Assembly: GCA_019240525.1 (NCBI GenBank) | Contig: JAFAYE010000001.1 | Span: 2,639,300-2,703,299, forward strand | Direction: 5' to 3' | Length of the DNA: 64,000 nt | DNA from: Candidatus Eremiobacterota bacterium | GTDB lineage: Bacteria; Vulcanimicrobiota; Vulcanimicrobiia; Vulcanimicrobiales; Vulcanimicrobiaceae | Shown: positions 1-64,000 of the stretch, piece by piece | How positions within the stretch are numbered: the stretch's first letter is position 1 | How the letters are laid out: each line of letters starts with the position of its first letter | Made by a program: the position numbers and the translations under genes | The notes under the pieces: generated by a model | What the model was told of the DNA's origin: nothing | What the model saw: only the letters and a program-made list of their open reading frames with translations | Database searches by the model: none

Positions 1-1
1 G

Positions 2-700
2 CCGCAACACCATGGCAAGCGATTCAAAGCCCTGACGGCCGGTTACGACCAGCGCAAGCTCTTTTCAACGCCTGAGGCGGTTGCCGTCATTAAGAGCATG
101 GCGAACGCGAAGTTCAATGAGACCGTTGAGGCGCACGTGCGACTTGGCGTCGATCCAAAGAAAAGCGATCAGAGCGTTCGGGGAACGGTGTTACTTCCCC
201 ATGGGACCGGCAGAACGGTGCGAGTGATCGCATTCGCAAAGGGTGATAACGCCAAAGCCGCGCAAGAGGCCGGCGCCGACATCGTCGGCGACCAGGATTT
301 GATCGATCGCGTGAAAGGTGGGTTCACCGAATTCGACGTTGCCGTTGCGACGCCCGATATGATGGCGCAGGTCGGCAAAGAGCTGGGTCGGATCTTGGCA
401 ACGAAAATGCCCAATCTCAAAGCTGGTACCGTCACGCCGAACCTCGGTAATGCAATTCGCGATATCAAGGCGGGCAAGGTCGAGTTCAGGCTCGACAAGA
501 CTGGAATCATCCACACGATCGTCGGCAAAGCGAGCTTCGAAGAAGCGCATCTGATCGAAAACATCACGACCTTGCTCGATGCGATTCTGCGCGCCAAACC
601 GTCCGCTGCCAAAGGCACCTATCTGCGCAGCGTTACGTTGGCGAGCACGATGGGCCCCGGCGTGAAGGTCGATCCGAATCGGGTGAAAGCGACGGCGTAA
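2..700 (+). CDS. rplA: 50S ribosomal protein L1, 5'-truncated by the window edge
   Basis: L1 binds 23S rRNA at the mobile L1 stalk and in many bacteria represses its own operon. The frame is open from base 2 and the visible N-terminal part reads HGKRFKALTAGYDQRKL, as in L1 proteins, so the first few residues lie before the window; the internal Met at base 98 is not the start. 232 residues are visible, close to the family length of about 230. The conserved VGDQDLI, FDVAVATPDMM and KAGTVTPN segments are present. rplK presumably lies just upstream. rplJ does not follow directly, because 3.4 kb with opposite-strand genes intervenes. Confidence 0.96.
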   Translation, partial: PQHHGKRFKALTAGYDQRKLFSTPEAVAVIKSMANAKFNETVEAHVRLGVDPKKSDQSVRGTVLLPHGTGRTVRVIAFAKGDNAKAAQEAGADIVGDQDLIDRVKGGFTEFDVAVATPDMMAQVGKELGRILATKMPNLKAGTVTPNLGNAIRDIKAGKVEFRLDKTGIIHTIVGKASFEEAHLIENITTLLDAILRAKPSAAKGTYLRSVTLASTMGPGVKVDPNRVKATA

Positions 701-760
701 ACGCCCCGGAGGGGGCGACTCCTTGCTTAGCCGAGAATCACCGCAACAGGAGGAAACCAA

Positions 761-853
761 ATGCCTTGGTTCGTGTGGTTTTTAGCGGGGCTCGTGATCG
801 GTTATCTTGTGCGAGGTCTCCAAACGACGTACGGCAATAAATCCACGCCGTAG
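761..853 (+). CDS. 30-residue membrane microprotein
   Basis: A short frame starting MPWFVWFLAGLVIGYLVRG and ending in a polar tail. It is preceded by a strong AGGAGG ribosome binding site seven bases before the ATG. One hydrophobic helix (about residues 3-17) is followed by Arg and polar residues, so a single-pass membrane peptide is likely. It lies 60 bases after rplA on the same strand and could be cotranscribed with it. No family is recognised. The good ribosome binding site and membrane-like composition support translation; the small size limits certainty. Confidence 0.55.
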   Translation: MPWFVWFLAGLVIGYLVRGLQTTYGNKSTP

Positions 854-864
854 TGTTCGGACGA

Positions 865-1009
865 CCCTTCGACAGGCTCATCCTTCGACAAGCTCAGGAT
901 GACAACAATCGACAAGCTCATCCTTCGACAAGCTCAGGATGACAACAATCGACAAGCTCGTCCTTCGACAAGCTCAGGATGACAACAATCGACAAGCTCA
1001 GGGTGACAC
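865..1009. repeat. Short-repeat cluster with a 40-bp tandem period
   Basis: Several copies of the CCTTCGACAAGCTCAGGATGAC unit type, seen throughout this window. Here three copies start at 881, 921 and 961, exactly 40 bp apart, with an AACAATCGACAAGCTC linker between them. The cluster lies between the microprotein gene and the convergent DUF2269 gene. Confidence 0.9.
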
Positions 1010-1020
1010 GGTAGAAGCGC

Positions 1021-1488
1021 TCAGTGCGGGAAAGCCGGTAATGCCGGCTTGAGGATCATCAGCACAAAGGTGATGAGCGGAAGAATAAGTGCGATCGAAC
1101 CCCAGAGCGTCCAGCCTTTGGAGTGCTCTTCGTAGGCTTGAAAGTTCCCCGCGTGAGCGGCGATAGCGACTCTTCGCTGTGCGCGCGACAGCGGCCCGAA
1201 CGCTAAGCCCGCCAGAACGAAAGCAGCAATCCCCCACAAAAGCCATCCGGTCGAGAGAATCGGGATATTGCCGAAGACCGCCATGCCGACACCTCCGACA
1301 AGAAGAAGAACGATGCCTGGGATCGTAAAGATCTTGTCGCCAGCGATGATGCCATCCATCGTGCTGGCCATAATTGCGAGATTACGGGTGCGATCAGCAT
1401 GGCTCTTCCAAAAAACCCCGATCGTAATGTTTCCGAGGAAAAGTACGACCCCGGCAACGTGGATGAGCTTCAAGATTAGGTAGAGCAT
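1021..1488 (-). CDS. DUF2269-like integral membrane protein
   Basis: A 155-residue membrane protein resembling the DUF2269 family, with the N-terminal LKLIHVAGVVLFLGNITIG and WKSHADRT segments typical of that family. About four hydrophobic helices are visible. Function is unknown. I chose the ATG at 1488 because an AGGAGG sits eight bases upstream; the GTG at 1497 would overlap that site. It is followed by the repeat cluster at its 3' end and preceded by another minus-strand membrane protein gene. Confidence 0.8.
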   Translation of the reverse strand: MLYLILKLIHVAGVVLFLGNITIGVFWKSHADRTRNLAIMASTMDGIIAGDKIFTIPGIVLLLVGGVGMAVFGNIPILSTGWLLWGIAAFVLAGLAFGPLSRAQRRVAIAAHAGNFQAYEEHSKGWTLWGSIALILPLITFVLMILKPALPAFPH

Positions 1489-1529
1489 AACGCGCACCTC
1501 CTAAGTAAAATTTCGAGAAACGGTGATCA

Positions 1530-2096
1530 CTAGCTTGGCAGTTTGATAAAAAGAATCGCAACATACGCGATCGTCATCACCATTGCGACCCCAGTGATCC
1601 ATTCCTGCGATCGTCGCGACTTCACCACAAACGCTACGACGACGAGAGCATCGAACGCAATCAAGAACGCGAAGTTGAGCGCGGAGGCCATATGCCCCGT
1701 TCGGGCGATTTCTTCGGCAATGCTCAAGGCCGGCACGAAGAACATGAAGGCGACGAACCATCGCCGGTTGCGAAAGTACCAGGCGCCCAGATCAAGCTTC
1801 CCGTTCTCCTCGCGGTCGGGCAATACGAGCGTCGAGAGCAAGAAAAGATCTACTGGCACGAGCATCTGCAACCAAAAAATTCCAAAGTTCCAATCCGTGG
1901 TATGACGCAAGCCCCATTCTGCCCACCAATGCTGGACAGAGATAAAGAAGAGGAATACGCCCCAAGCTACGGGAGGCCAATAGAAGTCGAGGCGCTCGCG
2001 AGCGGTGATAACGGCCGCAAGGCGCGTTAAGATATTCGTAATGGCGAGGCCGAGCACGATCGAGACGAGCACGGTGAGGTAATCAAACGGGTTCAT
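1530..2096 (-). CDS. Multi-pass membrane protein of unknown function
   Basis: 188 residues with about six hydrophobic segments, beginning MNPFDYLTVLVSIVLGLAIT. No named family is recognised with certainty. It has no enzyme motif. It sits between the DUF2269 gene (41 bases downstream) and the GAF protein gene (10 bases upstream) on the same strand, so the three probably form one transcript. That transcript is inserted, in the opposite direction, between rplA and rplJ. Confidence 0.7.
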   Translation of the reverse strand: MNPFDYLTVLVSIVLGLAITNILTRLAAVITARERLDFYWPPVAWGVFLFFISVQHWWAEWGLRHTTDWNFGIFWLQMLVPVDLFLLSTLVLPDREENGKLDLGAWYFRNRRWFVAFMFFVPALSIAEEIARTGHMASALNFAFLIAFDALVVVAFVVKSRRSQEWITGVAMVMTIAYVAILFIKLPS

Positions 2097-2106
2097 CGTT
2101 CCGAAA

Positions 2107-3957
2107 TCAGTTTGGAACCGATGCGCCGAGTTCGCGCAGACGAGCCTCGAGCCGGCGAATGCGCGCGTGAGCTTTGTCGGCCTCGATATGATCGTATGCG
2201 GCGCCCGCGTTACGCGCGATGCCTTCCAAGAGGCTGCGCTCGTCGGCGGTAAGCGGCATGCCGTTGCCGCGCGGACCGTAAAAGACGAACCCGAAGACGC
2301 TGCCGCGCATCAGCAGCGGCACGACGAGCGACGGCGCCTTGGAGCCGCCGGGGAAAATCGTTTCCGGTCGTGGGCGCCCATCGAGAACGATTGGAGCAAG
2401 CTCGGCACGCAGTTCGACGATGAGTGGATCCTCCGGATCGATGCGTTCGGATTCTTGGCGAGTCCAGCCGCGATCGGCGCGGCGCTCAAAGGGCTCGCCC
2501 TCACTCTGCGCGAGAAAGAGCGCTGCCGACGTCAGGCCGAGCACACGCACCGGTTCGTCGACGAGAAACTCGATAAGCGTCGTTTCGGATGACGTATTAG
2601 CTAGCGCGCGGGACGCGTGGCGGAGCGCCTCTTCGCCGCGGCGCTGGTCGCGAAAGATGAACGTGTTTAAGAAGAGTTCGATGCGTCCGTGCAGTGCGTT
2701 GAGGATGAAGCCGATCGCTAATGCTGCCGCAAGGCTGACGTAGATGGCCGGCCTAGTGCTCTCGAAGATTTGTTCGGCCCACCACTCGATTATGCCGAAG
2801 AAGACCAGCAACAAAGCCGTGATCGCGCCATAGATTGCTGCGCGGCCAATCGCAAAACGAAAGTCGATCACCCGCTCGGATAGAAATCCGTAGACTACAA
2901 AAACGGAACCTGCAAGGCCGAACCAGGGCATAAGCGCGCCCGTCCAATCCTGCAAGTTGAGCAACGATATCGAAACGTTGCCGACGAGCGTGCTCACAAT
3001 GTTCGCAAGCGCCCACGTCAAATCGAGAATCGGCGCCAGCGCGATGCCGGCGATGACCCACATCACGCGGCCACGCGGAATTCCGGTCGCGCCAGACGCG
3101 ATATAGGCAAGCCCGGCGAGCACGACGACGAGCAGAGTGGCGTCCGAAAGGCTTTCGAACAAAACGCTCGGCCCGGGCAATCCGAATCGCTGGTAGACGA
3201 TCCAGACGACCGGATCCATCCAAACGACGAGCACAAGCAGCGAGAGCGCAATCGCGGTGGCGAGAAACCACCGCCAAGCGCGGCTTGGCCTACCGTACAG
3301 ACGCTGCGCAAAGATCAAGATCATGACCTGAGCGGCCGGGTAGACAAACTGTATTGCCACATAACTCGCAAAGCTAATGGGCCACGCCGCCAAGTCGAGC
3401 GGCGTCTCGTTCACCTTCACCAGCATCAGCATCGTGTAGAAGTAAAACGCGAGCGTTATCGGCAACGGGCGCACGAGAAAGAGCGCGCTGGCAAGGGCGA
3501 GCGAAAGGAAAAAACAAAGCGGCGTACCGACGTACCGTGTGAGCGTCGCCCGAGGCGAATAGTCCGGCGAGCTGGCAACGAGGCGAGCGTCAAACGTGCG
3601 GCCGTTGCGCTTGATCTCGACGGGTATTGGCTTATCTGCGTGCGCGCCGGCGAAGAGCGCGAATCGCTGCGATGGGCTGAGCTTCTGTAAATTGATCTCG
3701 TCGCCGCTTGCGAGCGGATTCCCGGCCGACGACCCGGCAGCGACCTGGATTTGATTGCTATTGTGCTCGAAGAAGAATGGAAAGAAGCCAAGCTGCGTCG
3801 AGTTGCCTTCGATGACGAAAAAAACGACGACCATGACGATCGTGCCGATGGCGACCACCGCAAGCGAAAGACGCTCGCAGAGGAACCTGATCGTCTGCTG
3901 CCAGAGTCCGCCGGGGGCCGGGCGAGAGCTCACTCCGAGCAACCGGCTTCTCGGCAA
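2107..3957 (-). CDS. Membrane sensor with PDZ-like, multi-TM and GAF regions
   Basis: 616 residues. After one N-terminal membrane helix (about residues 30-50) comes an extracytoplasmic region resembling a PDZ domain (NPLASGDEINLQKLSPSQRFAL, then an RNG turn). A block of about eight membrane helices follows (135-405), then a cytoplasmic GAF-like domain (about 440-595) and a short C-terminal coiled-coil-like helix. No HisKA, HATPase, GGDEF or phosphatase domain follows the GAF domain, so the output is unclear. The same layout occurs N-terminal to histidine kinases, and this may be a kinase-less relative. The TTG at 3957 is the longest start; a GTG at 3933 is also possible. Confidence 0.6.
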   Translation of the reverse strand: MPRSRLLGVSSRPAPGGLWQQTIRFLCERLSLAVVAIGTIVMVVVFFVIEGNSTQLGFFPFFFEHNSNQIQVAAGSSAGNPLASGDEINLQKLSPSQRFALFAGAHADKPIPVEIKRNGRTFDARLVASSPDYSPRATLTRYVGTPLCFFLSLALASALFLVRPLPITLAFYFYTMLMLVKVNETPLDLAAWPISFASYVAIQFVYPAAQVMILIFAQRLYGRPSRAWRWFLATAIALSLLVLVVWMDPVVWIVYQRFGLPGPSVLFESLSDATLLVVVLAGLAYIASGATGIPRGRVMWVIAGIALAPILDLTWALANIVSTLVGNVSISLLNLQDWTGALMPWFGLAGSVFVVYGFLSERVIDFRFAIGRAAIYGAITALLLVFFGIIEWWAEQIFESTRPAIYVSLAAALAIGFILNALHGRIELFLNTFIFRDQRRGEEALRHASRALANTSSETTLIEFLVDEPVRVLGLTSAALFLAQSEGEPFERRADRGWTRQESERIDPEDPLIVELRAELAPIVLDGRPRPETIFPGGSKAPSLVVPLLMRGSVFGFVFYGPRGNGMPLTADERSLLEGIARNAGAAYDHIEADKAHARIRRLEARLRELGASVPN

Positions 3958-3994
3958 AAGCCTTGCCTTCCCGGCAGTCCTGTGGTAGTCTAAC

Positions 3995-4130
3995 CGACGG
4001 CTCCAGAGACCGTAGCCGGCCGTGAGGCCTTAATGTTGACTACCGAGGATGCGATAAGGATAAGTTCGGGCATCAATGCATGCGATGCAGACTTTGAATG
4101 AAGCGCCTCGATTTGGAGGCGCTTTTTGTT
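3995..4130 (+). promoter_or_regulatory. Ribosomal protein L10 leader of rplJ-rplL
   Basis: The 160 bases before rplJ contain AGAGACCGTAG, GGCCTTAATG and CTACCGAGGATGCG in order. This is the arrangement of known L10 leader RNAs, where the L10-L12 complex binds its own mRNA. CCGTAG and CTACCG can pair with one mismatch to close the binding domain. An intrinsic terminator follows at 4102. From family knowledge, L10 excess would stabilise the terminated form. The assignment rests on motif order and position, not on a covariance-model search. Confidence 0.75.
4102..4130 (+). terminator. Attenuator hairpin in the rplJ leader
   Basis: AGCGCCTC and GAGGCGCT form a perfect eight-base stem around a GATTTG loop, followed by TTTTGTTT. 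It lies 31 bases before the rplJ ATG, downstream of the L10 leader motif, as expected for feedback attenuation of rplJL. Confidence 0.8.
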
Positions 4131-4160
4131 TCACTCGCTTCTTGCTGGAAACTACGTTGA

Positions 4161-4691
4161 ATGCCGACCGCACGTAAAGAGACCGCCGTTGGAGAACTCG
4201 CCGAGCGGGTCGCCGCGGCCAAGACGCTCTTTCTGACCGATTACGCCGGCTTGACCGTCGCTGAAATCACGCGTCTGCGCGGCGAGCTGCGCAAAGACGG
4301 AAACACATATTCCGTGGTCAAGAACACGCTTTTTCGAATCGCCGCCGGGGATCTCGCAGGTAAGCTGGAGAGTTTTCTCGCCGGTCCAACCGGCATCGTC
4401 TTTGCGGGCGAGGATCCAGTTGCTCCGGCCAAGGCACTCAAAACGTTCAGCGACACGGTCAAACGCGTCGCCGTGAAGGCGGCGTACATCGACGGCCAGG
4501 TCGTCGACGCGGCGCAGGTTGAGAAACTGGCCAAGCTTCCGCCCAGGATCGAACTGCTCGCCAACCTCGTCGGCACGCTGGTCAATCCGCTGCGTGGACT
4601 CGTCACAGTTCTCTCGGGAAATCAGAGCGGTCTAGTGCGCGTGCTCGACGCAATTCGCGAGCAAAAAGCCGGAGCCGCTTCAGCCACATAG
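4161..4691 (+). CDS. rplJ: 50S ribosomal protein L10
   Basis: L10 anchors the L7/L12 dimers to the ribosomal stalk. The 176-residue length matches the family. Typical segments are visible: TLFLTDYAGLTVAEITRLR near the N-terminus, YSVVKNTLFRIA, and LAGPTGIVFAGEDPVAPAK, with a hydrophilic C-terminal helix for L12 binding. It is cotranscribed with rplL 33 bases downstream and is preceded by an L10 leader with attenuator. Confidence 0.95.
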   Translation: MPTARKETAVGELAERVAAAKTLFLTDYAGLTVAEITRLRGELRKDGNTYSVVKNTLFRIAAGDLAGKLESFLAGPTGIVFAGEDPVAPAKALKTFSDTVKRVAVKAAYIDGQVVDAAQVEKLAKLPPRIELLANLVGTLVNPLRGLVTVLSGNQSGLVRVLDAIREQKAGAASAT

Positions 4692-4724
4692 CATCAATCG
4701 CTTTATAAGGATAACGACGTAATC

Positions 4725-5099
4725 ATGGCACTCCCCGAACTCATCGAACAAATCGACAAACTCACCGTTCTCGAGCTTGCGGATCTCGTCAAGCAACTCG
4801 AAGAAAAATACGGCGTTTCCGCCGCGGCGCCCGTCGCAATGATGGCTGCCGGACCCGGCGCGGGTGCCGCTGCGCCCGAAGCCGAGAAGACGGAGTTCGA
4901 CGTGATTCTCAGCGAAATCGGCCCCGAGAAAATCAAAGTCATCAAGGCGGTCCGCGAACTCACGAGTCTGGGACTCACCGAAGCGAAAGCCTTCGTCGAG
5001 AGCGCGCCCAAGGCTGTCAAAGAGGGCGTTACTAAAGACGAAGCCGAGTCGGTGAAGAAGAAGCTCGAAGAGGCGGGCGCCAAGGTGGAGATCAAGTAA
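4725..5099 (+). CDS. rplL: 50S ribosomal protein L7/L12
   Basis: This stalk protein recruits and activates translational GTPases. It has 124 residues, the usual length: an N-terminal dimerisation part ([20 protein letters not shown]), an Ala/Pro/Gly-rich hinge around residues 37-56, and a C-terminal domain with EKTEFDVIL and [19 protein letters not shown]. It follows rplJ and precedes a CcdC-like gene on the same strand. Confidence 0.97.
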
Positions 5100-5155
5100 C
5101 GCCGCAATCCGGCGAACAGGTTCCGGCTTGGGCGCAACTGCTACCACTTCTCGTC

Positions 5156-5596
5156 GTGGTAGCGCTCTTGGCCGTCCGGATGATCCGTCCGCAGAAAATC
5201 ACGTTGACCCGCATGTGGCTGACGCCGCTTGTGTTCTGCCTCCTGATGGGCTGGGTCATCTACGCGAACCAGATGCTCAACCCGGCTCCGCCGCTCGAGA
5301 TCGTTCTGGCGTTGGTTCTCGGTGGCATCTGCGGCGTTCCGTTCGGGATATTGCGTGGAATGCACACCGACGTGCGCCCGACCGACCGGCGGGGCGTGAT
5401 GTATCTCGGCTCCTCGTGGATTACGCTTCTGATCTTTGTGGTAGCTTTTGGGCTACGCTTTGCCATCCGCCAAGTCACGCCGCTTCGCGGGGCGCTCTCA
5501 GGCGCGATCGGCGACGCACTGCTGGCGTTTGCGATCGCCTTCATCGTCGCTAGCTACGTTGTCATTTTTCGCAAGTACCAACGCCTAACAGCGTAG
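5156..5596 (+). CDS. CcdC-like (DUF1453) membrane protein
   Basis: About 146 residues with four hydrophobic helices, including the RMIRPQKITLTRMWLTP segment typical of CcdC/DUF1453 proteins. In Bacillus CcdC is linked to cytochrome c biogenesis, but function here is not established. The GTG at 5156 cuts into the first helix. The frame stays open upstream as WAQLLPLLVVVALLAVRM, so the true start may lie nearer the rplL stop and use an unusual codon. The 3' end overlaps the convergent AraC gene by 12 bases. Confidence 0.65.
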   Translation: MVALLAVRMIRPQKITLTRMWLTPLVFCLLMGWVIYANQMLNPAPPLEIVLALVLGGICGVPFGILRGMHTDVRPTDRRGVMYLGSSWITLLIFVVAFGLRFAIRQVTPLRGALSGAIGDALLAFAIAFIVASYVVIFRKYQRLTA

Positions 5597-6451
5597 CGCG
5601 GCGGGCGTGCGTCCGGTGAGGCGCTTCATGCAGCGCGCCATGTGACTTTGATTCGCGAACCCGGACTGCTGCGCGATTTGGCTCAGCGGGGTCTTCCCGC
5701 TTGCGATCAGATTTACGGCATACTCGATACGAGTGCGGATGACGTATTGATGAACGGGCACGCCGAGCGAGCGTTTGAAGACGACTTTAAAATGCGATGG
5801 GCTCATGTCGATGACATTGGCAAGTTCCGCAAGCGATAAGTCATGCGCTAGGTGCTCGTTAATGTAGTCGATAACGCGTTGCAGACGGCGACGCGAGAAG
5901 CGATCGTCGTAACGTGCGCCCGCGGCCGGCCGGTAGTTGCGCAAGAGCTGGGCCGCGAGTGCGAGCCCAAGGCTGTCGCCGTAGAGGCGGCCGAGCGGCT
6001 CGGAGGATTCGAGTTCGGCCTTGACCGCCCAACCGATGTGTTCGATGCGAGGATCGCGCACGTGCAATTTCGGTACGATTGCGACGCGGTCGAGATTGAT
6101 GCCCATCGTTTCGGCAGCCGAATGCAGAAGGGCCGGCGTGAGATACATGGAGAGCTTGATCGTTGCCGCTTCGGTTTCCCACACGCGTGGAATTCCCGGG
6201 GGCACGATTTTGACGTCGCCCGGGGCCTGCAGCCGGCGCAGTGTTTCGCCGTTACAGCGGCTGGTGACGAGCAGAGGGCGTCCGATTTGCATGCTGACGT
6301 TGTGACGAACGAACTCTTGCTCGGAACGTCCGGCCGACGCCTCGTAGAGAAACGCGTCGAAACCGTTCCAGTACCGTCCGCCACTGCCCGCGCGCATGCT
6401 GAAGACCATTTCGCGGTCGTCGTGGCGGGCCCACGCGCGTTCTTGCCACAT
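5585..6451 (-). CDS. AraC-family transcriptional regulator
   Basis: 288 residues. The N-terminal 170 residues form a cupin-like ligand region with no close match I can name. The C-terminal 100 residues carry two helix-turn-helix motifs: DLSLAELANVIDMSPSHFKVVFKRSLG and the second around PLSQIAQQSGFANQSHMARCMKRLTG, followed by TPAALR. This layout marks a DNA-binding activator that responds to a small molecule. It stands alone, with no obvious target gene divergent to it. Confidence 0.9.
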   Translation of the reverse strand: MWQERAWARHDDREMVFSMRAGSGGRYWNGFDAFLYEASAGRSEQEFVRHNVSMQIGRPLLVTSRCNGETLRRLQAPGDVKIVPPGIPRVWETEAATIKLSMYLTPALLHSAAETMGINLDRVAIVPKLHVRDPRIEHIGWAVKAELESSEPLGRLYGDSLGLALAAQLLRNYRPAAGARYDDRFSRRRLQRVIDYINEHLAHDLSLAELANVIDMSPSHFKVVFKRSLGVPVHQYVIRTRIEYAVNLIASGKTPLSQIAQQSGFANQSHMARCMKRLTGRTPAALRC

Positions 6452-6471
6452 TCGAACTAGGTGTAACGCAA

Positions 6472-6497
6472 CGGGGCGGTCTGGTGTGACCGCCCCG
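6472..6497 (-). terminator. Hairpin downstream of the HAF-repeat gene
   Basis: CGGGGCGGTC and GACCGCCCCG form a perfect ten-base stem with a six-base loop, 40 bases after the stop of the minus-strand gene ending at 6537. No long T-run follows on either strand, so it may act as a weak or Rho-assisted terminator. Confidence 0.55.
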
Positions 6498-6536
6498 CTC
6501 CGTTTCGCCTCTCAGCGGCGCTTGGGATGGTTCCCC

Positions 6537-7856
6537 TCAGGGGGCCAAAGCGCGTTGCCGGGCGAGGCGCTGCGCTTGTGGCGACAAGGTGGGCGGCTTG
6601 TTCGATACGGCGGTATGCGACGCGGCCCCATGCGCCCCAGGGGTCGCCATATAGCCGGGAAATTCGCTGCCGCAGGCGCCGCTAACCAACACGCAGGCAC
6701 CTCCGGCGATGTTGCCCTGGTTGTTGATGTCGTTGGCGTAGAGAAGATAGAGCTGCGAACTGGGGTTCGTGAGCGTGTTCAGATCGGTCATCGTGCCGTT
6801 CTGGTAAATGAAGGCGCGCGACGTAGAAAAGCTCGAGCCGTATGAAACGCCGACAATGACACCAGCTTCGTTGATTCCGAGTGCTTCGCTATAAACGTCA
6901 CCCGGAAGCGTGCCGAGGTCGACCATTCCGCCACTCTTGGTCCACAAGAACGCGTGGAAGTTCGGATTGCCGCTTGTATCGCCGGCAAGGTCGGAGAAGC
7001 CAACGACCACGCCTTTGTTGTTGATTGCCATCGGCGTGTTCCAAGCGACTCCGCCGAGACTACCGAGGTTGACGATCTTGCCCCTCCGCCACATGACGGC
7101 GTGACGGGCGGTGAAGCGGCCTTCAGCTTGATCGCAGATACCTGAGATTCCAACGATGTCACCGCGGTCGTTGATCTCGGTCGCGGCGCCGTCTTTGTCA
7201 CCGCGTAACGGCGGCAACTTGATGATGTGGCCGTCTTTGGGATAAAGCGCCGCTTCGAACTGCAAGACTTGCGGGCTCGCGCACGTCTTGTCGCGCCTTG
7301 GAGTCTCCGCCCAACCGACGATATCGCCGTGATTGTTCGCTCCCGCGGCGAAGCCGTTGTTACCGCCAAAGGTGGGCAGCGCGATCATTCGGTTGTTCCA
7401 CCAAGCAAATCCGCGGCAAATGTGGCCGCTCGGCGGTTGAGGGAAAAAGCCCTCCGCACAAGACCAGATTTCGCCGAGTTTCTGCTTTTTCGATGTTTCC
7501 GATATGCCGGAGATGAGACCATGGTCGTTCTTCACCGGCCATTCGACGCCGCTGTTTGGGCCGCCGAGCGTGCCGAGATCCATCGGCGGTCCGGCGTTTT
7601 CCCAGAGTGTCGCGTGAATGTACGAACTCGACGCCAGGCTTGACGTGCCGCTCGCCCAATTGAGATTGTTGATGCTGTTTGCCCCGGCATTCGAACCGCC
7701 GAGCGGCTCGAGTGGGGCGACGCTATATTGCGACGACGAGTCTGACGAGCTCGCGGGCAGCACCGAGCTCGACTGGATTGGGCCGCTGGAGCCGCCGGAG
7801 GCACAACCGGCCAAGAGCGACGCGGCTGCTGCGTACGCAGCAACGTGAAACTTCAT
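6537..7856 (-). CDS. HAF-repeat extracellular lipoprotein
   Basis: 439 residues. The signal peptide ends in LAG-Cys18, a lipobox. The body carries repeats of the HAF family (probable extracellular repeat): DLGTLGGPNSGVEWPVK, NLGSLGGVAWNTPMAINNKG and DLGTLPGDVYSEALGINEAG, each followed by a VVG-type strand. They are expected to form a beta-propeller-like surface domain. Role unknown. I chose the ATG at 7856 because GGAGGA lies seven bases upstream; the ATG at 7874 precedes that site. Upstream lie repeat copies. Confidence 0.85.
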   Translation of the reverse strand: MKFHVAAYAAAASLLAGCASGGSSGPIQSSSVLPASSSDSSSQYSVAPLEPLGGSNAGANSINNLNWASGTSSLASSSYIHATLWENAGPPMDLGTLGGPNSGVEWPVKNDHGLISGISETSKKQKLGEIWSCAEGFFPQPPSGHICRGFAWWNNRMIALPTFGGNNGFAAGANNHGDIVGWAETPRRDKTCASPQVLQFEAALYPKDGHIIKLPPLRGDKDGAATEINDRGDIVGISGICDQAEGRFTARHAVMWRRGKIVNLGSLGGVAWNTPMAINNKGVVVGFSDLAGDTSGNPNFHAFLWTKSGGMVDLGTLPGDVYSEALGINEAGVIVGVSYGSSFSTSRAFIYQNGTMTDLNTLTNPSSQLYLLYANDINNQGNIAGGACVLVSGACGSEFPGYMATPGAHGAASHTAVSNKPPTLSPQAQRLARQRALAP

Positions 7857-7948
7857 TGATACTCCTCCATTCATTGGTGTATGGAGACCGTATCAATCGC
7901 GCTGGGCTGACGTCGCCCACGAACGGACGATTAGAGTACAAACGGACG

Positions 7949-8107
7949 CCCTTCGACAAGCTCAGGGTGACACGTTACGACAAGCTCGCCCTTCGACAGG
8001 CTCAGGGTGACACTGTCGTTCACCCTTCGACAGGCTCAGGGTGACAATGTCATGCGCCCTTCGACACAGGCTCGCCCTTCGACAGGCTCAGGGTGACAGG
8101 GGTGACA
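7949..8107. repeat. Short-repeat cluster between HAF lipoprotein and hppA
   Basis: At least four copies of the CCCTTCGACAGGCTCAGGG unit plus a GTGACA tail, some truncated, with irregular spacers. They fill the space between the promoter side of the HAF gene and the 3' end of hppA. Confidence 0.9.
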
Positions 8108-8118
8108 TTTGTGCGCGG

Positions 8119-10227
8119 CTAGCGCAGAAAGGCGACCAAGAGAAGCGCGACGATGTTGAGCACCTTGATCATGGGATTGATCGCAGGGCCGGCGGTGTCT
8201 TTGTAGGGATCGCCGACGGTATCGCCGGTAACTGCGGCTTGGTGCGCGATCGAGCCTTTGCCGCCGTAGTGGCCGTCTTCGATGTATTTCTTGGCGTTAT
8301 CCCACGCGCCACCGCCCGACGTGAAGGAAATGGCGACGAAGAAGCCCGTGACGATGGAGCCGAGCAGAATGCCGCCCATCATTTGCGCGCCCGTATCGCC
8401 CGGCAGCACGCCGAAATACGAGAGCAGCACGACCAGCACGGGTACGCCGACCGGAATCAGGGCGGGCACGATCATCTCGCGCAACGCGGCGCGGGTGACG
8501 ATGTCGACGGTTGTACCGTAGTCGGGGCGCGCCGTGCCCTCCATAATGCCGGGAATCTCGCGGAACTGGCGTCGCACTTCCTCGACGACCGCGCCGCCGG
8601 CGCGTCCGACCGCCTGCATCGAGAGCGAGGCGAAGAGATAGGGCAACAAGCCGCCGATAAAGAGTCCGGTGAGCACGAACGGGTTGCCGATGGCAAAGAG
8701 GTTGCGAACGCCATTCGTGCAGGCAAGCGTTGCGACGCCGGGGCACTTGTGATTGATAAGTTGTTGCAAGAACGATGCGAAGAGGACGATTGCCGCCAGC
8801 GCCGCCGAGCCGATAGCGTAGCCTTTCGTGACCGCCTTGGTCGTATTGCCCACGGCGTCGAGCGGATCGGTGATCTCGCGAACGTCGCGCGGCATGTCGG
8901 CCATCTCCGCGATTCCGCCGGCGTTATCGGTGATCGGCCCGAAGGAATCAATGGCGACGATGATGCCGGCCATCGAAAGCATCGACATCACCGCGATGCC
9001 GACGCCGTAAACGTTCGCAAAGCCGTAACTGACGATGATGCCGACGACGATCACGAGCGCCGGCAACGCGGTCGCCTGCATCGAAACGGCGAGGCCCGCA
9101 ATCATGTTGGTTGCGTGACCCGTGACTGAGGCCTTGGCGATGCTCTGCACCGGCTTGAACTGCGTGCCGGTGTAGTATTCGGTGATGAAAGTGATGAGCG
9201 CGGTAATCACGATGCCGACGACCGCGCAGATAAAGATCGCGTTCACGCTCAGAACGCCGGTCGCTCCCGCAAAGACTTTCTGCGAGGCAAAATAAAAGCC
9301 GACGAGCGCGATAATGCTAGCGACGACCATGCCTCGATAGAGCGCCCCCATGATTTTCGTGCGCCGGACTTGGCCGACGCCCACGAAGATCGCGCCGACG
9401 ATCGATGCGACGATTGAGATTGCACCCAGCAAGAGCGGAAACGTGGTGGCACCAGGCACCGATGCGCCAAAGAGCAGATTTCCCAGCAACATGGCGGCGA
9501 CCGTCGTCACGCAGTACGTCTCGAAGAGGTCTGCGGCCATTCCGGCGCAATCGCCGACGTTATCTCCAACGTTATCGGCGATGACCGCGGGATTGCGCGG
9601 GTCGTCTTCGGGAATGCCCGCCTCGACTTTACCGACTAAGTCGGCTCCGACGTCGGCAGCTTTGGTGTAGATTCCGCCGCCAAGACGGGCGAAGACCGAG
9701 ATCAGCGAGCACCCAAAAGCAAGGCCGACCATGGCATTCAGCGAGGTTGCGGAATCGCCGTTGTTAATGATCTGCAAGATGTAGTAATAGCCCGAGACCG
9801 CGAGCAAACCGAGACCGACGACCAACATGCCGGTGACCGAACCGCCGCGGAAGGCGACGTTGAGGGCCGGCGTTAGGCCGCCGCGTGCGGCTTCGGCGGT
9901 GCGAACGTTGGCGCGCACCGAAACGATCATGCCGATGAAACCGGCCGCGCCCGAAAGAATGGCGCCGATCAGAAAGCCGACCGCGGCTTCCTTCCCCAAC
10001 GTCGGCGCGAAGAGTATGACGACCGCTAAGACGATCGCGACGATACCGATCGTCCGGTACTGGCGCGCCAAGAAGGCCATGGCGCCTTCTTGAATCGCGG
10101 CGGCGATTTCGCGCATACGCTCGTTGCCGGCCGGTTGCCGCACGACCCAAAAGGTCAGCGCGACACCGTAGAGCACGGCAAGGACACCCCCGATGAGGCC
10201 AGCCAGAATCGCTGTCTGTGCGGTCAT
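8119..10227 (-). CDS. hppA: K+-independent membrane proton pyrophosphatase
   Basis: This enzyme hydrolyses pyrophosphate and pumps protons across the membrane. It has 702 residues and about 15-16 membrane helices. The substrate-binding segments [20 protein letters not shown] and [19 protein letters not shown] are intact, as is the C-terminal [18 protein letters not shown]. The subtype-deciding segment reads [10 protein letters not shown], with Lys at the site equivalent to residue 460 and Thr at 463. In this family that marks the potassium-independent H+ pump; K+-dependent forms have Ala. GAGGAGAGGA directly precedes the ATG. Confidence 0.95.
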
Positions 10228-10358
10228 TCCTCTCCTCTAGTGCGGACAAACGGTACGGACAAAAAAGGGGGCCCGGGAAGGGCCGACCAGCTTGCCTACT
10301 CCGGGCACTCGCGCAAGTCCTATCCGGCGGCCGCGACCGCGTGGGCCGAACAGCAAAA

Positions 10359-10382
10359 AGGCCCGCCATACGGCGGGCCTTC
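10359..10382 (-). terminator. Intrinsic terminator of the small lipoprotein gene
   Basis: AAGGCCCGCC and GGCGGGCCTT form a perfect ten-base stem around ATAC. On the minus strand it is followed by a T-run (CCTTTTTGC), 15 bases after the stop of the gene ending at 10398. Confidence 0.85.
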
Positions 10383-10397
10383 TTGGTTTCCCAACGC

Positions 10398-10796
10398 TTA
10401 CAGCGTAACTCTGACCTTGATGATGAGCTCGTTCCCCTTGTGATCCTTCACCAGGAAGCTGCCGCGCCCAATGGCGAGGCCCACGACGGTGAAGACCGTG
10501 TCCTTCGTTCCGTGGTTGGGCGTGATCAAAATGATGCCCTTCGTCTTGTTGTAGACTTTAAAGTTGCCGCCGTAATTCTGCTCGCTGAACTTGCAATCGA
10601 CGATACCGGCCACGACGATATGGATGCGTTTGCCGCAGGTGGATTTAATCTGGTCGCCCGAAAGCGCGACTGCGCTGTTCGTCGATGTGGTCGGAACGTA
10701 CGTCGAGTTCGCGGATTGGCCGCTGCATGCCGCCAATGACAGGGATAGAACGGCAGCGCCAGCGACGATGCCGAGGTAGAGCCGATGGAAAGTCAT
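10398..10796 (-). CDS. Small lipoprotein of unknown function
   Basis: 132 residues. The signal peptide ends in LAA-Cys24. The mature part has a Ser/Thr-rich linker and a compact beta-rich domain (ITPNHGTKDTVFTVVGLAIGRG, FLVKDHKGNELIIKVRVTL). It resembles in size and layout the lipoprotein at 40651-41073, which also has Cys pairs and a Thr-rich strand pattern; the two could share an immunoglobulin-like fold, but this is inference. I chose the ATG at 10796 from the AGGAG eight bases upstream. A strong terminator follows. Confidence 0.7.
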   Translation of the reverse strand: MTFHRLYLGIVAGAAVLSLSLAACSGQSANSTYVPTTSTNSAVALSGDQIKSTCGKRIHIVVAGIVDCKFSEQNYGGNFKVYNKTKGIILITPNHGTKDTVFTVVGLAIGRGSFLVKDHKGNELIIKVRVTL

Positions 10797-10883
10797 GTGA
10801 TGCTCCTTATTCACATTGGGTAGGTAGGTTGAAAAGATTCCCCTCGCGCGCAAGAAGAAACGCTACTGCATGATGTTAATTTT

Positions 10884-10899
10884 CGTTAACGCGTTAACG
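10884..10899. promoter_or_regulatory. Perfect 16-bp palindrome, candidate operator
   Basis: CGTTAACGCGTTAACG is a perfect palindrome ending 10 bases before the ATG of the flavoprotein gene. A further half site, GTTAA, lies at 10875. It probably binds a dimeric repressor and may overlap the ribosome binding region. The regulator is unknown. Confidence 0.55.
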
Positions 10900-10909
10900 C
10901 GGCATCGCA

Positions 10910-12118
10910 ATGGAATCCACTGAGTTTCTCATCGTCGGTTGCGGGCCCGCCGGGGCCACGGCTGCCCGTGAGGCAGCGCGCGCCGGCGTGGAAACTGTCG
11001 TGCTCGAGCGCGATGCCGTTGTCGGGCAGAAACGCGTCTGCGCCGCCGGACTGCGCCCCGGCTTCTGCGAGACATTCGATTTGCCGCGAGAGATCGTCCA
11101 CTGCGACACGCCGCGACTCGCGTTCTTCGATGCGAACAACCGCGAATACGAAGTCGCTTTCGGGCCAGGCCATACCACGACGCGCGAGGAGCTCGATGGG
11201 GCGATGGCTGGGCTTGCTTTGAGAGAGGGCGCGCAATTGCGAACGCGTGCGCTTTTTCGCGCGATTAGTCGCGACGGCGAACGTATCGTCGTCGATTATG
11301 CCGATCTCGCCGCCGGTGAGCGTCGTGCTATTTCGGCCCGCTACGCGTTCTTCGCGACCGGGGCCGCGGCGCAGCTGGATACGGCGCCGTTCGGGCGGGT
11401 GGCATGGTCGCGATGGCGCGAGGGATTACTGACGACGCTGCAGTATCGCGTCTACCTCGCCGGCCGCGCGGCCGCAGTTGCCTATCGAACGCTGGAACTC
11501 CATTATTATCTTGCGCGCGACGGTCGTCAGATCGTCGCCTGGATGTTTCCGAAGCGAGATCACCTGGCGATCGGCTTAGGCATCATGGGAAAGATTCGCG
11601 GGGACCTGCTGCGCGCCGAGCTCGATGCGTTTACCGCGCGCGTGCGAACGCGTCTCTATGCCGATGCCGGCGTGCGCGCGGTGAAGACCGAAGGCCACCT
11701 GTTGTATGGCGGCGCGGTGCGGCCGATGCTCAGCGACGACGGCGTGCTCGTCGGCGGCACCGCCGCCGGTTTGGTGGACGCGACCAACGGCGAAGGCATC
11801 TTCGAAGCGGCGATGAGCGGCCGCTTCGCGGCAAATGCCGTGATGCAGTCGCGGACGAACGCGAAGCGTGCGAGCGAGCGCTATGCATCGCTGGTTGGCG
11901 GCAGGTTTCGCCGTCGTCTCACGGATCGTGTGCGCATCATGCGCTATCTCGAGCGGCGACCGCGGCGGTTCGCGCTGCTCTTCGAACAGCTCGCGAGGAC
12001 TCCACGCCTGGCCGAGGTATTGCTCAAGGAAGACTGCAAGCGAACGATGAGCGATCGTCTATACCTTTATCAACAGGCAATGAGATTTGGGATTCGCACT
12101 ATCGCATGCCGTGGCTAA
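10910..12118 (+). CDS. Geranylgeranyl-reductase-family flavoprotein
   Basis: 402 residues with an N-terminal Rossmann FAD motif (LIVGCGPAGATAAREAARAG) and acidic ERD turn. A later DDGVLVGGTAAGLVDATNGEGI segment matches the FAD-contact region of geranylgeranyl reductases, and the C-terminus is helical. The family reduces isoprenoid chains of menaquinones, lipids or chlorophyll. The substrate here is unknown and no isoprenoid genes are adjacent. Its 3' end overlaps the sigma factor start, so the two are probably translated together. A palindromic operator candidate lies just upstream. Confidence 0.8.
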   Translation: MESTEFLIVGCGPAGATAAREAARAGVETVVLERDAVVGQKRVCAAGLRPGFCETFDLPREIVHCDTPRLAFFDANNREYEVAFGPGHTTTREELDGAMAGLALREGAQLRTRALFRAISRDGERIVVDYADLAAGERRAISARYAFFATGAAAQLDTAPFGRVAWSRWREGLLTTLQYRVYLAGRAAAVAYRTLELHYYLARDGRQIVAWMFPKRDHLAIGLGIMGKIRGDLLRAELDAFTARVRTRLYADAGVRAVKTEGHLLYGGAVRPMLSDDGVLVGGTAAGLVDATNGEGIFEAAMSGRFAANAVMQSRTNAKRASERYASLVGGRFRRRLTDRVRIMRYLERRPRRFALLFEQLARTPRLAEVLLKEDCKRTMSDRLYLYQQAMRFGIRTIACRG

Positions 12119-12830
12119 TGCATCTCTTTCGCGCGAAGAGGTCATTCATAAGTATTTGCATTTGGTCAAGTACGTCGCCGGAAGGATCTCGGTTCATCTC
12201 CCCGCCAACGTCGATATCAACGATTTGATCAACGACGGCGTCTTCGGCTTGATGGACGCCATCGAAAAGTACGACGATTCACGATCGGTCAAGTTCGAAA
12301 CCTACGCGATTACTCGTATTAACGGCTCGATTCTGGACGCGCTGCGGTCGCTCGACTGGGTGCCCCGCACCGTCCGCCAGCGCGCGCGCCAGATGGAACG
12401 GGCATTTGAAAGCTTGGAGTTCGAACTCGGCCGCGACCCGACCGACGAAGAGCTCGCGCAGCGTCTCGAAGTCTCAATGCGCGAGCTCGATGAAGTGCGG
12501 GCGCGTTTGCGTGGAACCAACGTCGTCTCGCTGGAGGAACCGTTGGCGAGCGGCGGCGATCAGGAACTCTTTGTCGGCGACACGATCGAAGATACCGAGA
12601 GCGACATTACCAGGGAGATCGAACGCGACGAGCTTCGGCGCGAACTCGTTCAAGAAGTGGAGGCGCTCGCACCGCAAGAACGGACGGTCATTCGCCGATA
12701 CTATTTCAAGGGCGAAACGCTGAAGGAGATCAAGGCCGACATGGGCGTCTCGGAGTCACGGGTGTCGCAAATTCACGCTCAGGCAGTCATGCACTTGCGT
12801 CAGCGTCTGAGGTCGAGCGCCGCCGAGTAG
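12087..12830 (+). CDS. FliA/WhiG-type RNA polymerase sigma factor
   Basis: Up to 247 residues with the region order of group 3 sigma factors. Region 2 contains YLHLVKYVAGRISVHLP, DINDLINDGVFGLMDAIEKYD and FETYAITRINGSILDALRSLDW. Region 3 contains GRDPTDEELAQRL, and region 4 ends in GVSESRVSQIHAQAVMHLRQRL. It matches FliA/WhiG proteins. No flagellar, chemotaxis or anti-sigma gene is seen nearby. The start is uncertain: TTG at 12087 overlaps the preceding gene by 32 bases, while GTG at 12111 overlaps by eight and loses only non-conserved residues. Confidence 0.9.
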   Translation: MGFALSHAVANASLSREEVIHKYLHLVKYVAGRISVHLPANVDINDLINDGVFGLMDAIEKYDDSRSVKFETYAITRINGSILDALRSLDWVPRTVRQRARQMERAFESLEFELGRDPTDEELAQRLEVSMRELDEVRARLRGTNVVSLEEPLASGGDQELFVGDTIEDTESDITREIERDELRRELVQEVEALAPQERTVIRRYYFKGETLKEIKADMGVSESRVSQIHAQAVMHLRQRLRSSAAE

Positions 12831-12836
12831 TTCGCG

Positions 12837-13367
12837 CTAGGCGCGACCCTGCGGCGGTGCTTGGGCGCCGGTCAGCGCATCACCGATGGCTTGAGTTACG
12901 GCGGCTTTGCCTTGCTCGATTGCGCCGGCCGCCGCCGTTTTCGCCTGTTCGGTCATCTGCTCGCCAAGGCGTCCGACGTTCTTGCGCTCGATCTCGCTGA
13001 CCGGTAAGCAGAGGCCGACGAGAAATCCAACCGCGATTGCGCCAATGGCAACGCCCAATGGATTTTGCGCGGCGTAGGAGCGTGCGGCACGCAACTGTTC
13101 GGCCGCGTCTTCACCCGTCGGCAGCGCGGCGGCCGCGTTTTGGGCGGTGCTTTTTGCGCTCGACGCCGCGCCGCCAAGCGCGCCGGTTGCCGAGCCGATG
13201 ACATCGCTCACGCGGCCTTTGATGGCTTCGACGCGTTCGTTGACGGCATCGCGGGCGCGTGCGGGAACGTCGGTCTTATAGGCAAGCGCTTCGACCGTTT
13301 CGCCCATGCGGCTGCGGGTCTCGTCGATTTCCTGTCTGATGGCGTCGGGATCTTGGCTTTGATTCAC
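12837..13367 (-). CDS. DUF3618 protein
   Basis: 176 residues. The N-terminus DPDAIRQEIDETRSRMGETVEALAYKTDVPARARDAV is the DUF3618 signature. A long amphipathic Ala-rich helix (about 50-85) follows, then one membrane helix (NPLGVAIGAIAVGFLVGLCLP) and an Ala-rich tail. Such proteins occur with YqjE- and YqjD-like genes and are thought to act at the membrane, possibly under stress. The GTG start at 13367 has AAGGAG six bases upstream. It is the last gene of a three-gene minus-strand set. Confidence 0.8.
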   Translation of the reverse strand: MNQSQDPDAIRQEIDETRSRMGETVEALAYKTDVPARARDAVNERVEAIKGRVSDVIGSATGALGGAASSAKSTAQNAAAALPTGEDAAEQLRAARSYAAQNPLGVAIGAIAVGFLVGLCLPVSEIERKNVGRLGEQMTEQAKTAAAGAIEQGKAAVTQAIGDALTGAQAPPQGRA

Positions 13368-13401
13368 AAATGTCTCCTTAGACGGTCGTTGTCGAGTGGT
13401 A

Positions 13402-13815
13402 TTAGCGGCCGCGACGAATACTGGATTGCACGGTCGCGATATCTTCTTTGATGGTCTTCATCGTCTGCTGCGGGACTGGCGTACCGATCTTCTTCAGTTC
13501 CGCGCGGCCGTTCCGTACGGCGAACGCCGCTATTGCGGCATAGAGGCAGGTAACGATCAGCGCCGACGCCCAGAGCGGAAGAACCAGGCCCAGCGCAATG
13601 ATGAGCAGAGCGGTTAGCGCTCCGAAGGCGCCGAGCGCAAAAATTGCGGCAACGCCGAACGCGGCCCCCGGGGCGGCGGCCTTCTTGAGGGTTGCGAGAA
13701 TCTCGGCGCGAGCGAGCTCGACTTCTTGGCGAACGAGCAGTGACGTTTCGGCCGCAAGCTTTTGTAAAAGCTCGGGAATCGACCGATCTGCTTCGGCGGG
13801 GGCGTCGCTTCTCAT
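13402..13815 (-). CDS. YqjE-like (holin superfamily III) membrane protein
   Basis: 137 residues. An N-terminal soluble helix (SIPELLQKLAAETSLLVRQEVELARAEI) precedes two membrane hairpin helices (about 60-110), the layout of the phage-holin-like YqjE/Act_tran family. The ATG at 13815 overlaps the stop of the preceding gene as ATGA, indicating coupled translation; the longer GTG form would overlap more. Its neighbours encode DUF3618 and DUF883-like proteins, a common trio. No lysis role is implied by the context. Confidence 0.75.
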   Translation of the reverse strand: MRSDAPAEADRSIPELLQKLAAETSLLVRQEVELARAEILATLKKAAAPGAAFGVAAIFALGAFGALTALLIIALGLVLPLWASALIVTCLYAAIAAFAVRNGRAELKKIGTPVPQQTMKTIKEDIATVQSSIRRGR

Positions 13816-14183
13816 GGGGTGTTCGTCGTTTCCTCGGACGACCACATGTCACGGCGTGCGGCGGTCGATTTCAGCAAACGCGAGGCGAGAATCCCGACGG
13901 CCAGTCCGGCGCCCACAACGGCCAACGGCTGCTGGCGGCTGAACTGCTCGGCATCGGCGACCATCTGTTTGAGGGGCGTACCTTCAATATAGGATCCGAC
14001 GCGATCGACCACATCGGCGCCGCGCTCGGCGAAGTCGGCGGCCATCGCCGTCGTCGGATCGTTACGCAGCTGGTCCGCAACCGTGCGAATCGTCTGCGCC
14101 GTCGTGCGAATCCGCCGCCCTGAATCCGCGGAGCGGCTCTCAATTTGCTCGGTGACGTAGCTGGAAAAATCAGTTGTGCTCAT
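13812..14183 (-). CDS. DUF883-like membrane-anchored helical protein
   Basis: About 123 residues from the Met at 14183, in MSTTDFSSYVTEQIE. It is mostly alpha-helical and ends in a hydrophobic helix (QQPLAVVGAGLAVGILASRLL) with a basic tail, the layout of ElaB/YqjD/DUF883 proteins that tether to the membrane by their C-terminus. It is the first gene of the trio and overlaps the YqjE-like gene by ATGA. The family call rests on architecture and neighbours. Confidence 0.6.
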   Translation of the reverse strand: MSTTDFSSYVTEQIESRSADSGRRIRTTAQTIRTVADQLRNDPTTAMAADFAERGADVVDRVGSYIEGTPLKQMVADAEQFSRQQPLAVVGAGLAVGILASRLLKSTAARRDMWSSEETTNTP

Positions 14184-14237
14184 AGGCGACATGGTACCCG
14201 CGATTGGGGGAGCCGAACCAAGCAACCTGCGACCCCG

Positions 14238-15599
14238 CTACTGGTCGTCGGGGGCGAAATAGTTTTCGGCGCGGTTGTGCATGAAAAAATTCGGCGGCTT
14301 TGGCGCCGCTATATTTGCGAACCGGCGCGGTTTTCGATTGAAGTCGAAGCAGTCGGTGGCCGGCGAGGCGGCCCGCGCGTCGGCATCCGACATCTGCCGC
14401 AGGCCGAACAGATCTTCGGCGAACCGTAACACGCTCGCCGTCTCGTACTGCACGTGCGACACGTGATGGTGCTTTGCGTAGGGCGAGATCACCAGCAGCG
14501 GCACGCGGAAACCGGTGCTGTCACGTCCCAGGTACGGCGGGGCGACGTGATCGTAGAGGCCGCCCCAATCGTCCCATTGCACGAAGATCGCCGTCGAATT
14601 CCAGAACTTGCTTTTGCCGACCGTGTCAACGAGTGCGGCGACCCATGAGGGTCCGTAATTTCCCGGGCAATTGACGTGGTCGGAGTCGTCGCAGACCGGC
14701 GTGATCCAAGTGAAGTTGGCGAGGTGACCGGCGCGTACGTCGGTGATGAACTTCCAATTCGGTGAAACGACGTACTTCCAATCGGCGCCATAACGAATGT
14801 GCCGGATCGCGCGAAAGCTCGACCAGGCGGTTCCGTCGCCGCTCGAGGGGCTGCCGTAGGTAGCCGCATAGAAGCGCCATGACAGCTTCGCGGCGTCGAC
14901 TTCGTCGGCGAGCGTCGTGTAATCGTAGCACGGATGGATTGAGGGTCCGTCAGGATTGCGAGTTATCGTGATCGTCGCAACGGTATCGTATTTTCCGCCG
15001 CCGCAGCCCCATTCGCCGGTTGGCAAGTCGTCGCTCCACGCAGCTTGCGCGGCGATGACGTATTGGTGCGCGACGAAGCTCTCGTCCAACTGGGATTGAA
15101 ACATCCGATCGGCGACGACCCACTCGGCGGCCATGTCCCAGTAGGGCTTCGACTCATTATGCGGCACGTAAACGTATTCGGGGTTCTTGGGGCCGCCGTA
15201 CGAGGTCTCATTGTTGAATCCGTTCATGCGGCATCCCGTGCCTCGAACGATTCCGGTTCCATTGCAGGCGGCGTACATCGCTTGGACCGAGTGGTCGATT
15301 TCGTAGGGGTCGCCGAGCCGCCGCGGCTGCAATCTGATTTTCTGGCCGTGCGAATTCTCGCCGACGGGGACGGTATCGGCGCCTGGATAGCCCTGAAACA
15401 TGTTGTCGAAACTACGATTCTCTTGCACGATGTAGATGACGTGCGTTATTTTTCCGGCTCCGGTCTCGCTGAGCGAGTGAAGCGCGGAGTCGCTTTGCAT
15501 GTAGGGCAGCGAGGATTGCGAGCCGACCGAACACGCGGAAAAGACCATTGCGCTTGCAACGGCAAGGAGCGCAGAACGTCGGAGATGCGGCGTTTTCAT
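14238..15599 (-). CDS. Phosphoesterase-family (PF04185) lipoprotein, copy 1
   Basis: 453 residues, lipobox FSA-Cys23. The catalytic-type motifs of the phospholipase C/acid phosphatase family are present: HVIYIVQENRSFDNMFQGYPG near the N-terminus and FVQWDDWGGLYDHVAPP in the C-terminal half, plus VPLLVISPYAK. The family removes phosphate or phosphocholine groups from lipids or other esters; the substrate here is unknown. It is closely similar to the copy at 30748-32115 and more distant from the copy at 15854-17278. The two copies here are divergent across a repeat cluster. Confidence 0.9.
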   Translation of the reverse strand: MKTPHLRRSALLAVASAMVFSACSVGSQSSLPYMQSDSALHSLSETGAGKITHVIYIVQENRSFDNMFQGYPGADTVPVGENSHGQKIRLQPRRLGDPYEIDHSVQAMYAACNGTGIVRGTGCRMNGFNNETSYGGPKNPEYVYVPHNESKPYWDMAAEWVVADRMFQSQLDESFVAHQYVIAAQAAWSDDLPTGEWGCGGGKYDTVATITITRNPDGPSIHPCYDYTTLADEVDAAKLSWRFYAATYGSPSSGDGTAWSSFRAIRHIRYGADWKYVVSPNWKFITDVRAGHLANFTWITPVCDDSDHVNCPGNYGPSWVAALVDTVGKSKFWNSTAIFVQWDDWGGLYDHVAPPYLGRDSTGFRVPLLVISPYAKHHHVSHVQYETASVLRFAEDLFGLRQMSDADARAASPATDCFDFNRKPRRFANIAAPKPPNFFMHNRAENYFAPDDQ

Positions 15600-15722
15600 A
15601 ACAACAGTCCTCGCTCTTACAACGGAACGATGATTGGAACGGTTCGCGCCGGGCGGATGATAGGCCCGCGTTCAGAAGAAGAGTACATGAGTTGTCCGAG
15701 GCCAACGGGGCGGCCGGTCGGC

Positions 15723-15818
15723 GCTTCGACAGGCTCGCCCTTCGACAGGCTCAGGGTGACAAGATGTTGACGGGCTCGCCCTTCGACAGGCTCGCCCTTC
15801 GACAAGCTCAGGGTGACA
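15723..15818. repeat. Short-repeat cluster between divergent phosphoesterase genes
   Basis: Four full or partial copies of CCCTTCGACAGGCTCAGGG-type units in the 254-base divergent intergenic region. Promoters of both genes must lie around or within it. Confidence 0.9.
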
Positions 15819-15853
15819 AGAAGTTGCGGCGTTTCTAATCGAGGAGTGGTCTC

Positions 15854-17278
15854 TTGAATTCGTTTTATCGTCAGATTTTGTGCGGTAGCGTTGCATTTGC
15901 AATGCTGACTGCGTGCGGCGGCCTTCGACAGGCGCAGAATGACACGATGCTGCCATCGGCGTCGGGCAGCTCGCAGCGCGTCGCCTTCGAGGGACGCCGC
16001 TCTTCGGGATCGAGTTTGATAAAGCACGTGATCATCATGGTGCAGGAGAATCGCAGTTTCGACGATTTTTTTGCGACATTTCCCGGTGCCGATGGGACGA
16101 CAACCGGAAAAACTAAGAAGGGGACGATCAAGCTCAAAGCAGTCGATTTGGAGTCGCCGTGCGATTTCGGCCATTCGCGACAAGGCTTCGTGACCGATTA
16201 CGACGACGGAAAGATGGACGGTTTTGAGGACGAAGGCCAACTTCACTGCAACGGGTTGGCGGGAAAGCGACCGTACCAATACGTGAAGCCGGCGCAGATT
16301 GCTCCCTATTGGGACATCGCCAAGGATTACGTGCTCGCCGACGAGACGTTCCAAACACAAGGCAGCGGCAGCTTTACGGCGCACCAGGATCTCATTCGCG
16401 GCGGCACGACGTTCGATCAAGCACAAACTGAAAGTTTGGTGGACGATCCGTCGGCGTCGCCGTGGGGCTGCGACGCGCCGCAGGGAACCGTTACGCCGTA
16501 CTTGTTGTGGAGCGGTAGTGCGATCACGCGGCATGCTAACGGCCCAGCGCCCTGCACTCACGATTTTCCGGGATCGGGCGAATACTATCAGACGTTGCGC
16601 GACTTGCTCGACGCAAAATCGGTATCGTGGAAGTACTACACACCTCCGGTGAGCGGCTCCGGCCGCTACTGGAGCGCCTTCGACGCGATCTATCCCGTGC
16701 GGTATGGCCCTGAATGGAAAACGAACGTTTCGACTCCCGAAACAAACATCTTTACCGATATTTCCGGGCAATCGCTTCCCTCAGTATCGTGGTTGATTCC
16801 CGACGAAGGCAACTCCGATCATCCCGGCCCCGGAGTGGATCAGGGACCGTCGTGGGTTGCCAGCGTGGTCAATGCCATCGGAGAGAGCTCCTATTATTGG
16901 CCGAATACCGCAATCGTGATCGTTTGGGACGACTGGGGCGGATTTTACGATCACGTGCCACCGCCGATCTCAGATCATTGGGGAGGCCTGGGATTTCGCG
17001 TGCCGATGCTGATCGTATCGCCGTACGCGCGCGAGGCGACGCCGAGCACGCCCGGCTACATTTCGCCGACGCAGTACGAATTCGGAAGCATTCTGCGCTT
17101 CGTGGAAGATAATTGGAATCTGGGCCGGCTGGGAACGACGGATAAGCGCGCAAACAGCATCGCCGACTCTTTCGATTTCAAGCAAAAGCAGCGCGCCTTC
17201 ATTCAGATTCCCTCCAGCCGTTCGCGCTCGTATTTCATGCACGAGCGGCCGTCGTACCGCCCGGTGGATACGGAGTAG
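15854..17278 (+). CDS. Phosphoesterase-family (PF04185) lipoprotein, copy 2, with repeat-derived N-terminus
   Basis: 474 residues from a TTG at 15854, which has GAGGAG ten bases upstream. Lipobox LTA-Cys21. The motifs HVIIMVQENRSFDDFFATFPG and IVWDDWGGFYDHVPPP mark the same hydrolase family as the genes at 14238 and 30748. Directly after the lipid-modified Cys, residues 23-30 (LRQAQNDT) are encoded by an in-frame copy of the genome's intergenic repeat (15920-15945). The repeat thus forms part of the surface linker. Confidence 0.88.
   Translation: MNSFYRQILCGSVAFAMLTACGGLRQAQNDTMLPSASGSSQRVAFEGRRSSGSSLIKHVIIMVQENRSFDDFFATFPGADGTTTGKTKKGTIKLKAVDLESPCDFGHSRQGFVTDYDDGKMDGFEDEGQLHCNGLAGKRPYQYVKPAQIAPYWDIAKDYVLADETFQTQGSGSFTAHQDLIRGGTTFDQAQTESLVDDPSASPWGCDAPQGTVTPYLLWSGSAITRHANGPAPCTHDFPGSGEYYQTLRDLLDAKSVSWKYYTPPVSGSGRYWSAFDAIYPVRYGPEWKTNVSTPETNIFTDISGQSLPSVSWLIPDEGNSDHPGPGVDQGPSWVASVVNAIGESSYYWPNTAIVIVWDDWGGFYDHVPPPISDHWGGLGFRVPMLIVSPYAREATPSTPGYISPTQYEFGSILRFVEDNWNLGRLGTTDKRANSIADSFDFKQKQRAFIQIPSSRSRSYFMHERPSYRPVDTE
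15920..15945 (+). repeat. Short repeat copy inside a lipoprotein gene
   Basis: GCCTTCGACAGGCGCAGAA plus TGACAC is a diverged copy of the intergenic unit. It lies in frame just after the lipobox of the phosphoesterase gene and encodes LRQAQNDT. Confidence 0.85.
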
Positions 17279-17284
17279 GCGGCG

Positions 17285-18469
17285 CTACGGGGTCGACGGC
17301 AGACAGCCGTTAGGAACGGCCTTGCAGCTGGTGATTCCGGTGGGGGCTTGGCCGGTGGCAAAGGGTGAGCCCGGAACGGGCGTCAGCATTCCCGAGCGCG
17401 CGTCGATGGAGAAGGCCGACACATCGTTCGCACCGGTATTGGTTACGTAAACAAAGCGGTTTGATGGGTCGACTACGACGTCGAAAGGCGTGCTGCCGAC
17501 GCTGTATGGCGAGCCCGCTACCGCGATTAACGCACCGGTTGCCGGATCGATGCGATACGCCGAAACGTTGTACGAACTATTGTTGGCGACGTACGCGAAG
17601 CCGTTCTTGGCGTCGGCGACGCCGATCGGCGCGGAACCTGCGCTAAACGGCGATCCCGGCGCTTGGGTCAGTGCGCCCGTCGAAGCATCGATCGTGTACG
17701 CGGAAACGGCGCCGCTCAAAAAATCGGTGACTTGGAGAAATTTGCCATTTTGCGTCACTGCTACGCCGTAGGGCCACGCGCCGGCGGCGAACGGCGAGCC
17801 GGCAATCGCGGTGAGAGCGCCGGTTGTTTCGTCGATCTGATAGGCTGAAACTGCGGCGTCTTTGAGGTTGGCAACGTAGGCATACGGCGCTTTCGGATCG
17901 ACGGCGATATATTCGGGACCATCGGCAGTTGGAAACGGCGAACTTTTCAATGCTTTTAGTGCACCGGTTTGTTGGTCGATGGCGTAGCCGGAGATGTCGG
18001 TGGAGTCGAAGTTGGTAACGTAGGCGAACTTGCCATGATTGTCGATCCCAACGTCGTGCGGAAGCATGCCCGCTTTGAACGGCGAACCTGGAATCTTTGT
18101 CAATGCTCCAGTTTGTGGATTCACGGCAAATGCAGTGACGTTGTGCGATTCATTGTTCGGAACATAGGCAAACTTGCCGGTGGGATCGATCGTGATGTTG
18201 TTGGGGCCTTTGCCCGTGTGGAACGATCCCGAGACGCTTGTAAGCGCACCGGTCGCCGTGTCGATCGAATACGCCGCGATCGCGTTGGAGTTTGAGTCGA
18301 CGACATACAAGAACTCCGCGCTCGCCTTCGCCGCCGCTGAGGAAGCGAACGTTGACGTCGCTTGCGGTGGCACCCCTCCCGCACAGGCAGAGAAGAGGGC
18401 AGCGACTGCTGCACCGACCGCCGCGTGCAATATGGGACGCGATGCTTTTGCTTTCGTCATTCGGGCCAT
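17285..18469 (-). CDS. Lactonase-type seven-bladed beta-propeller lipoprotein
   Basis: 394 residues, lipobox FSA-Cys29. It has seven or more repeats of the form DPTGKFAYVPNNESHNVTAF, then TGALTKIPGSPF, as in the YVTN/6-phosphogluconolactonase (PF10282) family. Such propellers are often surface proteins rather than enzymes. Catalytic residues of true 6-phosphogluconolactonase cannot be judged here. It is convergent with the phosphoesterase gene, with only six bases between stops. Confidence 0.88.
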   Translation of the reverse strand: MARMTKAKASRPILHAAVGAAVAALFSACAGGVPPQATSTFASSAAAKASAEFLYVVDSNSNAIAAYSIDTATGALTSVSGSFHTGKGPNNITIDPTGKFAYVPNNESHNVTAFAVNPQTGALTKIPGSPFKAGMLPHDVGIDNHGKFAYVTNFDSTDISGYAIDQQTGALKALKSSPFPTADGPEYIAVDPKAPYAYVANLKDAAVSAYQIDETTGALTAIAGSPFAAGAWPYGVAVTQNGKFLQVTDFLSGAVSAYTIDASTGALTQAPGSPFSAGSAPIGVADAKNGFAYVANNSSYNVSAYRIDPATGALIAVAGSPYSVGSTPFDVVVDPSNRFVYVTNTGANDVSAFSIDARSGMLTPVPGSPFATGQAPTGITSCKAVPNGCLPSTP

Positions 18470-18504
18470 GTGCGGCGGCGCATGGGTCGCGCCCTTGTCT
18501 CGTG

Positions 18505-18586
18505 CCCTTCGACAGGCGCACGATGATAATTTTAGCTCAGGATGATCCTTCGACAGGCTCGCCCTTCGACAAGCTCAGGATGACAC
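18505..18586. repeat. Short-repeat cluster overlapping the 3' end of the MFS gene
   Basis: Three copies or part copies of the unit. The last lies over 18561-18586, and its TGTCATCCTGAGC complement contributes the final codons and the TGA stop of the transporter gene. Confidence 0.88.
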
Positions 18587-19849
18587 GGAGGGTGAAAAGG
18601 CGAGGCCGCGGTTCTCTTTTCGGACTCGATAGCCGATCGCGGTTAGGATCAAGACGCACGTCACGATAACGGCGGCTGCGACGGCGAGGGCGGCGGCATA
18701 GTTTGGCGCGCCGCCGGCCGGCGCGAGTTTTATTGCGAGAATCGCTTCGATCTGCGGCACGCCGGCAGCAATGAGATTTCCGAACTGATATGTGAATCCG
18801 GGAAACGTTCCGCGGACGTCGGCCGGCGAGAGCTCGTTGAGGTGCGCGGGGATCACGCCCCAGCAGCCTTGCACGGCCAGCTGCATCACGAAGACGCCTG
18901 CCGCCAGCGCTACTGCGGTGTGGCTAAGCGCCCAGAGCGGGATCGCGCAGCCGGCCAGCGCGGCCGCAGTCATGACCATAAGGCGGCGCCCATAGCGTTC
19001 GGAAATTGCACCCATGGCCGTCGAGCCGCAGATCGCGCCGATCGCACCGATGATGGCCAAGAGTGACGTGGCACCGGGCGCGAAGCCGTGTTGCTTCTGC
19101 AAGAAGGTGGCGTAAAGATCTTGCGTGCCGTGCGACAGGGCATTGAGTGCAGCCATGAAGGCGATAGCGTAGACGAAAAGCGGCCAGTGCGCCGCGAGAC
19201 TCTTGAGCAAGAAGCGCGGCGTGGCCCCGATCTTTTGCGCGCGACCGGCGAGCCACACGGGCGACTCGGGAACGCCGGAGCGAATGTAGAGAATCAGCAG
19301 CGCGGGCAATGCGCCTAACACGAAGAGCGCGCGCCAGTCCCAATGCGTGAACGTGAAGACGCCGTAGTAGGCTGCTGCGGCAAGCAAAAAGCCGCACATG
19401 TAGCCGCTTTGGAGCATGCCGCCGATAAAGCCGCGCCGATGTGCCGGTAGCGATTCCATCGTCAGGGCCGCGCCGAGTCCCCATTCGCCGCCCATCGCTA
19501 CCCCGTACAGCGCGCGCAAGATGAGGAACGTCGCGAAGTTGGGCGAGAACGCAGTTAGGAGCTGAATCAGCGAATAGAAGCCGATATCGATCATCAGCGG
19601 CGTACGTCGTCCGTACCGATCGCCGAGCCAGCCAAAAAAAAGCGCCCCGATCGGGCGGCAGGCGAGCGTGAGCGTTATGGCAACAGCCACCTCGGCGACG
19701 CTCTTGTTGAACGTCGTCGCGATGCGTGTGATGACAAACGTGAGCAGAAGAAAGTCGAACGCGTCGAGCATCCAGCCCAGAAAAGACGCGATGAACGTTC
19801 GACGGGCGGCGGGCGTCACGCTCGCGCTTTTGGCATACCTCGCGGACAT
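18575..19849 (-). CDS. Major facilitator superfamily transporter
   Basis: 424 residues with 12 predicted helices. The loop 2-3 signature GWLGDRYGRRTPL, the segment RALYGVAMGGEWGLGAALTMESLP and the mid-loop GVPESPVWL place it with the metabolite:H+ symporters related to sialate and carboxylate permeases. The substrate is unknown. The ATG at 19849 lies at the edge of a repeat copy (AAGGATG) and the TGA stop comes from another, so both gene ends abut repeats. A later in-frame start is possible because the first 15 residues are hydrophilic. Confidence 0.85.
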   Translation of the reverse strand: MSARYAKSASVTPAARRTFIASFLGWMLDAFDFLLLTFVITRIATTFNKSVAEVAVAITLTLACRPIGALFFGWLGDRYGRRTPLMIDIGFYSLIQLLTAFSPNFATFLILRALYGVAMGGEWGLGAALTMESLPAHRRGFIGGMLQSGYMCGFLLAAAAYYGVFTFTHWDWRALFVLGALPALLILYIRSGVPESPVWLAGRAQKIGATPRFLLKSLAAHWPLFVYAIAFMAALNALSHGTQDLYATFLQKQHGFAPGATSLLAIIGAIGAICGSTAMGAISERYGRRLMVMTAAALAGCAIPLWALSHTAVALAAGVFVMQLAVQGCWGVIPAHLNELSPADVRGTFPGFTYQFGNLIAAGVPQIEAILAIKLAPAGGAPNYAAALAVAAAVIVTCVLILTAIGYRVRKENRGLAFSPSVSS

Positions 19850-19933
19850 CCTTCGACAGGCTCACCCTTCGACAAGCTCAGGGTGACACAGCGCCCTTCG
19901 ACAGGCGCACCCTTCGACAAGCTCAGGGTGACA
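19849..19933. repeat. Short-repeat cluster upstream of the MFS gene
   Basis: Four copies of the CCTTCGACAGGC / CTTCGACAAGCTCAGGGTGAC unit in tandem. They fill the gap between the transporter start and the end of the next minus-strand gene. Confidence 0.9.
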
Positions 19934-19941
19934 GGGGACGC

Positions 19942-20865
19942 CTAAGGGGAGGCGCTGGGAGATGTCGTTGACGATGGAGTGGGAGATGGAGTGGGCGTGG
20001 TGCCGGGAGGCACTTGTGCGCCGTAGAGTGCGAGCAGCCAGACCTGGCTGTGCCGCACCATGACTCTCGGAACGTTGAACGAGAACTCGATGACGTTCGG
20101 CTGCGGCGTGGTGTATTTCTGATAGCTGCTGCCGAGCATGAACTGATCGATCCGCTTGCCGCGCAGCGACGACTCGTTGTAGAGCTGAAGCGCGAAGACG
20201 CGGCCGGTATACTGCATCGCCGGAAGCGTGTACTGCACGGTCGTGCCGCCGTTGAGTTGAAAGTCCGTATTGCTCTGCAAGCGGATCGCGACGAGCGGCG
20301 TGATATGCATGAACATCGGATTCGGATTGGTCATGTTCGGAAGATCGTGCGGCAACGGCTCCACTTGCACCGTCAGCATGCCGCCGGGAGACGGCGTGGG
20401 CGTGGCACTGTCGCTATCGTCTTCATCGTCGGACGAGGCGCTCGGCGAGGGGCTAGGCGTGGGACTCGGCGTCGCGGTCGCCTTCGACCCGGGCGACGAC
20501 GACGGCGCGGGTGTCGGCATGTTGAACGAGATACTGCAAGTAAACTGTTGAGTGAACTCCGTTACCAGCGGGCACTTCATGCCGCTGGGACCTTGGCCGA
20601 TCGGATATTGCGCTTCGTTGGGTGCAAGCGTCGCGCCGGGGTTGGCGAGTTGTTCTTGTCCGTTCATTCCAACGTTGGGGCCGGAAATCTGATTGTTGCC
20701 CATACCGGAGATACCGCCGCCGCCGATGTTGCCGTTCATCGAACCGGGCTGCGTGACCGGAGGCGCCATCTCGCCGCCCATGCCGCTATCGAGCCCGGAC
20801 ATCCCTTGGCACGAGCCCAAAAGCAAAGCGAGCCCGGCGAAAAGGACGCGCGCATCGTACCACAT
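19942..20865 (-). CDS. Pro/Ser/Thr-rich lipoprotein of unknown function
   Basis: 307 residues from the Met at 20865; lipobox LGS-Cys19. A Gly/Met/Asn-rich stretch (20-75) is followed by a conserved-looking Cys pair, a low-complexity PSPTPSPSPSASSDDEDD linker, a beta-rich domain of about 130 residues (ITPLVAIRLQSNTDFQLNGGTT onward) and a second PTPSPTPS tail. The tail could cross the wall or a surface layer. It starts four bases after thrS, so it is probably cotranscribed; a start at 20886 overlapping thrS is possible. Confidence 0.7.
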   Translation of the reverse strand: MWYDARVLFAGLALLLGSCQGMSGLDSGMGGEMAPPVTQPGSMNGNIGGGGISGMGNNQISGPNVGMNGQEQLANPGATLAPNEAQYPIGQGPSGMKCPLVTEFTQQFTCSISFNMPTPAPSSSPGSKATATPSPTPSPSPSASSDDEDDSDSATPTPSPGGMLTVQVEPLPHDLPNMTNPNPMFMHITPLVAIRLQSNTDFQLNGGTTVQYTLPAMQYTGRVFALQLYNESSLRGKRIDQFMLGSSYQKYTTPQPNVIEFSFNVPRVMVRHSQVWLLALYGAQVPPGTTPTPSPTPSSTTSPSASP

Positions 20866-20869
20866 CGTC

Positions 20870-22594
20870 TTACTGCTTCGTTTCAACTATTCTCCGCAAC
20901 TCTTCGACGAACGACTCGACGGAAATTGTACGCTTCTCTTCGACGCCGCGCTGATTCACGTTCACAGTACCGTCCACAACCTCTTGTTTACCCGTTACTA
21001 AGATGTAGGGCACTTTCTGGGTCTTCCAGTGCCGTATCTTGTAGCCGAGCTTCTCATTACTTTCGTCGAGCTCTACCCGAAAGCCCGCTCCCTCTAGCCG
21101 TGCCGCCACCTCGCGCGCATAACTCCGTTGTTCCTGAGAAATCGCTGTGACGACGACTTGGATCGGAGCCAGCCATGCTGGAAAGGCGCCGCCATAATGC
21201 TCGATCAGTATACCGAAGAAACGCTCCAGCGAGCCCGCAAGTGCCCGGTGAATCATCACGGGCGTCTTGTCGAGCCCGTCGGCATCTCGATACTTTAGCG
21301 CAAATCGAGCAGGCAAGACGAAGTCAACTTGCACGGTGCCGAGCTGCCACGGCCGGCCGATCGCGTCACGCACGTTGATATCGAGCTTGGGACCGTAGAA
21401 CGCCCCGCCTTCCTCGTCGACCTCGAAGGGAAGCTCATAGCGATCGAGCGCTTTGCGAATGGCCTCTTCGGCGATCGCGTCCGTCGGCGTGCGTGCGTTT
21501 TCCGCGCGCCGCGAGAGCACGTATCGTACGTCGCTGAAGCCAAAGGCGGTCATGAGGCGACGAGCTTCCTCGACGGTCTGCTCGAACTCGTGCTGGAGTT
21601 GTTCGGGCGTGCAGAAGAGATGCGCGTCGTCTTGGGTGAAGCCGCGCACCCGCGTCAGACCGTGCATCACGCCCGACCGTTCGAAGCGATAGACCGTGCC
21701 GAACTCCGAGTAGCGCAGGGGCAGGTCGCGATAGCTGTGCAGGCGGCTTCGGTAGATGAGAATGTGTCCTGGACAGTTCATCGGCTTGAGCCGAAACGTC
21801 TGATTCTCGACTTCGATCGGTCCAAACATGTTCTCGGCGAAATTTTCGATATGTCCGGAAATTTCGTAGAGGCGCTCGGAGACGATGTGGGGCGTGACGA
21901 CGGGCTGGTAACCGCGCTCGCGCAAGCCCTCGCGAATAAAGTTTTCGATGATGCCGCGGACGATCGCGCCGTGTGGATGCCAGAATACCAAGCCTCCGCC
22001 GGCGTCTTCTTCGATCGAGAAGAGATCGAGCTCAGCTCCGAGCTTGCGATGGTCGCGTCTCTGCGCTTCTTCGAGGCGAGAAAGGTAGGCCGTAAGGTCG
22101 GCTTGGGAATGCCAGGCGGTGCCGTAAATGCGTTGCAGCATCGGATTCTGCTCGTTGCCGCGCCAGTATGCGCCGGCGACGGTGGTGAGCTTGAATGCGC
22201 CGATCGCGCCGGTTGACTCGGCGTGGCCGCCGCGGCAAAGGTCGGTGAAATCGCCGATGCTGTAGAGCGTGATCGGCTCGCCCTCGGGGATCTCACGCGC
22301 GATCTCGAGCTTGTACGGATTATCCTTGAAGGCGTCGACCGCTTCTTGCCGAGTAACGCCACGTCCGACCATCGGATAATTCGCCTCGACAATCTCGCGC
22401 ATGCGGCTTTCGAGCCGTTGCAGATCGTCGGCTGTGAACGGCGCGACGCGATCGAAATCGTAGTAAAAGCCGTTCTCGATCGAGGGGCCAATGGTCGGTT
22501 TGGCATCCGGAAAGAGGTCTTGCACGGCGTACGCAAGTACGTGCGCAGCCGTATGGCGGAGCTCCGGAAGAGACGGCCGGCGATCGTCAGGCAT
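20870..22594 (-). CDS. thrS: Threonyl-tRNA synthetase without TGS domain
   Basis: It charges tRNA-Thr and edits mischarged Ser. It has 574 residues, against about 640 for forms with a TGS domain; the protein starts close to the editing domain (LRHTAAHVLAYAVQDLFP). Second editing motif: TDLCRGGHAESTG. The class II catalytic core includes RLKPMNCPGHILIY (zinc Cys), FGTVYRFERSGVMHGLTRVRGFTQDD and MIHRALAGSLERFFGILIEHYGG, followed by a C-terminal anticodon-binding domain. The lack of TGS looks natural because no matching frame continues upstream. Confidence 0.95.
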   Translation of the reverse strand: MPDDRRPSLPELRHTAAHVLAYAVQDLFPDAKPTIGPSIENGFYYDFDRVAPFTADDLQRLESRMREIVEANYPMVGRGVTRQEAVDAFKDNPYKLEIAREIPEGEPITLYSIGDFTDLCRGGHAESTGAIGAFKLTTVAGAYWRGNEQNPMLQRIYGTAWHSQADLTAYLSRLEEAQRRDHRKLGAELDLFSIEEDAGGGLVFWHPHGAIVRGIIENFIREGLRERGYQPVVTPHIVSERLYEISGHIENFAENMFGPIEVENQTFRLKPMNCPGHILIYRSRLHSYRDLPLRYSEFGTVYRFERSGVMHGLTRVRGFTQDDAHLFCTPEQLQHEFEQTVEEARRLMTAFGFSDVRYVLSRRAENARTPTDAIAEEAIRKALDRYELPFEVDEEGGAFYGPKLDINVRDAIGRPWQLGTVQVDFVLPARFALKYRDADGLDKTPVMIHRALAGSLERFFGILIEHYGGAFPAWLAPIQVVVTAISQEQRSYAREVAARLEGAGFRVELDESNEKLGYKIRHWKTQKVPYILVTGKQEVVDGTVNVNQRGVEEKRTISVESFVEELRRIVETKQ

Positions 22595-22651
22595 CGGGGT
22601 CGGCGGCTTCGGTTCCTCGCACCTCGACTCCGCTCGGAGACTCCGGGCGTC

Positions 22652-22668
22652 TTAACATGGGGTTAATC
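22652..22668 (+). promoter_or_regulatory. Candidate Pho box upstream of pstS
   Basis: TTAACA and TTAATC occur as direct repeats with five bases between them (11-base period), 51 bases before the pstS start. The layout resembles PhoP-type boxes of phosphate-regulated genes. Only two half sites are clear, so this is tentative. Confidence 0.35.
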
Positions 22669-22718
22669 GAGGTGCCCTTACACTAGGGCGGTACTTACCT
22701 TACATAAGGAGACTTTCT

Positions 22719-23747
22719 GTGAGAGGATCGCTCGTTCGCTGCTTTACGACGGCCGCCATTGCGGTCGCCCTGACCCTGCCGGCTGCGGCCGCAACGCAGC
22801 TGACCGGTGCCGGGTCGAGCTTCGATTACCCGTTCTTTTCCAAAGCCTTTTACGTCTATAACCAGCAGAAGCCCGACGTGACGATCAACTATCAGTCGAT
22901 CGGCAGTGGAGGCGGCATTCAGCAGTTCACCGCAAAGAACGTCGATTTCGGCGCGACCGACGTTCCCATGAACGCCGACGAGCTGGCCCGCGCCGGCCAA
23001 CCCGTATTGCAGATTCCGGTGACGTTAGGCGGCGCCGCCGTGGCCTACAACGTGCCGGGCCTGAGCGGTCCGATCCACCTGACGCGGCAGATCGTTGCCG
23101 ACATCTACCTTGGTAAAATTCTCAAGTGGAACGACCCTCGTATCGCCGCGCTCAACCGTGGCATGCGGCTGCCCGACATGTCGATCGTCGTCGTGCATCG
23201 TTCCGACGGCTCGGGCACGAGCTATATCTTCACCGACTTCCTGAGCCACGTTTCGCCCGACTGGAAGAGCCGGGTCGGCACCGGTAAAAGCGTTTCCTGG
23301 CCGGCGCCCAGTTCGGTTGGCGCCAAGGGCAACGAAGGCGTAGCCGGACAGGTGCGCACCACTCCCGGCGCGATCGGTTATGTCGAGCTCGCGTACGTTC
23401 TCGAAAATCACATGGATGCGGCGGTCCTGCAAAACCGCTCCGGCAAGTGGGTTGCTTGTTCGACCGGCACCGTGGCTGCAGCCGCCGCCACCAAACCAAG
23501 CGTTAGCCCAAAAAACTTCTCGATCGTCGACAGCCCCGGAGCCAACTCGTATCCGATTTCGGGCTACTCTTGGATCGTAGTCTACAAGAAACCAGCGGAT
23601 GCCGCGCGCGCGAAGCTGCTCTATGAGGTGCTTTTGTGGCTCGTCGGACCGCAAGGCCAGTCGAACGCGAAATCGGTCGATTACGTGCCGTTGCCGGTGA
23701 ACGTTCAGAACGCCGCTGCGGCAACGCTGCGGCAAATGCAGCGCTAA
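22719..23747 (+). CDS. pstS: Phosphate ABC transporter substrate-binding protein
   Basis: 342 residues, a periplasmic phosphate-binding protein with a cleavable signal peptide ending near AAA-ATQ. Family segments: LTGAGSSFDYPFFSKAFYVY, INYQSIGSGGGIQQF, VDFGATDVPM, and VHRSDGSGTSYIFTDFLS, which carries the phosphate ligands. The GTG start has AAGGAG seven bases upstream. It heads the pstSCAB operon. Confidence 0.95.
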   Translation: MRGSLVRCFTTAAIAVALTLPAAAATQLTGAGSSFDYPFFSKAFYVYNQQKPDVTINYQSIGSGGGIQQFTAKNVDFGATDVPMNADELARAGQPVLQIPVTLGGAAVAYNVPGLSGPIHLTRQIVADIYLGKILKWNDPRIAALNRGMRLPDMSIVVVHRSDGSGTSYIFTDFLSHVSPDWKSRVGTGKSVSWPAPSSVGAKGNEGVAGQVRTTPGAIGYVELAYVLENHMDAAVLQNRSGKWVACSTGTVAAAAATKPSVSPKNFSIVDSPGANSYPISGYSWIVVYKKPADAARAKLLYEVLLWLVGPQGQSNAKSVDYVPLPVNVQNAAAATLRQMQR

Positions 23748-24698
23748 TTGAATTCGGAGGTAAGCGAGCCGCGCTTTCGGCGCGTCGCCCGCTTCGTTAG
23801 CGCGGCCGACCGCGGCTTTGCCGCGGTCGTTTACGGCGGGAGCATTCTTTTCGCACTGCTGATCGTCGGACTGTTCGTCGAGCTCGTGCTTGGATCGTGG
23901 CCGTCGATCGTCCACTTCGGCCCCGCCTTCATCTGGAAGAGCGCCTGGGACCCGAGCACGAGTAAGTTCGGCGCACTGCCGATGATCTACGGGACGGTCG
24001 TCACCTCGTTCATCGCGATCGTCTTGGCGGCGTTCGTCGGGATCATGGCCGCCGTCTTTCTCGCGGACTTCGCGCCGCGTTGGCTTGCGGCGCCGCTCTC
24101 GTTTCTTATCGAGCTCCTCGCCGCGGTACCCAGCGTCGTCTATGGCCTGTGGGGGCTCTTCGTGCTCTCGCCGTTCGTCCGCACCGCAATCGGACCGGCG
24201 CTGCAAAAGGTGCTCGGCTGGACGCCGCTTTTTGCGGGGCCAATTTACGGCGTTGGGTTACTAACCGCTGGAATCATTCTTGCGCTGATGATCGTCCCGA
24301 CGGTTACCGCGATCTCGCGAGATGTCATCGTGGCGATTCCGCGCGACCTGCGCGAGGCATCGATGGCACTAGGGTCGACCAAGTGGGAGACGGCAACGCG
24401 CGTGGTATTGCCGGCGGCCCGGGTCGGCATTTTTGGTGCGTGCGTGTTGGCGTTGGGCCGCGCGTTGGGCGAAACAATCGCGGTCACGATGGTGATCGGC
24501 AACCGGCCGCAAATTTCTGCGTCGCTCTTTGCTCCGTCGTACACGCTTGCCAGCGTGATCGCCAACGAGTTCACGGAAGCGACGACGAGTATTTACATTA
24601 GCGCGCTCATCGAGCTGGGCTTGATTCTCTTCATCGTGAGCATCGTCGTCAACGGCTTGGCGCGATTGATGATCTGGCGCGTGCGGGGCTCGAGTTGA
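23748..24698 (+). CDS. pstC: Phosphate ABC transporter permease PstC
   Basis: 316 residues, six membrane helices, with the ABC permease EAA loop (IPRDLREASMALGSTKWETATRVVLP). The TTG start at 23748 follows the pstS stop without a gap. It forms the channel with PstA. Confidence 0.93.
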   Translation: MNSEVSEPRFRRVARFVSAADRGFAAVVYGGSILFALLIVGLFVELVLGSWPSIVHFGPAFIWKSAWDPSTSKFGALPMIYGTVVTSFIAIVLAAFVGIMAAVFLADFAPRWLAAPLSFLIELLAAVPSVVYGLWGLFVLSPFVRTAIGPALQKVLGWTPLFAGPIYGVGLLTAGIILALMIVPTVTAISRDVIVAIPRDLREASMALGSTKWETATRVVLPAARVGIFGACVLALGRALGETIAVTMVIGNRPQISASLFAPSYTLASVIANEFTEATTSIYISALIELGLILFIVSIVVNGLARLMIWRVRGSS

Positions 24699-25564
24699 GC
24701 GTCGAGATGATGCGCTATCACCGACTGCGACAGCGGCGGGCGCTGGGATCGCTCGGAACGGCGTTGGCGCTGCTCTGCGCCGTCCTGGCCGCCGGTGCGC
24801 TCCTCGCAATTTTAGGCTATGTCGTCGTGCAAGGCATCGGCGCGATCAATTGGGCGTTCTTGACGCAGCTGCCGCATCCGATCGGCGTGCCCGGCGGAGG
24901 CGTGGGCAACGGCATACTTGGGACGTTCATCATCATCGGAATCGCAACGGCGATGGCCGTACCGATCGGTCTGCTCACCGGGATTTACTTAGCGCTCTTC
25001 GGGCGTGGCCCAATTCCCGAGGCGCTGCGATTCATGTCCGACGTGTTGTCGGGGGTACCGAGCATCGCAATCGGCTTGTTCGCTTATGCGGTACTCGTCG
25101 CGCCGCTCAAGCATTTCTCGGCGTTCTCCGCGTCGTTCGCCTTTATGATGCTGATGTTGCCGTTGATGGTTCGCACGTCGGAGCAGGCGATTCGTTCGGT
25201 GCCGCAGACGGTGCGCGAGGGCGCGCTGGCGCTCGGCATGTCAAATTTTCGCGCGACCATTTACATCGTCGTTCCGACTGCGCGGCCGGCGATCATCACC
25301 GCGTTGCTCTTGGCCATTGCTCGCGTTACCGGCGAGACGGCACCGCTGCTCTTTACGGCGTTCGGCACGCAGTATTGGGAGACGAACCCGAATCATCCGA
25401 TGGCGGTCTTGGCGCTCCAAGTCTTCAACTACGCCATTTCGCCGTATCCTGACTGGCAGGCGCAGGCGTGGGCCGGCGCGCTGCTGCTGGTGGCTGCGGT
25501 CTTCGTGCTGAGCTTAGGAGCGAGATTGATGCTGCGACGTGCGATGCGAGGGCTCGAGAGTTGA
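24695..25564 (+). CDS. pstA: Phosphate ABC transporter permease PstA
   Basis: 289 residues, six helices, with an EAA loop ([26 protein letters not shown]) and the [13 protein letters not shown] segment typical of PstA. The TTG start overlaps the pstC stop as TTGA; ATGs at 24707 and 24710 are alternatives. The overlap suggests coupled translation. Confidence 0.93.
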
Positions 25565-26349
25565 CCGCGGCTGCGCCGGCAATCGGCGCACTGCTGATGA
25601 CCGAAGATCTGAGCGCCTACTACGGAGAGCGCGAAGCAGTCGGTAACGTTTCGCTTACGTTCGCGCGCAAGGCCGTGACGGCCGTCATCGGGCCCTCCGG
25701 CTGCGGCAAGACAACGCTGTTGCGCTGTTTGAATCGCATTCACGAAGTGGCGTTCGATGCGCGCGTTGCGGGCCGCGTCTTGCTCGATGGCGACGACATC
25801 TATGCGAGCGACGTCGACCCAATGGCCATCCGCCGGCGCGTCGGCATGGTGTTTCAGCGCCCCAATCCTTTCCCAACGCTCTCCATCTTGGACAATACGC
25901 TTTCCTGTGCCGGCAGAACATTGACGCGGCGGCAAAGACTTGAGTGCGCGGAGCGTGCGTTGCATTCCGCGGCGTTGTGGGACGAGGTGAAGGATAAGCT
26001 GCGCTCAAGCCCGCTGCGCCTCTCCGGCGGACAGCAGCAGCGCCTCTGCATCGCGCGGGCGATTGCGGCCGAGCCCGAAGTATTGCTGATGGACGAGCCG
26101 ACGGCATCGCTCGATCCAATCGCGACGGCGGTTATCGAAGAGCTGATGTCGCGACTGTCGGACGATTTTACGATTGTGGCCGTGACGCACAACATGCAGC
26201 AGGCCGCGCGCGTGAGCGACTACACCGCATTCATGCTTGCGGACCAAGACGGCGTCGGCCGCCTGATTGAGGTGGATGAGACCGCGAAGCTATTTACAAA
26301 GCCGGCCGATCGGCGAACCGAGGATTACATCACCGGAAGGTTCGGTTAG
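25561..26349 (+). CDS. pstB: Phosphate ABC transporter ATP-binding protein
   Basis: 262 residues from a TTG that overlaps the pstA stop as TTGA, the same arrangement as pstC-pstA; the ATG at 25597 ([11 protein letters not shown]) is an alternative. Walker [10 protein letters not shown], signature [14 protein letters not shown], Walker [14 protein letters not shown] and the switch His (VTHNMQQA) are intact. phoU, often next in such operons, is absent. Its 3' end overlaps the convergent peptidase gene by 20 bases. Confidence 0.93.
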
Positions 26350-27301
26350 CGGATCGTTCGGTCAACGCAACCCGATTCATCGCCTCAACAATACTTTTAG
26401 AAAAGGCTTCGCCACCATGGCCGGCATCCTCGATGATGTGGAGTGCGCTGTTTCGCCAGGCTTTGTGCAGCCTCCATGCGGTTTCGAGTGGGCTGCTGAT
26501 GTCGTATCGCCCATGCAACAGAACGCCGGGAATATCGTTTAGCAGCCCGGCGTTGCGGATCAACTGGCCCTCGCCTAAGAACCCGGCATGCCTCCAGTAA
26601 TGTGTAACGAGGCGAGTAAAGAGCAATCGAAATTCCGGGTCTTCAAATCGGGGGTTGACGCGGTTCGGGCGGAGCAGAGAAACGTGAGTATGCTCCCACG
26701 CGCACCATTCACGCGCTGCGAATTCCCGCGTCGCTGAATCGGCGCTGAAGACCAGCTCGGCGTAAATGTCGACCAGGTCTTTCGCATGGCTTGCGCTGTG
26801 GGAGGCAATCGAGGCGAACCGCTCCCATTCTTCAGCGAAGATGCGGCCCATGTCGCGCGTTATCCACTGAACCTCGCGACGCGACGTCGTCGTGACGCAT
26901 GCTAAAACGATCGCGGCGACATGACTCGGAAACGTTTGCGCGTAGGCTTGGGCTAGCGTCGATCCCCATGAGGCGCCGAGAAGCGTCCAGCGATCAATCC
27001 GGAGATGCTTGCGCAAAGACTCTAAATCCTCAATGAGATGGACGATCGTATTCACTTCAAGATCGTCGATCGTCTGGACGTGCGGGCGGCTGCGGCCGCA
27101 ACCGCGCTGATCGGTTAGCACGATTTTGTAGATGGCGGGATCAAAGTAGCGCCGGCACTGGGGAGGAGAACCCGAACCAGGGCCGCCGTGAAGGTACACG
27201 ACGGGACGACCGGCCGGATTGCCGGAGCATTCCCAATAGATTTGCTGAGAATCTCCGACGTCGAGCATTCCGCTTGCATATGGCTCGATGTTTGGAAACA
27301 C
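26330..27301 (-). CDS. pip: Proline iminopeptidase
   Basis: 323 residues; alpha/beta hydrolase that removes N-terminal proline from peptides. It has the HGGPGSG oxyanion motif, DQRGCGRS, the nucleophile elbow GASWGSTLA (Ser), Asp in [10 protein letters not shown] and His in [10 protein letters not shown], matching the family throughout. The GTG at 27301 gives the family N-terminus ([18 protein letters not shown]). It is convergent with pstB. On its upstream side lies a sequence similar to the 3' end of the gene at 29110. Confidence 0.93.
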
Positions 27302-27622
27302 GACAAGCGGCTTCGCCGACAGAGACTTCTGATACTACTGCAAAGATCGTACCAAATGTGACGCAGCGACAATGGCCGCGGGATACTACTTCAAGGGCAA
27401 GGGCAATCGGCTGGAACGGGGGCCTCGACACAAGGCCGTTGAGTCGCATGCGGGGACTTGCGGGCATCTCGTAGAGTCAAGTAAAGGGCTTACCGCATCG
27501 AGCAACAGCTCCCGGCCGCTCGTTCCTGGAGAAGCCGTGCACTGCGTTAGGAGTATTTGCTGCCCGACCCGCCAATCTGCAAATAAGTCCTAAGGTGCTT
27601 CTCGACTGAAGGGAGCTTTATA
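27302..27622. other. Intergenic region with a gene remnant and no clear gene
   Basis: 320 bases between pip and a lipoprotein gene. Positions about 27328-27376 repeat the last 45 bases of the gene at 29110-29691 on the minus strand, stop codon included. The rest holds a frame from 27372 (MAAGYYFKGKGNRLERG) with no ribosome binding site or family, which I do not call. No tRNA was seen. Confidence 0.5.
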
Positions 27623-28600
27623 ATGTGTAGCACGAAACGCACAATGCCCGTCGTGTTGGCTGCGCTGATTTGCAGTATCTTAGCGGCTTGCGGCGGTAGT
27701 TCGAGCTTGCCTCCCAACGGCGCTCAGGCGATGCCAGCCGATGATCATATTTTAACAGTTGCTGCTTCGGCGCGCTCATCAAAACAGGAAGCGTGGGGAG
27801 TTGGCGTAGATGGCTACGCAGGCGGCCCCGGCGGGGGACCATTTTTATTCGCCTACTGCGATGCGACCATTTACCTTTCTCCCCCTCAACCCAATTGTTA
27901 CCAAAATATTCCGTGGAAATACGGGAAAAAATCGCTCACCGTGGGCTACAGCGCGGATGCCAATCCATGCGAAGGCGGATCGCCTGGTTACGGGACATGT
28001 AGCGCCGCATTAAGCACGTCGGATAAGCTCGGAAAAGTTGCGATTAGCAACGCTGTGTCGGCGTCTGGAAATCCTTCGGACCCCAGCTGGGCCAGCAAAG
28101 GGACGACGCAGACCAGCGCATTCACTGATGAAATTATGGTCACGTCCAGTTCGCTTCCCGTCGGTAGTCCAGCGACGCTAAAGGAGACGCTTTCCTTATC
28201 CAAGGCCTTTAGCTTCACAGCAAGTTCGAGTAATGGCTCGGGATGTGCCAGCGTTGGGCTTATCGGAGTTGATGTCGGTTATCAAGCCAGCGGGGAGGCG
28301 GGCACTTTAACTGGTGAATGCCAGAATGGGCAGTTCGTCCAGAAAACCTCGAACGGATTAGGGACCACAGAATCAACCCCCCTGCAGGTTCGAGTTGGTT
28401 ACAGCTATCCTATATCACTAATCCTTTTGGTTGAACTCAACGTCTGGGATTGTACTTCGTTGACCTCAAACGAGACTACATGCGCATCATGGGGCGGCTC
28501 GTCTTCTGCTTCGATGCAGAATGTCGATGTGCCGTATAAGCTTACGTCAGTTACAAGTGGAGTAACGTATACAACAGCGAGCGGAAGGACATATCAATAA
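27623..28600 (+). CDS. Secreted lipoprotein of unknown function
   Basis: 325 residues, lipobox LAA-Cys23. The mature protein is Ser/Gly/Thr-rich with at least ten Cys residues, several paired closely (YCDATIYLSPPQPNC, NPCEGGSPGYGTC), so disulfides and an extracellular place are likely. GSGCASVGLIGVDVGYQASGE lies in the middle. No family is recognised. Its GC content is lower than neighbouring genes and it sits between gene remnants, which fits an accessory origin. The upstream GAAGGGAG is a fair ribosome binding site. A terminator follows. Confidence 0.65.
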   Translation: MCSTKRTMPVVLAALICSILAACGGSSSLPPNGAQAMPADDHILTVAASARSSKQEAWGVGVDGYAGGPGGGPFLFAYCDATIYLSPPQPNCYQNIPWKYGKKSLTVGYSADANPCEGGSPGYGTCSAALSTSDKLGKVAISNAVSASGNPSDPSWASKGTTQTSAFTDEIMVTSSSLPVGSPATLKETLSLSKAFSFTASSSNGSGCASVGLIGVDVGYQASGEAGTLTGECQNGQFVQKTSNGLGTTESTPLQVRVGYSYPISLILLVELNVWDCTSLTSNETTCASWGGSSSASMQNVDVPYKLTSVTSGVTYTTASGRTYQ

Positions 28601-28621
28601 TCGTAAGACTGAACGAACTGA

Positions 28622-28650
28622 AAGCGGTCAGCTTTTCGGGCCCGCTTTTT
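28622..28650 (+). terminator. Terminator after the Cys-rich lipoprotein gene
   Basis: AAGCGG and CCGCTT pair across a 14-base loop, and the stem runs into TTTTTCTGG, 22 bases after the stop at 28600. Confidence 0.6.
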
Positions 28651-28699
28651 CTGGAGGGACATGCCTGGGCCGCAGCGGGCTCGCACTGAACCGGAACTT

Positions 28700-28765
28700 C
28701 GAAAGTCCTTAATGTGTATCCGGCAACGATGGCCGCCGCCACCGCGAGCTTGTGATTACCCTGGC
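28700..28765 (-). pseudogene. Fragment of the 29110-type gene
   Basis: On the minus strand this reads NHKLAVAAAIVAG, closely matching the C-terminal DHKLAMAAAIVAAS of the intact gene at 29110-29691. The surrounding frame is short and lacks the rest of the protein, so this is a decayed duplicate of the 3' end. Confidence 0.6.
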
Positions 28766-28805
28766 CAGCTTGACGATCGAGAAGCTCAAGCTAGCCATAG
28801 AACGG

Positions 28806-29108
28806 CTACGTGTCGTCTGGTTCGTCACCCGCGTTCTCGCGACGCATCTCAGCATGGGCTTTCGCTTTAAGCTGATTCGGAGGCGGCTCGACGTACCAGC
28901 TGACCGATTTTCCAGAACCTAATTCGAAGTCCGCATCACGCAGTGCCCGCGCTTCTTTGAACCCATAGAAGCAGCGCGGAAAAAAGAAAATGCCCGCAAT
29001 AGCAGTTGCGGCCATCCAGATAGGAGACCAATGGGATAGACTGCCGGCAACAATCGCGCAGACCAGTGCAGATGCAAAACCGAAGAAGAGCGAGTGCTCG
29101 CGTAACAT
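28806..29108 (-). CDS. Small two-helix membrane protein
   Basis: About 100 residues from the ATG at 29108 (MLREHSLFFGFASALVCAIV). Two membrane helices are followed by a polar Glu/Lys/Arg-rich tail. The ATG begins one base after the stop of the gene at 29110, so translation is probably coupled. No family is recognised. The longer form from 29228 would overlap the preceding gene and is less likely. Confidence 0.5.
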   Translation of the reverse strand: MLREHSLFFGFASALVCAIVAGSLSHWSPIWMAATAIAGIFFFPRCFYGFKEARALRDADFELGSGKSVSWYVEPPPNQLKAKAHAEMRRENAGDEPDDT

Positions 29109-29109
29109 A

Positions 29110-29691
29110 CTACTGCGCAGATCGTATGATAGGTGACGCAGCGACGATGGCCGCCGCCATTGCGAGCTTGTGATCCGCATTCCAAGGCGGCCCAACGGTC
29201 GCGCGCAAATTGGCAAAGTGAGCGTCAAAGTTCTCGACGCCTACTGCATTGGCCGCGCCTGCCGCCACCGTCTTTGCATCGAACCAGTGCACCGGCCACC
29301 CACGAGCCTCGGCGGCGGTTGCCAAGGCTTGGCGGTACATCACCCAGTCGGCGACGTTGCGAGCGCGGTAGTCCGTAATGCGTTCGGGAATCGTCGGTGG
29401 GAGCGGCTGGCAGTTCCGAAGGGCGATCCCAAGGATCGGCCCCACGGCCGTCGCGACGTCGTTCAACGCAATGACGGAGTGTCTCTCGGCCGAAGCGCGA
29501 ACTCGCTCTACCAGAGCGACAGCCCCCTGCGGCGGAAGCTGTTGGCCTTCGTGATGATGCGGAAGTGCCGGTAGCGAGTCGTCCACCAGTTCGACGCGGC
29601 GGCGATCGAGGATTTTCCCATCGGGCCCGACCGTCACGAACACGGCCCAGCCGCCGTGGTCAGATACTCCGATTACGCCGCCGGTTTTCAG
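29110..29691 (-). CDS. Conserved hypothetical protein beginning GGVIGVSDHGGWAV
   Basis: About 193 residues. The frame has no ATG/GTG/TTG start that includes the strongly patterned N-terminus GGVIGVSDHGGWAVFVTVGPDG. The only upstream start-like codon is CTG at 29691, which overlaps the stop of the preceding propeller gene as CTGA; GTG at 29643 would truncate a beta strand. Two conserved-looking parts (ALNDVATAVGPILGIALRNC, FDAKTVAAGAANAVG) suggest an RNase H-like fold, but this is only an impression. Fragments of its 3' end occur at 27328 and 28700. Confidence 0.6.
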   Translation of the reverse strand: MKTGGVIGVSDHGGWAVFVTVGPDGKILDRRRVELVDDSLPALPHHHEGQQLPPQGAVALVERVRASAERHSVIALNDVATAVGPILGIALRNCQPLPPTIPERITDYRARNVADWVMYRQALATAAEARGWPVHWFDAKTVAAGAANAVGVENFDAHFANLRATVGPPWNADHKLAMAAAIVAASPIIRSAQ

Positions 29692-30620
29692 TTTGGCCCG
29701 TCCACGCCGAATGCGGCGCCGATGTTTAGCCCGTGGGCGTGATAGTTGCGCTCGAACATCCCCGACGGGAAGCTATACTGCGTGCCGCCTCCGTCGCTCG
29801 CGCCGAGAAGCAACGTGCCGTCGGGGCTGAGCGCAATGCCGAGCAATCCGGACGTCTGGATTTGAAGACCAGTTGGCTGACCTGATTCGGTAAACTCCTC
29901 GACGCCGCTACCTTGACCGGCAACGAGCAGATCGCCGTTGCTTTCAGCAACGATCCCCGCAGGATTTCCGGGATAATAGATCGGCAACTGAGCTGCTCCG
30001 CTTTGTTGGCCCCCAAAAAACTCAATGACTGTCCCTGTTGTCCCCAACACCGCGGTCGCAAAGACGTTTCCGTTAAGGGAGCAGGTAAGGAAGAAAAACT
30101 CCGCGCCATCATAGGTGAGCGTTTCGGCCGGCTTACGGCTGCGCTGAGGGTAGACCGTAACGTTTCCGCCGCCGCCACTTCCGTTTAGAATATTCGCAAC
30201 GTAGACATTGCCGTTAGGACACACGGCGACATCCTCGGGTTGATTGTTTCCGTCGTGCAAAGTCCTGAACGGCGAATCGGATCCGGTTTTGAACTCAAGA
30301 ACGTCATTCGACCCGCGATTCGCGACATAGAGCGTGCCGTGCGCGTCGGCGAAGAGCCCTTGCGGATAGTTCACGTCGTCGGTGATCGCGGCAATGCGTC
30401 TGCCGTTTAAACGGAACACGCTAATGCGGTTGGCGTTCTCTTCGGACAGGTAGGCGAGCAGCCGGCTCGAGTGCATCTGGAGCTGCTGTGCGGGCAACGG
30501 CGGGGTGACGACCGATTGGATCGGCGGTGCTTGGCTTGCGCCGCAGGCGGACAGTGATAGGATCAGCGCACAAAAGCAGAGGCCGACGCAGGTGCCGTTG
30601 TAGCTCGGTTTCATCGTCAA
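29688..30620 (-). CDS. NHL-type beta-propeller lipoprotein
   Basis: 310 residues, lipobox LSA-Cys26. Repeats such as YPQGLFADAHGTLYVANRGSNDVLEF and QPEDVAVCPNGNVYVANI form an NHL/SMP-30-like propeller of about six blades. It is probably on the outer surface. It is coupled to the gene at 29110 by a CTGA overlap. It resembles the propellers at 32724 and 33850. Confidence 0.75.
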   Translation of the reverse strand: MTMKPSYNGTCVGLCFCALILSLSACGASQAPPIQSVVTPPLPAQQLQMHSSRLLAYLSEENANRISVFRLNGRRIAAITDDVNYPQGLFADAHGTLYVANRGSNDVLEFKTGSDSPFRTLHDGNNQPEDVAVCPNGNVYVANILNGSGGGGNVTVYPQRSRKPAETLTYDGAEFFFLTCSLNGNVFATAVLGTTGTVIEFFGGQQSGAAQLPIYYPGNPAGIVAESNGDLLVAGQGSGVEEFTESGQPTGLQIQTSGLLGIALSPDGTLLLGASDGGGTQYSFPSGMFERNYHAHGLNIGAAFGVDGPN

Positions 30621-30747
30621 TGACCTTTCTGAAGAACCCGTGCTCGGTTGACATTAGCGGTTGGCGGCCGATTTCATCTCAGTAGGAACCCGAGCCGACT
30701 CAAACCGAATATTGTAAGGACGGGTCGCCTTTTTTCGGGGAAGCAAT

Positions 30748-32115
30748 ATGAGCATTTCGTCTTCGCGTCGTTATACGCCGGGTATTTTCGCGGCTGCCGT
30801 GCTGCTTGCGAGTTGTTCGGCTGGATCGCAGGCGCCGTTGCCCTACATGCAAAGCAGCACGGCATTGCGAGCATTGGCAAGTACCGGCGCCGGCAAGATC
30901 ACGCATGTCGTTTACATCGTTCAAGAGAACCGCAGCTTCGATAATCTGTTCCAGGGTTATCCCGGCGCAAACACCGTCGCTGAAGGCAAGAACTCGAAGG
31001 GGCAGACAATCAAACTCCAGCCGTCAAGGCTTGGCGCTTTTTACGACATCGATCACTCGGCGCAAGCGATGTTCGAGGCATGTAACGGTACGGGCAAGCT
31101 GCCCGGAACCGACTGCCGGATGAACGGGTTCGATCTCGAGTGGGCGGACGGCGGCCCAAAGAACCCGCAATACGTTTACGTGCCGCACGGGCAATCGCGG
31201 CCGTATTTTGACATGGCGCACGAAGGCGTCTTGGCCGACAACATGTTCCAATCGCAGCTCGACGAAAGTTTCGTGGCGCATCAGTATATTATCGCCGCGC
31301 AGGCGGCCTGGAGCGTGGATTTGCCCGCCGGCCCCTGGGCCTGCGGCGGTGGACGATTCGATACCGAAACGACGATTACCGAAGAGCGAACGATCGCAAA
31401 GAAATCGATTCATCCGTGTTACGATTATCAAACGCTCGGCGACGAGCTCGACAAAGCCGGGCTTTCGTGGCGTTTTTACGCCGCGGAGTACGGCAGCGCA
31501 TCGAGCGACGACGGAGCCGACTGGTCGGGCTATCAAGCGGTGAGGCACATCCGGTACGGACCCGATTGGAAAAAAGACGTAATTTCCCCAAACTGGAAGT
31601 TCATCACCGACGTGCGTGGAGGGAAGCTGTCAAACTTCACCTGGATTACGCCGGTGTGCGACGATTCCGATCATACGAACTGCCCGGGCGACTACGGGCC
31701 GTCGTGGGTGTCGGCGCTGGTCAACGCCGTCGGAAAGAGCAAGTTCTGGAGTTCGACCGCGATCTTCATTCAGTGGGACGACTGGGGCGGTCTTTACGAC
31801 CACGTTCCACCGCCCTATAAGGATCGAGATAGTTTAGGCTTTCGCGTTCCTCTGATCATGTTGTCGCCCTACGCCAGGCGCGGCCATATCTCAAAGGTGC
31901 AGTACGAAACGGCCAGCGTGCTGCGCTTCGCCGAGGATTTATACGGCCTCGGGCAGCTCGCGCCGGCGGACACACGCGCGACGTCGCCGGCCAACGATTG
32001 TTTTGATTTTTCGCAGAGCCCGTTGCCTTTCGTAAAGATCAACGCGCGGTATCCGCCAAGCTTCTTCATGCACAACCACGGCAGCGGTAACTACTTTGCA
32101 CCGGATTACGAGTAA
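30748..32115 (+). CDS. Phosphoesterase-family (PF04185) lipoprotein, copy 3
   Basis: 455 residues, lipobox LAS-Cys23. It follows copy 1 (14238-15599) almost residue for residue: HVVYIVQENRSFDNLFQGYPG, SQLDESFVAHQYIIAAQAAW, DYGPSWVSALVNAVGKSKFW and FIQWDDWGGLYDHVPPP. Copy 1 and copy 3 are therefore recent paralogues, while copy 2 is more distant. Unlike copy 2 its linker has no repeat-derived segment. Its 3' end overlaps the convergent acetyltransferase gene by 10 bases. Confidence 0.9.
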   Translation: MSISSSRRYTPGIFAAAVLLASCSAGSQAPLPYMQSSTALRALASTGAGKITHVVYIVQENRSFDNLFQGYPGANTVAEGKNSKGQTIKLQPSRLGAFYDIDHSAQAMFEACNGTGKLPGTDCRMNGFDLEWADGGPKNPQYVYVPHGQSRPYFDMAHEGVLADNMFQSQLDESFVAHQYIIAAQAAWSVDLPAGPWACGGGRFDTETTITEERTIAKKSIHPCYDYQTLGDELDKAGLSWRFYAAEYGSASSDDGADWSGYQAVRHIRYGPDWKKDVISPNWKFITDVRGGKLSNFTWITPVCDDSDHTNCPGDYGPSWVSALVNAVGKSKFWSSTAIFIQWDDWGGLYDHVPPPYKDRDSLGFRVPLIMLSPYARRGHISKVQYETASVLRFAEDLYGLGQLAPADTRATSPANDCFDFSQSPLPFVKINARYPPSFFMHNHGSGNYFAPDYE

Positions 32116-32654
32116 GTCGGCCGCGATCGCTCGAGCAGCAAGGTAGGCTCGCCTTTGACGATCGCCCGGTCAAAAACGCGGTAACCTATTTTTGCGGCGA
32201 CCCGCACCGACGCCGAATTCCGCTCGTTGATCAGGCAGACCGTGCGATCGGCGTCGAGATTGGTGTCGGCCCAATTGAGAACGGCCCTCGCCCCTTCGGT
32301 GGCGTAGCCGTGACCGTGAAACTCGGGCGTGAGCGCGAAGCCAAGTTCGGGAACGCCTCTCATCGAATCGGCGATGTCCCGGTGAAAATCCGCGAATCCA
32401 ACCTCACCGACGAATCTGTTTGAGCTCGGAAGCTCCATGACCCAATAACCAAAACCCATGAGCGCCCAATGCCCGACGTTGGTTAGAAGCCTGGCCCAGG
32501 TCTGTTGCTCGCTCGACACCTGACCGATAAACCTCGTTACTTCGGGATCCGACCACAAGGCGAGACAGGGTGCAAGATCGTCGCGGCGGTGAGCACGTAG
32601 GCGCAAGCGCGGCGTTTCGATCGTCGGTGCATAGGACGGCATTGAGAGGCTCAT
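32106..32654 (-). CDS. GNAT acetyltransferase, RimJ/RimL type
   Basis: About 182 residues. It has the family order IETPRLRLRAHRRDDL, FVGEVGFADF, ELGFALTPEFHGHGYATEGARAVLNWA (acetyl-CoA loop) and NERNSASVRVAAKIGY. It acetylates an amino group on an unknown substrate. The Met at 32654 (MSLSMPSYAPTIETP) is preferred; the longer form from 32711 would translate the terminator hairpin at 32679. Confidence 0.88.
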   Translation of the reverse strand: MSLSMPSYAPTIETPRLRLRAHRRDDLAPCLALWSDPEVTRFIGQVSSEQQTWARLLTNVGHWALMGFGYWVMELPSSNRFVGEVGFADFHRDIADSMRGVPELGFALTPEFHGHGYATEGARAVLNWADTNLDADRTVCLINERNSASVRVAAKIGYRVFDRAIVKGEPTLLLERSRPTYS

Positions 32655-32678
32655 ACTCGTCCGTTTACTAAGGTCTGG

Positions 32679-32704
32679 GACGAGCCCGCCGAAGCGGGCT
32701 CGTC
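32679..32704 (-). terminator. Terminator hairpin after the propeller gene
   Basis: GACGAGCCCGC and GCGGGCTCGTC form a perfect 11-base stem around CGAA, 20 bases after the stop of the minus-strand gene ending at 32724. No T-run follows. Confidence 0.65.
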
Positions 32705-32723
32705 GCGACAAAGATCCCGAGAC

Positions 32724-33731
32724 TTAGGGCTTCGTTATGAGAAGGCCCGTAGGCAGTTCAATTCCGTTCGAGAGTGTAGCGTACGGCGTATACGAATTTG
32801 GTTTGTACGCGTACACGTCGTGTGTGTCGATATCCGATTCGACAACCTCGCCTTTGGGCTTGCCGACATTCTGCAAGCTAATGGCGTATGGGTAGTCATT
32901 ACCGGGTATCGTCTTGATCGGGCTCGTCGATCCGCCAAGTTGGTAGATGTTGATGATATTTCCCGAGCCGCCGGTCTCCCAAAGTTCACCGGTTTTCTGG
33001 TTGATTGCCAGGCCGAGCGGTTCCCCGAGGCCTTGCAAATTTAAGTTCTTGATGTTCGAACTTCCCACCGGGAGTTCGAATACTGCGCTGGCACCGAAAT
33101 CCGCAATATAGAGATTTCCGGCGCTGTCCAAGGCGAGGCCAAACGGATCCGTGAGCCCGCCTCCGGTGATCACGTCGGATGGTGACGAAGCACCCGCGGG
33201 ATATATGCTGATCGACGCCGGGTTATACCCGGTCACATAGAGCGTTCCGCTCCTGTTGATCGCAATGCCGAGCGGGTCGCTGATGCCGTCGGTGATCGTG
33301 GTCTTCAGTGTCGTCGACCCTTTTGAATACTCCTCGATGTCGCCCGTGAAGGATCCTGACGGGCAGTTATCGGCCACGAAGATATTGCCATGGCTGTCCG
33401 CGGCCAGGCCGTATGGGCAACCTTTGGCAACGTGGATGGATGCGATCGGTGGGGGGTTCGTGGCCAGCTTTGCGGTTTGATAAATATTGACCGCCGCTTC
33501 TTCTTGATCGCCTTCAAAGACAAGCGATTTTTTGGTCGGATATGTTCCTGCAGCGTTTTCGCGGAGAATCGGGCTGTGCCCAATCGCCAAAGCGATCGGT
33601 ACGCCGGAATGCACAAACGCCGTTGCCGACTGCGACGGGAGGGACGACGATTGCGAGCCGATGCCCCCGCTGCAACCTGCAATTGCAAAAAGCGCCGACG
33701 CTACGAGTGCACGGCGCGGTGATACGTCCAT
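32724..33731 (-). CDS. NHL-type propeller lipoprotein
   Basis: 335 residues, lipobox IAG-Cys20. It has repeats such as DPLGIAINRSGTLYVTGYNPASI, DPFGLALDSAGNLYIADFGASAVF and EPLGLAINQKTGELWETG. It is a surface propeller with unknown partner. The ATG at 33731 has GGAGG six bases upstream; the frame extends to 33812 but that part precedes the ribosome binding site. It lies between terminator hairpin 32679 and the next propeller gene, on the same strand. Confidence 0.82.
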   Translation of the reverse strand: MDVSPRRALVASALFAIAGCSGGIGSQSSSLPSQSATAFVHSGVPIALAIGHSPILRENAAGTYPTKKSLVFEGDQEEAAVNIYQTAKLATNPPPIASIHVAKGCPYGLAADSHGNIFVADNCPSGSFTGDIEEYSKGSTTLKTTITDGISDPLGIAINRSGTLYVTGYNPASISIYPAGASSPSDVITGGGLTDPFGLALDSAGNLYIADFGASAVFELPVGSSNIKNLNLQGLGEPLGLAINQKTGELWETGGSGNIINIYQLGGSTSPIKTIPGNDYPYAISLQNVGKPKGEVVESDIDTHDVYAYKPNSYTPYATLSNGIELPTGLLITKP

Positions 33732-33849
33732 GAAACCTCCAAATGGATTGGTCTGAGAAGGAAGGGGTGGTTTGGGGGCACGCACCGCTTCTCCTCGCCC
33801 GCGCGAGGCCACATAGCAATAAGTAGGGGTCGGGGCCTATCGGCCGTCG

Positions 33850-34812
33850 TTAGTTGTTGCCGCCAGGAAAGGCGTAGACGTCGTCGGCTGTATCCAAGGT
33901 TCCCTGCCCAATGGTGTAAAGCTGCTTGCCGCTGATATCACATTTTTCTATCGACGAACTCGAGTCAACTTCATATATTTGCTTGTCCGATCGATCGAAG
34001 GAGAACGTTATAGCCGAGCCCACGCGACAGCCGAGCGGCCGCGTAGGGTCGTTCTTTCGCGGCGAGTCGTGATAGAGGTTAAGGCCGACATAAGTATTCC
34101 CCATCGCAAGCTTGCCGGTCTTCAAGGCTCGGATGCCTGAAGCGCTATTTGCCGTACCGAGATGCAAGTTTCCGTATTCGGTCACCGTGACGCCGTTGTA
34201 CGATGCAACCTGCATCTCGTTGGCGAAATTGGAATACGTGAACCAGAGAACGTTGTTTGCATCACAGGTCGCGAACGCGGCGCTGTAGATGTTTGCGTCG
34301 GGTACGGTACCGGTTGGGGACTTGGCACCCGGCGCAAAGATGGCGACATCACCGGGTTTTTGGCTGAAACCGAATTCGTTCGCCGCGTACACCGTTCCGT
34401 TCGGACAGACGGCCACCGAACTAATAAATTCTCCGGGGTCGCTCAGCGTGGACGTCGCCGAGTAGCTGCCTGGCGCGTAGACTTTTATTGCGTAGTCGCC
34501 TTCGGCCGCAACGTACAGGTTGCCACTTGAGTCCATATCGAGACCCAGTGGGCCTTTCGAATCGGTAATTGTTCCCAAGACGGGTCCGTTCCGGCGGTCG
34601 GCAAATTGGTAAACTTTGCCTACGAAGTGGTCGGAGACAAAGACAGATTTCGCCCATGTGGTGCGTCGCGTTCCAGGCCCAAGAGTCCGACCATGGGTGG
34701 TCAACGATTGCGGGCCCATTGGCGAAAGGTTTTCATTGCCGGCATTACAGCCGCTCGCAACGATGATGAGCGCCGCCGCCGCGACTACGCAGGTCGTTCT
34801 TACATTGCACAT
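33850..34812 (-). CDS. Propeller lipoprotein, cysteine-containing
   Basis: 320 residues from the ATG at 34812; lipobox ASG-Cys22. Propeller repeats: GPLGLDMDSSGNLYVAAEGDYAIKVY, FISSVAVCPNGTVYAANEFGF. The last third departs from the repeat pattern and contains two Cys (LGCRVG, EKCDISG). The frame is open to 35256, but the added part lacks a signal peptide and runs opposite to another gene, so I reject it. The next plus-strand gene probably starts about 110 bases away, leaving room for divergent promoters. Confidence 0.75.
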   Translation of the reverse strand: MCNVRTTCVVAAAALIIVASGCNAGNENLSPMGPQSLTTHGRTLGPGTRRTTWAKSVFVSDHFVGKVYQFADRRNGPVLGTITDSKGPLGLDMDSSGNLYVAAEGDYAIKVYAPGSYSATSTLSDPGEFISSVAVCPNGTVYAANEFGFSQKPGDVAIFAPGAKSPTGTVPDANIYSAAFATCDANNVLWFTYSNFANEMQVASYNGVTVTEYGNLHLGTANSASGIRALKTGKLAMGNTYVGLNLYHDSPRKNDPTRPLGCRVGSAITFSFDRSDKQIYEVDSSSSIEKCDISGKQLYTIGQGTLDTADDVYAFPGGNN

Positions 34813-34923
34813 TCTGGCAACACAATGGGCCCGAAGTATGAAGAAAGCCTGAAATGCGATCCCGTCGACCCGACCGAACGAGCTAACGGGCAGGGAAACG
34901 CTCCGGCGAGGGAGAGTTTGGGT

Positions 34924-35787
34924 ATGGTGGTCGTCGATCAGGTACCCGATGCCTACGACATTTTCGCGCGCACGCGCATGGCGATTACGGCCGCGCAGTA
35001 TCCCGACTCGATAGATTATACGATTTCCATCGCCGGCTCGGATGGCGAAGCGCCCCGGACAAACCATTACCGCGCCAACAGCCGCCCCGCAAACGGCGTT
35101 ATACACGTCGCGTCGATCAGTGAAGAAGAGGAGGCGAAGCCGCCTACGGTGCCTCACGGAGTTAATTTTGCGCTGACGGCCGCCATTTGCGGAGGTCGCT
35201 GCGATACGGGAAGTGCGCACCTCGAACTTCCTGTCGGGCCGCCACCGAGCTCGCAAGATCTCATCGGCGTTCCGATTCTCGACCCGACCTATATGTTCGG
35301 GCTCAAGTATTCCACAGACCAGGATCGCGATGCACGAGAAAAACTACCCGCGAACCTACCGGTTATTGCTACGGTCTCGGCGACGACGCGCGAGTACGAG
35401 ATTGCTTTCGCCGGACTTGCGTCGGTCGACGGCACGGCATGCTATCATCTGCGGCTCGAACCCCTGCACGACCGCCACCGTAACCGGCTGCGAGAACTGT
35501 GGATCGGGAGAGGCGATTTTTTCCCAAAAAGAGCGTTGCTCGCCGGGAATTTTACAACTGCCCCGCTCGTCGACGTCCCGTGGGACGTGCAGTTCACGGT
35601 CCTCAACGGCGCGCCGTTTATTACGCGAGAGGCGGCTGTGTCGACGCTCTACCTAACGCATCGTCGCATCGTGCGCGACGCGTCCATTTCATTTGATGCG
35701 ATACGGCCGGCCGATGTTTCGCCGATCGGAAGACCGCTCATCGAACCCGAGGCCTCTGAAGACTCGCTCGTCGAACCAAACCATTAA
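34924..35787 (+). CDS. Hypothetical protein with LolA-like C-terminal half
   Basis: 287 residues from the ATG at 34924; an in-frame ATG at 34825 would leave only 12 bases to the divergent gene. No signal peptide is visible at either start. The C-terminal part (CYHLRLEPLHDRHRNRLRELWIG ... WDVQFTVLNGAPFITRE) has the look of LolA/outer-membrane-lipoprotein-sorting-like beta sheets. A related pattern occurs in the N-terminal half of the protease at 36642. Function is unknown. Confidence 0.5.
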   Translation: MVVVDQVPDAYDIFARTRMAITAAQYPDSIDYTISIAGSDGEAPRTNHYRANSRPANGVIHVASISEEEEAKPPTVPHGVNFALTAAICGGRCDTGSAHLELPVGPPPSSQDLIGVPILDPTYMFGLKYSTDQDRDAREKLPANLPVIATVSATTREYEIAFAGLASVDGTACYHLRLEPLHDRHRNRLRELWIGRGDFFPKRALLAGNFTTAPLVDVPWDVQFTVLNGAPFITREAAVSTLYLTHRRIVRDASISFDAIRPADVSPIGRPLIEPEASEDSLVEPNH

Positions 35788-35906
35788 GCGGTCACGATGG
35801 ACGACGTGGACGACGGCGGAAACAATGAGGAACTGCGCCAACTCGGATCCGCCGAATTTAAACCGGCTTAAAAGGCCCTGGGTGAATAGCGCCGTATGGG
35901 GCTTTC

Positions 35907-36581
35907 GTGCTCAAAGCTATATTGTTAGACATTGACGGGACATTGATCGACAGCAACGATGCCCACGCGCAGGCCTGGTCGCAGGCGCTGCGCCAATTCA
36001 ACTACGACGTGCCGTGGAGCGAAATACGCGGATGGATCGGAATGGGCGGCGATAAGATTTTGCCGCGCGTGGACAAGAGTCTCAATGACAAAGAAGAGCC
36101 CGGCACATCCATCTCACGCGTGAGGCAAGAAATCTTCCTGGGCGAGTACGCGGCGAAGTTGAAGCCGCAACCTGGAGCGCGCGAACTCTTGATGCGCTTC
36201 CAGCAGCGTTCGTTGATGCGCGTGGCGGCGACATCGGCCAAACGCACGGAACTCGACGCTATTTTGGCCGCTGGCGGGATTGCGGATCAGATCGATATTG
36301 CGACGACCTCCGATGAGGCTGCTCGTTCGAAGCCGGACGCGGATATTATAAAGACCGCGTTGGCAAAGGCGTCGGTGTCGCGCGATGAGGCCATCTACGT
36401 AGGGGACACGCCCTATGACATTTCTGCTGCGCACAAAGCCGGACTGCCGATCGTGGCCTTACGCTGCGGGGGCTGGAACGATAAAGAACTGCGCGACGCG
36501 GACGCTATTTACGAGTCGCCCGCGGAGCTGCTGCACCATTTGGATGAGGCACCATTCCCAGCGCGCACGAACCAGGCATAG
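35907..36581 (+). CDS. HAD-superfamily phosphatase
   Basis: 224 residues, similar to phosphoglycolate phosphatase or beta-phosphoglucomutase-like enzymes. Motif I LDIDGTLIDSN supplies the nucleophile Asp8 and acid Asp10, motif II is ATSAKR, motif III Lys is in ARSKPDADI and motif IV is YVGDTPYDISAA. A helical cap lies at about residues 17-85. The substrate is unknown. The GTG start at 35907 gives the usual N-terminus. Confidence 0.88.
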   Translation: MLKAILLDIDGTLIDSNDAHAQAWSQALRQFNYDVPWSEIRGWIGMGGDKILPRVDKSLNDKEEPGTSISRVRQEIFLGEYAAKLKPQPGARELLMRFQQRSLMRVAATSAKRTELDAILAAGGIADQIDIATTSDEAARSKPDADIIKTALAKASVSRDEAIYVGDTPYDISAAHKAGLPIVALRCGGWNDKELRDADAIYESPAELLHHLDEAPFPARTNQA

Positions 36582-36641
36582 CCGGAATCATCTGACCGCC
36601 GCCCTGGCGGCCATACCGCGTTTCACTCTATTATTTGGAGG

Positions 36642-38222
36642 ATGCTGCCGCGCAGTTTTCGCTATGTTGCCCTGTTCGCTGTTTTGATTCCGGCGCCAGC
36701 GGCGTGCCGAAATATTGCTCCTCCAAGTGCAGAGTCCGTGCTGCGCATTTCGGCCCTAACCTCGGGGCAATGGCGCCTAACGAACGCTTTCGCCGGCGAG
36801 GAACTGAGCGGTGCAGCTAACGGCTTTGGTCTTCTCGGGCGATATCGTGAAGTCGACGACTTTCGAACCGGGCGATTCGCTTGGAGAGCCGACTACGGCG
36901 CTTGGCCGCTAGCGGAGGGGCTCGACCGCCGTGGGCGTTGGCGCATGGATGCGTCGCGCCGGGTGCATTTTTTGAATTCAAATCAGGCAACGGCTGTTGC
37001 GGTAACGGAGGCCTATATCGCAAGCCGCGGCTACGCGCGGCTGGGAAACAGGAATGCCACCTCCATCGGCAGCTCTTACGAAAGCGATCAACGCTGCGAT
37101 CTCATTGCGGTGACGCCATCGAAAGGCGTTACCGCCGTGCTGTCGATCGGCCGACGCGACCGCCTCCTTCACCGCATCGACGTGCATCTCTCGACACGCA
37201 TTGAGACGATCCGATATGGAAACTATCGATCCGTCCGTGGTGCGAAGCTGCCGTTCTCGGTTTCCGTCGATGACGGAGACGCACCGGCGACGGCGCATAT
37301 CACAATTTCTTCGTATCGGTTTCTCGCTCGCGTCGACGCGGCGGCGTTTGAACCGCCTCCTCAGAGCCTAGACGATGCGCGGATAAATAACGGGGCCACA
37401 GCCCGGGTTCCGCTTACGATCAGTCGGGGAACGGGCTTTCCCATTGTCTTCGCGGCGATCAACGGGTATCCGGCGATGCCGTTCATCGTGGATACGGGCG
37501 GTCACGACATCCTCACACCGTCAGCAGCTCGATATTTAAGATTAAAGGTCACCGGCCGGGGCGTGAGCTTTGGGTCGGGGCCGGGATCGACGCCGACAGC
37601 GCTCACAAGCGTGCAAAACGTTTCGATCGGCAATGCGGCGATGCTTAGTCAGCCGTTTACCGTCCTCGATCTCGATCTTGGCAAAGCGTCAGACGCGCGC
37701 GGGCAACTAGTGCCGATCGCCGGAATTCTGGGCCTTGAATTCTTCGAGCGTTTCAAGGTGACGCTGAATTTTCCGAAGAGGGAAGTGGGGCTTGCATTGC
37801 AAGCTGACGCCGACTCCGGCGACAAATGGATACCGCTGACCTTCACCAGTGACGAACCACTTGTAGATGCGCGGCTCAATGGTCGCTTGGGTTCTTTTGC
37901 CATCGACACAGGAAACAACGTCGGTCTAATCGTCTATCACCGCTGGCTCCTCGCGACATCGACATCCGCACCCGGCCTTAACTGGCAACCAGGCGAGATG
38001 GGCGGCTCTTCGGTCGGAGGAGCGGTAATGTTCCGACACGCGCGTGCCGATTCGTTCGTACTCGGAGCAATGCGACTCAATGGCGTCCCGCTCTTAGTTG
38101 CCAATGCTCACGCCGGCAGCATGTCCTCAACGTCCGAAGCAGGAAGCCTCGGCGTACCACCGTTGTTGCCGTTCTGCGTGACCTTCGACTACAGAGCAGG
38201 CACTATGGCGATTCGCCGATGA
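36642..38222 (+). CDS. Retropepsin-like aspartic protease, two-domain
   Basis: 526 residues with an N-terminal secretion-like hydrophobic segment. A beta-rich region (40-245) precedes two aspartyl protease halves: FIVDTGGHDILTP at about residue 284 and FAIDTGNNVGLIVY at about 421. Each carries the Asp-Thr-Gly triad, so one polypeptide could form the active site that retroviral proteases make as a dimer. Similar proteins are annotated as aspartyl protease family. It overlaps the next gene as ATGA, so a regulator is translated with it. Confidence 0.8.
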   Translation: MLPRSFRYVALFAVLIPAPAACRNIAPPSAESVLRISALTSGQWRLTNAFAGEELSGAANGFGLLGRYREVDDFRTGRFAWRADYGAWPLAEGLDRRGRWRMDASRRVHFLNSNQATAVAVTEAYIASRGYARLGNRNATSIGSSYESDQRCDLIAVTPSKGVTAVLSIGRRDRLLHRIDVHLSTRIETIRYGNYRSVRGAKLPFSVSVDDGDAPATAHITISSYRFLARVDAAAFEPPPQSLDDARINNGATARVPLTISRGTGFPIVFAAINGYPAMPFIVDTGGHDILTPSAARYLRLKVTGRGVSFGSGPGSTPTALTSVQNVSIGNAAMLSQPFTVLDLDLGKASDARGQLVPIAGILGLEFFERFKVTLNFPKREVGLALQADADSGDKWIPLTFTSDEPLVDARLNGRLGSFAIDTGNNVGLIVYHRWLLATSTSAPGLNWQPGEMGGSSVGGAVMFRHARADSFVLGAMRLNGVPLLVANAHAGSMSSTSEAGSLGVPPLLPFCVTFDYRAGTMAIRR

Positions 38223-39196
38223 CAGAACGAACTGGTTCGAAACGACGAATTGCCATTGTCGGTTACGATGCCTCACAGGCGCTTGACTTGACGGGACCCA
38301 TGGATGCCTTCGCCGCCGCGAATGAATACGCGCCTGGCTCGGCGGCTTACGAGCTTATCATTGTCGGACTCAACGCGGGAGCATTCCGTACGGAATCAGG
38401 TGCCCTACTGATTGCGGAAGAGTCGCTAAACGCCGGCTTGCAGGCCGACACGATCCTTATTCCGGGCGGTCGCGGCCTACGCGAAGACGCTCGTCTTCGT
38501 GGCACAATCGCAGACTGGCTGCGAAGACACGCGCATATACGGCGCTTAGCGTCCGTTTGTACGGGAATCTACCCGCTGGCCGAAAGCGGTCTGCTGGACG
38601 GACGTCAGGCCACCACGCACTGGCGCTTCGCGGATGACGTGAGAAAGCGATGGCCTCGCGTCCACGTCGTTCCCGACGCGATCTTCGTCAAAGACGGAAA
38701 TTTTTATACATCGGCTGGAATTACGGCGGGAATCGATCTCGCGCTGGCGCTCATTGAAGAGGATCTGGGGAGCGCTATTGCCTTAAGCGTTGCACGCGAG
38801 CTCGTGGTGCACTTAAAGCGAGACGGAGGGCAGTTGCAATACTCCGAGCCACTTCAGTTTCAAACGCGTGCCGGCAACCTCTTCGCCGATCTAGGATCGT
38901 GGATGTTAGCCCATCTCGATGAGGACTTGGCGACGGAGAGGCTTGCCGAGCACGCGCGCTTGAGCGAGCGGCATTTTCGGCGGAGATTTCATGCAACGTT
39001 CGGCGCGACTCCGGCACAATACGTCGAGTCTCTTCGCCTTGATGAGGCGCGCCGGAGACTCGAGATGCGAAAGGCCTCCGTCGACGTTGTCGCTCGATCC
39101 GTCGGCTATAAGAGCCCGGATGTCTTTCGACGCGCCTTTGAGAGGCGATTCGGCGTCGCTCCAACCGCCTATCGTGCGCGATTTATGGCTTCTTAA
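38219..39196 (+). CDS. GlxA-type transcriptional regulator (DJ-1/PfpI plus AraC)
   Basis: 325 residues. An N-terminal DJ-1/PfpI domain (about 10-190; IAIVGYDASQALDLTGPMDAF, and a Cys in LASVCTGIYPLAESGLLDG) is followed by an AraC DNA-binding domain (215-322) with two helix-turn-helix motifs and the end GVAPTAYRARF. Family members regulate amino-acid or amine catabolism; the ligand here is unknown. Its ATG overlaps the protease stop. Confidence 0.9.
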   Translation: MTERTGSKRRIAIVGYDASQALDLTGPMDAFAAANEYAPGSAAYELIIVGLNAGAFRTESGALLIAEESLNAGLQADTILIPGGRGLREDARLRGTIADWLRRHAHIRRLASVCTGIYPLAESGLLDGRQATTHWRFADDVRKRWPRVHVVPDAIFVKDGNFYTSAGITAGIDLALALIEEDLGSAIALSVARELVVHLKRDGGQLQYSEPLQFQTRAGNLFADLGSWMLAHLDEDLATERLAEHARLSERHFRRRFHATFGATPAQYVESLRLDEARRRLEMRKASVDVVARSVGYKSPDVFRRAFERRFGVAPTAYRARFMAS

Positions 39197-39315
39197 GGAG
39201 GGGAGGGGCTCCCAACGACCGGGCGGGGGCGACCGTCTCCCGATTTGCTGGGAGTGACATCGGCCGGCCGTAGGGAATAGGCCTTTCTCTTCGCGTGCTT
39301 CATAAGGAGGTCGAA

Positions 39316-39918
39316 ATGTTCGTGTTCGCACGGCGGACAGTTATCTTATCGCTGGCCATTGCGGTTGTTTCATGCTCGTCCGGTAACGGAACAAGCTCGA
39401 CGCCCTCGGTCGGCGACGCTCAACGCGTATCGTCGCAAACGTCGCTCGACGCGGTTCTCGATTCCGCACCCGAGGTTGCCAACGGTCGTGAAGTATTCAA
39501 AAAGATGAGCGTGCACCCGCCCGCGGGCGCGCCGCCGATTTTGATCAACTTCCTCGCGGATGGCCCCAATCAAGCCGGAGTGCCGTGCATTGACTGCGTC
39601 AATGGCGCCTCAACCGGCGACAACATTGGTATGACGGGACCCTACAGCTACGTCGCGGCGAATTTTGTCTGGCAGTACGAGATGTCGTTTTCCGACATGA
39701 GCTACAAGGGAAAATGCAAACTTGCCTGGGCGATCACGTCGGGTAAGACGACCATCGACAGCTTTTCTAAAACGATCGACCTTACCAGCGACGGAGGCTT
39801 CGTGCTGTACGCGGTCGCGCGGCCCCGGCCCAAATACTCCGGCCCAGCCACGCTCACCGGCAAAGTGACCTGCGGCAAGACCGCACAGTCGTTGCAGGTG
39901 CCGCTTCAGTTCGAATAA
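39316..39918 (+). CDS. Secreted lipoprotein of unknown function
   Basis: 200 residues, lipobox VVS-Cys20, from the ATG with AAGGAGG six bases upstream. The mature part contains four Cys (two in VPCIDCV, later KGKCKLAW and VTCGKTA) and a beta-sandwich-like region. No family is recognised. It precedes another short lipoprotein gene by 58 bases. Confidence 0.65.
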   Translation: MFVFARRTVILSLAIAVVSCSSGNGTSSTPSVGDAQRVSSQTSLDAVLDSAPEVANGREVFKKMSVHPPAGAPPILINFLADGPNQAGVPCIDCVNGASTGDNIGMTGPYSYVAANFVWQYEMSFSDMSYKGKCKLAWAITSGKTTIDSFSKTIDLTSDGGFVLYAVARPRPKYSGPATLTGKVTCGKTAQSLQVPLQFE

Positions 39919-39976
39919 TCGAAAAACTACCAACTTCGATCGGCTGAGAAGGGAGTTTTTCCGGGTATATGAGGGC

Positions 39977-40597
39977 ATGATCGCACGCAGTTCTACCAAG
40001 CGCAGGGTCGAGGTCCGACGAAGGTTTTCGGACCTTGGCCTGCGCTCTCGAGTCTCCGGCTTTGTATTGGCCACCGCGTTTTTCTGCGGCTGTGCGCACC
40101 ACACTACGCCGGCGCAAACTTTGAGTGCAGGCGTCGCGCCGTTTACGCAATCGCGAGACCAAGTCATTCTGATCGTCACGGCCGCAAAGCGCTCGTTAGG
40201 AGCGGAGGACCTTAACTCCTTAGCGGTTGCCTATACGCCGCTCGAAGAGAAGGCCAACGCCTACGCTCACTTCCTCGTGGAATCGGTGAGAATGGGCGCC
40301 TTCGACGCCAATCAAAATGCCGTATGTGCGACGAATTTGACTCTGGCAATAACGAAGTTCAACGTGGCATTCGCGCAGATCTACGCATCGCGAAAGGCGA
40401 GCTCCGAGATTTCGAGCAGTTGGGTAGCTCCGTTTTCGGCGACGGTAGCGTCGGATTGGGCGAAGTACAATCCGGAAGTGAATGCTGCGCCCGCGCAGAC
40501 AAAAGCGGATCTGATCGAGGAGCTGAAGGTCAAGACGCTTTGGCCAAACTACGAGGATATCGCCACCGAGCCACTGGCCACGCCTTCCCCTCGATAA
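39977..40597 (+). CDS. Helical lipoprotein of unknown function
   Basis: 206 residues. A long basic N-terminus leads to a hydrophobic segment ending in CGC (Cys37/Cys39), a probable lipobox. The mature part is mainly alpha-helical (LNSLAVAYTPLEEKANAYAHF, NLTLAITKFNVAFAQIY). No family is recognised. The start is uncertain because the basic region is long. A strong hairpin follows. Confidence 0.55.
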   Translation: MIARSSTKRRVEVRRRFSDLGLRSRVSGFVLATAFFCGCAHHTTPAQTLSAGVAPFTQSRDQVILIVTAAKRSLGAEDLNSLAVAYTPLEEKANAYAHFLVESVRMGAFDANQNAVCATNLTLAITKFNVAFAQIYASRKASSEISSSWVAPFSATVASDWAKYNPEVNAAPAQTKADLIEELKVKTLWPNYEDIATEPLATPSPR

Positions 40598-40600
40598 GCG

Positions 40601-40632
40601 ATTGGAGCGCGCGTCGAAACGTGCGCTCCAAT
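40601..40632. terminator. Bidirectional terminator between convergent lipoprotein genes
   Basis: ATTGGAGCGCGCGT pairs along its whole length (one G-U) with ACGTGCGCTCCAAT around a CGAA tetraloop. It lies three bases after one stop and 18 before the other. T-runs are weak. Confidence 0.7.
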
Positions 40633-40650
40633 GCTATTCGAGAAGCGTCG

Positions 40651-41073
40651 TTATACCTGATTCGTGATAGAAAGTTGGGCCGTCCCAATCGGGTGGCCTT
40701 TGGCATCCTTATCAACGAACTTCGCGATGCAACTTCCCATTGTGGTGCCTGCGGTTACCGTATAAGTGGAACCTGCCCCGGTTACGGTCGCGATGTTTCG
40801 CGCGGTGCACCGAGTGTCTCTGACGACAAAGGTGGTGCCGCTGCTGGGTCCCTTTGCGGTTACCGTCGCTGCGGGCTTGCTCACCGTGAGCGTTACCTTG
40901 CACGGACGAACCGAGACGCCGTGCTGATGACCGCATTTATCCGGAGAGATAACTTGCGACTGCGTCGCCGGAAGTGTCGTGGTTGACAGCGGCGAGGACA
41001 TGCTCCCACCGCAGCCGGCTAGAACCGCGGCGATTGAAAGGGCTCCGAGACCCTTAAGTAAGGGTTTCTTCAT
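40651..41073 (-). CDS. Small beta-rich lipoprotein
   Basis: 140 residues, lipobox LAG-Cys21, from the ATG at 41073 with AAGGAG six bases upstream. After a Ser/Thr linker comes a domain with Thr-rich strands and four Cys (DKCGHQHGV, VRPCKVTL, DTRCTARN, MGSCIAKF). Its general layout resembles the lipoprotein at 10398. Function is unknown. Confidence 0.68.
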   Translation of the reverse strand: MKKPLLKGLGALSIAAVLAGCGGSMSSPLSTTTLPATQSQVISPDKCGHQHGVSVRPCKVTLTVSKPAATVTAKGPSSGTTFVVRDTRCTARNIATVTGAGSTYTVTAGTTMGSCIAKFVDKDAKGHPIGTAQLSITNQV

Positions 41074-41264
41074 AAACTGCTCCTTTTGCTTCCTGATTGC
41101 AGGGAGAGGCCGCATTGATGGTCCGGATGGAGAAACCCTTTCAAGCAGCTACCGCTCGGCGCTTATTAGCATCGTGTTGTCTAGGACGATGCGAGGTCGC
41201 CTTGTTGCCGAAGGGGCGCAACTGCCGGCACCCTGCACCGGGGTCTTAAGTTCCCGACAGGGAG

Positions 41265-41445
41265 GCTAGCGATCTACCGGCAAGACCGGAAGACAATCGC
41301 ACTGGGATTGGGCTCCTAACGTTGGTTCTTTCAAGTACCACCCAGCCGATGGCTAATGCTCGTCGTTCTCGGTATGTTCTCCGGTGCGTTACCCGCGCTC
41401 TGCGTCGCGCCGATCGCCTGTGGGATCGGCGCGTTGCTTTTTTGG
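41265..41445 (+). ncRNA. Candidate structured RNA ending in an intrinsic terminator
   Basis: Three helices occur in series: GCGAT/ATCGC (41269-41300) enclosing a CCGG/CCGG pair; CTGGG/CCCAG (41302-41345); and CGCGCCGATC/GATCGGCGCG (41406-41433), followed by TTGCTTTTTT. No gene on this strand ends upstream, so the terminator implies a separate transcript. A 37-codon frame (41349-41462) runs through it but has no ribosome binding site. It does not match RNase P, SRP RNA, tmRNA or riboswitch sequences that I know. Confidence 0.4.
41406..41443 (+). terminator. Strong intrinsic terminator without an upstream gene
   Basis: A perfect ten-base GC-rich stem with an eight-base loop is followed by TTGC and six T residues. 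It is among the clearest terminators in the window and lies 330 bases downstream of a divergent gene start, in a region with no called protein gene. Confidence 0.8.
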
Positions 41446-41462
41446 CGGCTACCGGCGCTTAA

Positions 41463-41671
41463 GCAGCGCGTGTTGAGCGTCAACCTCGTGCAGCTATGCT
41501 ACGGCATTACGTCCACTAAGCCCGCGTGAATGATAATTACTTGTCAAGAATGACAATTTGGCGCACTGCAATTAGCGCAGTCTCACACTGCGCTTCAGAA
41601 CTTCTTCATGTAATTGCATCACAGTTGCTTGAGTACCATTTTCTCAAGGTTGTCAGCTTAGGAGTTTAGCA
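41463..41671 (+). promoter_or_regulatory. Leader region of the GloVer lipoprotein gene with two hairpins
   Basis: AGCGCAGT/ACTGCGCT (41574-41594) is a perfect eight-base hairpin with a five-base loop. CTTGAG/CTCAAG (41628-41648) is a second one, close to the TTAGGAG ribosome binding site. The part before 41560 is AT-richer and probably holds the promoter. Whether the hairpins regulate expression is unknown. Confidence 0.4.
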
Positions 41672-42886
41672 ATGAGGTTGGTTGTGGTGGTGGGCCTGAT
41701 CGCACTAAGCGCTTGTAGCAGCGGCACATCGAGCTTGCCGCCGCCTTCGGGCGGCGGGCACGAAGGCGAACCGCGAATCAAGTCCGCCTCCTCTATTAAG
41801 GCCTATGCAGTAGTAACGTCATTTCAATCTGGCAACATACATCATCCGCTTGCGAACGTCACGTTTGACTCGTCCGGCAACATCTACGGCACCGGGATGG
41901 ACGGAACAAGCCCCGACGTATACGGAGGTATTTTCAAGATCGACCCGCACGGCAACGAGAGCGACCTCTACGCTTTCACAGGCTCTAACGTCACCCAGCC
42001 AGAGGCCGACGTGGTAACCGTGCCAGGGGGTGGGTTAATTGGGACCACCATAGATGGCGTGTATAGCTTATCGAGTAGTGGAAGCGAAAAAGTCATTAAG
42101 TTGTTATCGGGCGGCCCGGAAGGCGGTTACTCCTTTTCGAACCTGATCGAAGACAAGCAAGGAAATTATTGGGGTACTGCTTCGGAGGGCGGCTATTTCT
42201 TAGGGAAGTGCAAACAAATCTACGTCGGTTGCGGTGTCGTGTTTCGAGTAAGCGCCTCAGGGCGATATTCCGTTGTACACAAATTCCGATACATCGATGG
42301 AGCGTCGCCAGCAGCTGGTCTGGCGCTGGGACCAGATGGCAACTTTTATGGCACAACGACCTTCGGGGGTTCGATAGGATGGGGTGAAGTTTTCCGCATC
42401 ACGTCGGCCGGAAAGGTGACCGTTCTCTACAACTTTCAGAAAGGTCCAGACGGGGACCAACCCGTTGCCGGCGTCACCTTAGATTCCCATGGCAACATTT
42501 ATGGTACGACTCAATACGGTGGGTTTGCCGGGAATCAGACCTGCAACAATGGATGTGGCGTGGTATTTAAGTTATCGGGTACTGGTCAGGAGACAGTACT
42601 GCACCAGTTCTCGTCTATCCCTGATGGAGCGTTTCCGTTAGCGGCCGTATACCTGGAGAACGACAGTACTTTATTCGGTACGACTCAGCAAGGCGGAACC
42701 GGTACTGGGACAATTTTCGAGCTCAACACCAGCGGGAAGGCTTATCATGTCTTGCATGAATTCACTGACGGTCCTGATGGTGGATTCCCCGCCGCGGCCC
42801 TTGTCCCGGATAATCAAGGAAACCTGTATGGCACAACCGAGTATGGGGGTATCGGCGGCGGAACAGTCTTCAGATTTAGACCTTAG
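41672..42886 (+). CDS. GloVer-repeat lipoprotein
   Basis: 404 residues, lipobox LSA-Cys15. At least six repeats have the form SHGNIYGTTQYGGFAGNQT then GVVFKLSGTGQETVLHQF, the tandem repeat named GloVer (TIGR03803). They are thought to build a beta-propeller on the cell surface. A homologous gene lies at 62573 and a third begins at 63962. GC content is somewhat below that of housekeeping genes here. Confidence 0.88.
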   Translation: MRLVVVVGLIALSACSSGTSSLPPPSGGGHEGEPRIKSASSIKAYAVVTSFQSGNIHHPLANVTFDSSGNIYGTGMDGTSPDVYGGIFKIDPHGNESDLYAFTGSNVTQPEADVVTVPGGGLIGTTIDGVYSLSSSGSEKVIKLLSGGPEGGYSFSNLIEDKQGNYWGTASEGGYFLGKCKQIYVGCGVVFRVSASGRYSVVHKFRYIDGASPAAGLALGPDGNFYGTTTFGGSIGWGEVFRITSAGKVTVLYNFQKGPDGDQPVAGVTLDSHGNIYGTTQYGGFAGNQTCNNGCGVVFKLSGTGQETVLHQFSSIPDGAFPLAAVYLENDSTLFGTTQQGGTGTGTIFELNTSGKAYHVLHEFTDGPDGGFPAAALVPDNQGNLYGTTEYGGIGGGTVFRFRP

Positions 42887-42970
42887 AGCGCTGCCGAACA
42901 CGTTAGGTGCAACTTTAACCCTCGAAACTATCCGCGTTAATGCCTGAAAGGCGCCCTCAAGAAGAACCGC

Positions 42971-43495
42971 TCAGTGTGTTCCTGGCCGCTCTTCGGCACC
43001 GTGATGTGCCCGAACAGAAAGAAGATGTATCTGGAAAATCATGGCTCCAGGGGCGTTCCCATGTTCAGTCGAGTGCGTGACCGATGCAGGCATCCAAAAG
43101 CGAGCCGTTTCTCCGGGCGTCATAAGGGCAACGGCTTCTTGCCAGCCCTTGATCAAGTGTCGGAGATGATATGTGTAGGGATTTCCTTTGAGATCGGGGC
43201 TGTTGATAGGCACACCGGTAGACCACCAACCGTAGGCCACGATTGTGACATCGTTGTGCGGCGTCGCGTGGACTGCATTCGCTCCAGTCTTTAGGATTAC
43301 ATAACGTATACCGTCGTGCGTCGAATAGGCGCCTTTCGGGATTACCAGCTCCGCAGATGTAAGGGGCGCGACCCGCGAATCTGCTTTCGCGTTCGCCGGC
43401 AACACGAGTGCAATCCAAACCGTCATGAAAACAAAACAAGCCAATAGGAACCTGTTTTCGCCGCCACCCCCCGGGTACTCGTTACCGTTATTCAT
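42971..43495 (-). CDS. Secreted FKBP-like peptidyl-prolyl isomerase
   Basis: 174 residues with a membrane or signal helix at 17-33. The mature part has FKBP features: DGIRYVILKTG, a central VTIVAYGWWSTG strand, LIKGWQEAVALMTPGETARFWMPA and a final MIFQIHLLSV strand. Several catalytic aromatic residues of true FKBPs are not obvious, so activity is uncertain. It overlaps a small upstream frame by eight bases. Confidence 0.65.
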   Translation of the reverse strand: MNNGNEYPGGGGENRFLLACFVFMTVWIALVLPANAKADSRVAPLTSAELVIPKGAYSTHDGIRYVILKTGANAVHATPHNDVTIVAYGWWSTGVPINSPDLKGNPYTYHLRHLIKGWQEAVALMTPGETARFWMPASVTHSTEHGNAPGAMIFQIHLLSVRAHHGAEERPGTH

Positions 43496-43727
43496 CTTTA
43501 CCTTCCCGGGCCACTATTCGCAGGCCCTGGCCGTACCACATTCCACCAATGCGTGTCTTCAATAGGGCATTCTTCGAGTTAATCGGAGACCATCGTTTAA
43601 TCCGCGCGAGTTTGCGCTGCCGGACTTCGATGCTCCAGTCGTTCGGCTCCGCACGAAACAAGGGAGCGGCGACTCTAGTAGGTTGGTCGATGTAAATCCC
43701 ACCTCTTAGGCTATACCGGTGCCACAC
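43488..43727 (-). CDS. Possible small protein upstream of the FKBP-like gene
   Basis: 79 residues from a GTG, overlapping the FKBP-like gene by eight bases. It is rich in Arg and Trp, with no signal peptide and no family. It lies in the divergent region before the DUF4386 gene, which weakens the case. Confidence 0.3.
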   Translation of the reverse strand: MWHRYSLRGGIYIDQPTRVAAPLFRAEPNDWSIEVRQRKLARIKRWSPINSKNALLKTRIGGMWYGQGLRIVAREGKDE

Positions 43728-43744
43728 CTCAGGAGGAATTCCGC

Positions 43745-44536
43745 ATGAGCGACGTCAGGATCGCAACAGAAGCTCGTCAGCCCCCCGCAAGTGCCGCGTC
43801 GATATCGACGTACGCAAGGATTGCCGGAGCCCTGCTGCTGGTCGGGTTCGTGGCCGGTGGCTTCGGTGAACTCTTCGTTCCGTCGAAACTCATTGTGCCA
43901 GCCGACGCCACGGCTACAGCCCACAATATCATGGCTTCTGAGTCGCTGTTCCGCATGGGCTTCGTCGGCTACCTCGTAGAAGCAGTGTGTGATGTTTCGA
44001 CGACGTTGCTCCTTTACGTATTGCTCAGACCGGTAAACAAGAATCTCGCCTTGCTCGCCGCGTTCTTTGGGCTCGTGGGCACCGCCACATACGCAATCGC
44101 CGAGTTCTTCTATTTTGCAGCGTTGCAGCTTTTGGAGGGGGCTACCTATCTAAGGACCTTTTCGCCTGAACAACTGAACACACTCGCGCTGCTGTCGCTC
44201 AAGTTGTATGGAGACGGCGCTGAGGTATTCATGGCGTTCGGTGGAGTCGGTTCGATTATCGTCGGCTACTTGATCTTTCGATCTTGCTACTTACCCAAGA
44301 CTCTAGGCGTTCTTCTGGCGCTTGCTGGTCTGGGGTTCATCACTATCAACGTCGCATTGGTCCTAGCACCGGCCTATGCGTCCCCGGTGCTTCTCCTGCC
44401 GGTATTGCTCGCCACATTGTCACTGGCCCTCTGGTTGCTCGTTAAGGGCGTCGACGTTCCGAAATGGGTCGCTGCCGTATCTAGGGCGGAAAGCGCGGAT
44501 CGTGAGTTCTGTCCGACCAGTGCAATGTCGCCATGA
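43745..44536 (+). CDS. DUF4386 membrane protein
   Basis: 263 residues with about six membrane helices. The N-terminal STYARIAGALLLVGFVAGGFG and the middle VEAVCDVSTTLLLYVLLRPVN segments are typical of DUF4386. Function unknown. AGGAGG lies seven bases before the ATG. Confidence 0.85.
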   Translation: MSDVRIATEARQPPASAASISTYARIAGALLLVGFVAGGFGELFVPSKLIVPADATATAHNIMASESLFRMGFVGYLVEAVCDVSTTLLLYVLLRPVNKNLALLAAFFGLVGTATYAIAEFFYFAALQLLEGATYLRTFSPEQLNTLALLSLKLYGDGAEVFMAFGGVGSIIVGYLIFRSCYLPKTLGVLLALAGLGFITINVALVLAPAYASPVLLLPVLLATLSLALWLLVKGVDVPKWVAAVSRAESADREFCPTSAMSP

Positions 44537-44584
44537 GCAATGTCAGGTATGCATTGCTTGCTCATCAAGTGCCGCACCATGTGA

Positions 44585-46045
44585 CTACGGTACTGCTTCT
44601 CGAGGAGAGTCGATGGAAGCGAGCTCCGCGGCTCGCGCGACTCCTTTGATCATGCGGCCGAAGACAATGCCGTGAAACGGTAGAACGCCGTACCAGTAAA
44701 CGTATCCTCCCACACCGCGCGGTTCGAAGAACGCGGTCTGCACCAATCTGCTTTGCGACGGAGCGAGGGGTTCGCTTTCGAATTGCAGCCACGCGCGCCC
44801 GGGAAGCAGCATTTCCGCACGTAGGCGCAGCATGCGGCCGGGGTGATACTCCTCCACGCGCCAGAAATCGAGGGCATCGCCGACCCTCAAGTTTTTCATC
44901 GACCGGCGGCCTCGGCGCAGGCCTGTGCCCCCGACGGCGCGGTCGATCCAGCCGCGCAGGCGCCATAACGAGTTTGATGCCAGCCATCCGTGCTCGCCCC
45001 CCAGAGATGAAAAGATTGCGGCGGTTTGGTCTGTCGGCGCGTTCACCACGAGCTCGCGCCGGTCGATGAACATTCCCTCCTGTAATCCGACAAACTCGCC
45101 TCTGCGATTTTCACCGGCAAATGCATCGAACCACGTCGATTCGCGGTCGGCGCTTTGCGATCGGTCGAGTGCGAGCCGCAACGCTTCATCGAAAGATTGA
45201 GGCTGAATCCAGGGAAAATCGCGCGTGGCGTCGTTATCGCGAACGATCACCTTGTTAGAAAGGCCTGCGATGAGCGGCCTCGCGAGCTGGGCCGGCACCG
45301 GAGTTATGAGGTGCACCCAGTACGACGAGAGCTTTGGGGTAAAGACCGGCACGGTGACGATATATCGGCGCAAACCGCGCATGCCGGCATAACGAAGCAT
45401 CATGCTGCGATACGTCTCCACGGTGGCGCCGCCGATCTGATAGGTTCGGTTCTCAAAAGGTTGGCGAAGTGCGCCAATCAGGTAGGAGAGGACGTCGCGC
45501 ACGCCGATCGGCTGGCATTGCGTGTACACCCAGCGTGGCGCGATCATGACTGGAAGGCGCTCCGTAAGATAACGCATCATTTCGAAGCTGATCGAGCCGC
45601 TGCCGATAATTTGCGCGGCTTGGAACTCGATGACGGGCACGCCGCTTGCTCGAAGTACTTTACCGACTTCATGCCGACTCTGTAAATGCGTCGAAAGCTC
45701 TTCGTGGGGTTCGCCGAGGCCACCCAAGTAGACGATCAGTCGAAGGCCGGCCTCCTTCGCGGCTGCACCAAACGCGCGCGCCGCATCTCGGTCGGCCGCG
45801 GCAAACTGCGTCGTCGAGCGCATGGAGTGAACGAGGTAGTACGCGACATCGCAGCCGGTCAGCGCTCGTTGCAGTGCGGCCGGGTCTTCGATGGAGCCTT
45901 CGACGATCTCGACGTCGGCGGGAAAGCGGTCGCGCAGGCGAAGCGCCGCGCGAGCAAGACAGCGGACGGAATGGCCCTGTGCGTAGAGACGCGGCACGAG
46001 ACGTCCGCCGATGTAGCCTGTCGCGCCGGTTACGAGTATGCGCAT
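44585..46045 (-). CDS. NAD(P)-binding SDR protein with C-terminal DUF2867 domain
   Basis: 486 residues. The N-terminus is an atypical short-chain dehydrogenase (TGATGYIGGRLVPRL dinucleotide motif, GCDVAYYLVHSM, HLQSRHEVGKVLRASGVPVIEF). The C-terminal 170 residues match DUF2867 (GDALDFWRVEEYHPGRMLRLRAEMLLPGRAWLQFE). Such fusions are found in many bacteria; the substrate is unknown. One short-repeat copy lies 30 bases upstream. Confidence 0.85.
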   Translation of the reverse strand: MRILVTGATGYIGGRLVPRLYAQGHSVRCLARAALRLRDRFPADVEIVEGSIEDPAALQRALTGCDVAYYLVHSMRSTTQFAAADRDAARAFGAAAKEAGLRLIVYLGGLGEPHEELSTHLQSRHEVGKVLRASGVPVIEFQAAQIIGSGSISFEMMRYLTERLPVMIAPRWVYTQCQPIGVRDVLSYLIGALRQPFENRTYQIGGATVETYRSMMLRYAGMRGLRRYIVTVPVFTPKLSSYWVHLITPVPAQLARPLIAGLSNKVIVRDNDATRDFPWIQPQSFDEALRLALDRSQSADRESTWFDAFAGENRRGEFVGLQEGMFIDRRELVVNAPTDQTAAIFSSLGGEHGWLASNSLWRLRGWIDRAVGGTGLRRGRRSMKNLRVGDALDFWRVEEYHPGRMLRLRAEMLLPGRAWLQFESEPLAPSQSRLVQTAFFEPRGVGGYVYWYGVLPFHGIVFGRMIKGVARAAELASIDSPREAVP

Positions 46046-46077
46046 CGTTTCAACATTGTCATCGGAAGGTGTCGTAA

Positions 46078-46102
46078 CCCTTCGACAAGCTCAGGGTGAC
46101 AC
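46078..46102. repeat. Single short-repeat copy
   Basis: One full CCCTTCGACAAGCTCAGGG copy with a GTGACA tail between the SDR gene start and the CAP gene end. Confidence 0.85.
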
Positions 46103-46144
46103 GGGAGTCCGAAAATCCGGGATCGGTGGAGACGCGTGGACTCG

Positions 46145-46696
46145 CTAAAAGACTTGCTGGCCCACGACGTTTCCCTGAGGACTGTAACGGCAAACGAGTC
46201 GATAGTTGCCGTCGGACCCGTCTACGCCCGCACATCCTACGCTCGTCGTGTTCCGCCAAACTATTTGCGAATAGTGAGCGACATCGGACCAGTTGCCGGT
46301 CGTACTCACTCTTGGAAACGTCCCGTTCTGAAAATTCTGTTGTTCTTGGCCCCAAGAGTCGATCATTTGCGTGAGAGAAAAGGCGCCCGTCGTGCCCATC
46401 CAGATGTTTTCTCCTTGACCTTGGGCGTTAGGATCGTGCGCAAACTGCAGGTTTGAACTAAGTGAGTTCGCCCACGCCTGAGCTGCAGCTGCCAGGTCGT
46501 CGGACCATACGAGCGGCGGAACGCCAACGGCCATTCTATATCTATTGTGAGCGTCGAGAATCTCTTGTGAAAAAGAGGGCGGGAGTGACGTTGGAGGTGC
46601 CTGTGCGCCCGACGCCACGGGCGCGACTGTCATCGCTAAGACCAAGATCCCCGCAGGGAACAATCGCATCCGTTGCCGATTATCGCCGTCGCGCAT
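46145..46696 (-). CDS. Secreted CAP/SCP (PR-1-like) protein
   Basis: 183 residues. The signal peptide ends near ASG-AQA. The CAP domain has LDAHNRYRMAVGVPPLVWSDDL, FAHDPNAQGQGENIWMG and the second His in DVAHYSQIVWRNTTSVGCAG, the conserved cavity residues. The role is unknown. The start at 46696 has GGGAGA eight bases upstream. Confidence 0.9.
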   Translation of the reverse strand: MRDGDNRQRMRLFPAGILVLAMTVAPVASGAQAPPTSLPPSFSQEILDAHNRYRMAVGVPPLVWSDDLAAAAQAWANSLSSNLQFAHDPNAQGQGENIWMGTTGAFSLTQMIDSWGQEQQNFQNGTFPRVSTTGNWSDVAHYSQIVWRNTTSVGCAGVDGSDGNYRLVCRYSPQGNVVGQQVF

Positions 46697-46915
46697 GTAG
46701 GGTCTCCCTTTCGGACTCATTTCTCCGGGTTACTGGGTCAGATTCTGCTCCGAGGGACTCCGTGCGATATCCAAGTCACCGACGGTTCATTCCGGGACGA
46801 TTCCGCTTAGGCCGCGTGCACAATATCGATCGGAAGAGGACGCTGCCAACTTATATCGCGTAAAGGTCTTCGGAGAAGAGCATGGCCCGCGAACGACTTC
46901 ACGGGAGGGAAACGC

Positions 46916-47443
46916 ATGACGTGGGAGATCATCAATACAGCTTTCGCCGGCGGGACCTTTGCGGTCATTTCCGTGACGGCTGTGGCAGCTACGGTGCAGT
47001 TGCGTCACCTCCGCGTTAGCAATCAGCTTATCGCCCTCACGAAGGTCATCGAAGATTGGCAGCGCCGAGATTTACAGGGCTGGCTTCGGTTTGCCCGTCA
47101 CGAGTTGCCCGAAAGGCTCAAAGACGACGCTTTCGTCTCGTCGCTGTCCAGTCCGGACCGGACGCAGCACCCGGAGATTTTGTTGGCTGACTATTTCGAA
47201 ATCCTCGGCACCACCGTAAAGCGCGGGCTGACGGACAAGGTGTTATTTATCGATGCCATGGCAGGACCCGTGGTCAGCGCCTACGAGGCGGTGCGACCTG
47301 TGTTGCATATCATGCGTCGTAAGGAAGGAAACGCACTTTACGAAAACTTCGAATATCTCGCAACGGAATGCAAACTTTGGACAAAACGACATCCCGACGG
47401 CACCTATCCGAAAGGATTTCCGCGGTATGAAGACGTGCCTTGA
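46916..47443 (+). CDS. DUF4760-like membrane-anchored protein
   Basis: 175 residues: one N-terminal membrane helix (FAGGTFAVISVTAVAATVQL) and a cytoplasmic helical domain with LLADYFEILGTTVKRGLTDKVLF. The pattern is that of DUF4760 proteins. GGGAGG precedes the ATG. It is followed by a cupin gene 53 bases later on the same strand. Confidence 0.65.
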   Translation: MTWEIINTAFAGGTFAVISVTAVAATVQLRHLRVSNQLIALTKVIEDWQRRDLQGWLRFARHELPERLKDDAFVSSLSSPDRTQHPEILLADYFEILGTTVKRGLTDKVLFIDAMAGPVVSAYEAVRPVLHIMRRKEGNALYENFEYLATECKLWTKRHPDGTYPKGFPRYEDVP

Positions 47444-47496
47444 AAAGGGCCGCCGTCTCCGCGAAGTAACATTGCCCGACATTGAGGAGGAGAGAA

Positions 47497-48021
47497 ATGC
47501 CAATCACAACGTTTAGCAGCGTGCATGATGGTCTCGACCCAGTTCAGCGCAATCGCGGCCACTTCATTGCGAATATCGATGTCAACGAGCAACGCCTTTG
47601 GGTGCCCTACGCGGATGGCGTATGGGTACAACCCTTGTGCTTCAACGTTACTTCGGGGGGATTCAGCGTCCTTCTTAAGGGATTGCCTGGTGCGAAGCTG
47701 GGCGTGCACTATCACGTCGGCACAGTTCGGGGTTACACGATAAGTGGTCATTGGCGCTACCTGGAGCATGACTGGATTGCGCAGCCGGGAACGTTCATCT
47801 ACGAACCTGCTGGTGAAGCTCATACCCTGGTAATCACCGATGATTCGCCGGAGCCGGCTCAGATTATATTTATGGTCGAAGGTGGCCTGATTTACTTAGA
47901 CAAGCCGACCGACGGCGGCATGGCTGCCTATGAAGACGGGTTCAGCTTTTTAGAGCTGTGCCGCAAATACTATCAGGAGGTCGGTCTTGACGCCCGTCAG
48001 CTGGACCTCCTAGTGCGGTAA
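47497..48021 (+). CDS. Cupin protein related to 2,4'-dihydroxyacetophenone dioxygenase
   Basis: 174 residues, a single cupin barrel. GVHYHVGTVRGYTISGHWRYLEHDW supplies two His and the second motif (PAGEAHTL) a third, consistent with a metal site. The N- and C-terminal parts also fit the dihydroxyacetophenone dioxygenase family, but the substrate may differ. The ATG at 47497 has GAGGAG eight bases upstream. Confidence 0.8.
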   Translation: MPITTFSSVHDGLDPVQRNRGHFIANIDVNEQRLWVPYADGVWVQPLCFNVTSGGFSVLLKGLPGAKLGVHYHVGTVRGYTISGHWRYLEHDWIAQPGTFIYEPAGEAHTLVITDDSPEPAQIIFMVEGGLIYLDKPTDGGMAAYEDGFSFLELCRKYYQEVGLDARQLDLLVR

Positions 48022-48197
48022 GTAGAAGCGGAGTGACCTATGCGCATTCCCGTTGATTTTCAGCGCGCTTCAATAGGCGGTTACGCCATCGCTGTTGCCT
48101 TGAGCATCGCGGCCAAATAACGAAGGCGGCCAAACTGGGCGTCGCTTACGCCGAATCGCCGGCCGAAGGGCCAGAAGCACAACTGCCCAAGCTCTTA

Positions 48198-48288
48198 TGT
48201 AGTATCGGCGCGGCTTAAGCGGGCAACGATGGCGCGGAGCAGAACGACCTTAGTCGCTCATCCGTTCAGCTTCTGAAGGGAGCCGTCG
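48198..48288 (+). promoter_or_regulatory. Leader repeated upstream of 48289 and 50400
   Basis: CTTATGTAGTATC is followed by a variable part and then CTTAG, a GATCCGTTCA-type block and CTTCTG with AGGAGCCGTCGATG-type sequence. The same order occurs at 50317-50399. The regions probably arose by duplication together with their genes. Confidence 0.5.
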
Positions 48289-49215
48289 ATGGAGTTCGTA
48301 AGTCTTGGCCGTCTCGCGCTTAGTATCAGCGCCACTGCTCTATTACTTTCAGCGTGCGGCGGATCTACACCGCCGATCGGCACGCTCGGGGCGGCCGACA
48401 ACAACGTTAATTCCCATCCGCAGCAGAAAACATTTCTCTATACCGGCACGGAGCAGTCGTTCAAAGTCCCGGCGAGTGTGACCAGAATCGACGTGGTCGC
48501 ACGAGGGGCGTCCGGTGGCACCCAGTATTACCAGGACGGCGGCGGGCGCGGTGGTCGCGTGCACGCGATTATTCCTGTCGTGCCAGGTGAAAGATTGGCA
48601 GTTTTTGTTGGCGGCGCCGCTTCGGGGCTGAACCAGACCAACGGTGGTTTCAACGGCGGCGGGAACGGAGGCGGACCCTACCAGTGCTGCACCGGAACCG
48701 GTGGCGGTGGCGCGTCTGATGTACGGCAACATGGCGACAGACCTTCGAATCGCGTTGTCGTGGCCGGAGGCGGAGGGGGACAAGGGGCAGGTAACGGTGG
48801 GGGTGTCGGTGGCAGCGGTGGAGGTCCCACTGGAGGCTCCGGTGGGCAATACGGCTACGCCTGCGACGGCGGCGGGGGAAGCGGCGGCAACCAGACATCG
48901 GGCGGGGCGGGTGGTGCCGGTGGCCTGGGTTCTCAAGCTGGTGGCCCTGGAGCGCCCGGATCGCGCGGCGCCGGGGGCACTGGCGGCGCCGAAGGCGAGG
49001 GATCCTCATCCACCGTGGGGGCTGGCGGCGGCGGCGGTGGTGGAGGATACTTCGGCGGCGGCGGCGGCGGTGGAGGCGGGGGTTACTGTTTTGGTTATGG
49101 AGGCGGCGGCGGTGGCGGGTCGTCCTACATCGAGCCAAACGCCATAAAATTCCACACGTGGCGAGGTTGGAAGAACGCAACGAGTAACGGGCTCGTCGTC
49201 TTGAGCTGGCAATGA
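48289..49215 (+). CDS. Glycine-rich lipoprotein of ALK/LTK glycine-rich-domain type
   Basis: 308 residues, lipobox LSA-Cys23. After a short linker, FLYTGTEQSFKVPASVTRIDVVARGA begins a domain that continues with GGRGGRVHAIIPVVPGERLAVFVGG, TGGGGASDVR and RVVVAGGGGG. Long Gly runs follow and it ends SSYIEPN. This is the pattern of bacterial glycine-rich proteins related to PF12810. Its signal peptide and GGSxPPIG linker are like those of the neighbouring propeller lipoproteins. Its stop overlaps the next ATG. Confidence 0.75.
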   Translation: MEFVSLGRLALSISATALLLSACGGSTPPIGTLGAADNNVNSHPQQKTFLYTGTEQSFKVPASVTRIDVVARGASGGTQYYQDGGGRGGRVHAIIPVVPGERLAVFVGGAASGLNQTNGGFNGGGNGGGPYQCCTGTGGGGASDVRQHGDRPSNRVVVAGGGGGQGAGNGGGVGGSGGGPTGGSGGQYGYACDGGGGSGGNQTSGGAGGAGGLGSQAGGPGAPGSRGAGGTGGAEGEGSSSTVGAGGGGGGGGYFGGGGGGGGGGYCFGYGGGGGGGSSYIEPNAIKFHTWRGWKNATSNGLVVLSWQ

Positions 49216-50200
49216 TTAGGGCGCTCAGCATCAGCGTCGTCGCCACGACCGTACTGCTCGCAGCGTGCGGAGGATCGCAGTCGCCGATCGCCTCGCCGGG
49301 CGCAATACCGCAAAGCCGCGCGATCACCGCACACGCGGCGCGCAGCGGATCGTGGATGCTGCCGGAAGCGAAGAGTGAGGACCTGCTCTATGTTTCAAAT
49401 TGGAGCAACGCCGACGTATACGTGTACGCATATCCTTCGGGCAAAGCAGTAGGAAGACTAAGAGGTTTCCAGCGCGCCGGTGGGCTGTGCTCGGACCACG
49501 CTGGAAACGTTTGGATTGGCCAGACCGACGAAATTACAGAATACGCGCACGGTGGCACCGAGCCGCTTAGGACCTTGAACGACGAGCAAAAGTATGAAGG
49601 ATATATGATCAGCGCATGTTCCGTTGACTCTGTAACCGGCGATTTGGCAGTTGTAAATTTTGGTGACTTCGGTTCAAGCTCGCCCGGAGACGTCGCAATC
49701 TTTGCAAACGCCAGCGGTTCACCGAAGCTGTACTATTGTAAACTTTATCCCTTTTCAGCAACTTATGACGATCGAGAAAATTTGTTCGCTTACGGTCGGC
49801 TTTACGGGTCCAGCCACATCGGCGCGCTTGGCGAGCTCAAACCTAGCGCTAGTAATTTTAGGCTATTGCGTCTGCACGACGTGAAAGCGTATGAAGTTGG
49901 AGGCGTTGCATGGGACGGCAAACATGTCGTCATCGGGACTAACGCAGGGAGCTCTGATCCCACAACGCTGTTCCAGCTAAGATTCGAGGCCGTGTGGCAA
50001 ATGAGGTCGGGTCGGTCCAGCTCGCGGAATCAGTTGGGGTTTCCGAGTTTTGGATTATGGGCGGAAGGGTGTCTGCGGCCAATTGGGCGGGAACATCCGC
50101 CATGATTTGGCGTTATCCCAATGCGGCTTCGCCCGTCACGACCATACAGAAACTTTCAAACCCATTTGGGATAACCGTCAGCGTCGCGCCGAGTCGCTAA
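49212..50200 (+). pseudogene. Propeller lipoprotein with a one-base frameshift
   Basis: Lipobox LAA-Cys19, then PQSRAITAH and SEDLLYVSN as in the paralogues at 50400 and 51472. The frame breaks near 49987 (TTCGAGGCC). After that the paralogous C-terminus (VANEVGSVQLAESVG, FWIMGG, WRYPN, GITVSVAP) continues in another frame to the stop at 50200. Adding one G would restore a 329-residue protein. As it stands the frame ends at 50105 with unrelated residues. It is either a real mutation or a sequencing error. Confidence 0.75.
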
Positions 50201-50225
50201 ACGCGCTCCACGGAGGCAGCGCATT

Positions 50226-50309
50226 GTGAAAGAATTCGCTCGATACGCTTTGACCATCGGCGCAGCCGCGCTACTTGCCGCCTGCAGCGGATCGCAGCCG
50301 CCGCTTTAA
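50226..50309 (+). pseudogene. Orphan lipoprotein signal peptide, remnant paralogue
   Basis: A GTG-started 27-codon frame reads FARYALTIGAAALLAACSGS and ends at PPL. It matches the signal peptide and first linker residues of the adjacent propeller lipoproteins, then stops. GGAGG lies five to nine bases before the GTG. It is probably what remains of a deleted paralogue, though a mini-lipoprotein could be made. Confidence 0.6.
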
Positions 50310-50399
50310 ACGCCGCCTTATGTAGTATCAGCGGCATCTCAAGGGCCAGTGGCGAACGTCCTTAGCCACTGATCCGTTCAACTTCTGCAGGAGCCGTCG

Positions 50400-51461
50400 A
50401 TGAAGGTTTTGGGGCTAGAACGTTACGCGCTTACGATTAGCGCCGCTGCGGTATTGCTCACAGGATGCGGTGGATCTCCGTCGCCGATCGGCGCGCCAGG
50501 CGCCATGCCACAAAGCCGCACGATGACCACGCGGCACGATCGCGGCGGATCGTGGATGCTTCCGGAAGTGACCGCTGAAGATTTACTCTACGTTTCATCA
50601 CCCGACGACAAGAACGATGATATTAACGTTTTTTCGTATCCGCAGGGCAAACTTGTTGGTGGACTGAGCATAACGGGATACGGGGTTTTCGGGCTTTGCT
50701 CAGATGATAAAGGCAACGTGTTTGTAACAACGGCCGGCAATGTGAACTCCGGAACAAGCAGCCAAGTCTACGAATACGCGCACGGTGGCACTCAACCAAT
50801 AGCGACGTTGAGTGATCCAGCGTTTGGAAACGACTGTGCAGTTGACCCAACAACCGGAAATCTCGCCGTCGCAAACGATTTTGGCACTGGCAACGGCTAT
50901 GACCACGGCAACGTCGCGGTCTATCAAGGCGGTCAGGGAAGCGCTACGATTTATTATGACCCAGACATCTACTGGTATGATTGGTGCGTCTACGATTCCA
51001 ACGGCAACCTATACGTCGATGGTAGCAGTGAGGGCGGACCCTATCCCCTAGCGGAACTTCCGAAAAACGGCAGCGCGTTCGAAGCCGTTACCCTTAATGA
51101 AACCCCTTTAGCCGAGAGCCTCCAATGGGATGCTGGTGATCTTGTGATTTCAGGATGGCAATGGCAGAAGCGTCAGGCTACGGAGACAATATATCGCGTT
51201 AAACTCTCTGGGAGCCGAGGCACGGTAGTTGGAACCACAACCATTAGCACCGAAACCAAACCGCGAAAGCGCTTGCCCAACCTTGCCCAGTACACACTAT
51301 ATCGTAAGACGCTTGTTGGTGCCGGTTTTAACGACCGGCAGGTGCACTTTTGGCGTTACCCGGCAGGTGGTCTCCCGACTAAATCGTTACTGGCTTCTGA
51401 AAAATATCCGGCTTATGGGGTGGCAATTTCCGTCGCTCCAACGCACTCTCTCCGCAAGTAA
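50400..51461 (+). CDS. Propeller lipoprotein of the PQSR/EDLLYVS family
   Basis: 353 residues, lipobox LTG-Cys23. Shared family features: PIGAPGAMPQSR, GGSWMLPE, EDLLYVSS, FGLCSDDKGNVFVTT, VYEYAHGGTQPIATL, CAVDPTTGNLAVAN, DSNGNLYVDG, ETIYRVKLSGSRGTVVG and the end HFWRYPAGGLPTKS. Compared with relatives, the late blade (usually FWIQGGKVIG) is diverged (TLYRKTLVGAG). The partner is unknown. Confidence 0.78.
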   Translation: MKVLGLERYALTISAAAVLLTGCGGSPSPIGAPGAMPQSRTMTTRHDRGGSWMLPEVTAEDLLYVSSPDDKNDDINVFSYPQGKLVGGLSITGYGVFGLCSDDKGNVFVTTAGNVNSGTSSQVYEYAHGGTQPIATLSDPAFGNDCAVDPTTGNLAVANDFGTGNGYDHGNVAVYQGGQGSATIYYDPDIYWYDWCVYDSNGNLYVDGSSEGGPYPLAELPKNGSAFEAVTLNETPLAESLQWDAGDLVISGWQWQKRQATETIYRVKLSGSRGTVVGTTTISTETKPRKRLPNLAQYTLYRKTLVGAGFNDRQVHFWRYPAGGLPTKSLLASEKYPAYGVAISVAPTHSLRK

Positions 51462-51471
51462 GGCCCTAGAC

Positions 51472-52440
51472 ATGAAAGTAGTCCCTCTCGTTAAACTGCT
51501 AAGCTCTCTTGCTCTTGGTGTACTTTTCACTGATTGCGGCGGATCGCAGGCGCCGATCGGCGCGCCGCGCGCGATGCCGCAAAGCCGCGCAATCGCCTCG
51601 CACGGCGCGCGCGGGGGATCATGGATGCGGCCCGATGTCAGTGGAAGAAACCTTTTGTATACGTCCTCGGACGATATAGTTGACGTGTATACGTATCCAG
51701 GGGGCAAGCTCGTCGGATCGCTTGGCACCTTTAATGGCGCCGAGGGCTTGTGCGTCGATAAGGCCGGCGACGTGTTCGTTACTTCCTTTTATGACCACGC
51801 TGTATATGAGTATGCGCACGGTGGCACTAAACAACTCGCTGCGCTCAAGAGCCCATACTCGGTGAACGCTTGTTCTGTCGATCCTGCGACTCAGAACGTC
51901 GCCGCCTCGTCATATTACGGCGCCATAATTTTTCCGTATAACCGGAAAAGGCAAGAATACCGCTTAGCGAAATATTACCATAATGCCAATGTATATTTCG
52001 GTTGGTATTGCACCTACGATAAAGCCGGTAATTTGTTCGAGGACGGAACAACCGACCAGAATAGCGGTTTTGTGCTGACTGAACTCCGAAATGGAAGCCC
52101 GGCGTTTGACACCATCACTGTCAATGAAGATATAAACGGGCCTGGGGCTATGCAGTGGAAAAACGGTGACTTAACGGTTGCAGATCGAGGCAGCAGCTCC
52201 GGACAACCGGCAGTGATTTATAGCTTCTCAATCAGTGGAAGCGAAGGAACAGAAGTAGGGGCAGCTAGGCTCGCAGATTCGATGGCCTACGCGATGTTCT
52301 GGATTCAGGGCGGCAAGGTCATTGGGCCGGAAGCCGGCTCGACGGGCGGGATCGGCGTTTGGCGATACCCATCCGGCGGCAATCCTAGCAAAAGCATTGT
52401 TGGTGCTGCACCATACGGCGTGGTAGTCAGTTTAAAATAA
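51472..52440 (+). CDS. Propeller lipoprotein of the same family, atypical lipobox
   Basis: 322 residues from the ATG 10 bases after the preceding stop. The signal peptide ends FTD-Cys22; Asp before the Cys is unusual for a lipobox, so lipidation is uncertain. Family parts: PIGAPRAMPQSR, LLYTSSDDIVDVYTYPGGKLVG, EGLCVDKAGDVFVTS, VYEYAHGGTKQLAAL, VIYSFSISGSEGTEVG, FWIQGGKVIG, WRYPSGGNPSKSI. It ends a cluster of four related genes. Confidence 0.78.
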   Translation: MKVVPLVKLLSSLALGVLFTDCGGSQAPIGAPRAMPQSRAIASHGARGGSWMRPDVSGRNLLYTSSDDIVDVYTYPGGKLVGSLGTFNGAEGLCVDKAGDVFVTSFYDHAVYEYAHGGTKQLAALKSPYSVNACSVDPATQNVAASSYYGAIIFPYNRKRQEYRLAKYYHNANVYFGWYCTYDKAGNLFEDGTTDQNSGFVLTELRNGSPAFDTITVNEDINGPGAMQWKNGDLTVADRGSSSGQPAVIYSFSISGSEGTEVGAARLADSMAYAMFWIQGGKVIGPEAGSTGGIGVWRYPSGGNPSKSIVGAAPYGVVVSLK

Positions 52441-52778
52441 GCCTAACTCCCCGGCCGCGAGGCAAGTTCACGTAAAGTGCTTACCGGTTTAGCCAGCCTC
52501 GCCCGCGCCGCGATCGCATCCCGGCATCCACGCGTAGCGCTTTGATACGTTAGGGGCGCAGCACCGTCATCGCGCATCTGCAAAGCCGGCTGAGAGAGGC
52601 CGAGCAGCCGAGCAGCCAAGCCCCAGGCTTTTCTCGTCTTTACGGCTCCGTTTCCTATCCCCCACCGGAGCTAGGGATAGGAGGTAAAGAGCCTTCAAAA
52701 CCAGGGCTCCCTCTCAAAGCGCTTAGCTGCTGAGCCTGCGGAGGCTCGACGCCGCCTCGCTGCAGAAATCGTACCCTT
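52441..52778. other. 338-base region without a clear gene
   Basis: GC-rich, with several small inverted repeats (for example CCTATCCC and GGGATAGG at about 52656-52680, a good hairpin). No tRNA or supported protein was found; a minus-strand frame at 52655-52897 overlaps the next gene and looks random. Confidence 0.5.
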
Positions 52779-53213
52779 ATGCCGATGCGCCGGATATGGT
52801 TTAGTCGCAAGCCTTCCGTAGGCGCTTTGTTTATGTACGCCGCGCGCGATGCCAAGCGTGAAGCGGCACGCGATGTTCGGCGCCGGCCTCGCGCCACCGG
52901 CAGCGAGTCATCGGCGGGGTCTCGCGAGGATGTCTCGGTTTTTGGATTGATGTTTGTAATAGCTGCAGGTGGTGCATCACTAGGACTGATTGCAAACGCA
53001 ACGCTGCCCTATGTCATCCACGTGCGCAGTCTAACTTGGTTTTTGTTCTGGCTTTTCGTGATCGCGTTTCTTATGGCGCCTGCTTTTGACAAAGTGACGG
53101 TAGGCGATCGAGCGAAATACCTCGTCATAATCGTCGTGGGCCTTTTCGGCATGTGGATTGGAAGTATGCTGGTGACGCTTGGGCGCTTCATTTTCGTGCT
53201 GGGTAGCAGCTAG
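52779..53213 (+). CDS. Membrane protein of unknown function
   Basis: 144 residues. A basic N-terminal region (Arg-rich, residues 1-40) is followed by three membrane helices (FGLMFVIAAGGASLGLIANA, FLFWLFVIAFLMAPAF, YLVIIVVGLFGMWIGSMLVT). No family is recognised. The start is uncertain; the Met at residue 19 is possible. Confidence 0.5.
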   Translation: MPMRRIWFSRKPSVGALFMYAARDAKREAARDVRRRPRATGSESSAGSREDVSVFGLMFVIAAGGASLGLIANATLPYVIHVRSLTWFLFWLFVIAFLMAPAFDKVTVGDRAKYLVIIVVGLFGMWIGSMLVTLGRFIFVLGSS

Positions 53214-53274
53214 GCCCCTTCAAAAACGAGGCCACCTCGGCCGGGTGCGACGCCGCGCGGCTACCGGGGGTTTA

Positions 53275-54267
53275 CTATTCCGGCCAGATACGAACTTCGT
53301 TCGACTCACGGAAGCGAACCGGAACAGTGCGGCCCTGAGCCTGCAATCTTCGCCTAAGCCGGTACCCTCGCTCCTTGACTTGGTCACGTTCCTGCGGATC
53401 ACCGCCTGAGTGCAAGAAAATGGTTATCTCCGGTACACGGCTTCGCTCAATTGCTCTCGCAATATGGTCGTCATTTTCGTCGAAGGCAAACCCGTAAATG
53501 CATAGTGGAAGGTCGTTTGCTCTTAGAGCTTCATAGCAGTAATTAAGGTAAGGACTTTGGCGAATCGCGTTGAGTTTTTGGCGCGACTCGCCTTCAGAAA
53601 CAAACAAAGGTATGTCGCCGGCGTCCAACGCTTCCCGTAGCTGGTCCGTTATTCGCCCTTGAGCGTAGCTGCGCTTAAATGTCTCGTCCTCAACTCGAAA
53701 TAGATGTAGACCACCATGAACGTAAAAGACCGTTTGGTCGCCTTCCCCCTGTCGCCAATGAAGATCATCACCGCCGAAGCCGTCTCGATGCTTGTCAAAC
53801 AATCGCGGCGCCATTACCCAGTAGAGCAGCAGGTCATAGGTTAGAGTAAAGACCCTGTCATAGTCATGGAGGAAGTTGGCACAGATTTCCTTATCTGCTT
53901 CCTCGACGTAATCGGCATCACGTGGGTGGTACGCAGTCAATGCGTGTATCAAGGATGATCGGACTAAACGAACATCTGTGCGAAGGCGCGTCAAAACTGG
54001 AGCCGTCTCATCGTAGTGCCTGAGCAGCGCCACGGCCTCGTTTAACCGTCGCATCACCATTTCGAAGTCCGAGGTACCTACCGTATCAAAGACCGCCTCC
54101 AGGCGCTCGGGAAACTGTGCACCTTCTCTCAGCGATTCGTAGCAGAACATGGGATCATAAGCGGCGCTAAAGCCATTTCCCAACAACAATGCTCCAGGCA
54201 ACTGAAACTCGATCTCCTTTAATGAGGCGACGCGGCGGTTCCGACGATGTTCCGATCCAATCGGCAA
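53275..54267 (-). CDS. DUF4917 SIR2-like protein
   Basis: About 330 residues. It shows the pattern of SIR2-type NAD-binding folds: GALLLGNGFSAAYDPMFCY for the glycine-rich loop, TLTYDLLLYW in place of the usual TxNYD, YVHGGLHLF for the His-Gly motif, and ICIYGFAFDENDDHI-like strands near the C-terminus. These features match DUF4917. SIR2-like proteins often act as NAD-depleting effectors in phage defence; whether this one does is inference. The TTG at 54267 is the best start. A DUF5677-like gene precedes it. Confidence 0.72.
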   Translation of the reverse strand: MPIGSEHRRNRRVASLKEIEFQLPGALLLGNGFSAAYDPMFCYESLREGAQFPERLEAVFDTVGTSDFEMVMRRLNEAVALLRHYDETAPVLTRLRTDVRLVRSSLIHALTAYHPRDADYVEEADKEICANFLHDYDRVFTLTYDLLLYWVMAPRLFDKHRDGFGGDDLHWRQGEGDQTVFYVHGGLHLFRVEDETFKRSYAQGRITDQLREALDAGDIPLFVSEGESRQKLNAIRQSPYLNYCYEALRANDLPLCIYGFAFDENDDHIARAIERSRVPEITIFLHSGGDPQERDQVKERGYRLRRRLQAQGRTVPVRFRESNEVRIWPE

Positions 54268-54384
54268 ACCCCTCAGCGCACTGCGTACCCTTCGCCGGGT
54301 CTCGCCGATCGGCAGGCCGTCGCCGCTGCATGGCCGACTCAGCTTGAAGCCCGCGTAGGTTGGGGGGCTCGGTAGAGCGCCGAT

Positions 54385-55203
54385 TCATGTGCCGCGCCTC
54401 AGCATCCGAACGAAGCCTTCTGAGAATGAACTATCTTTGGCGTAGCACCATCCGCGGATCATCTCGATTGACACCATGATCTCGTGGCAATATGCGAACG
54501 CGTTGGCGAGGATGATATAGGGCTTAAATCGCTCCGACTGCCAGAATACCGAGAGCGTGCCTTTTGCAATGTCACCTTCGCGAATTGTGTCTATGATAGT
54601 TACTTGGTCACCATGCAGGTGCGCGCTTAGAATTTGATTTTCGAGGTATAGAGAGCCGAGCGTCTCGTTAGAGGTCACTTCACACATGTGAGAAATTCGG
54701 CGAGTTAGTACCTTCCGGTTTTTGCGAAGCTTGGCCTGTGTCTTACGCCTCTCATGCTCTGGTATATTTTCCAGAGCTTTAGCGCCCTGCTTCCTAATTA
54801 TGTCGTAGATCTTGTCCTCCGCGTTTCTCCAGTCTTGGTAGGCATGGCATTGTGCCAGGTAATTCTTGCTACTGCGCCGACCTTTGGCGAGCCATTTATT
54901 TCTCGACTCGGTAGATTGAATAACATAGTAACGAAGGCGTAGATGATAGTCTAAGAGCGGCCTCTGCAGCATGTAAGCAGCGCGAACGCGATTTAGTTTG
55001 AGCAAAGCAATACAGCTGCACAGAATATCATGTGCCAGTACGCCGAGATTCACAGCCCAGCTACTGAGATAGTCATCGAAGTCATCTTTAGGACGGTTCG
55101 ATATGACATGCTCAATGGCACCCTTGAAGTTTTCCGCAAAGTCGTCCATAAATGCAAACTCATCGTCTGTAATGGGTTCGTCGTCGGTCAAAATCGCTCC
55201 CAA
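54385..55203 (-). CDS. DUF5677-like helical protein
   Basis: 272 residues, mostly alpha-helical. HDILCSCIALLKLNRVRAAYMLQRPLLDYHLRLRYYV fits the DUF5677 pattern of helices with a conserved R-P/S-LLE-type turn. HLHGDQVTI lies in the C-terminal half. Function is unknown. It sits between the SIR2-like gene (117 bases downstream) and an HTH fragment upstream, all on the minus strand. Base composition is visibly more AT-rich than around it, suggesting transfer. Confidence 0.55.
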   Translation of the reverse strand: MGAILTDDEPITDDEFAFMDDFAENFKGAIEHVISNRPKDDFDDYLSSWAVNLGVLAHDILCSCIALLKLNRVRAAYMLQRPLLDYHLRLRYYVIQSTESRNKWLAKGRRSSKNYLAQCHAYQDWRNAEDKIYDIIRKQGAKALENIPEHERRKTQAKLRKNRKVLTRRISHMCEVTSNETLGSLYLENQILSAHLHGDQVTIIDTIREGDIAKGTLSVFWQSERFKPYIILANAFAYCHEIMVSIEMIRGWCYAKDSSFSEGFVRMLRRGT

Positions 55204-55223
55204 TGTTTTTGGTCATTTTGTGC

Positions 55224-55619
55224 CTAAGCTGACCCTACTGAGTACAACTGGAGAGCGGCACGCAGTATATCTCTGTTCTTGGGATGCGGCCTCCGCCCCG
55301 CCCGAATGGCCTGAAGCGTCGACCGCGAAAGCCCGCGTCTCTCCATGAGCTCGGGTAGCGGCATGGCTTTGAGCTTCGGCAGAATCTTCGTAGTCCACGC
55401 GTCACGCCGTAGATCGAGGTACTGGGTGCAGACGTCGCTTGGATCGAGTAGGCTTTGCTCTTCGACCTCTTCTAGCTTGTTCGACTCCTTGCCCATGTAT
55501 GTGAGCGAATCGATTGCCTCGTGGCGCCTTCTGAGCAGCCCTTCGGTCTGCTTCGAGCGAGGCTTTCCGGTCGAATCGGCGCGCTTGGCTTCGGGATGAA
55601 CCTCGTACTCGCGCAGCAC
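55224..55619 (-). pseudogene. C-terminal fragment with an HTH, from a larger gene
   Basis: 131 codons from a GTG. The end (LPELMERRGLSRSTLQAIRAGRRPHPKNR) is an XRE-like helix-turn-helix. Before it, YGDVLREYEVHPEAK and GKESNKLEEVEEQSLL recall the C-terminal part of long plasmid or phage-type hypothetical proteins. The same frame is open only to about 55680, while a second frame (55690-55768) carries further protein-like sequence. This suggests a truncated, frameshifted gene rather than an intact regulator. Confidence 0.5.
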
Positions 55620-55777
55620 GTCGCCGTAGTTGCTGACACGCGCATCGCAACTTCTCCCATTTGCGACGATCCGTCGACCCTCAGGTCATCCATTGGGCCG
55701 CGGGTGAAGGACAACCGGACGCCACGTAGCGTTTGCGGCGATTCGCAATCCTTCAAACCGCGCTGCAAACACCCGCC

Positions 55778-57673
55778 TCACGATGTTGCGAGCACGACCA
55801 CACTGCCGTCGGTCGGATCCCGTTCGACCAAGGCGACGAGCGGGTTAGCGAGATACTCGATGGCCGCTCTCACGTCGGCGCGCGTGCAGGTCGCCGAACT
55901 TCCGTTGGCGGCTAAATCTTGATCGACGAGCACCATTGCGACGTCTTCGGTAATCCTGGGCGCTTCCGATGACGCGCCGGAATATCCGGCCTGCGTAATC
56001 CTTCCCGTACGCACGATGGCGTCGGCGATAAGCCGCACGCGCTTGGCGCGGCCGTGATGGCGCTCCCACAACACGTCGTCGAGCGCATCGGCCGCGAAGC
56101 CCGGCGCAAACAGCGGCCGCATTTCGAAAGCGTTTGCGCCTATCCGCAGCAGCGTTTCCAGATCGTCAACGGTCCAGGCGCTCACGCCGTGATTGTGCAG
56201 CTCCTTGACCAACTCGATCTCGCCGGAGAACGCGCGGCCGACAAGCGCCGAGAACTGGGCACCAAATGCGTCTTTATACTTTGCCGCCTCAAAGACACTC
56301 GGGTCGTTCGTGCCTTCGTCGCCCGACTTACACTCGATCATCACCCGGTAGCCCAGCGGTCCTAATAAGGCGTCGGCATAACCGTCGGGAGCTTTTTGTC
56401 CGCCGCTATGGGTCGCCGCGAACCCAAGCTTGTCGAACGCATCGCAGACCGCTTCTTCGAAGGCGTTCGCGTCGGCGCCACTGGCGGTGCGGTGCAACCG
56501 CTCGATGAGCGCCGCAATTTCGGGCCCGCACTCCTTAGGCTGCTCTTCGGAAACCGCCGGCCACTCATCCGGAGGCTCGTTGATGCGGAACGAGCGGTCG
56601 GCATTCTGGACCACCGCGGGCTTGCGCCCGTTGCCGTTTGCTCGCGCGATATACTCGATGAGCGAAGTATAGACGTACTTCACCGTCGTCTTTGCGTCGA
56701 GTAAGCCGCGCTTCATGGCAATCGTCAGAATCTCGTCGGCCGAGTGCGAAAGCCCATCTTGAAGCACCGTAATTGCCGCATTCACGATCGGCCCGTGCGA
56801 CTTTTGCGCCGGCATGGGCTCGGGCCAAGCAACGCTCTCGTGGCGAAACTCGGCAAAGCGCTGCTCGTAGAATCGCGCGGGTTGCGTTACGAACGGATCG
56901 CCAAGGCGCTCCATCCACTCGGCGAAGTTGGCGGCGCAGACTCTGCCGTTGAGCGGGCGGCCGTTATGCTGATTCGTCGCGTTCTCTTTCGCGATAGCAA
57001 AGGCAAGCGGATAATCCGGAGCGGCACGAACGGAATAGGGCAGCACGCTGAATCGGGCTACGGCATTTGTCTGCACGTGCAAGTGAATGGGCGGTCCACC
57101 ATGGCTATTCGGCTGCAGCGTTACAAGATCGGGGTGCCGCGTTGCCGCCTGCGCGCACTGCGCATGCAGCCACGGTCGTACTTCTTCGTAACTGGGACCA
57201 TCGCAAAACGGAATCCAAAGTGCCGCGCCGGTTCCGCCGTCGTAAACTCTGAGCGATTCGATTTTCCCATCCGATAACACGTCCTCGACGGCACTCAGAC
57301 CGGCCTCCAACGTGCGAAAATCGGCATTCGGCAGAGCTTCGATCAGAATTCGCGCAAAGCGTACACGGGTCGGATCGGAAGGTTCGGGCGACCATGAATA
57401 TAGTTCGACGGCACCATGCCGCACCAAGCCTTCGATGCGTTCACTTGAAAGCGCCGGGTACCGGTGTAGGCCGCTCGCAGTCGGCACATCGACAATCGGT
57501 CCCTTCGGCTTGGTATGCACCGAGAGAGGCCCGTGAAAGATCGTCGGCCCATCGAATCCCGCGGGTAATGTCGACCAGACAAAGGGAATTTTTCCGAAGG
57601 CCCGCTCGAGGATTGGACCGGCAACGGCGTAATGCCGCAGCAACAGATCGGTGTCGAGACTTCGCCCCAACAT
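55778..57673 (-). CDS. LigD-polymerase-like / HARE-HTH / PD-(D/E)XK nuclease fusion
   Basis: 631 residues. Residues 10-230 follow the order of the LigD polymerase (primase-like) domain: LLRHYAVAGPILERAF, LVRHGAVELYSWS, YDGGTGAALWIPF, SYEEVRPW and LPYSVRAAPDYPL. The catalytic DLD and the active-site His are replaced (FARILIEAL; GTGAALW), so polymerase activity is unlikely. Residues about 295-345 look like a HARE-HTH (ITVLQDGLSHSADEILTIAMKRGLL). Residues 400-520 look like a restriction-endonuclease fold: FEEAV, GGQKAPDGYAD and IECKSG supply Glu, Asp and the E-x-K pair. A DNA-recognising nuclease is likely. Confidence 0.7.
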   Translation of the reverse strand: MLGRSLDTDLLLRHYAVAGPILERAFGKIPFVWSTLPAGFDGPTIFHGPLSVHTKPKGPIVDVPTASGLHRYPALSSERIEGLVRHGAVELYSWSPEPSDPTRVRFARILIEALPNADFRTLEAGLSAVEDVLSDGKIESLRVYDGGTGAALWIPFCDGPSYEEVRPWLHAQCAQAATRHPDLVTLQPNSHGGPPIHLHVQTNAVARFSVLPYSVRAAPDYPLAFAIAKENATNQHNGRPLNGRVCAANFAEWMERLGDPFVTQPARFYEQRFAEFRHESVAWPEPMPAQKSHGPIVNAAITVLQDGLSHSADEILTIAMKRGLLDAKTTVKYVYTSLIEYIARANGNGRKPAVVQNADRSFRINEPPDEWPAVSEEQPKECGPEIAALIERLHRTASGADANAFEEAVCDAFDKLGFAATHSGGQKAPDGYADALLGPLGYRVMIECKSGDEGTNDPSVFEAAKYKDAFGAQFSALVGRAFSGEIELVKELHNHGVSAWTVDDLETLLRIGANAFEMRPLFAPGFAADALDDVLWERHHGRAKRVRLIADAIVRTGRITQAGYSGASSEAPRITEDVAMVLVDQDLAANGSSATCTRADVRAAIEYLANPLVALVERDPTDGSVVVLATS

Positions 57674-57689
57674 AGAACGGGCTAGCCGG

Positions 57690-58481
57690 TTACGCGCTCA
57701 CGCGATGCACCACCAAGATGGTGGCGTCGTCGCGCATATTGCCCTCGGCATATGCTTTCACCGTTTCAAAGAGGGCGTCGGCGAGTTCTTGAGCGGTCAA
57801 AGCTCGATGGGCGAGAAGATTCTCGCGCAGTCGCTCGACGGTAAACAGCTCCCCGCGCGAATTGCTGGCCTCGGTCAGCCCATCGGTATAGAGAACGACC
57901 CGATCCCCGAACCCCACCGTGGTTTCTTCGATCGCATAGGTAACCTTTGGGTCAACCCCGAGCACGATGTCGTGTTTGGTCATGATCTCGATATCGGGGG
58001 CGCCTGCGCGCAAGACGAGCGGCGGTTCGTGCCCCGCGTTTGCGATTCTCATTTTGCCCGACGCCGCGTCGATCGTGCCGATCAGAAGCGTAATGAACTG
58101 ATCGGATTCGCGCAGATCCTGAGCGACCACCGCGTTCGTGTGGGTGAGCACCGACTCCAAGCGTTCGATCGAGAGAGCCTGAACCAGCCCGCGAACGAGA
58201 TAGCGTAACATCAGCGCGTTCAAGGCCGCGGCTAACGACTTTCCTGAAGCATCGCCTAGGCCGAAGAGAAGGCATTGCTTTTCCGCCGCAAACACGTCGA
58301 TATAATCGCCGCCTACCAGACGCGCCGGTTCCGCGTGCACGCCAAGATCTAATCCGGCGATCTCGGGCAACGAAACATTCAGTAACGCGGTCTGAATGCG
58401 CTCTGCCGCTAGGTCGAAATCGCGTTCGGCGGCATCGCCACTGGTTAGCGCACCGATTGCCCTAAATACTGAAGTCCACAT
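57690..58481 (-). CDS. RsbU/SpoIIE-type PP2C serine phosphatase
   Basis: 263 residues, essentially one PP2C-like domain. Metal and active-site motifs: LVGGDYIDVFA, LFGLGDASGKSLAAAL, MRIANAGHEPPLVL, VVLYTDGLTEASN and NMRDDATILVV. It dephosphorylates a Ser/Thr-phosphorylated protein, usually an anti-sigma antagonist. No sensor domain is attached. GGAG lies just after the stop of the preceding propeller gene, 18 bases away, and the nuclease fusion starts 16 bases after this gene. Confidence 0.9.
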   Translation of the reverse strand: MWTSVFRAIGALTSGDAAERDFDLAAERIQTALLNVSLPEIAGLDLGVHAEPARLVGGDYIDVFAAEKQCLLFGLGDASGKSLAAALNALMLRYLVRGLVQALSIERLESVLTHTNAVVAQDLRESDQFITLLIGTIDAASGKMRIANAGHEPPLVLRAGAPDIEIMTKHDIVLGVDPKVTYAIEETTVGFGDRVVLYTDGLTEASNSRGELFTVERLRENLLAHRALTAQELADALFETVKAYAEGNMRDDATILVVHRVSA

Positions 58482-58499
58482 AGACTGGCCCTTACTCCT

Positions 58500-59453
58500 T
58501 CACTGATGGACGCTGATCGTTGCGCCCAGCAGTTCGACGTCACCGCGAGGTTCGAGCACTTTCTTAGGTGACCCGCCCGAAGGGTAGGGCCAAAGCCCGG
58601 CCCGATGGACGCTGCGAGGCAGTTTGCCGTAGGGCGAGATGATCACGTTGTTTTGAATCCAAAACTGGGTGAGCAAGGTGCTATGGTCACCGTCGAGATG
58701 CGTACTTCCGACGACCCTGCCGCTGGATGCGGCGACCCTCACGCGATAGATCACGTCGCTCGATAGATCTTCGACCGCGAGGTCGGTGCCGTCCCATTGG
58801 ATCGCTCCGGGATAGGCGATGCGCTCGTTGAGTTTGAAGTCGCGCAGCGAGGTGGCGCCTTTGGGAAGCTCCGCGAACTCCGATTGCGACGTGCCCGCGT
58901 TAACGCCGTCGACATAGAGGTTGCCGCGACCGTCGTATCCGCAGAAGAAGAACTGGTTAAACGAAGGATCGGTGTAGATCGTGCTTCGCATGTTCTTCAT
59001 GCGGTTGTAGACAAGAACGTTGCCCGGTCCGGGCGGTTGGGCGGCTTGGTAATCCGCGACGGCGAGGTTTCCAGTCGTCGGATCAACTGCGCAACCCTGA
59101 GGATAACCCGAGGCGCCGAACACGTGGGTCGGCCGCGTCGCGCCGTGCGAGTATTGAAGAACCGCTTGGCGCGCCGTGTCGACGACGAAGACGTCGCCGT
59201 TTGAATCGGAACATAAGCCGCCAAGTGCTCGGAAACGCGTCAGCATTCCAACTCGCTCGCCCCCGGGATAGGTGAAGACGTAGACGCGGCCGCCCTGGTC
59301 GGAAATATAGAGGAGGTCTTCGCTTTGGGCCTTGTGCGCGATCCACGAAGGGTCGGGCACGGCGTACGTGACGGCGGTTTGCCCGGACGGCAACTGCGTA
59401 GCGCTGCAGCCCCCGAGAACGGCCGCAACAACGCAGGCGAAGATGTTTCTCAC
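58500..59453 (-). CDS. Propeller lipoprotein downstream of the multicopper oxidase
   Basis: 317 residues from a GTG at 59453 that overlaps the oxidase stop as GTGA. Lipobox LGG-Cys16. It is related to the 48-52 kb family: SEDLLYISDQGGRVYVFTYPGG, LGGLCSDSNGDVFVVD, VLQYSHGATRPTHV, CAVDPTTGNLAVADY, FCGYDGRGNLYVDG, DVIYRVRVAASSGRVVG, FWIQNNVII and WPYPSGGSPKK. The frame extends 20 codons upstream, but the GTG gives a proper signal peptide. Confidence 0.82.
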   Translation of the reverse strand: MRNIFACVVAAVLGGCSATQLPSGQTAVTYAVPDPSWIAHKAQSEDLLYISDQGGRVYVFTYPGGERVGMLTRFRALGGLCSDSNGDVFVVDTARQAVLQYSHGATRPTHVFGASGYPQGCAVDPTTGNLAVADYQAAQPPGPGNVLVYNRMKNMRSTIYTDPSFNQFFFCGYDGRGNLYVDGVNAGTSQSEFAELPKGATSLRDFKLNERIAYPGAIQWDGTDLAVEDLSSDVIYRVRVAASSGRVVGSTHLDGDHSTLLTQFWIQNNVIISPYGKLPRSVHRAGLWPYPSGGSPKKVLEPRGDVELLGATISVHQ

Positions 59454-60997
59454 AGATCGATGGCCTGAATCTTTGCCATCATTCCGTGATCTTCGTGATC
59501 GAGGATGTGACAATGGAAGAGAAACGTTCCCTTGATGATCGGGTCGCGAAAATCCATCAACATCAAGAGCGTGCCCGCTTTGCCGTTGCTTTGGCGGTGC
59601 GGGATGATGAAGCTATCGGCCCAATACGGATGCGGAACCTTGATGCTGTTGATCTCCCTGACGAGAAAATGGACTTGGTGGATATGGAAATCGTGCACTT
59701 CCCCGGTGATGTTCTTGACGAGCCATTCTTCGACGGTGCCCGTATGAACCACGAACATCGGCGGGTCGCTCATTGAAAAGGCCTTGTGGTTGATGAAGAA
59801 GTGCTTGTTTCCTTCACTAAAAACGACGACGCGGTGAGCGGCGACCGGCGGAAGCTGCGAGGTGTAGACGTTTTGCGGAAGCGCCGCGGCGGCGCGCAGC
59901 AACTCCGGCGCTTGGAATTTTAGCGAGGGTCGACTTGTTGGCGGTTTGAGACTCGCAAGCTCGAGTTTTGGGTCGCGATCGCCGGCTGGACCGGAGTCGT
60001 AGCAGAGCGTCCAAAATTTTGCGCGCGGGCTGCGCGGACCGGTTACGACAAACTCGACGCGCGAAGCGGGAGGCACGATCGCCGCAGATTCGGTTAAGGT
60101 TGGCGGCGTGGCGCGCCACGTGTCGAGCGGAAAGCCGTCGATCGCGACGACTTCGAGATTCGACCCGTCGACGGCGAGCTTGAGCGTCTTGTGCCCAGTG
60201 GCGTTGATCACGCGAAAGAATTGCTTTTCGCCTGGAGCAATGGTTATCACGGGCTCATAGGCGTCGTTGAGCGTCGTTTCCCCACCAAACTCGGGACCAC
60301 ACGGATCGCTATTGATGACTTGCGGTTGCACTATGGCGCCGCGCGATTGGGCCGCGTTGCCCACGACATTGTCGCGCACGATGATGACGTGCGTTTTCAT
60401 CTTCGCCAAGCCGGGAAGGTGGCGCTCTAATCCATTGACGACGATTGCGCCCGACATCCCCGCCTCGCCGACCTGATAGTTCGTTTCACCATGAACGTGC
60501 GGATGATACCAGTAGAGGCCGGGTTCTTGATTTTGCGGGACGTGCACGACGTAGTGAAGTGCTTGCCCCGGCCGCGCGAGGGTTCCGAGCACGTCGTCGG
60601 CAGGAGCACGCGGCGAGGCACCGAGGCCGTGAAAATGAATGTTGATATCAAACTTGTCGCCTTCGCGCTGCGGGAGCTCGTCGGTCACGTCGAGCACTAT
60701 GGTGTCGCCGGGATTGACGCGGATCGTCGGAGCGGTATCCGACATGCCGCCAAAAACGAACTGCGGAAGCTGGGTCTCGAGACGGTATGTGACGCTAAGC
60801 GAGACTCGGGCAACGCCATTGACCGAGCGCACGACGGGCGGTTCAGGAAGCTCGCCCGAGTTCCCGGTAGGTGAAACTCCGCGGTGAAGATCAAGCTGCG
60901 AAGCTTGCGGCACCGAAAAGAGCGGCGCGCTGGATTGGCCGCCGCAACCAGCGAGCCATGCGCAAGCAATTGCCAGAGCGAGAAAGCGCCGAAACAT
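59450..60997 (-). CDS. Multicopper oxidase lipoprotein
   Basis: 515 residues from the ATG at 60997; lipobox LAG-Cys18. All four copper-binding motifs are present: HFHGLG, WYHPHVHGE, FHIHQVHFLV and HCHILDHEDHGMM. The last holds the type 1 Cys, His and axial Met. Three cupredoxin domains are expected. It oxidises phenols, metals or similar donors with O2; the substrate is unknown. The longer open frame to 61696 is out of phase with the preceding gene and is rejected. It is flanked on both sides by propeller lipoprotein genes. Confidence 0.93.
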   Translation of the reverse strand: MFRRFLALAIACAWLAGCGGQSSAPLFSVPQASQLDLHRGVSPTGNSGELPEPPVVRSVNGVARVSLSVTYRLETQLPQFVFGGMSDTAPTIRVNPGDTIVLDVTDELPQREGDKFDINIHFHGLGASPRAPADDVLGTLARPGQALHYVVHVPQNQEPGLYWYHPHVHGETNYQVGEAGMSGAIVVNGLERHLPGLAKMKTHVIIVRDNVVGNAAQSRGAIVQPQVINSDPCGPEFGGETTLNDAYEPVITIAPGEKQFFRVINATGHKTLKLAVDGSNLEVVAIDGFPLDTWRATPPTLTESAAIVPPASRVEFVVTGPRSPRAKFWTLCYDSGPAGDRDPKLELASLKPPTSRPSLKFQAPELLRAAAALPQNVYTSQLPPVAAHRVVVFSEGNKHFFINHKAFSMSDPPMFVVHTGTVEEWLVKNITGEVHDFHIHQVHFLVREINSIKVPHPYWADSFIIPHRQSNGKAGTLLMLMDFRDPIIKGTFLFHCHILDHEDHGMMAKIQAIDL

Positions 60998-61017
60998 GCT
61001 TCGTCGCTTAGGAGCTT

Positions 61018-61932
61018 TCACGGCAGACTTACCGCGGCGGCATACGCCCGCAGCGAACCGAACGTCTTCGCGGGAGAGCCGCCCTCGGGGTATTTCCACA
61101 AGCCGACGCGAGATTCGTCGTCGGCGGCAATCACTGTCTTCGCTTGGATCCAATACTGTTGCAGCTTCGCGGTTTTTTGTAGTATCGTCGAGCCGACCTT
61201 GGTGGCGGTTCTTGCGCCGATCGAGAATCGGTAGAGCACCGAAGGCGAAACGCCGGCGTCGCCGACCGTGACGTATTTGCCATCCCATTGCACTTGTCCG
61301 GGAGCCGCGATGCTTTGACTTACCGTGAGATTTACCAACGCGCGAGCGCCGCGCGGTAACTCCGCGAGCCGGAAGTCTCCGTCTGCACTTGTCCCGTCGA
61401 TGAAGAGATTTCCGGCGGCGTCGTAACCGCAGAAATATGCGGTGCGGATCGACGTGTCGCTGTAGCGCCTCGGATCGCGCCAGATTCCGCGGGTACTGCG
61501 GTGATAAACGGAAAGAATCGTCCCGTTGGCGCCGCCGCTGACCGCGAGGTTGTCGATTCTTGGGTCGACGGAGCAACCGCGGGGCGCTCCGAACGTGCTG
61601 AGCGCCGCGACGGGCTTGGACGCGCCATGGGAGTACTCGACCACTTGGAATGCCTGAACGTCGGCGATCCAAACGTTTCCAGCCGCGTCGGCGCATTCGC
61701 CGCGCGGGCGGCCGATCTCCGTGATTTTGCCGACGACTTTTCCTTCGGGATAGGAGAAGATGTCGACGTCATTAGTCGCGAGGTTCGAAACGTAAAGGAG
61801 GCTCTGGGTCGTCGCGGCTGCGTCCAATCCCGGTGGTACGACGGGTGGGCGACTGAGCTGCACGACTGATGGGTTGCAGCCGGAGAAGAGAGCAATGGAG
61901 AACAACGCAGCTAGAGCTCGCCTAGGAAGCAC
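61018..61932 (-). CDS. Propeller lipoprotein upstream of the multicopper oxidase
   Basis: 304 residues, lipobox FSG-Cys19. Same family as the gene at 58500: LLYVSNLATNDVDIFSYPEGKVVG, CADAAGNVWIAD, VVEYSHGASKPVAAL, CSVDPRIDNLAVSG, YFCGYDAAGNLFIDG, QVQWDGKYVTVGD and LWKYPEGGSPAKT. It ends 20 bases before the oxidase start. First gene of the five-gene minus-strand set. Confidence 0.82.
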   Translation of the reverse strand: MLPRRALAALFSIALFSGCNPSVVQLSRPPVVPPGLDAAATTQSLLYVSNLATNDVDIFSYPEGKVVGKITEIGRPRGECADAAGNVWIADVQAFQVVEYSHGASKPVAALSTFGAPRGCSVDPRIDNLAVSGGANGTILSVYHRSTRGIWRDPRRYSDTSIRTAYFCGYDAAGNLFIDGTSADGDFRLAELPRGARALVNLTVSQSIAAPGQVQWDGKYVTVGDAGVSPSVLYRFSIGARTATKVGSTILQKTAKLQQYWIQAKTVIAADDESRVGLWKYPEGGSPAKTFGSLRAYAAAVSLP

Positions 61933-62080
61933 TTTGCTCAGTTTTGCTAAGGGGTGCGCTTTTACCCGGCGTAGAGCCGCTTGCGCCAGTCACGCTTGCG
62001 CTGCTTGATATAATCGTGACGCAGGCGGCGCGCGCAGTCCGCTTCAAGCCGCTAATCAAAGGGAGAGCGCGACGAAAGGT

Positions 62081-62563
62081 ATGGGTCGAGAACGTCTTTG
62101 CGCTGTCGCAATGCTGGCATTCGGGCTCGCATGCACACCAGCGGCATGGGCGCAGAGCGCAACAGATCCGATGACCTGGATGAACTTTCTCGTTGGGCAC
62201 TGGACCTGCACGTCGGTGGCGGGCGGAAAAATGACAAGTTACACGACGGATTGGGAGCTTGTGCCAGGCGGGCGCTGGATGCGGGGCACGAACCGTTCGG
62301 GCACGAGCGCGAGTGAAGATCTTGAGACATACGACCTTGCTACCAAGCAGTGGCGTACCGTCGATCTAGAACCCGACGGCAGCATGTCGGTCCTCGTTTC
62401 CAGCCGCGGCGCAAGCGCGCAACGCATTGCCACACAATCGGTCTATCCCGATGACTCGCAGAGAGTGGCGTTCGAAAAGCAGAGCAACGATGAGTATAAA
62501 CTGACCTTCGACTTCCTTATCAAGGGCAAGCACGCATTGTGGGAAGACCACTGCAGGAGATAA
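62081..62563 (+). CDS. Secreted DUF1579-like protein
   Basis: 160 residues with a signal peptide ending near AWA-QSA. WMNFLVGHWTCTSVAGG begins a small beta-barrel-like domain with TDWELVPGGRWMRGTN and LETYDLATKQWRTVDL, like DUF1579 and related calycin-type proteins. Function is unknown. It ends nine bases before the GloVer gene. Confidence 0.65.
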   Translation: MGRERLCAVAMLAFGLACTPAAWAQSATDPMTWMNFLVGHWTCTSVAGGKMTSYTTDWELVPGGRWMRGTNRSGTSASEDLETYDLATKQWRTVDLEPDGSMSVLVSSRGASAQRIATQSVYPDDSQRVAFEKQSNDEYKLTFDFLIKGKHALWEDHCRR

Positions 62564-62572
62564 CACAAACGA

Positions 62573-63934
62573 ATGAAGACATCAGCTCGCATCAGTTACG
62601 TACTAGGCTGCGTCACGTTGGCATTACTTACAGCGTGTGGCGCCCTTCGACAGGCTCAGGGTGACAGTGCCCTTCCACAGGCTCAGGGTGACAATGCCCT
62701 TCGACAGGCTCAGGGTGACAGTACCCTTCCTCAGGCTCAGGGTGACATGCCCCTCGTCGCAGCGTCGAAGCATCGCGTCAATCGCGCGACTTCATATCAA
62801 CTGATCTATAGCTTTCGTCCTCAAAAGAACGGTATTTATCCTGAAGCGGGATTGCTCGACGTCAACGGCACCTTGTATGGGACGACGGCGAGTGGGGGTC
62901 TTTCGGGCAAGGGAACCGTCTATGGCATCGGCACGAGCGGCGTGCCCAAGGTGCTCTACCGATTCCGAGGTGGTTCCGACGGAAGCGAGCCGCAATCCGC
63001 ATTACTCAACGTGAACGGTACGCTGTACGGCACCACTGCCTACGGAGGTTCGTCCAACGCTGGAACGATCTATAGCATTAGTACTTCGGGAACCGAAAGT
63101 GTGGTGTACAGCTTCAAGGGAGGCGCCGATGGAGCTAACCCGGTCGCGGGTCTGGTCGATGTGAACGGCACGTTGTACGGCACGACTTCCGCCGGAGGCG
63201 GTTCGGGATGTTATGGCGGCGCCGGGTGCGGGACCGTATTCAGCGTCGGCGCGAGCGGCCAAGAGAGTGTTCTACACCGTTTCACCGGTGGCGCTGACGG
63301 CGCGGTGCCCGTGGCCGAGTTAATTGACGTCAACGGCGTGCTATACGGCACTACCGCGCAGGGCGGCAAGTGCGGGGGCAAGTCCGGCGACTGCGGGACG
63401 GTTTACACCATCACGCCGGCCGGTACGGAAAAGGTGCTCTATGCCTTTCGTGGGGGGACTGACGGGGAGGCGCCGACGGCGGGGTTGATCGATATGAACG
63501 GTACGCTTTATGGCACGACGTATCAAGGTGGTCAGAGCGGGTCGGATTGCGGCGGCAGTTGCGGCACGGTCTATCAAATCAGCCCGGCAGGAGCGGAAAA
63601 AGTCATCTACCGTTTTGCGGACGGCACCGACGGTGCGGCGCCGCAAGCCGAGTTGATAGCGGTGAACGGCGTGCTGTACGGCACGACGACCGGGGGCGGC
63701 GATGTCGGATCGTGCTTCCAGTTCCACGGCAACTGCGGAACCGTCTTTAGCGTAACCACCGCGGGCGTCGAGACGGTGCTGTATCGCTTCGTCGGTGGAA
63801 CCGACGGTTGGTCACCCCTGGCACCCTTGACGAATTTGAACGGCACGCTCTATGGAACGACGGTACACGGAGGAGTCCGCGACGTTTGCTGCCACACTTA
63901 CGGTTACGGCACGATTTTCTCAGTGTCGCCCTAA
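62573..63934 (+). CDS. GloVer-repeat lipoprotein with four repeat-derived nonapeptides
   Basis: 453 residues, lipobox LTA-Cys22. Residues 25-60 are four nonapeptides of the type LRQAQGDSA or LPQAQGDNA, encoded by four copies of the intergenic short repeat at an exact 27-base period. The rest is about eight GloVer (TIGR03803) repeats: NGTLYGTTASGGLSGKGTVY, ESVVYSFKGGADGANPVAGL and so on. A second gene with a near-identical signal peptide starts at 63962. Confidence 0.9.
   Translation: MKTSARISYVLGCVTLALLTACGALRQAQGDSALPQAQGDNALRQAQGDSTLPQAQGDMPLVAASKHRVNRATSYQLIYSFRPQKNGIYPEAGLLDVNGTLYGTTASGGLSGKGTVYGIGTSGVPKVLYRFRGGSDGSEPQSALLNVNGTLYGTTAYGGSSNAGTIYSISTSGTESVVYSFKGGADGANPVAGLVDVNGTLYGTTSAGGGSGCYGGAGCGTVFSVGASGQESVLHRFTGGADGAVPVAELIDVNGVLYGTTAQGGKCGGKSGDCGTVYTITPAGTEKVLYAFRGGTDGEAPTAGLIDMNGTLYGTTYQGGQSGSDCGGSCGTVYQISPAGAEKVIYRFADGTDGAAPQAELIAVNGVLYGTTTGGGDVGSCFQFHGNCGTVFSVTTAGVETVLYRFVGGTDGWSPLAPLTNLNGTLYGTTVHGGVRDVCCHTYGYGTIFSVSP
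62643..62750 (+). repeat. Four in-frame short-repeat copies in a lipoprotein gene
   Basis: Copies start at 62643, 62670, 62697 and 62724, 27 bases apart. The first and third keep CCCTTCGACAGG; the second has CCACAGG and the fourth CCTCAGG. All keep the reading frame. Confidence 0.95.
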
Positions 63935-63961
63935 AGATTTGGAATGGGAGGTTCAGTCGGT

Positions 63962-64000
63962 ATGAAGAGCTCAGATCGCATCAATTACGCACTAGGCTGC
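63962..64000 (+). CDS. Start of another GloVer-type lipoprotein gene, cut by the window end
   Basis: The 13 visible codons (MKSSDRINYALGC) match the first residues of the preceding protein (MKTSARISYVLGC). GGGAGG lies upstream. A tandem paralogue is very likely. Confidence 0.7.
   Translation, partial: MKSSDRINYALGC

Follow-up and report, generated by a model that had tools for sequence, protein, structure and literature searches.

A REP-like palindromic repeat at the 3' end of an MFS transporter gene in a Candidatus Eremiobacterota genome, and its probable role as stop codon donor

The MFS transporter gene described here ends inside a copy of a REP-like repeat. We put a probability of roughly 0.8 on the reading that an element lying beside gene 3' ends overlies the end of this gene and supplies its stop codon, and that a second repeat cluster, upstream of the gene, is the 3' element of the preceding gene. 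This reading is based on the position and frame of the copy, the orientation bias of copies at gene ends, covariation in the stem, the recurrence of the same arrangement at other genes, orthologous gene ends without the repeat and a conserved gene order. The window, that is the whole stretch of 64,000 nucleotides that was analysed, belongs to contig JAFAYE010000001.1 of assembly GCA_019240525.1. Genomes are cited by G numbers (G000 for the genome of the window) and individual loci by L numbers.

RESULTS

A repeat copy contains the stop codon of the MFS gene

The features of the locus are as follows.

18506-18560, plus strand: other parts of the MFS 3' cluster, a degenerate copy (18506-18526) and a half copy (18547-18560)
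18563-18583, plus strand: REP-like copy giving the MFS stop, CCTTCGACAAGCTCAGGATGA, read from the side of the gene as TCATCCTGAGCTTGTCGAAGG
18575-18577, minus strand: TGA stop of the MFS gene within this copy, read directly in the sequence
18575-19819, minus strand: MFS transporter gene with the likelier start (Pfam; starts of eight same-genus orthologues)
19850-19931, plus strand: second cluster, with half copies 19850-19863 and 19895-19908 and full copies 19866-19886 and 19911-19931
19942-20886, minus strand: preceding gene, Ser/Pro-rich and lipoprotein-like by eye, its 3' end adjoining the second cluster
20870-22594, minus strand: thrS, threonyl-tRNA synthetase, the upstream anchor of the locus in relatives

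The longest open reading frame of the MFS gene (18575-19849, minus strand, 424 aa from the first ATG) matched the Pfam families Sugar_tr (E 1e-37) and MFS_1 (E 2e-33), and the match to the MFS_1 profile reached position 344 of 347. The top NCBIfam model was TIGR00891 (sialate:H+ symport subfamily), with 362 bits vs a cut-off of 553. The gene ends with GTG-TCA-TCC-TGA, and TCA-TCC-TGA (18583-18575) lies inside the copy 18563-18583. Direct reading thus bears out the sequence-only reading, which had placed the stop and the last codons within a repeat copy; the codons covered in this way are the last two.

It had further been proposed that the repeat replaced the native gene ends, possibly with loss of C-terminal residues. 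The copy does overlie the very end of the gene, but alignment with homologues indicated no such loss, since same-genus ends without the repeat nearly coincide with it. The protein ends in ...ENRGLAFSPSVSS, and its counterpart in G004 in ...ENRGLAFAPSAS. The G004 gene closes with GCG-TCA-TAG, one residue shorter, and has no repeat in the 127 nt shown; at the 3' end it comes close to being a homologue with the same end and no repeat. Past the conserved E-x-R motif, the tail measured 7-10 aa in the five same-genus sequences with a TCAYCCTGA stop (own, G016, G014, G010 and G003) and 6-25 aa in eight other same-genus sequences (G009, G001, G008, G011, G004, G006, G015 and G017). This comparison comprises 13 sequences, own included, among which G015 and G017 are just 49% identical; G002 was omitted as its contig ends first. 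At the MFS stops of G010 and G016 the element is represented by its left end (TCATCCTGAGC) alone. Because orthologues without the repeat end at almost the same place, the MFS C-terminus is taken to be complete, and the tail lengths rule out a truncated C-terminus. Judged by its sequence, the MFS transporter is intact.

Form, number and distribution of the repeat

A search of the window with CCTTCGACARGCTCAGGRTGA gave 20 matches with up to 3 mismatches vs none in 100 shuffles. The genome held 130 copies with up to 1 mismatch, 97 and 33 on the two strands, and the reversed control gave 0. All 20 copies of the window lie on the plus strand (882-19931, 46079 and 62644-62745), vs 97 and 33 in the genome, and the orientation of copies near 3' ends tends to go with gene direction. 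In G025, which belongs to another genus, 54 and 49 copies (up to 2 mismatches) were counted on the two strands. The repeat was present in 18 of 18 genus genomes searched and in 8 of 42 others. Two long stretches of contig C1 of G000, at about 0-0.37 Mb and 1.05-1.75 Mb, are nearly free of the 130 copies found with up to 1 mismatch, with one copy in the first (at 0.166 Mb) and none in the second; they lie roughly opposite each other.

On the strand of the gene the element reads TGTC-AYSCT-GAGCYTGTCGA-AGSRT. Its left edge was TGTC in 177 and CGTC in 1 of 190 copies in G000, and TGTC or CGTC in 39 of 39 copies in G003 and in 20 of 25 in G025, the remaining five having AGTC. The right edge is variable (commonest TGAGCC in G000, 21/190; TGACCA in G003, 4/39). 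The sister genus represented by G025 (L213-L232) has CG-rich stems (ACGCT/AGCG), and 13 of its 25 copies carry the CGTC tag. In the congeneric loci L140, L144, L145 and L152 (G003, G014, G016 and G006) the same kind of place is occupied by a second variant of the loop, TCATCCTGAGC(G/A-rich)AGTCGAAGG.

REPs sensu lato are high-copy palindromes of 20-40 bp, and the element agrees with this description. Two variable stem pairs covary: each was paired in 112 of 119 cluster representatives vs 88.3 and 69.6 after shuffling, and none of 2000 shuffles reached the observed pairing. The remaining stem columns are nearly invariant or do not covary. Columns 4-7 paired with 19-22 in 112-117 of the 119 representatives and column 3 with 23 in 60, while columns 8:18 and 9:17 formed a G-A/A-G mismatch in 117. 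Idealised single elements folded at -11.9 to -14.1 kcal/mol as RNA (z -2.9 to -4.1). The compound unit of 55 nt at the MFS 3' end folded no better than shuffles (RNA z +0.46, DNA z +0.02), and the cluster of 85 nt upstream of the MFS gene hardly better (RNA z -1.6).

Among the genomes searched, no match to the Y1/RAYT transposase (PF01797) was obtained in any of the 18 of the genus, some of which are 63-79% complete, or in any of the 37 of the bacterial family; the 13 genomes out of 60 that did match lie outside this family. A RAYT-driven origin of the GTAG REP / RAYT type was set aside, as without a PF01797 match in the genus no RAYT gene flanked by the repeat was found.

Copies are placed and oriented with respect to gene 3' ends

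The own genome contributed 40 stretches to the analysis of copy placement, one next to the window and the other 39 surrounding listed copies; G003 (same genus) and G025 (another genus, one contig) contributed 20 each. Genes were called by a purpose-made codon-usage script trained on the own genome, not by a standard gene finder. In accordance with REPs sensu lato, the copies in these stretches were mainly intergenic and downstream of genes, in unidirectional or convergent spaces. Where the nearest downstream copy lay 0-30 nt from a gene end (n=58, three genomes), it had the opposite orientation in 45 cases and the same in 13 (p = 3e-5), and no orientation bias was observed at 5' ends (14 vs 17, p = 0.72). 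A copy was present in 30 of 42 convergent intergenic spaces vs 50 of 170 tandem and divergent ones (p = 9e-7), figures of which only the comparison between classes counts, because the stretches were chosen for holding copies. The unselected window alone did not have the convergent excess (1/3 convergent vs 3/19 tandem and 3/7 divergent spaces, one of the divergent cases, 62644, really lying inside a gene). Many copies in G025 come as inverted pairs between two convergent genes, with one copy of the pair turned to each gene.

Such a placement, oriented, close to 3' ends and enriched between convergent genes, together with the hairpins of single elements, would also be expected if the copies were intrinsic transcription terminators of the genes that they follow. 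A hairpin followed by a T run is however rare, TTTT being present within 14 nt downstream in just 4 of 254 copies, and neither the direct tandem arrays nor the intragenic coding copies fit a terminator. We therefore rejected this explanation as quite improbable. The number of copies, their 3' position and their restriction to some lineages could likewise be expected of recognition sequences of the DNA-uptake type that gather at gene ends by biased uptake. Yet a recognition word does not need covarying stems, and known uptake words are shorter than the element, so that this possibility is very improbable.

Stop codons and protein tails coded by the repeat at other genes

Thirty gene stops were found inside copies in the sampled stretches of the three genomes, 16 in G000, 7 in G003 and 7 in G025; a few of these reading frames are short and low-scoring. 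Eighteen stops are of the MFS type (TCA-xxx-TGA), nine end in (P/A)ST(G/S)S(G/A) and three in CHPE(P/L)VEG. Ten own-genome proteins with a repeat stop were scanned for domains, and several were covered to or nearly to the C-terminus, among them TsaD, pantoate ligase, an ATP-dependent DNA ligase, an aminotransferase, uracil-DNA glycosylase and a CofH-like radical SAM enzyme. In the same scan L172 had no match and L171 matched part of GH1 only. The latter frame (L171:1608-3773, 721 aa) combines an incomplete GH1 portion with a solute-binding one, has one copy in frame inside it and another as its end, and may be a fusion or a misread frame.

Orthologues of two of these genes were compared. The M28 peptidase has seven same-genus orthologues with full 3' ends, all without an element at the stop; six end four codons earlier and one is of equal length. 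For the CofH-like gene (L182:1830-2990; orthologues L257-L268 and L279), the script marked five of the 13 same-genus sequences, the own one among them, as having an element at the stop, and by eye the tail was element-coded in another frame in five more (G002, G004, G014, G001 and G017). The tail of the same conserved protein therefore appears to be written differently by the repeat between species.

These data bear on the possibility that the repeat is no true stop donor, in that a TGA native to the gene came first and the element then took shape around it through gene conversion or a chance resemblance. Of the 291 genes called in the G000 sample, 128 end in TGA, more than in either other stop, and the TCA TAG of G004 stands at the same place after GCG, so that the TCA of the MFS gene may be native. 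Against this, genes end in three different frames of the element, and the six M28 orthologues without the element stop four codons before the repeat-coded end. We consider a native TGA unlikely, and keep to the donation of the stop by the element.

The start of the MFS gene

The first ATG of the frame (19849-19847) abuts the half copy 19850-19863, giving GAAGG|ATG, and to this extent the sequence-only reading, which had put the start at the edge of a copy, was correct. As the actual start this ATG is unlikely. All eight same-genus orthologues for which the N-terminus is available (L010-L017) have a stop in frame further upstream, and after this stop the earliest ATG, GTG or TTG falls exactly on query residue 11 in six of them and on residue 9 or 10 in the other two (positions given assuming no gaps). 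Residue 11 in the own genome is GTG (19819-19817), which because of these orthologues is probably the likelier start. Several homologues from other genera (e.g. L021, L022, L024 and L027) point the other way, since their frames are open and a start could lie near query residues 2-4. A GAAGG that touches the ATG directly would leave no spacing for a Shine-Dalgarno role. At L015 of G003 the GAAGG of the element stands 7 nt before the likely MFS ATG (GAAGG-ATGACCT-ATG) and could act as a Shine-Dalgarno sequence.

Gene order around the MFS gene

Synteny was read from the contigs of 14 relatives, of which those of G014, G011, G004 and G006 do not show the upstream genes. In all seven contigs that contain the three genes (G009, G003, G001, G008, G010, G016 and G026), thrS, the lipoprotein-like gene and the MFS gene are adjacent and in this order, with the MFS gene inverted in G001; G002 had the same order as far as its contig end. 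The lipoprotein-like gene had no match in Pfam or NCBIfam. The copies upstream of the MFS gene sit where the 3' element of this preceding gene would, and the copy 19911-19931 lies 10 nt beyond its stop in the orientation typical of a gene 3' end.

As a further interpretation it had been suggested that the MFS gene was picked up between the two clusters as a cassette. On such a reading the gene would have been inserted as a unit, and the clusters would act as recombination or transposition ends. The clusters on both sides do share their orientation, elements or remnants flank the MFS gene also in G003, G014 and G016, and the gene is missing from the locus in the congeners G007 and G005. However, with a pattern allowing up to 1 substitution the script detected no copy next to the MFS gene in G009, G001, G008 and G026, where the neighbours are nevertheless kept. 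By eye, G026 has a diverged variant upstream of the gene and G001 a possible remnant, so that G009 and G008 are the clean cases in which gene and order are present without the repeat. At the gene-free junctions of G007 and G005, the kind of place for which a comparison of synteny had been proposed, the script found no repeat either. The codon score of the MFS gene (82nd percentile of 205 called genes) is native-looking, and the same repeats occur at the 3' ends of many unrelated genes. Since its neighbours are kept in relatives without repeats beside it, the gene is hardly a repeat-borne cassette and most likely was not brought in by the repeat. Synteny without repeats has largely refuted the cassette, which codon usage also contradicts, and we regard it as extremely improbable.

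The repeat codes for linkers in lipoproteins

Two genes of the window contain the repeat within their coding sequence.

15922-15942, plus strand: in-frame degenerate copy encoding LRQAQND directly after the lipobox cysteine, in a phosphoesterase-family lipoprotein (15854-17278)
62573-63934, plus strand: lipoprotein gene whose post-lipobox linker (..LLTACGALRQAQGDSALPQAQGDN..) is coded by the tandem copies 62644-62745

The tandem copies of the second gene read ..CGALRQAQGDSALPQAQGDNALRQAQGDS... Intragenic copies in the sampled stretches often read LRQAQDD just after the lipobox cysteine, and LRQAQ(D/G)D linkers were found in the lipoprotein loci L175, L184, L193, L202, L203, L281-L287, L290-L295, L298 and L299. 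A pattern search of the 18 genus genomes, with 3-14 nt between element and cysteine-like codon, gave 59 matches in 14 genomes. Counted from the listing, the gap was 6 nt (C-x-x-LRQAQ) in 14 cases, 9 nt in seven, 5 nt in one and 7 nt in none, and the C-x-x-L spacing was preferred; a second heap of eight at gap 11 came mostly from arrays of the own genome, in which it is the following element that matches the pattern. By eye, a hydrophobic signal peptide and lipobox were present at 12 of the 14 gap-6 sites and at three of six fetched gap-9 sites. The seventh gap-9 site is in L175 and was read in the sampled stretches, with which some other pattern sites also coincide. As several are paralogues, the independent linker events are fewer, by our estimate perhaps five or six.

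DISCUSSION

The best explanation of the MFS gene end is a REP-like element of about 25 bp, palindromic and with a conserved TGTC/CGTC left edge, which would have multiplied in one genus of Ca. Eremiobacterota and in some sister genera. Its copies, arriving presumably by transposition or recombination, would settle next to gene 3' ends, in most cases in the orientation in which the gene reads on into TCAYCCTGAGCYTGTCGAAGG. One copy probably replaced the last MFS codons together with the native stop, and its TGA, being in frame, then served as the stop codon; relative to the nearest MFS end without the repeat, the net change would be about one residue. The copies may be transcribed and act as 3' hairpins of the mRNA, with stabilisation or attenuation of the next gene as conceivable effects, and most are probably tolerated rather than selected.

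The cassette is thereby replaced by a general rule: gene ends in these genomes often overlap a REP-like element, and annotated C-termini and starts at such places therefore need care. How such repeats spread is a question to which the present family also contributes material: it is REP-like, no transposase was found for it, and orthologous sites differ in whether they have a copy.

The coding of lipoprotein linkers is more surprising than the MFS stop. A wider reading, which we regard as possible rather than probable, is that a lineage-specific palindromic repeat repeatedly rewrites C-termini in three frames (SS*/SP*, PSTGSG*, CHPELVEG*), for the same gene differently between species, and that it also writes the linker C-x-x-LRQAQDD behind the lipidated cysteine of unrelated lipoproteins, with one preferred place and frame. 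There, co-option might have made it a tether or a site of crossover in the shuffling of lipoproteins. Exaptation could be tested directly at the lipoprotein-linker site.

The MFS case is an ordinary instance of a known phenomenon, stop donation by REPs, in a host lineage for which we found no description. A literature search with the DNA words of the element and the encoded peptides gave no relevant description among the matches listed (word matches were judged by title), and a search on Eremiobacterota repeats found no description of the element for this lineage. Of the literature on REPs and stop codons, on palindromic elements in lipoproteins and on ribosome stalling at REPs, two papers proved useful, PMC3733652 and PMC12306157. 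According to the available part of the text of Di Nocera et al. 2013 (PMC3733652), REPs adjoin gene 3' ends, flanking ORFs often take their stop codon from the terminus of a GTAG REP, and REPs that coincide with a predicted N-terminus in fact precede the true start.

The closest resemblance in tag is to the CGTC-tagged REP superfamily as described in that part of PMC3733652. These repeats, too, are palindromic with TGTC/CGTC at one end, lie beside gene 3' ends and between convergent genes, and overlap ORF ends and predicted starts. They are without an associated transposase; for the present element a search for PF01797 gave no match in the genus. In contrast to the stem of 8-9 bp and loop of 4-5 nt given there, the present element has a short stem with an inner invariant G-A/A-G mismatch pair; no equivalent of the short unpaired tail, mostly CCA, was seen, and direct tandem arrays, unlike in the CGTC repeats as described there, are common in the present genus. 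The host phylum is not among the five given for CGTC repeats in the same part of the text. Because the tag fits and the stem/loop geometry and the tail do not, we call the element REP-like and do not place it in any CGTC family.

With the GTAG-tagged REPs, or BIMEs with RAYT transposases, in the same source, the element shares its high copy number, palindromic form, position at gene 3' ends and role as stop donor. It differs in its TGTC/CGTC tag and in the lack of a PF01797 match in the 18 genus genomes. The REPs of E. coli, according to the available part of the RepRanger paper (PMC12306157, citing earlier work), are hairpin elements at or up to 15 nt from the stop; here the stop can fall inside the left arm of the element itself. 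Rickettsia palindromic elements (RPE), as outlined in the available text of PMC3733652, are also read in frame inside proteins, whereas the present element recurs at particular sites, directly behind the lipobox cysteine and at C-termini.

Follow-up and report, generated by a model that had tools for sequence, protein, structure and literature searches.

A polymerase fold of the LigD type, deprived of its catalytic residues, is found in a soil bacterium (Candidatus Eremiobacterota) within the same protein as a PD-(D/E)XK nuclease domain. The predicted models give the domain order as dead LigD polymerase (module A), then winged helix, nuclease and a further winged helix (together, module B). 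This protein, encoded in the stretch of 64,000 nucleotides that we analysed (the window), belongs to a family for which we favour, with the scales about evenly balanced, a role as a horizontally moving anti-invader nuclease of restriction type, where the dead polymerase would be the DNA-recognition part. That it makes up a new class of defence nucleases, in which a dead end-joining polymerase fold reads invader DNA, we propose more tentatively.

The reading frame opens with ATG and runs from 57673 down to 55778; the initial annotation had these coordinates exactly and missed the minus strand. Its central claim, that a LigD-type polymerase domain without catalysis is joined to a well-formed PD-(D/E)XK nuclease, agrees with Pfam, fold comparison and residue counts, while it overlooked the second winged helix, the versions split between two genes, those made of A or B only, and the mobility of the gene. 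A whole-protein AlphaFold2 model, built with 24 family sequences, has a mean pLDDT of 83.5 and a pTM of 0.51, so that the domain folds are trustworthy and their relative placement is not. With this model Foldseek places LigD-type polymerases at the top (best 2.6e-13, TM-score 0.77 by target) and then FokI (4e-7), for which VIA-align gives Z 16.4. As whole-model searches are dominated by module A, module B was folded separately.

Table 1. Location of the family gene, its predicted domains and its downstream neighbours (window coordinates)
Feature	Position	Strand	Basis
Whole gene, 631 aa: dead LigD polymerase domain, winged helix, PD-(D/E)XK nuclease, winged helix	55778..57673	-	ORF and translation
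Module A, residues 1-287: LigD polymerase (PrimPol/AEP) fold without catalytic residues	56813..57673	-	PF21686, profile, VIA
First winged helix, residues 294-365	56579..56794	-	predicted model
PD-(D/E)XK nuclease domain, residues ~383-525	56099..56527	-	fold matches, Mrr_cat
Putative nuclease active site, E406 - D430 - E447-x-K449	56327..56458	-	conservation in 47 copies
C-terminal helical and winged-helix domain, residues 527-628, with conserved W-x-R-x-H-G-x-x-K-R	55790..56095	-	fold, conservation
131-aa ORF, weak match to HTH, first ORF after the 3′ end of the family gene	55224..55619	-	
Unannotated 272-aa gene, between the SIR2-like and family genes	54385..55203	-	
SIR2-like DUF4917 gene, candidate defence gene PDC-S21	53275..54267	-	PF16263 6e-48

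Module A and the LigD polymerase fold

The Pfam model LigD_Prim-Pol (PF21686) matches residues 11-260 at 6.2e-11, with 42.8 bits against a gathering cut-off of 27.4, so that the resemblance to LigD is not a matter of chance; NCBIfam ligD_pol matches at 1.6e-9, yet far under its equivalog cut-off. A profile of 24 family members, compared with the solved polymerase domains of LigD and Prim-PolC, reaches 3.1e-26 with that of M. tuberculosis LigD. The initial annotation had made its reading depend on a profile match of this kind, and both searches provide one. In VIA-align, module A superposes on the archaeal NHEJ polymerase 5dmu with Z 29.4 (267 residues, 2.6 A) and on 2iru with Z 28.6. The PYSVRA signature recognized at the outset lies at residues 212-217.

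The catalytic positions were compared in an alignment of 41 family copies of module A with the LigD proteins of M. tuberculosis and P. aeruginosa, the Methanocella polymerase and two intact LigD polymerase genes from the same genome, using the residue numbers of M. tuberculosis LigD. Motif I here reads RILIE, L110 and E112 standing where LigD has D137 and D139, and A151 replaces the histidine of motif II (equivalent to H178), which bears out the absence of the DLD and of the active-site histidine noticed beforehand; at motif III, H199 stands for D227. The same holds well beyond the protein of the window: D137 and D139 are kept in none of the 41 copies (23 have E in place of the latter), nor is the motif II histidine, and D227 is found in seven. 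Homologues that all kept the DxD residues were named as what would overturn the original reading, which therefore survives. The loss of catalytic residues thus extends to the whole family and is old, with the fold retained. The aromatic residue equivalent to Phe64 (here F46), which in LigD stacks on the templating base (PMC8656161), is F, Y or W in 39 of the 41 copies; Asn231 is retained in 39 and Tyr241 in all. Judged from its residues, module A is a descendant of the LigD polymerase fold, predicted not to be a working member of it.

The 5′-phosphate pocket of LigD is made of Asn13, Lys16 and Lys26 (PMC8656161). This segment is absent from the family, in that the profile alignment to solved structures starts after it; only about ten residues precede the LigD-aligned region in the window protein, and no pocket-like motif was seen in homologues with longer leaders. 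The early suggestion that the protein binds DNA ends is weakened as a consequence, at least for binding in the LigD manner.

In the tree, the module A copies make up a single group separate from LigD, on a long stem (100/100). Module A also stands alone (L128-L132) in five species of one genus, at a single locus beside a GNAT acetyltransferase gene. Its dN/dS there is 0.22-0.36, next to 0.25-0.36 for the GNAT gene, which indicates purifying selection on a dead polymerase without nuclease, hence some function of its own. The GNAT gene was considered as a partner of these copies and rejected, as this is one vertically inherited locus of a single genus.

Module B, a nuclease between two winged helices

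Folded alone, module B reaches a pLDDT of 88.8 and a pTM of 0.79. It aligns with HindIII (Z 15.6, 2.9 A), with BspD6I (Z 13.1) and with FokI (Z 16.6 over 212 residues), where the overall rmsd of 13-14 A corresponds to the same domains in another arrangement. Pfam Mrr_cat matches the window protein weakly (residues 401-478, 5e-3) and 18 of 24 family members, at best at 2.6e-7. The nuclease site had been placed at Glu406, Asp430 or Asp434, and Glu447-x-Lys449, exactly where the conserved residues are found: E406, D430 and E447 are present in 47 of 47 homologous copies and K449 in 45. Kept in 42, D434 is a poorer active-site candidate than D430. The nuclease signature thus appears intact, and we infer from it that the family would cut DNA.

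The first winged helix is modelled with helices at 295-304, 312-321 and 331-347 and wing strands at 354-356 and 362-364; it aligns with the winged helix that precedes the cleavage domain of FokI. This region had been described as HARE-HTH-like. A winged helix is present; membership in the HARE group is not established: Pfam PF05066 gives no match at E 0.1 in 24 family members, hhalign against a HARE profile of just four sequences gives a probability of 66% over 52 columns, and the extra inserted helix that characterizes HARE-HTH among winged helices (PMC11037411) is absent between helices 312-321 and 331-347 in either predicted model. The second winged helix corresponds to residues ~540-628. 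The last ~90 residues of module B resemble winged helices such as Cul1 WHB (Z 9.3, rmsd 2.0 A), and H540 and G541 of the C-terminal domain are found in all 47 copies.

Distribution, forms and surroundings of the family

As far as searched, the family is confined to the phylum Candidatus Eremiobacterota. From 84,980 species genomes 29 loci were recovered, all in Candidatus Eremiobacterota (WPS-2, UBP12) or in unnamed bins of that set, by a scan that relied on two peptide patterns and leaves room for relatives in other phyla. Relatives in genome contigs came from an alignment used as query, a single-protein query giving none. The viral contigs and phage collections searched contained no relatives, and the plasmid collection contained only ordinary LigD of rhizobia and similar organisms, so that no direct vehicle of the transfer came to light there. 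Within the phylum, 90 of 149 genomes have a match, many of these being ordinary LigD. Presence of the family is patchy within genus and family, many copies are broken, and a genome may contain up to nine matching places; that of the window has a second family copy, interrupted by a stop.

HMMs of the two modules were run over some 60 loci. About half of these (~28, several broken) have A fused to B, in the domain order that was to be sought in homologues. Elsewhere the modules are adjacent genes, with A first (L041, L055, L056, L068, L071, L072) or B first (L057, L065, L067), or lie on opposite strands (L059, L062, L069); B occurs without A at L058, L060, L070, L073 and L141-L143, and A without B in the five species considered above. 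The tree requires seven or more switches between the fused and the separate condition. In the separate pairs, the distances between A modules follow those between B modules (r=0.78, a value equalled in one of 5000 permutations). Fusion in one order, neighbouring genes in both orders and co-variation argue together for a physical partnership of A and B, and the genomes that carry A alone or B alone argue against a strict dependence. Extra copies may also be found side by side, as A-B-B at L055 and as a fused A-B followed by another A at L047.

A block of 1,897 bp, containing little besides the family gene, is 98.3% identical across two genera whose rpoB genes are 78% identical at the DNA level; its flanks are unrelated, a combination that shows recent transfer of a single gene between genera. 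Copies within a genome are old, divergent paralogues and not the outcome of a recent burst. Repeats bounding the gene were sought at two recent copies and yielded chance-level pairs only; a tRNA as insertion site was rejected, none being present within the window. A 73-bp sequence that adjoins the transferred gene on its 3′ side in L053 (8908-8980) recurs, 93% identical, 5 kb off in L052 (3935-4006), and is perhaps part of the donor or an insertion site.

A look at the neighbours for defence genes had been advised, and these are abundant. Taking three genes on each side, plus two slightly more distant genes of the window, 139 neighbours match 207 PADLOC models (E<=1e-8), against 3 models for 130 control genes, taken from the centre of twenty control regions in the same genomes; these figures count models, redundant since there are several per protein, and not proteins. 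Solid individual examples are the type I-C Cas3, Cas8c and Cas7 (L049), a type III methyltransferase next to ResIII (L046), Cas9 (L050), AbiEii (L039) and a CBASS-type endonuclease effector (L055); DrmD and other methyltransferases are matched as well. Many other copies of the family sit by housekeeping genes. Among 40 loci we saw neither a constant partner gene nor a conserved companion methyltransferase; clusters of putative operon partners were rejected, their recurrence being due to chance or to housekeeping genes (thermolysin-like protease, toxin-antitoxin pairs). In the window, the SIR2-like gene, 1.5 kb downstream of the family gene on the same strand, matches PADLOC PDC-S21 at 1.6e-84 and Aga_SIR2 at 1.1e-3; the two genes that separate them could form a two-gene unit.

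Two further features of the window may be recorded. A repeat with the 15-nt core TTCGACAAGCTCAGG has 18 sites (0.18 expected), 17 of them on the plus strand, for example at 884-1002, 7952-8092, 19868-19927 and 62646-62714, the last within a coding ORF, where it reads LRQAQGDSALPQ...; it also occurs in frame inside a family member (L046, 9682-9729 and 10615). Paralogous lipoprotein-like genes with a leader of the type GGSxxPIGAPGAMPQSR (starts or lower ends at 49212, 50400, 51229, 58500 and 61018) form two clusters on opposite strands.

Interpretation and comparison with known systems

In the scenario that we favour, module A, relieved of catalysis, would have been kept as a DNA-binding or recognition part, most likely to grip a junction between single and double strand, a gap or an open DNA end. 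Contacts with the duplex would come from the two winged helices, which perhaps share in recognition, and the FokI-like PD-(D/E)XK domain would cut the DNA so held, probably as a dimer as FokI does. Self DNA might be spared without any methyltransferase, either through a structure-specific target or through a required pairing of two monomers. Were the family a new class, machinery for break repair would have become a detector of incoming DNA, sensing its exposed ends, gaps or replication intermediates, either as a single fused protein or as a pair of subunits inherited together. An anti-invader role draws its strength from a LigD fold without catalysis that keeps its stacking aromatic, from the conserved nuclease site, the A-B link and the purifying selection on A where it stands alone, and from defence-rich neighbours, transfer, patchy presence and broken copies; it is weakened by the absence of a conserved partner and of a companion methyltransferase, by the many copies beside housekeeping genes, by the redundancy of the PADLOC count, by the genomes with A or B alone and by the lack of relatives in the viral, phage and plasmid collections searched.

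Other accounts must be weighed against this role. Near-identical blocks at unrelated sites in two genera, up to nine matching places in a genome and a partner gene that is never conserved would suit a selfish mobile gene, whose nuclease and DNA-binding domains promote its own spread (like a homing endonuclease or an insertion-site element) with defence incidental. We hold this to be unlikely, as bounding repeats were not found at the two recent copies, in-genome copies are old and divergent, the surroundings are enriched for defence genes, and the splitting and co-variation of A and B are to be expected of a machine in two parts more than of a homing enzyme. Descent from the LigD polymerase, in a genome that has Ku and two intact-looking LigD polymerase genes, one of them adjoining Ku, might rather evoke an accessory of DNA repair, in which a partner such as Ku brings the dead polymerase to breaks and the nuclease trims ends for joining; patchy distribution, lateral transfer, decayed copies and a defence-rich setting are, however, not those of a housekeeping repair gene, and with the pocket for the 5′-phosphate used in synapsing breaks gone as well, this is quite improbable.

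The ligand of module A may also be a protein (e.g. Ku) or a nucleotide rather than DNA. Dead enzyme folds frequently serve as sensors, and off DNA module A might bind a phage protein or else a nucleotide, and restrain the nuclease until triggered, resulting in abortive infection. Such control could operate in trans, A and B being separate proteins at some loci, and a SIR2-like candidate abortive-infection gene is nearby; against this, the residues for NTP phosphate and metal are lost while the template-stacking aromatic is retained, and no ligand-making partner gene was seen, which leaves it a minor possibility.

Should the anti-invader reading be correct, this would be the first family known to us in which a restriction-like nuclease has a LigD-type polymerase domain as a module without catalytic function. 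The movement of the gene between genomes and its frequent place among defence genes suggest that a repair enzyme was turned to the task of targeting a defence nuclease. With catalysis lost and the stacking aromatic kept, one may ask whether the fold of a polymerase can serve anew as a reader of DNA structure. The fused, split, reversed and A-only forms render the logic of the family testable, and the family opens a way to the defence repertoire of a phylum of which scarcely any member has been cultured. By the open-access literature it is undescribed: we met there no account of a fusion between LigD polymerase and nuclease (papers elsewhere are possible), and the single paper linking LigD and restriction concerns the exclusion of PabI and Ku.

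Several known systems share parts of this architecture. LigD Pol and Prim-PolC (PF21686; 2iru, 2fao, 5dmu, 6sa0) have the whole fold and motif order in common with module A, together with the conserved N, P and Y, often PYSxR, and the template-stacking aromatic; module A is without the DxD, the motif II histidine and the 5′-phosphate segment, has mostly lost the motif III aspartate, and is joined to a nuclease where LigD Pol is joined to a ligase. PrimPol-PV1 and CAPP (CRISPR-associated Prim-Pol) have the AEP fold (Z 14.6 for CAPP) but are active polymerases of other AEP lineages, module A being nearest to LigD Pol (Z 29). The REase-HARE-HTH fusions of phosphorothioate-modification neighbourhoods (PMC10853773) likewise couple, in a conflict setting, a DNA reader of winged-helix type to a restriction-type nuclease; they are without a LigD Pol domain, and no Dnd genes are found among the annotated neighbours of the family. 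By analogy, the family product would act, if at all, like FokI or like a winged-helix type IV enzyme. With FokI (type IIS) it shares a winged helix before the PD-(D/E)XK domain and the spacing L/HGG-x(2,3)-PDG, E/D-x-K, the D1-D2 recognition domains being replaced here by a dead polymerase and a C-terminal winged helix, and the companion methyltransferase of FokI-type systems having no conserved counterpart. With the type IV enzymes of the Mrr/winged-helix-fusion kind (PMC11037411) it shares a winged helix, a PD-(D/E)XK domain (Mrr_cat) and the condition of a solo gene, and it differs from them by E-x-K in the place of the Q-x-K of Mrr and by its additional LigD Pol domain.

Follow-up and report, generated by a model that had tools for sequence, protein, structure and literature searches.

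We found that a repeat of about 24 bp, scattered mainly between genes in a Candidatus Eremiobacterota genome, also occurs within genes for unrelated proteins, and that behind the lipobox of one predicted lipoprotein it forms a coding array of four in-frame copies. A REP-like family that colonises protein linkers, and that was here amplified locally into a coding array, is very probably the best account of these observations. The first-pass annotation of the window, by which we mean the whole 64,000-nt stretch of DNA that was analysed, had described the array and proposed that it supplies a flexible surface tether. The observation is real and more general than first described, and the interpretation built on it is partly supported.

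Coordinates of the features in the window (all positions in nt of the window)
Feature	Position	Strand	Remarks
Second lipoprotein with the element behind its lipobox, PF04185	15839..17275	+	...MLTACGGLRQAQNDT; stop-to-stop open frame
GloVer-repeat lipoprotein gene, 453 aa, array host	62573..63934	+	TIGR03803 E 2.5e-68, 7 stretches
Predicted lipoprotein signal peptide	62573..62638	+	MKTSARISYVLGCVTLALLTAC; lipobox LTAC (residues 19-22); assigned by eye and with a regular expression
Repeat copy 1	62643..62666	+	LRQAQGD; exact consensus
Repeat copy 2	62670..62693	+	LPQAQGD
Repeat copy 3	62697..62720	+	LRQAQGD; exact consensus
Repeat copy 4	62724..62747	+	LPQAQGD
Start of the tandem paralogue	63962..64000	+	MKSSDRINYALGC...; continues beyond the window

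The N-terminus of the array host reads MKTSARISYVLGCVTLALLTAC-GA-LRQAQGDS-ALPQAQGDN-ALRQAQGDS-TLPQAQGDM, with four copies of CCCTTCGACAGGCTCAGGGTGACA lying head to tail and in frame at a copy-to-copy spacing of 27 bp in 3/3 intervals. Tandem Repeats Finder independently recovered the array as 27 bp × 4.1 with a score of 180, so that the four copies and their period are as first described. The signal peptide was assigned by eye and with a regular expression from its n-region, hydrophobic stretch and lipobox, the Cys codon of which occupies 62636-62638. The copies had been placed directly after this Cys; they do lie behind the lipobox, but Cys-Gly-Ala comes first and LRQAQGD starts at Cys+3.

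The body of the protein scored 225.6 bits against TIGR03803 (GloVer), for which the curated cut-off is 44, over seven stretches. Comparison of this body with that of the adjacent tandem paralogue gave dN 0.19 and dS 1.15 (dN/dS ~0.17), which indicates that the window gene is under constraint and looks functional. AlphaFold2, run on an alignment of three sequences, gave a model with a mean pLDDT of 66.5. In it residues 1-67 score below 50 and have almost no secondary structure, in keeping with the flexible segment that had been proposed, and the body that follows is all-beta. The best Foldseek matches of the model include BamB and quinoprotein dehydrogenases, with modest TM-scores; these proteins are beta-propellers. 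A tether function of the array is plausible. Only four of the 22 GloVer ORFs in the same genome carry the element, and the other 18 are without it.

The element itself is abundant. The window holds 20 copies at up to three mismatches, compared with 0.00 expected from 100 dinucleotide shuffles, and the genome (2.8 Mb, a draft in 5 contigs) holds 202 at the same threshold, of which 151 share one strand and 51 lie on the opposite one; the array represents a genome-wide intergenic repeat that has become coding behind a lipobox, as had been claimed. The consensus of the unit is NNCTTCGACARGCTCAGNNTGACA, drawn from 187 copies in the fetched stretches. Its arms are complementary, and their two outermost positions co-vary as TC/GA (65 copies), TG/CA (57) and CC/GG (30), or 152 of the 177 non-array copies. 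RNA folding of single units was not better than that of shuffles (z +0.46 to +0.82), so the proposed hairpin rests on arm covariation and not on energy. Neither a GTAG nor a CGTC tag was found within the 24-bp unit in per-position counts of the 177 copies, no Y1 transposase (PF01797) was detected in the 18 genomes of the genus, own genome included (5/14 control genomes were positive), and an RNA-family search of 62000-64000 returned one sub-threshold chance match only. Called genes contain at least 12 of the 156 copies examined, a lower bound that leaves aside copies <300 nt from a locus end; the gene calls were heuristic, and genes overlooked by this simple method include at least L259 and the phosphoesterase of the window. 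A separate stretch of the genome (G000:C1:1902487-1903074), outside called genes, holds more than 20 copies, mostly of a TGC...GCA subtype, at a constant 25-bp period. The core repeat also occurs in records of Sphingomonadales, Actinomycetota, Chloroflexota, Burkholderiales, Acidobacteria, Gemmatimonadota and Saccharibacteria (L082-L111), with no lipoprotein context in that sample.

The period of 27 bases had been taken to point to selection for frame, on the grounds that intergenic clusters in the window are spaced irregularly or at 40 bases. This is true of the window, but elsewhere in the genome the repeat forms constant-period arrays, and outside the two array-bearing genes we recorded runs of 24,24,24, of 25 (six or seven successive), of 29,29, of 30,30,30,30 and of 35,35,35. 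Same-strand spacings of up to 60 in these outside clusters are divisible by three in 22 of 95 cases. Non-coding arrays also keep a constant period, and roughly a third of all periods should be multiples of three, so that a period of 27 bp taken by itself argues only weakly for selection. The tandem paralogue speaks against the argument as well: it carries five 27-bp units and then, after a 38-nt step, a sixth copy that is translated in the second open frame as LRQPFDKLRVT, and the gene nevertheless stays open for 469 codons.

Comparison of the two paralogues bears on the age of the array. Identity between them is 55/60 in the array and 47/60 in the signal region, the latter hardly closer than the bodies, so that the array either arose after the duplication or has been kept homogeneous. 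A gene-conversion tract spanning both signal peptide and array was considered and rejected, as no wider tract is visible and the signal region is no better conserved than just stated. A G-to-C change at consensus position 7, which replaces Arg by Pro, is present in 5/10 array copies and 0/177 other copies; the Pro units are probably common to both arrays by descent or conversion, and so are probably not independent events. In two related genomes the orthologues of the window gene have an empty site, reading CGGQPPIVAPGAMPQ (L182) and CGGSQPPVGAPGAM (L183), and we infer that the difference arose by insertion rather than by loss.

The same arrangement recurs in other lipoproteins. A scan for lipobox-like codons followed by the repeat across 84,980 species yielded 30 loci (31 matches), in which lipoproteins account for 6/6 Candidatus Eremiobacterota loci and 0/24 others, all 24 non-lipoprotein loci lying outside Eremiobacterota. 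A second scan covered 149 genomes of the phylum at any spacing of 0-30 nt, and 60 loci were fetched: the first 40 came from the listed sites whose match was 23-34 long and were taken with frame disregarded, and the remaining 20 were mostly picked by in-frame length. The 40 frame-blind loci include 14 lipoproteins, all 14 in the LRQAQ frame, and the full 60 include 18 lipoprotein genes in 17 loci, with L181, L212 and L216 set aside for a signal peptide that was not credible or a downstream frame that was too short. Over all fetched loci, with rows of up to 60 downstream residues set aside, the tally is 24 lipoprotein genes (23 forward cases and the window phosphoesterase) in nine genomes of one Candidatus Eremiobacterota genus: six in the own genome, six in G052, three each in G038 and G045, two in G053 and one each in G039, G040, G047 and G048. 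All 24 read LRQAQ[GDNE]D or close to it, and looking among relatives, as the first-pass annotation had suggested, thus turned up many lipoproteins with this peptide past the lipobox. The element has two open forward frames, and the consistent use of the LRQAQ one therefore suggests that selection acts on the protein; copies in bad frames may have been purged.

The distance from Cys to CTT in these 24 genes is 6 nt in 13, 9 nt in four, 3 nt in two, 18 nt in two, and 21, 24 and 27 nt in one each. A search at the fixed 6-nt spacing gave 14 matches in the 149 genomes, 13 of them within this genus and three of them not lipoproteins (L314, L121 and L317). Two more lipoproteins among the combined loci, L177 and L251, carry an inverted core; the reverse-orientation search was largely uninformative, as its second half matches the tandem repeat copies themselves. 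In both genes, and similarly in the isoleucyl-tRNA synthetase (IleRS) locus L279, a reverse copy seemingly replaces the core of a forward copy in a nested form (...LPLSLSKGQDD...). The hosts include GloVer proteins, three PF04185 phosphoesterases, a ZnuA-like metal-binding protein (PF01297), NHL/SGL proteins, a glycine-rich PF12810 protein and, weakly, an S8 subtilase, besides several without a family and a GH114 enzyme with the inverted core; judged by sequence, the element lies behind predicted lipoboxes in at least five unrelated families. Most of these lipoproteins have one copy. The lipoprotein linker is the commonest insertion place that we found, a share of coding insertions that is biased, since the searches were aimed there. 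On the minus strand of the window, 59450-61696 is an open frame whose later part resembles, by eye, a multicopper oxidase lipoprotein (MFRRFLALAIACAWLAGCGG...).

Filled and empty sites were also seen among orthologues of other genes. Among the 14 N-termini of ZnuA-like orthologues, G040 has LRQAQGD, G050 has VRQAQGD at a different offset, the own genome has a diverged form, ARQAQGE, and G053 (PSTALRMT) and G038 (PSTALRMA) have a variant repeat in another frame; other orthologues are without the element and have unrelated short linkers. The variant repeat at L305 and L306 is CCTTCGACTGCGCTCAGGATG(ACA), translated PSTALRM(T). The IleRS of the own genome (G000:C1:1985173-1987300; L273, L279) has about 63 extra residues that are largely repeat (query 224-295 against 218-226 of PDB 8c9e), with copies in both orientations and mixed frame immediately before FLIWTTTPWTLPAN. 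The TTTPWTL motif beside this loop belongs to the IleRS editing domain. Within the genus, the element, sometimes as a close variant, is present in 6 of 15 readable IleRS loops, and the loop is empty in other relatives. In 33 IleRS loops of other genera, a non-random sample in which 20 regions were fetched mainly for split or long alignments, the full 15-nt core is present in two (L358, L362) and a 12-nt arm match only, possibly by chance, in five. A further ORF, with GH1 and SBP_bac_3 matches (G000:C1:1866217-1868470; L013), has one in-frame repeat in mid-protein, TLRQAQGDKK. Since the same element is inserted in a cytosolic IleRS, its role is not confined to tethering proteins at the surface, and that part of the earlier proposal was too narrow.

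In the account that we favour, the REP-like element, abundant between genes, would repeatedly enter coding sequences in this genus, and insertions would survive where a short in-frame peptide is harmless, such as the post-lipobox linker or the IleRS loop beside TTTPWTL. Lipoproteins would retain the element in its hydrophilic open frame, LRQAQ[GD]D. Recombination or slippage may then have multiplied an inserted copy head to tail, 27 bp at a time, in the window gene and in its paralogue, which would lengthen a disordered spacer between the membrane anchor and the beta-propeller-like body. Against this stands the identical offset (6 nt from Cys to CTT) in 13 of the 24 genes, which simple tolerance does not predict; the preference for Cys+3 might instead reflect a preferred target, the spread of a cassette or a function. 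The folding energies, no better than those of shuffles, and the lack of a PF01797 match in the 18 genomes also weigh against it. A stronger proposal, which we consider unlikely, is that post-lipobox codons are the target of a mobile REP-like hairpin or the place where selection favours it, so that lipoproteins gain a shared LRQAQ[GD]D tether at Cys+3 whose length is adjustable by 27-bp amplification.

The repeat might instead have been domesticated, that is, favoured as a lipoprotein tether with its copy number tuned in 27-bp steps, a portable module and not a tolerated parasite. The use of Cys+3 in 13/24 genes with a single frame throughout would fit such a role, as would the restriction of the Arg-to-Pro change to half of the array copies (5/10, versus 0/177 elsewhere). 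The array units show five distinct silent and five replacement changes, compared with about 2.3 silent expected, although at p 0.06 the test is not significant and the units are non-independent. Domestication as a tether sits poorly with copies in the cytosolic IleRS, where orientation and frame are mixed, and in the middle of the GH1/SBP protein, with the single copy of most lipoproteins, and with the presence of the element in merely 4/22 GloVer ORFs of the genome, and we consider it unlikely. Spread by descent is similarly doubtful: here one insertion in a signal-peptide/tether cassette would have been carried between genes by recombination, and recurrence would simply be inheritance. Such a cassette would produce the usually identical offset, and several lipoproteins from different families do share tethers of the form C-G-G-S-QPPIGAPGAMPQ or, with the element, C-G-A-LRQAQDD[MT]-QPPIGAPGA. 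However, ZnuA-like orthologues differ in offset and two genomes have the variant repeat in another frame, other families have offsets of 3, 9, 18, 21, 24 and 27 nt and unlike signal peptides, the signal regions of the paralogues (47/60) are hardly closer than their bodies, and the IleRS insertion is left unexplained. That the array is an assembly artefact of a five-contig draft, in which tandem repeats may be mis-assembled, or lies untranslated upstream of the true start codon, is highly improbable, given that the adjacent genes differ in their arrays (4 versus 5+1 copies) and in unit-specific changes, that a lipobox signal peptide precedes the array in both with frames open for 453 and 469 codons, and that single copies in the same arrangement occur in eight other genomes.

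The reading of the element as a REP-like family with the behaviour of Rickettsia palindromic elements (RPEs) appears, as our best reading, to be new. No exact match to 13- to 17-mers from the element turned up in the literature searched, from which sequences given only in figures would escape; nothing relevant was found on Eremiobacterota together with repeats or lipoproteins, and the word "lipoprotein" does not occur in the main text of PMC3733652. The host protein is a GloVer (TIGR03803) member, and its N-terminal array lies outside the family, 18/22 GloVer ORFs of the own genome having no array. PMC3733652 describes REPs as high-copy elements of 20-40 bp that are mostly intergenic, with some inside ORFs including those of tRNA synthetases, and CGTC REPs as being without a dedicated transposase. 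The element resembles these GTAG and CGTC superfamilies in its 24-bp unit, its 202 mainly intergenic copies and its presence in some ORFs including IleRS, and differs in having neither tag, a short and imperfect stem, and no Y1 match in the genus. Bacterial MITEs (the 107-bp form of Correia/NEMIS, YPAL and Coxiella MITEs) are fused in frame with ORFs (PMC2229807; see also PMC5896051); they likewise turn a mobile non-coding repeat into a protein segment, but are about 100-200 bp long, most with terminal inverted repeats, whereas the element here is about 24 bp.

The closest likeness in behaviour is to RPEs, short palindromes of which many are intergenic and others lie in frame in unrelated conserved proteins (reviewed in PMC2229807). 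The element too lies in frame in unrelated proteins (several lipoprotein families, IleRS and the GH1/SBP protein), and RPEs and intragenic REPs, as the element here, settle at permissive linkers. RPEs are 105-146 bp long and Rickettsia-specific, whereas the unit here is about 24 bp and belongs to Eremiobacterota, with most of the coding copies detected by a targeted search lying behind lipoboxes and with a tandem 27-bp array in addition. Rickettsia provides the best-known examples of palindromic repeats invading protein genes in frame, and the present case extends this to a much shorter element in a candidate phylum known from environmental genomes. The combination of empty and filled orthologue sites, repeated filling (IleRS, ZnuA) and many post-lipobox cases makes the conversion of repeat to protein testable, together with the choice of frame by selection and the evolution of linker length through repeat amplification. 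If the portable-module reading were true, unrelated lipoproteins would have gained the same tether, each with its own adjustable length.
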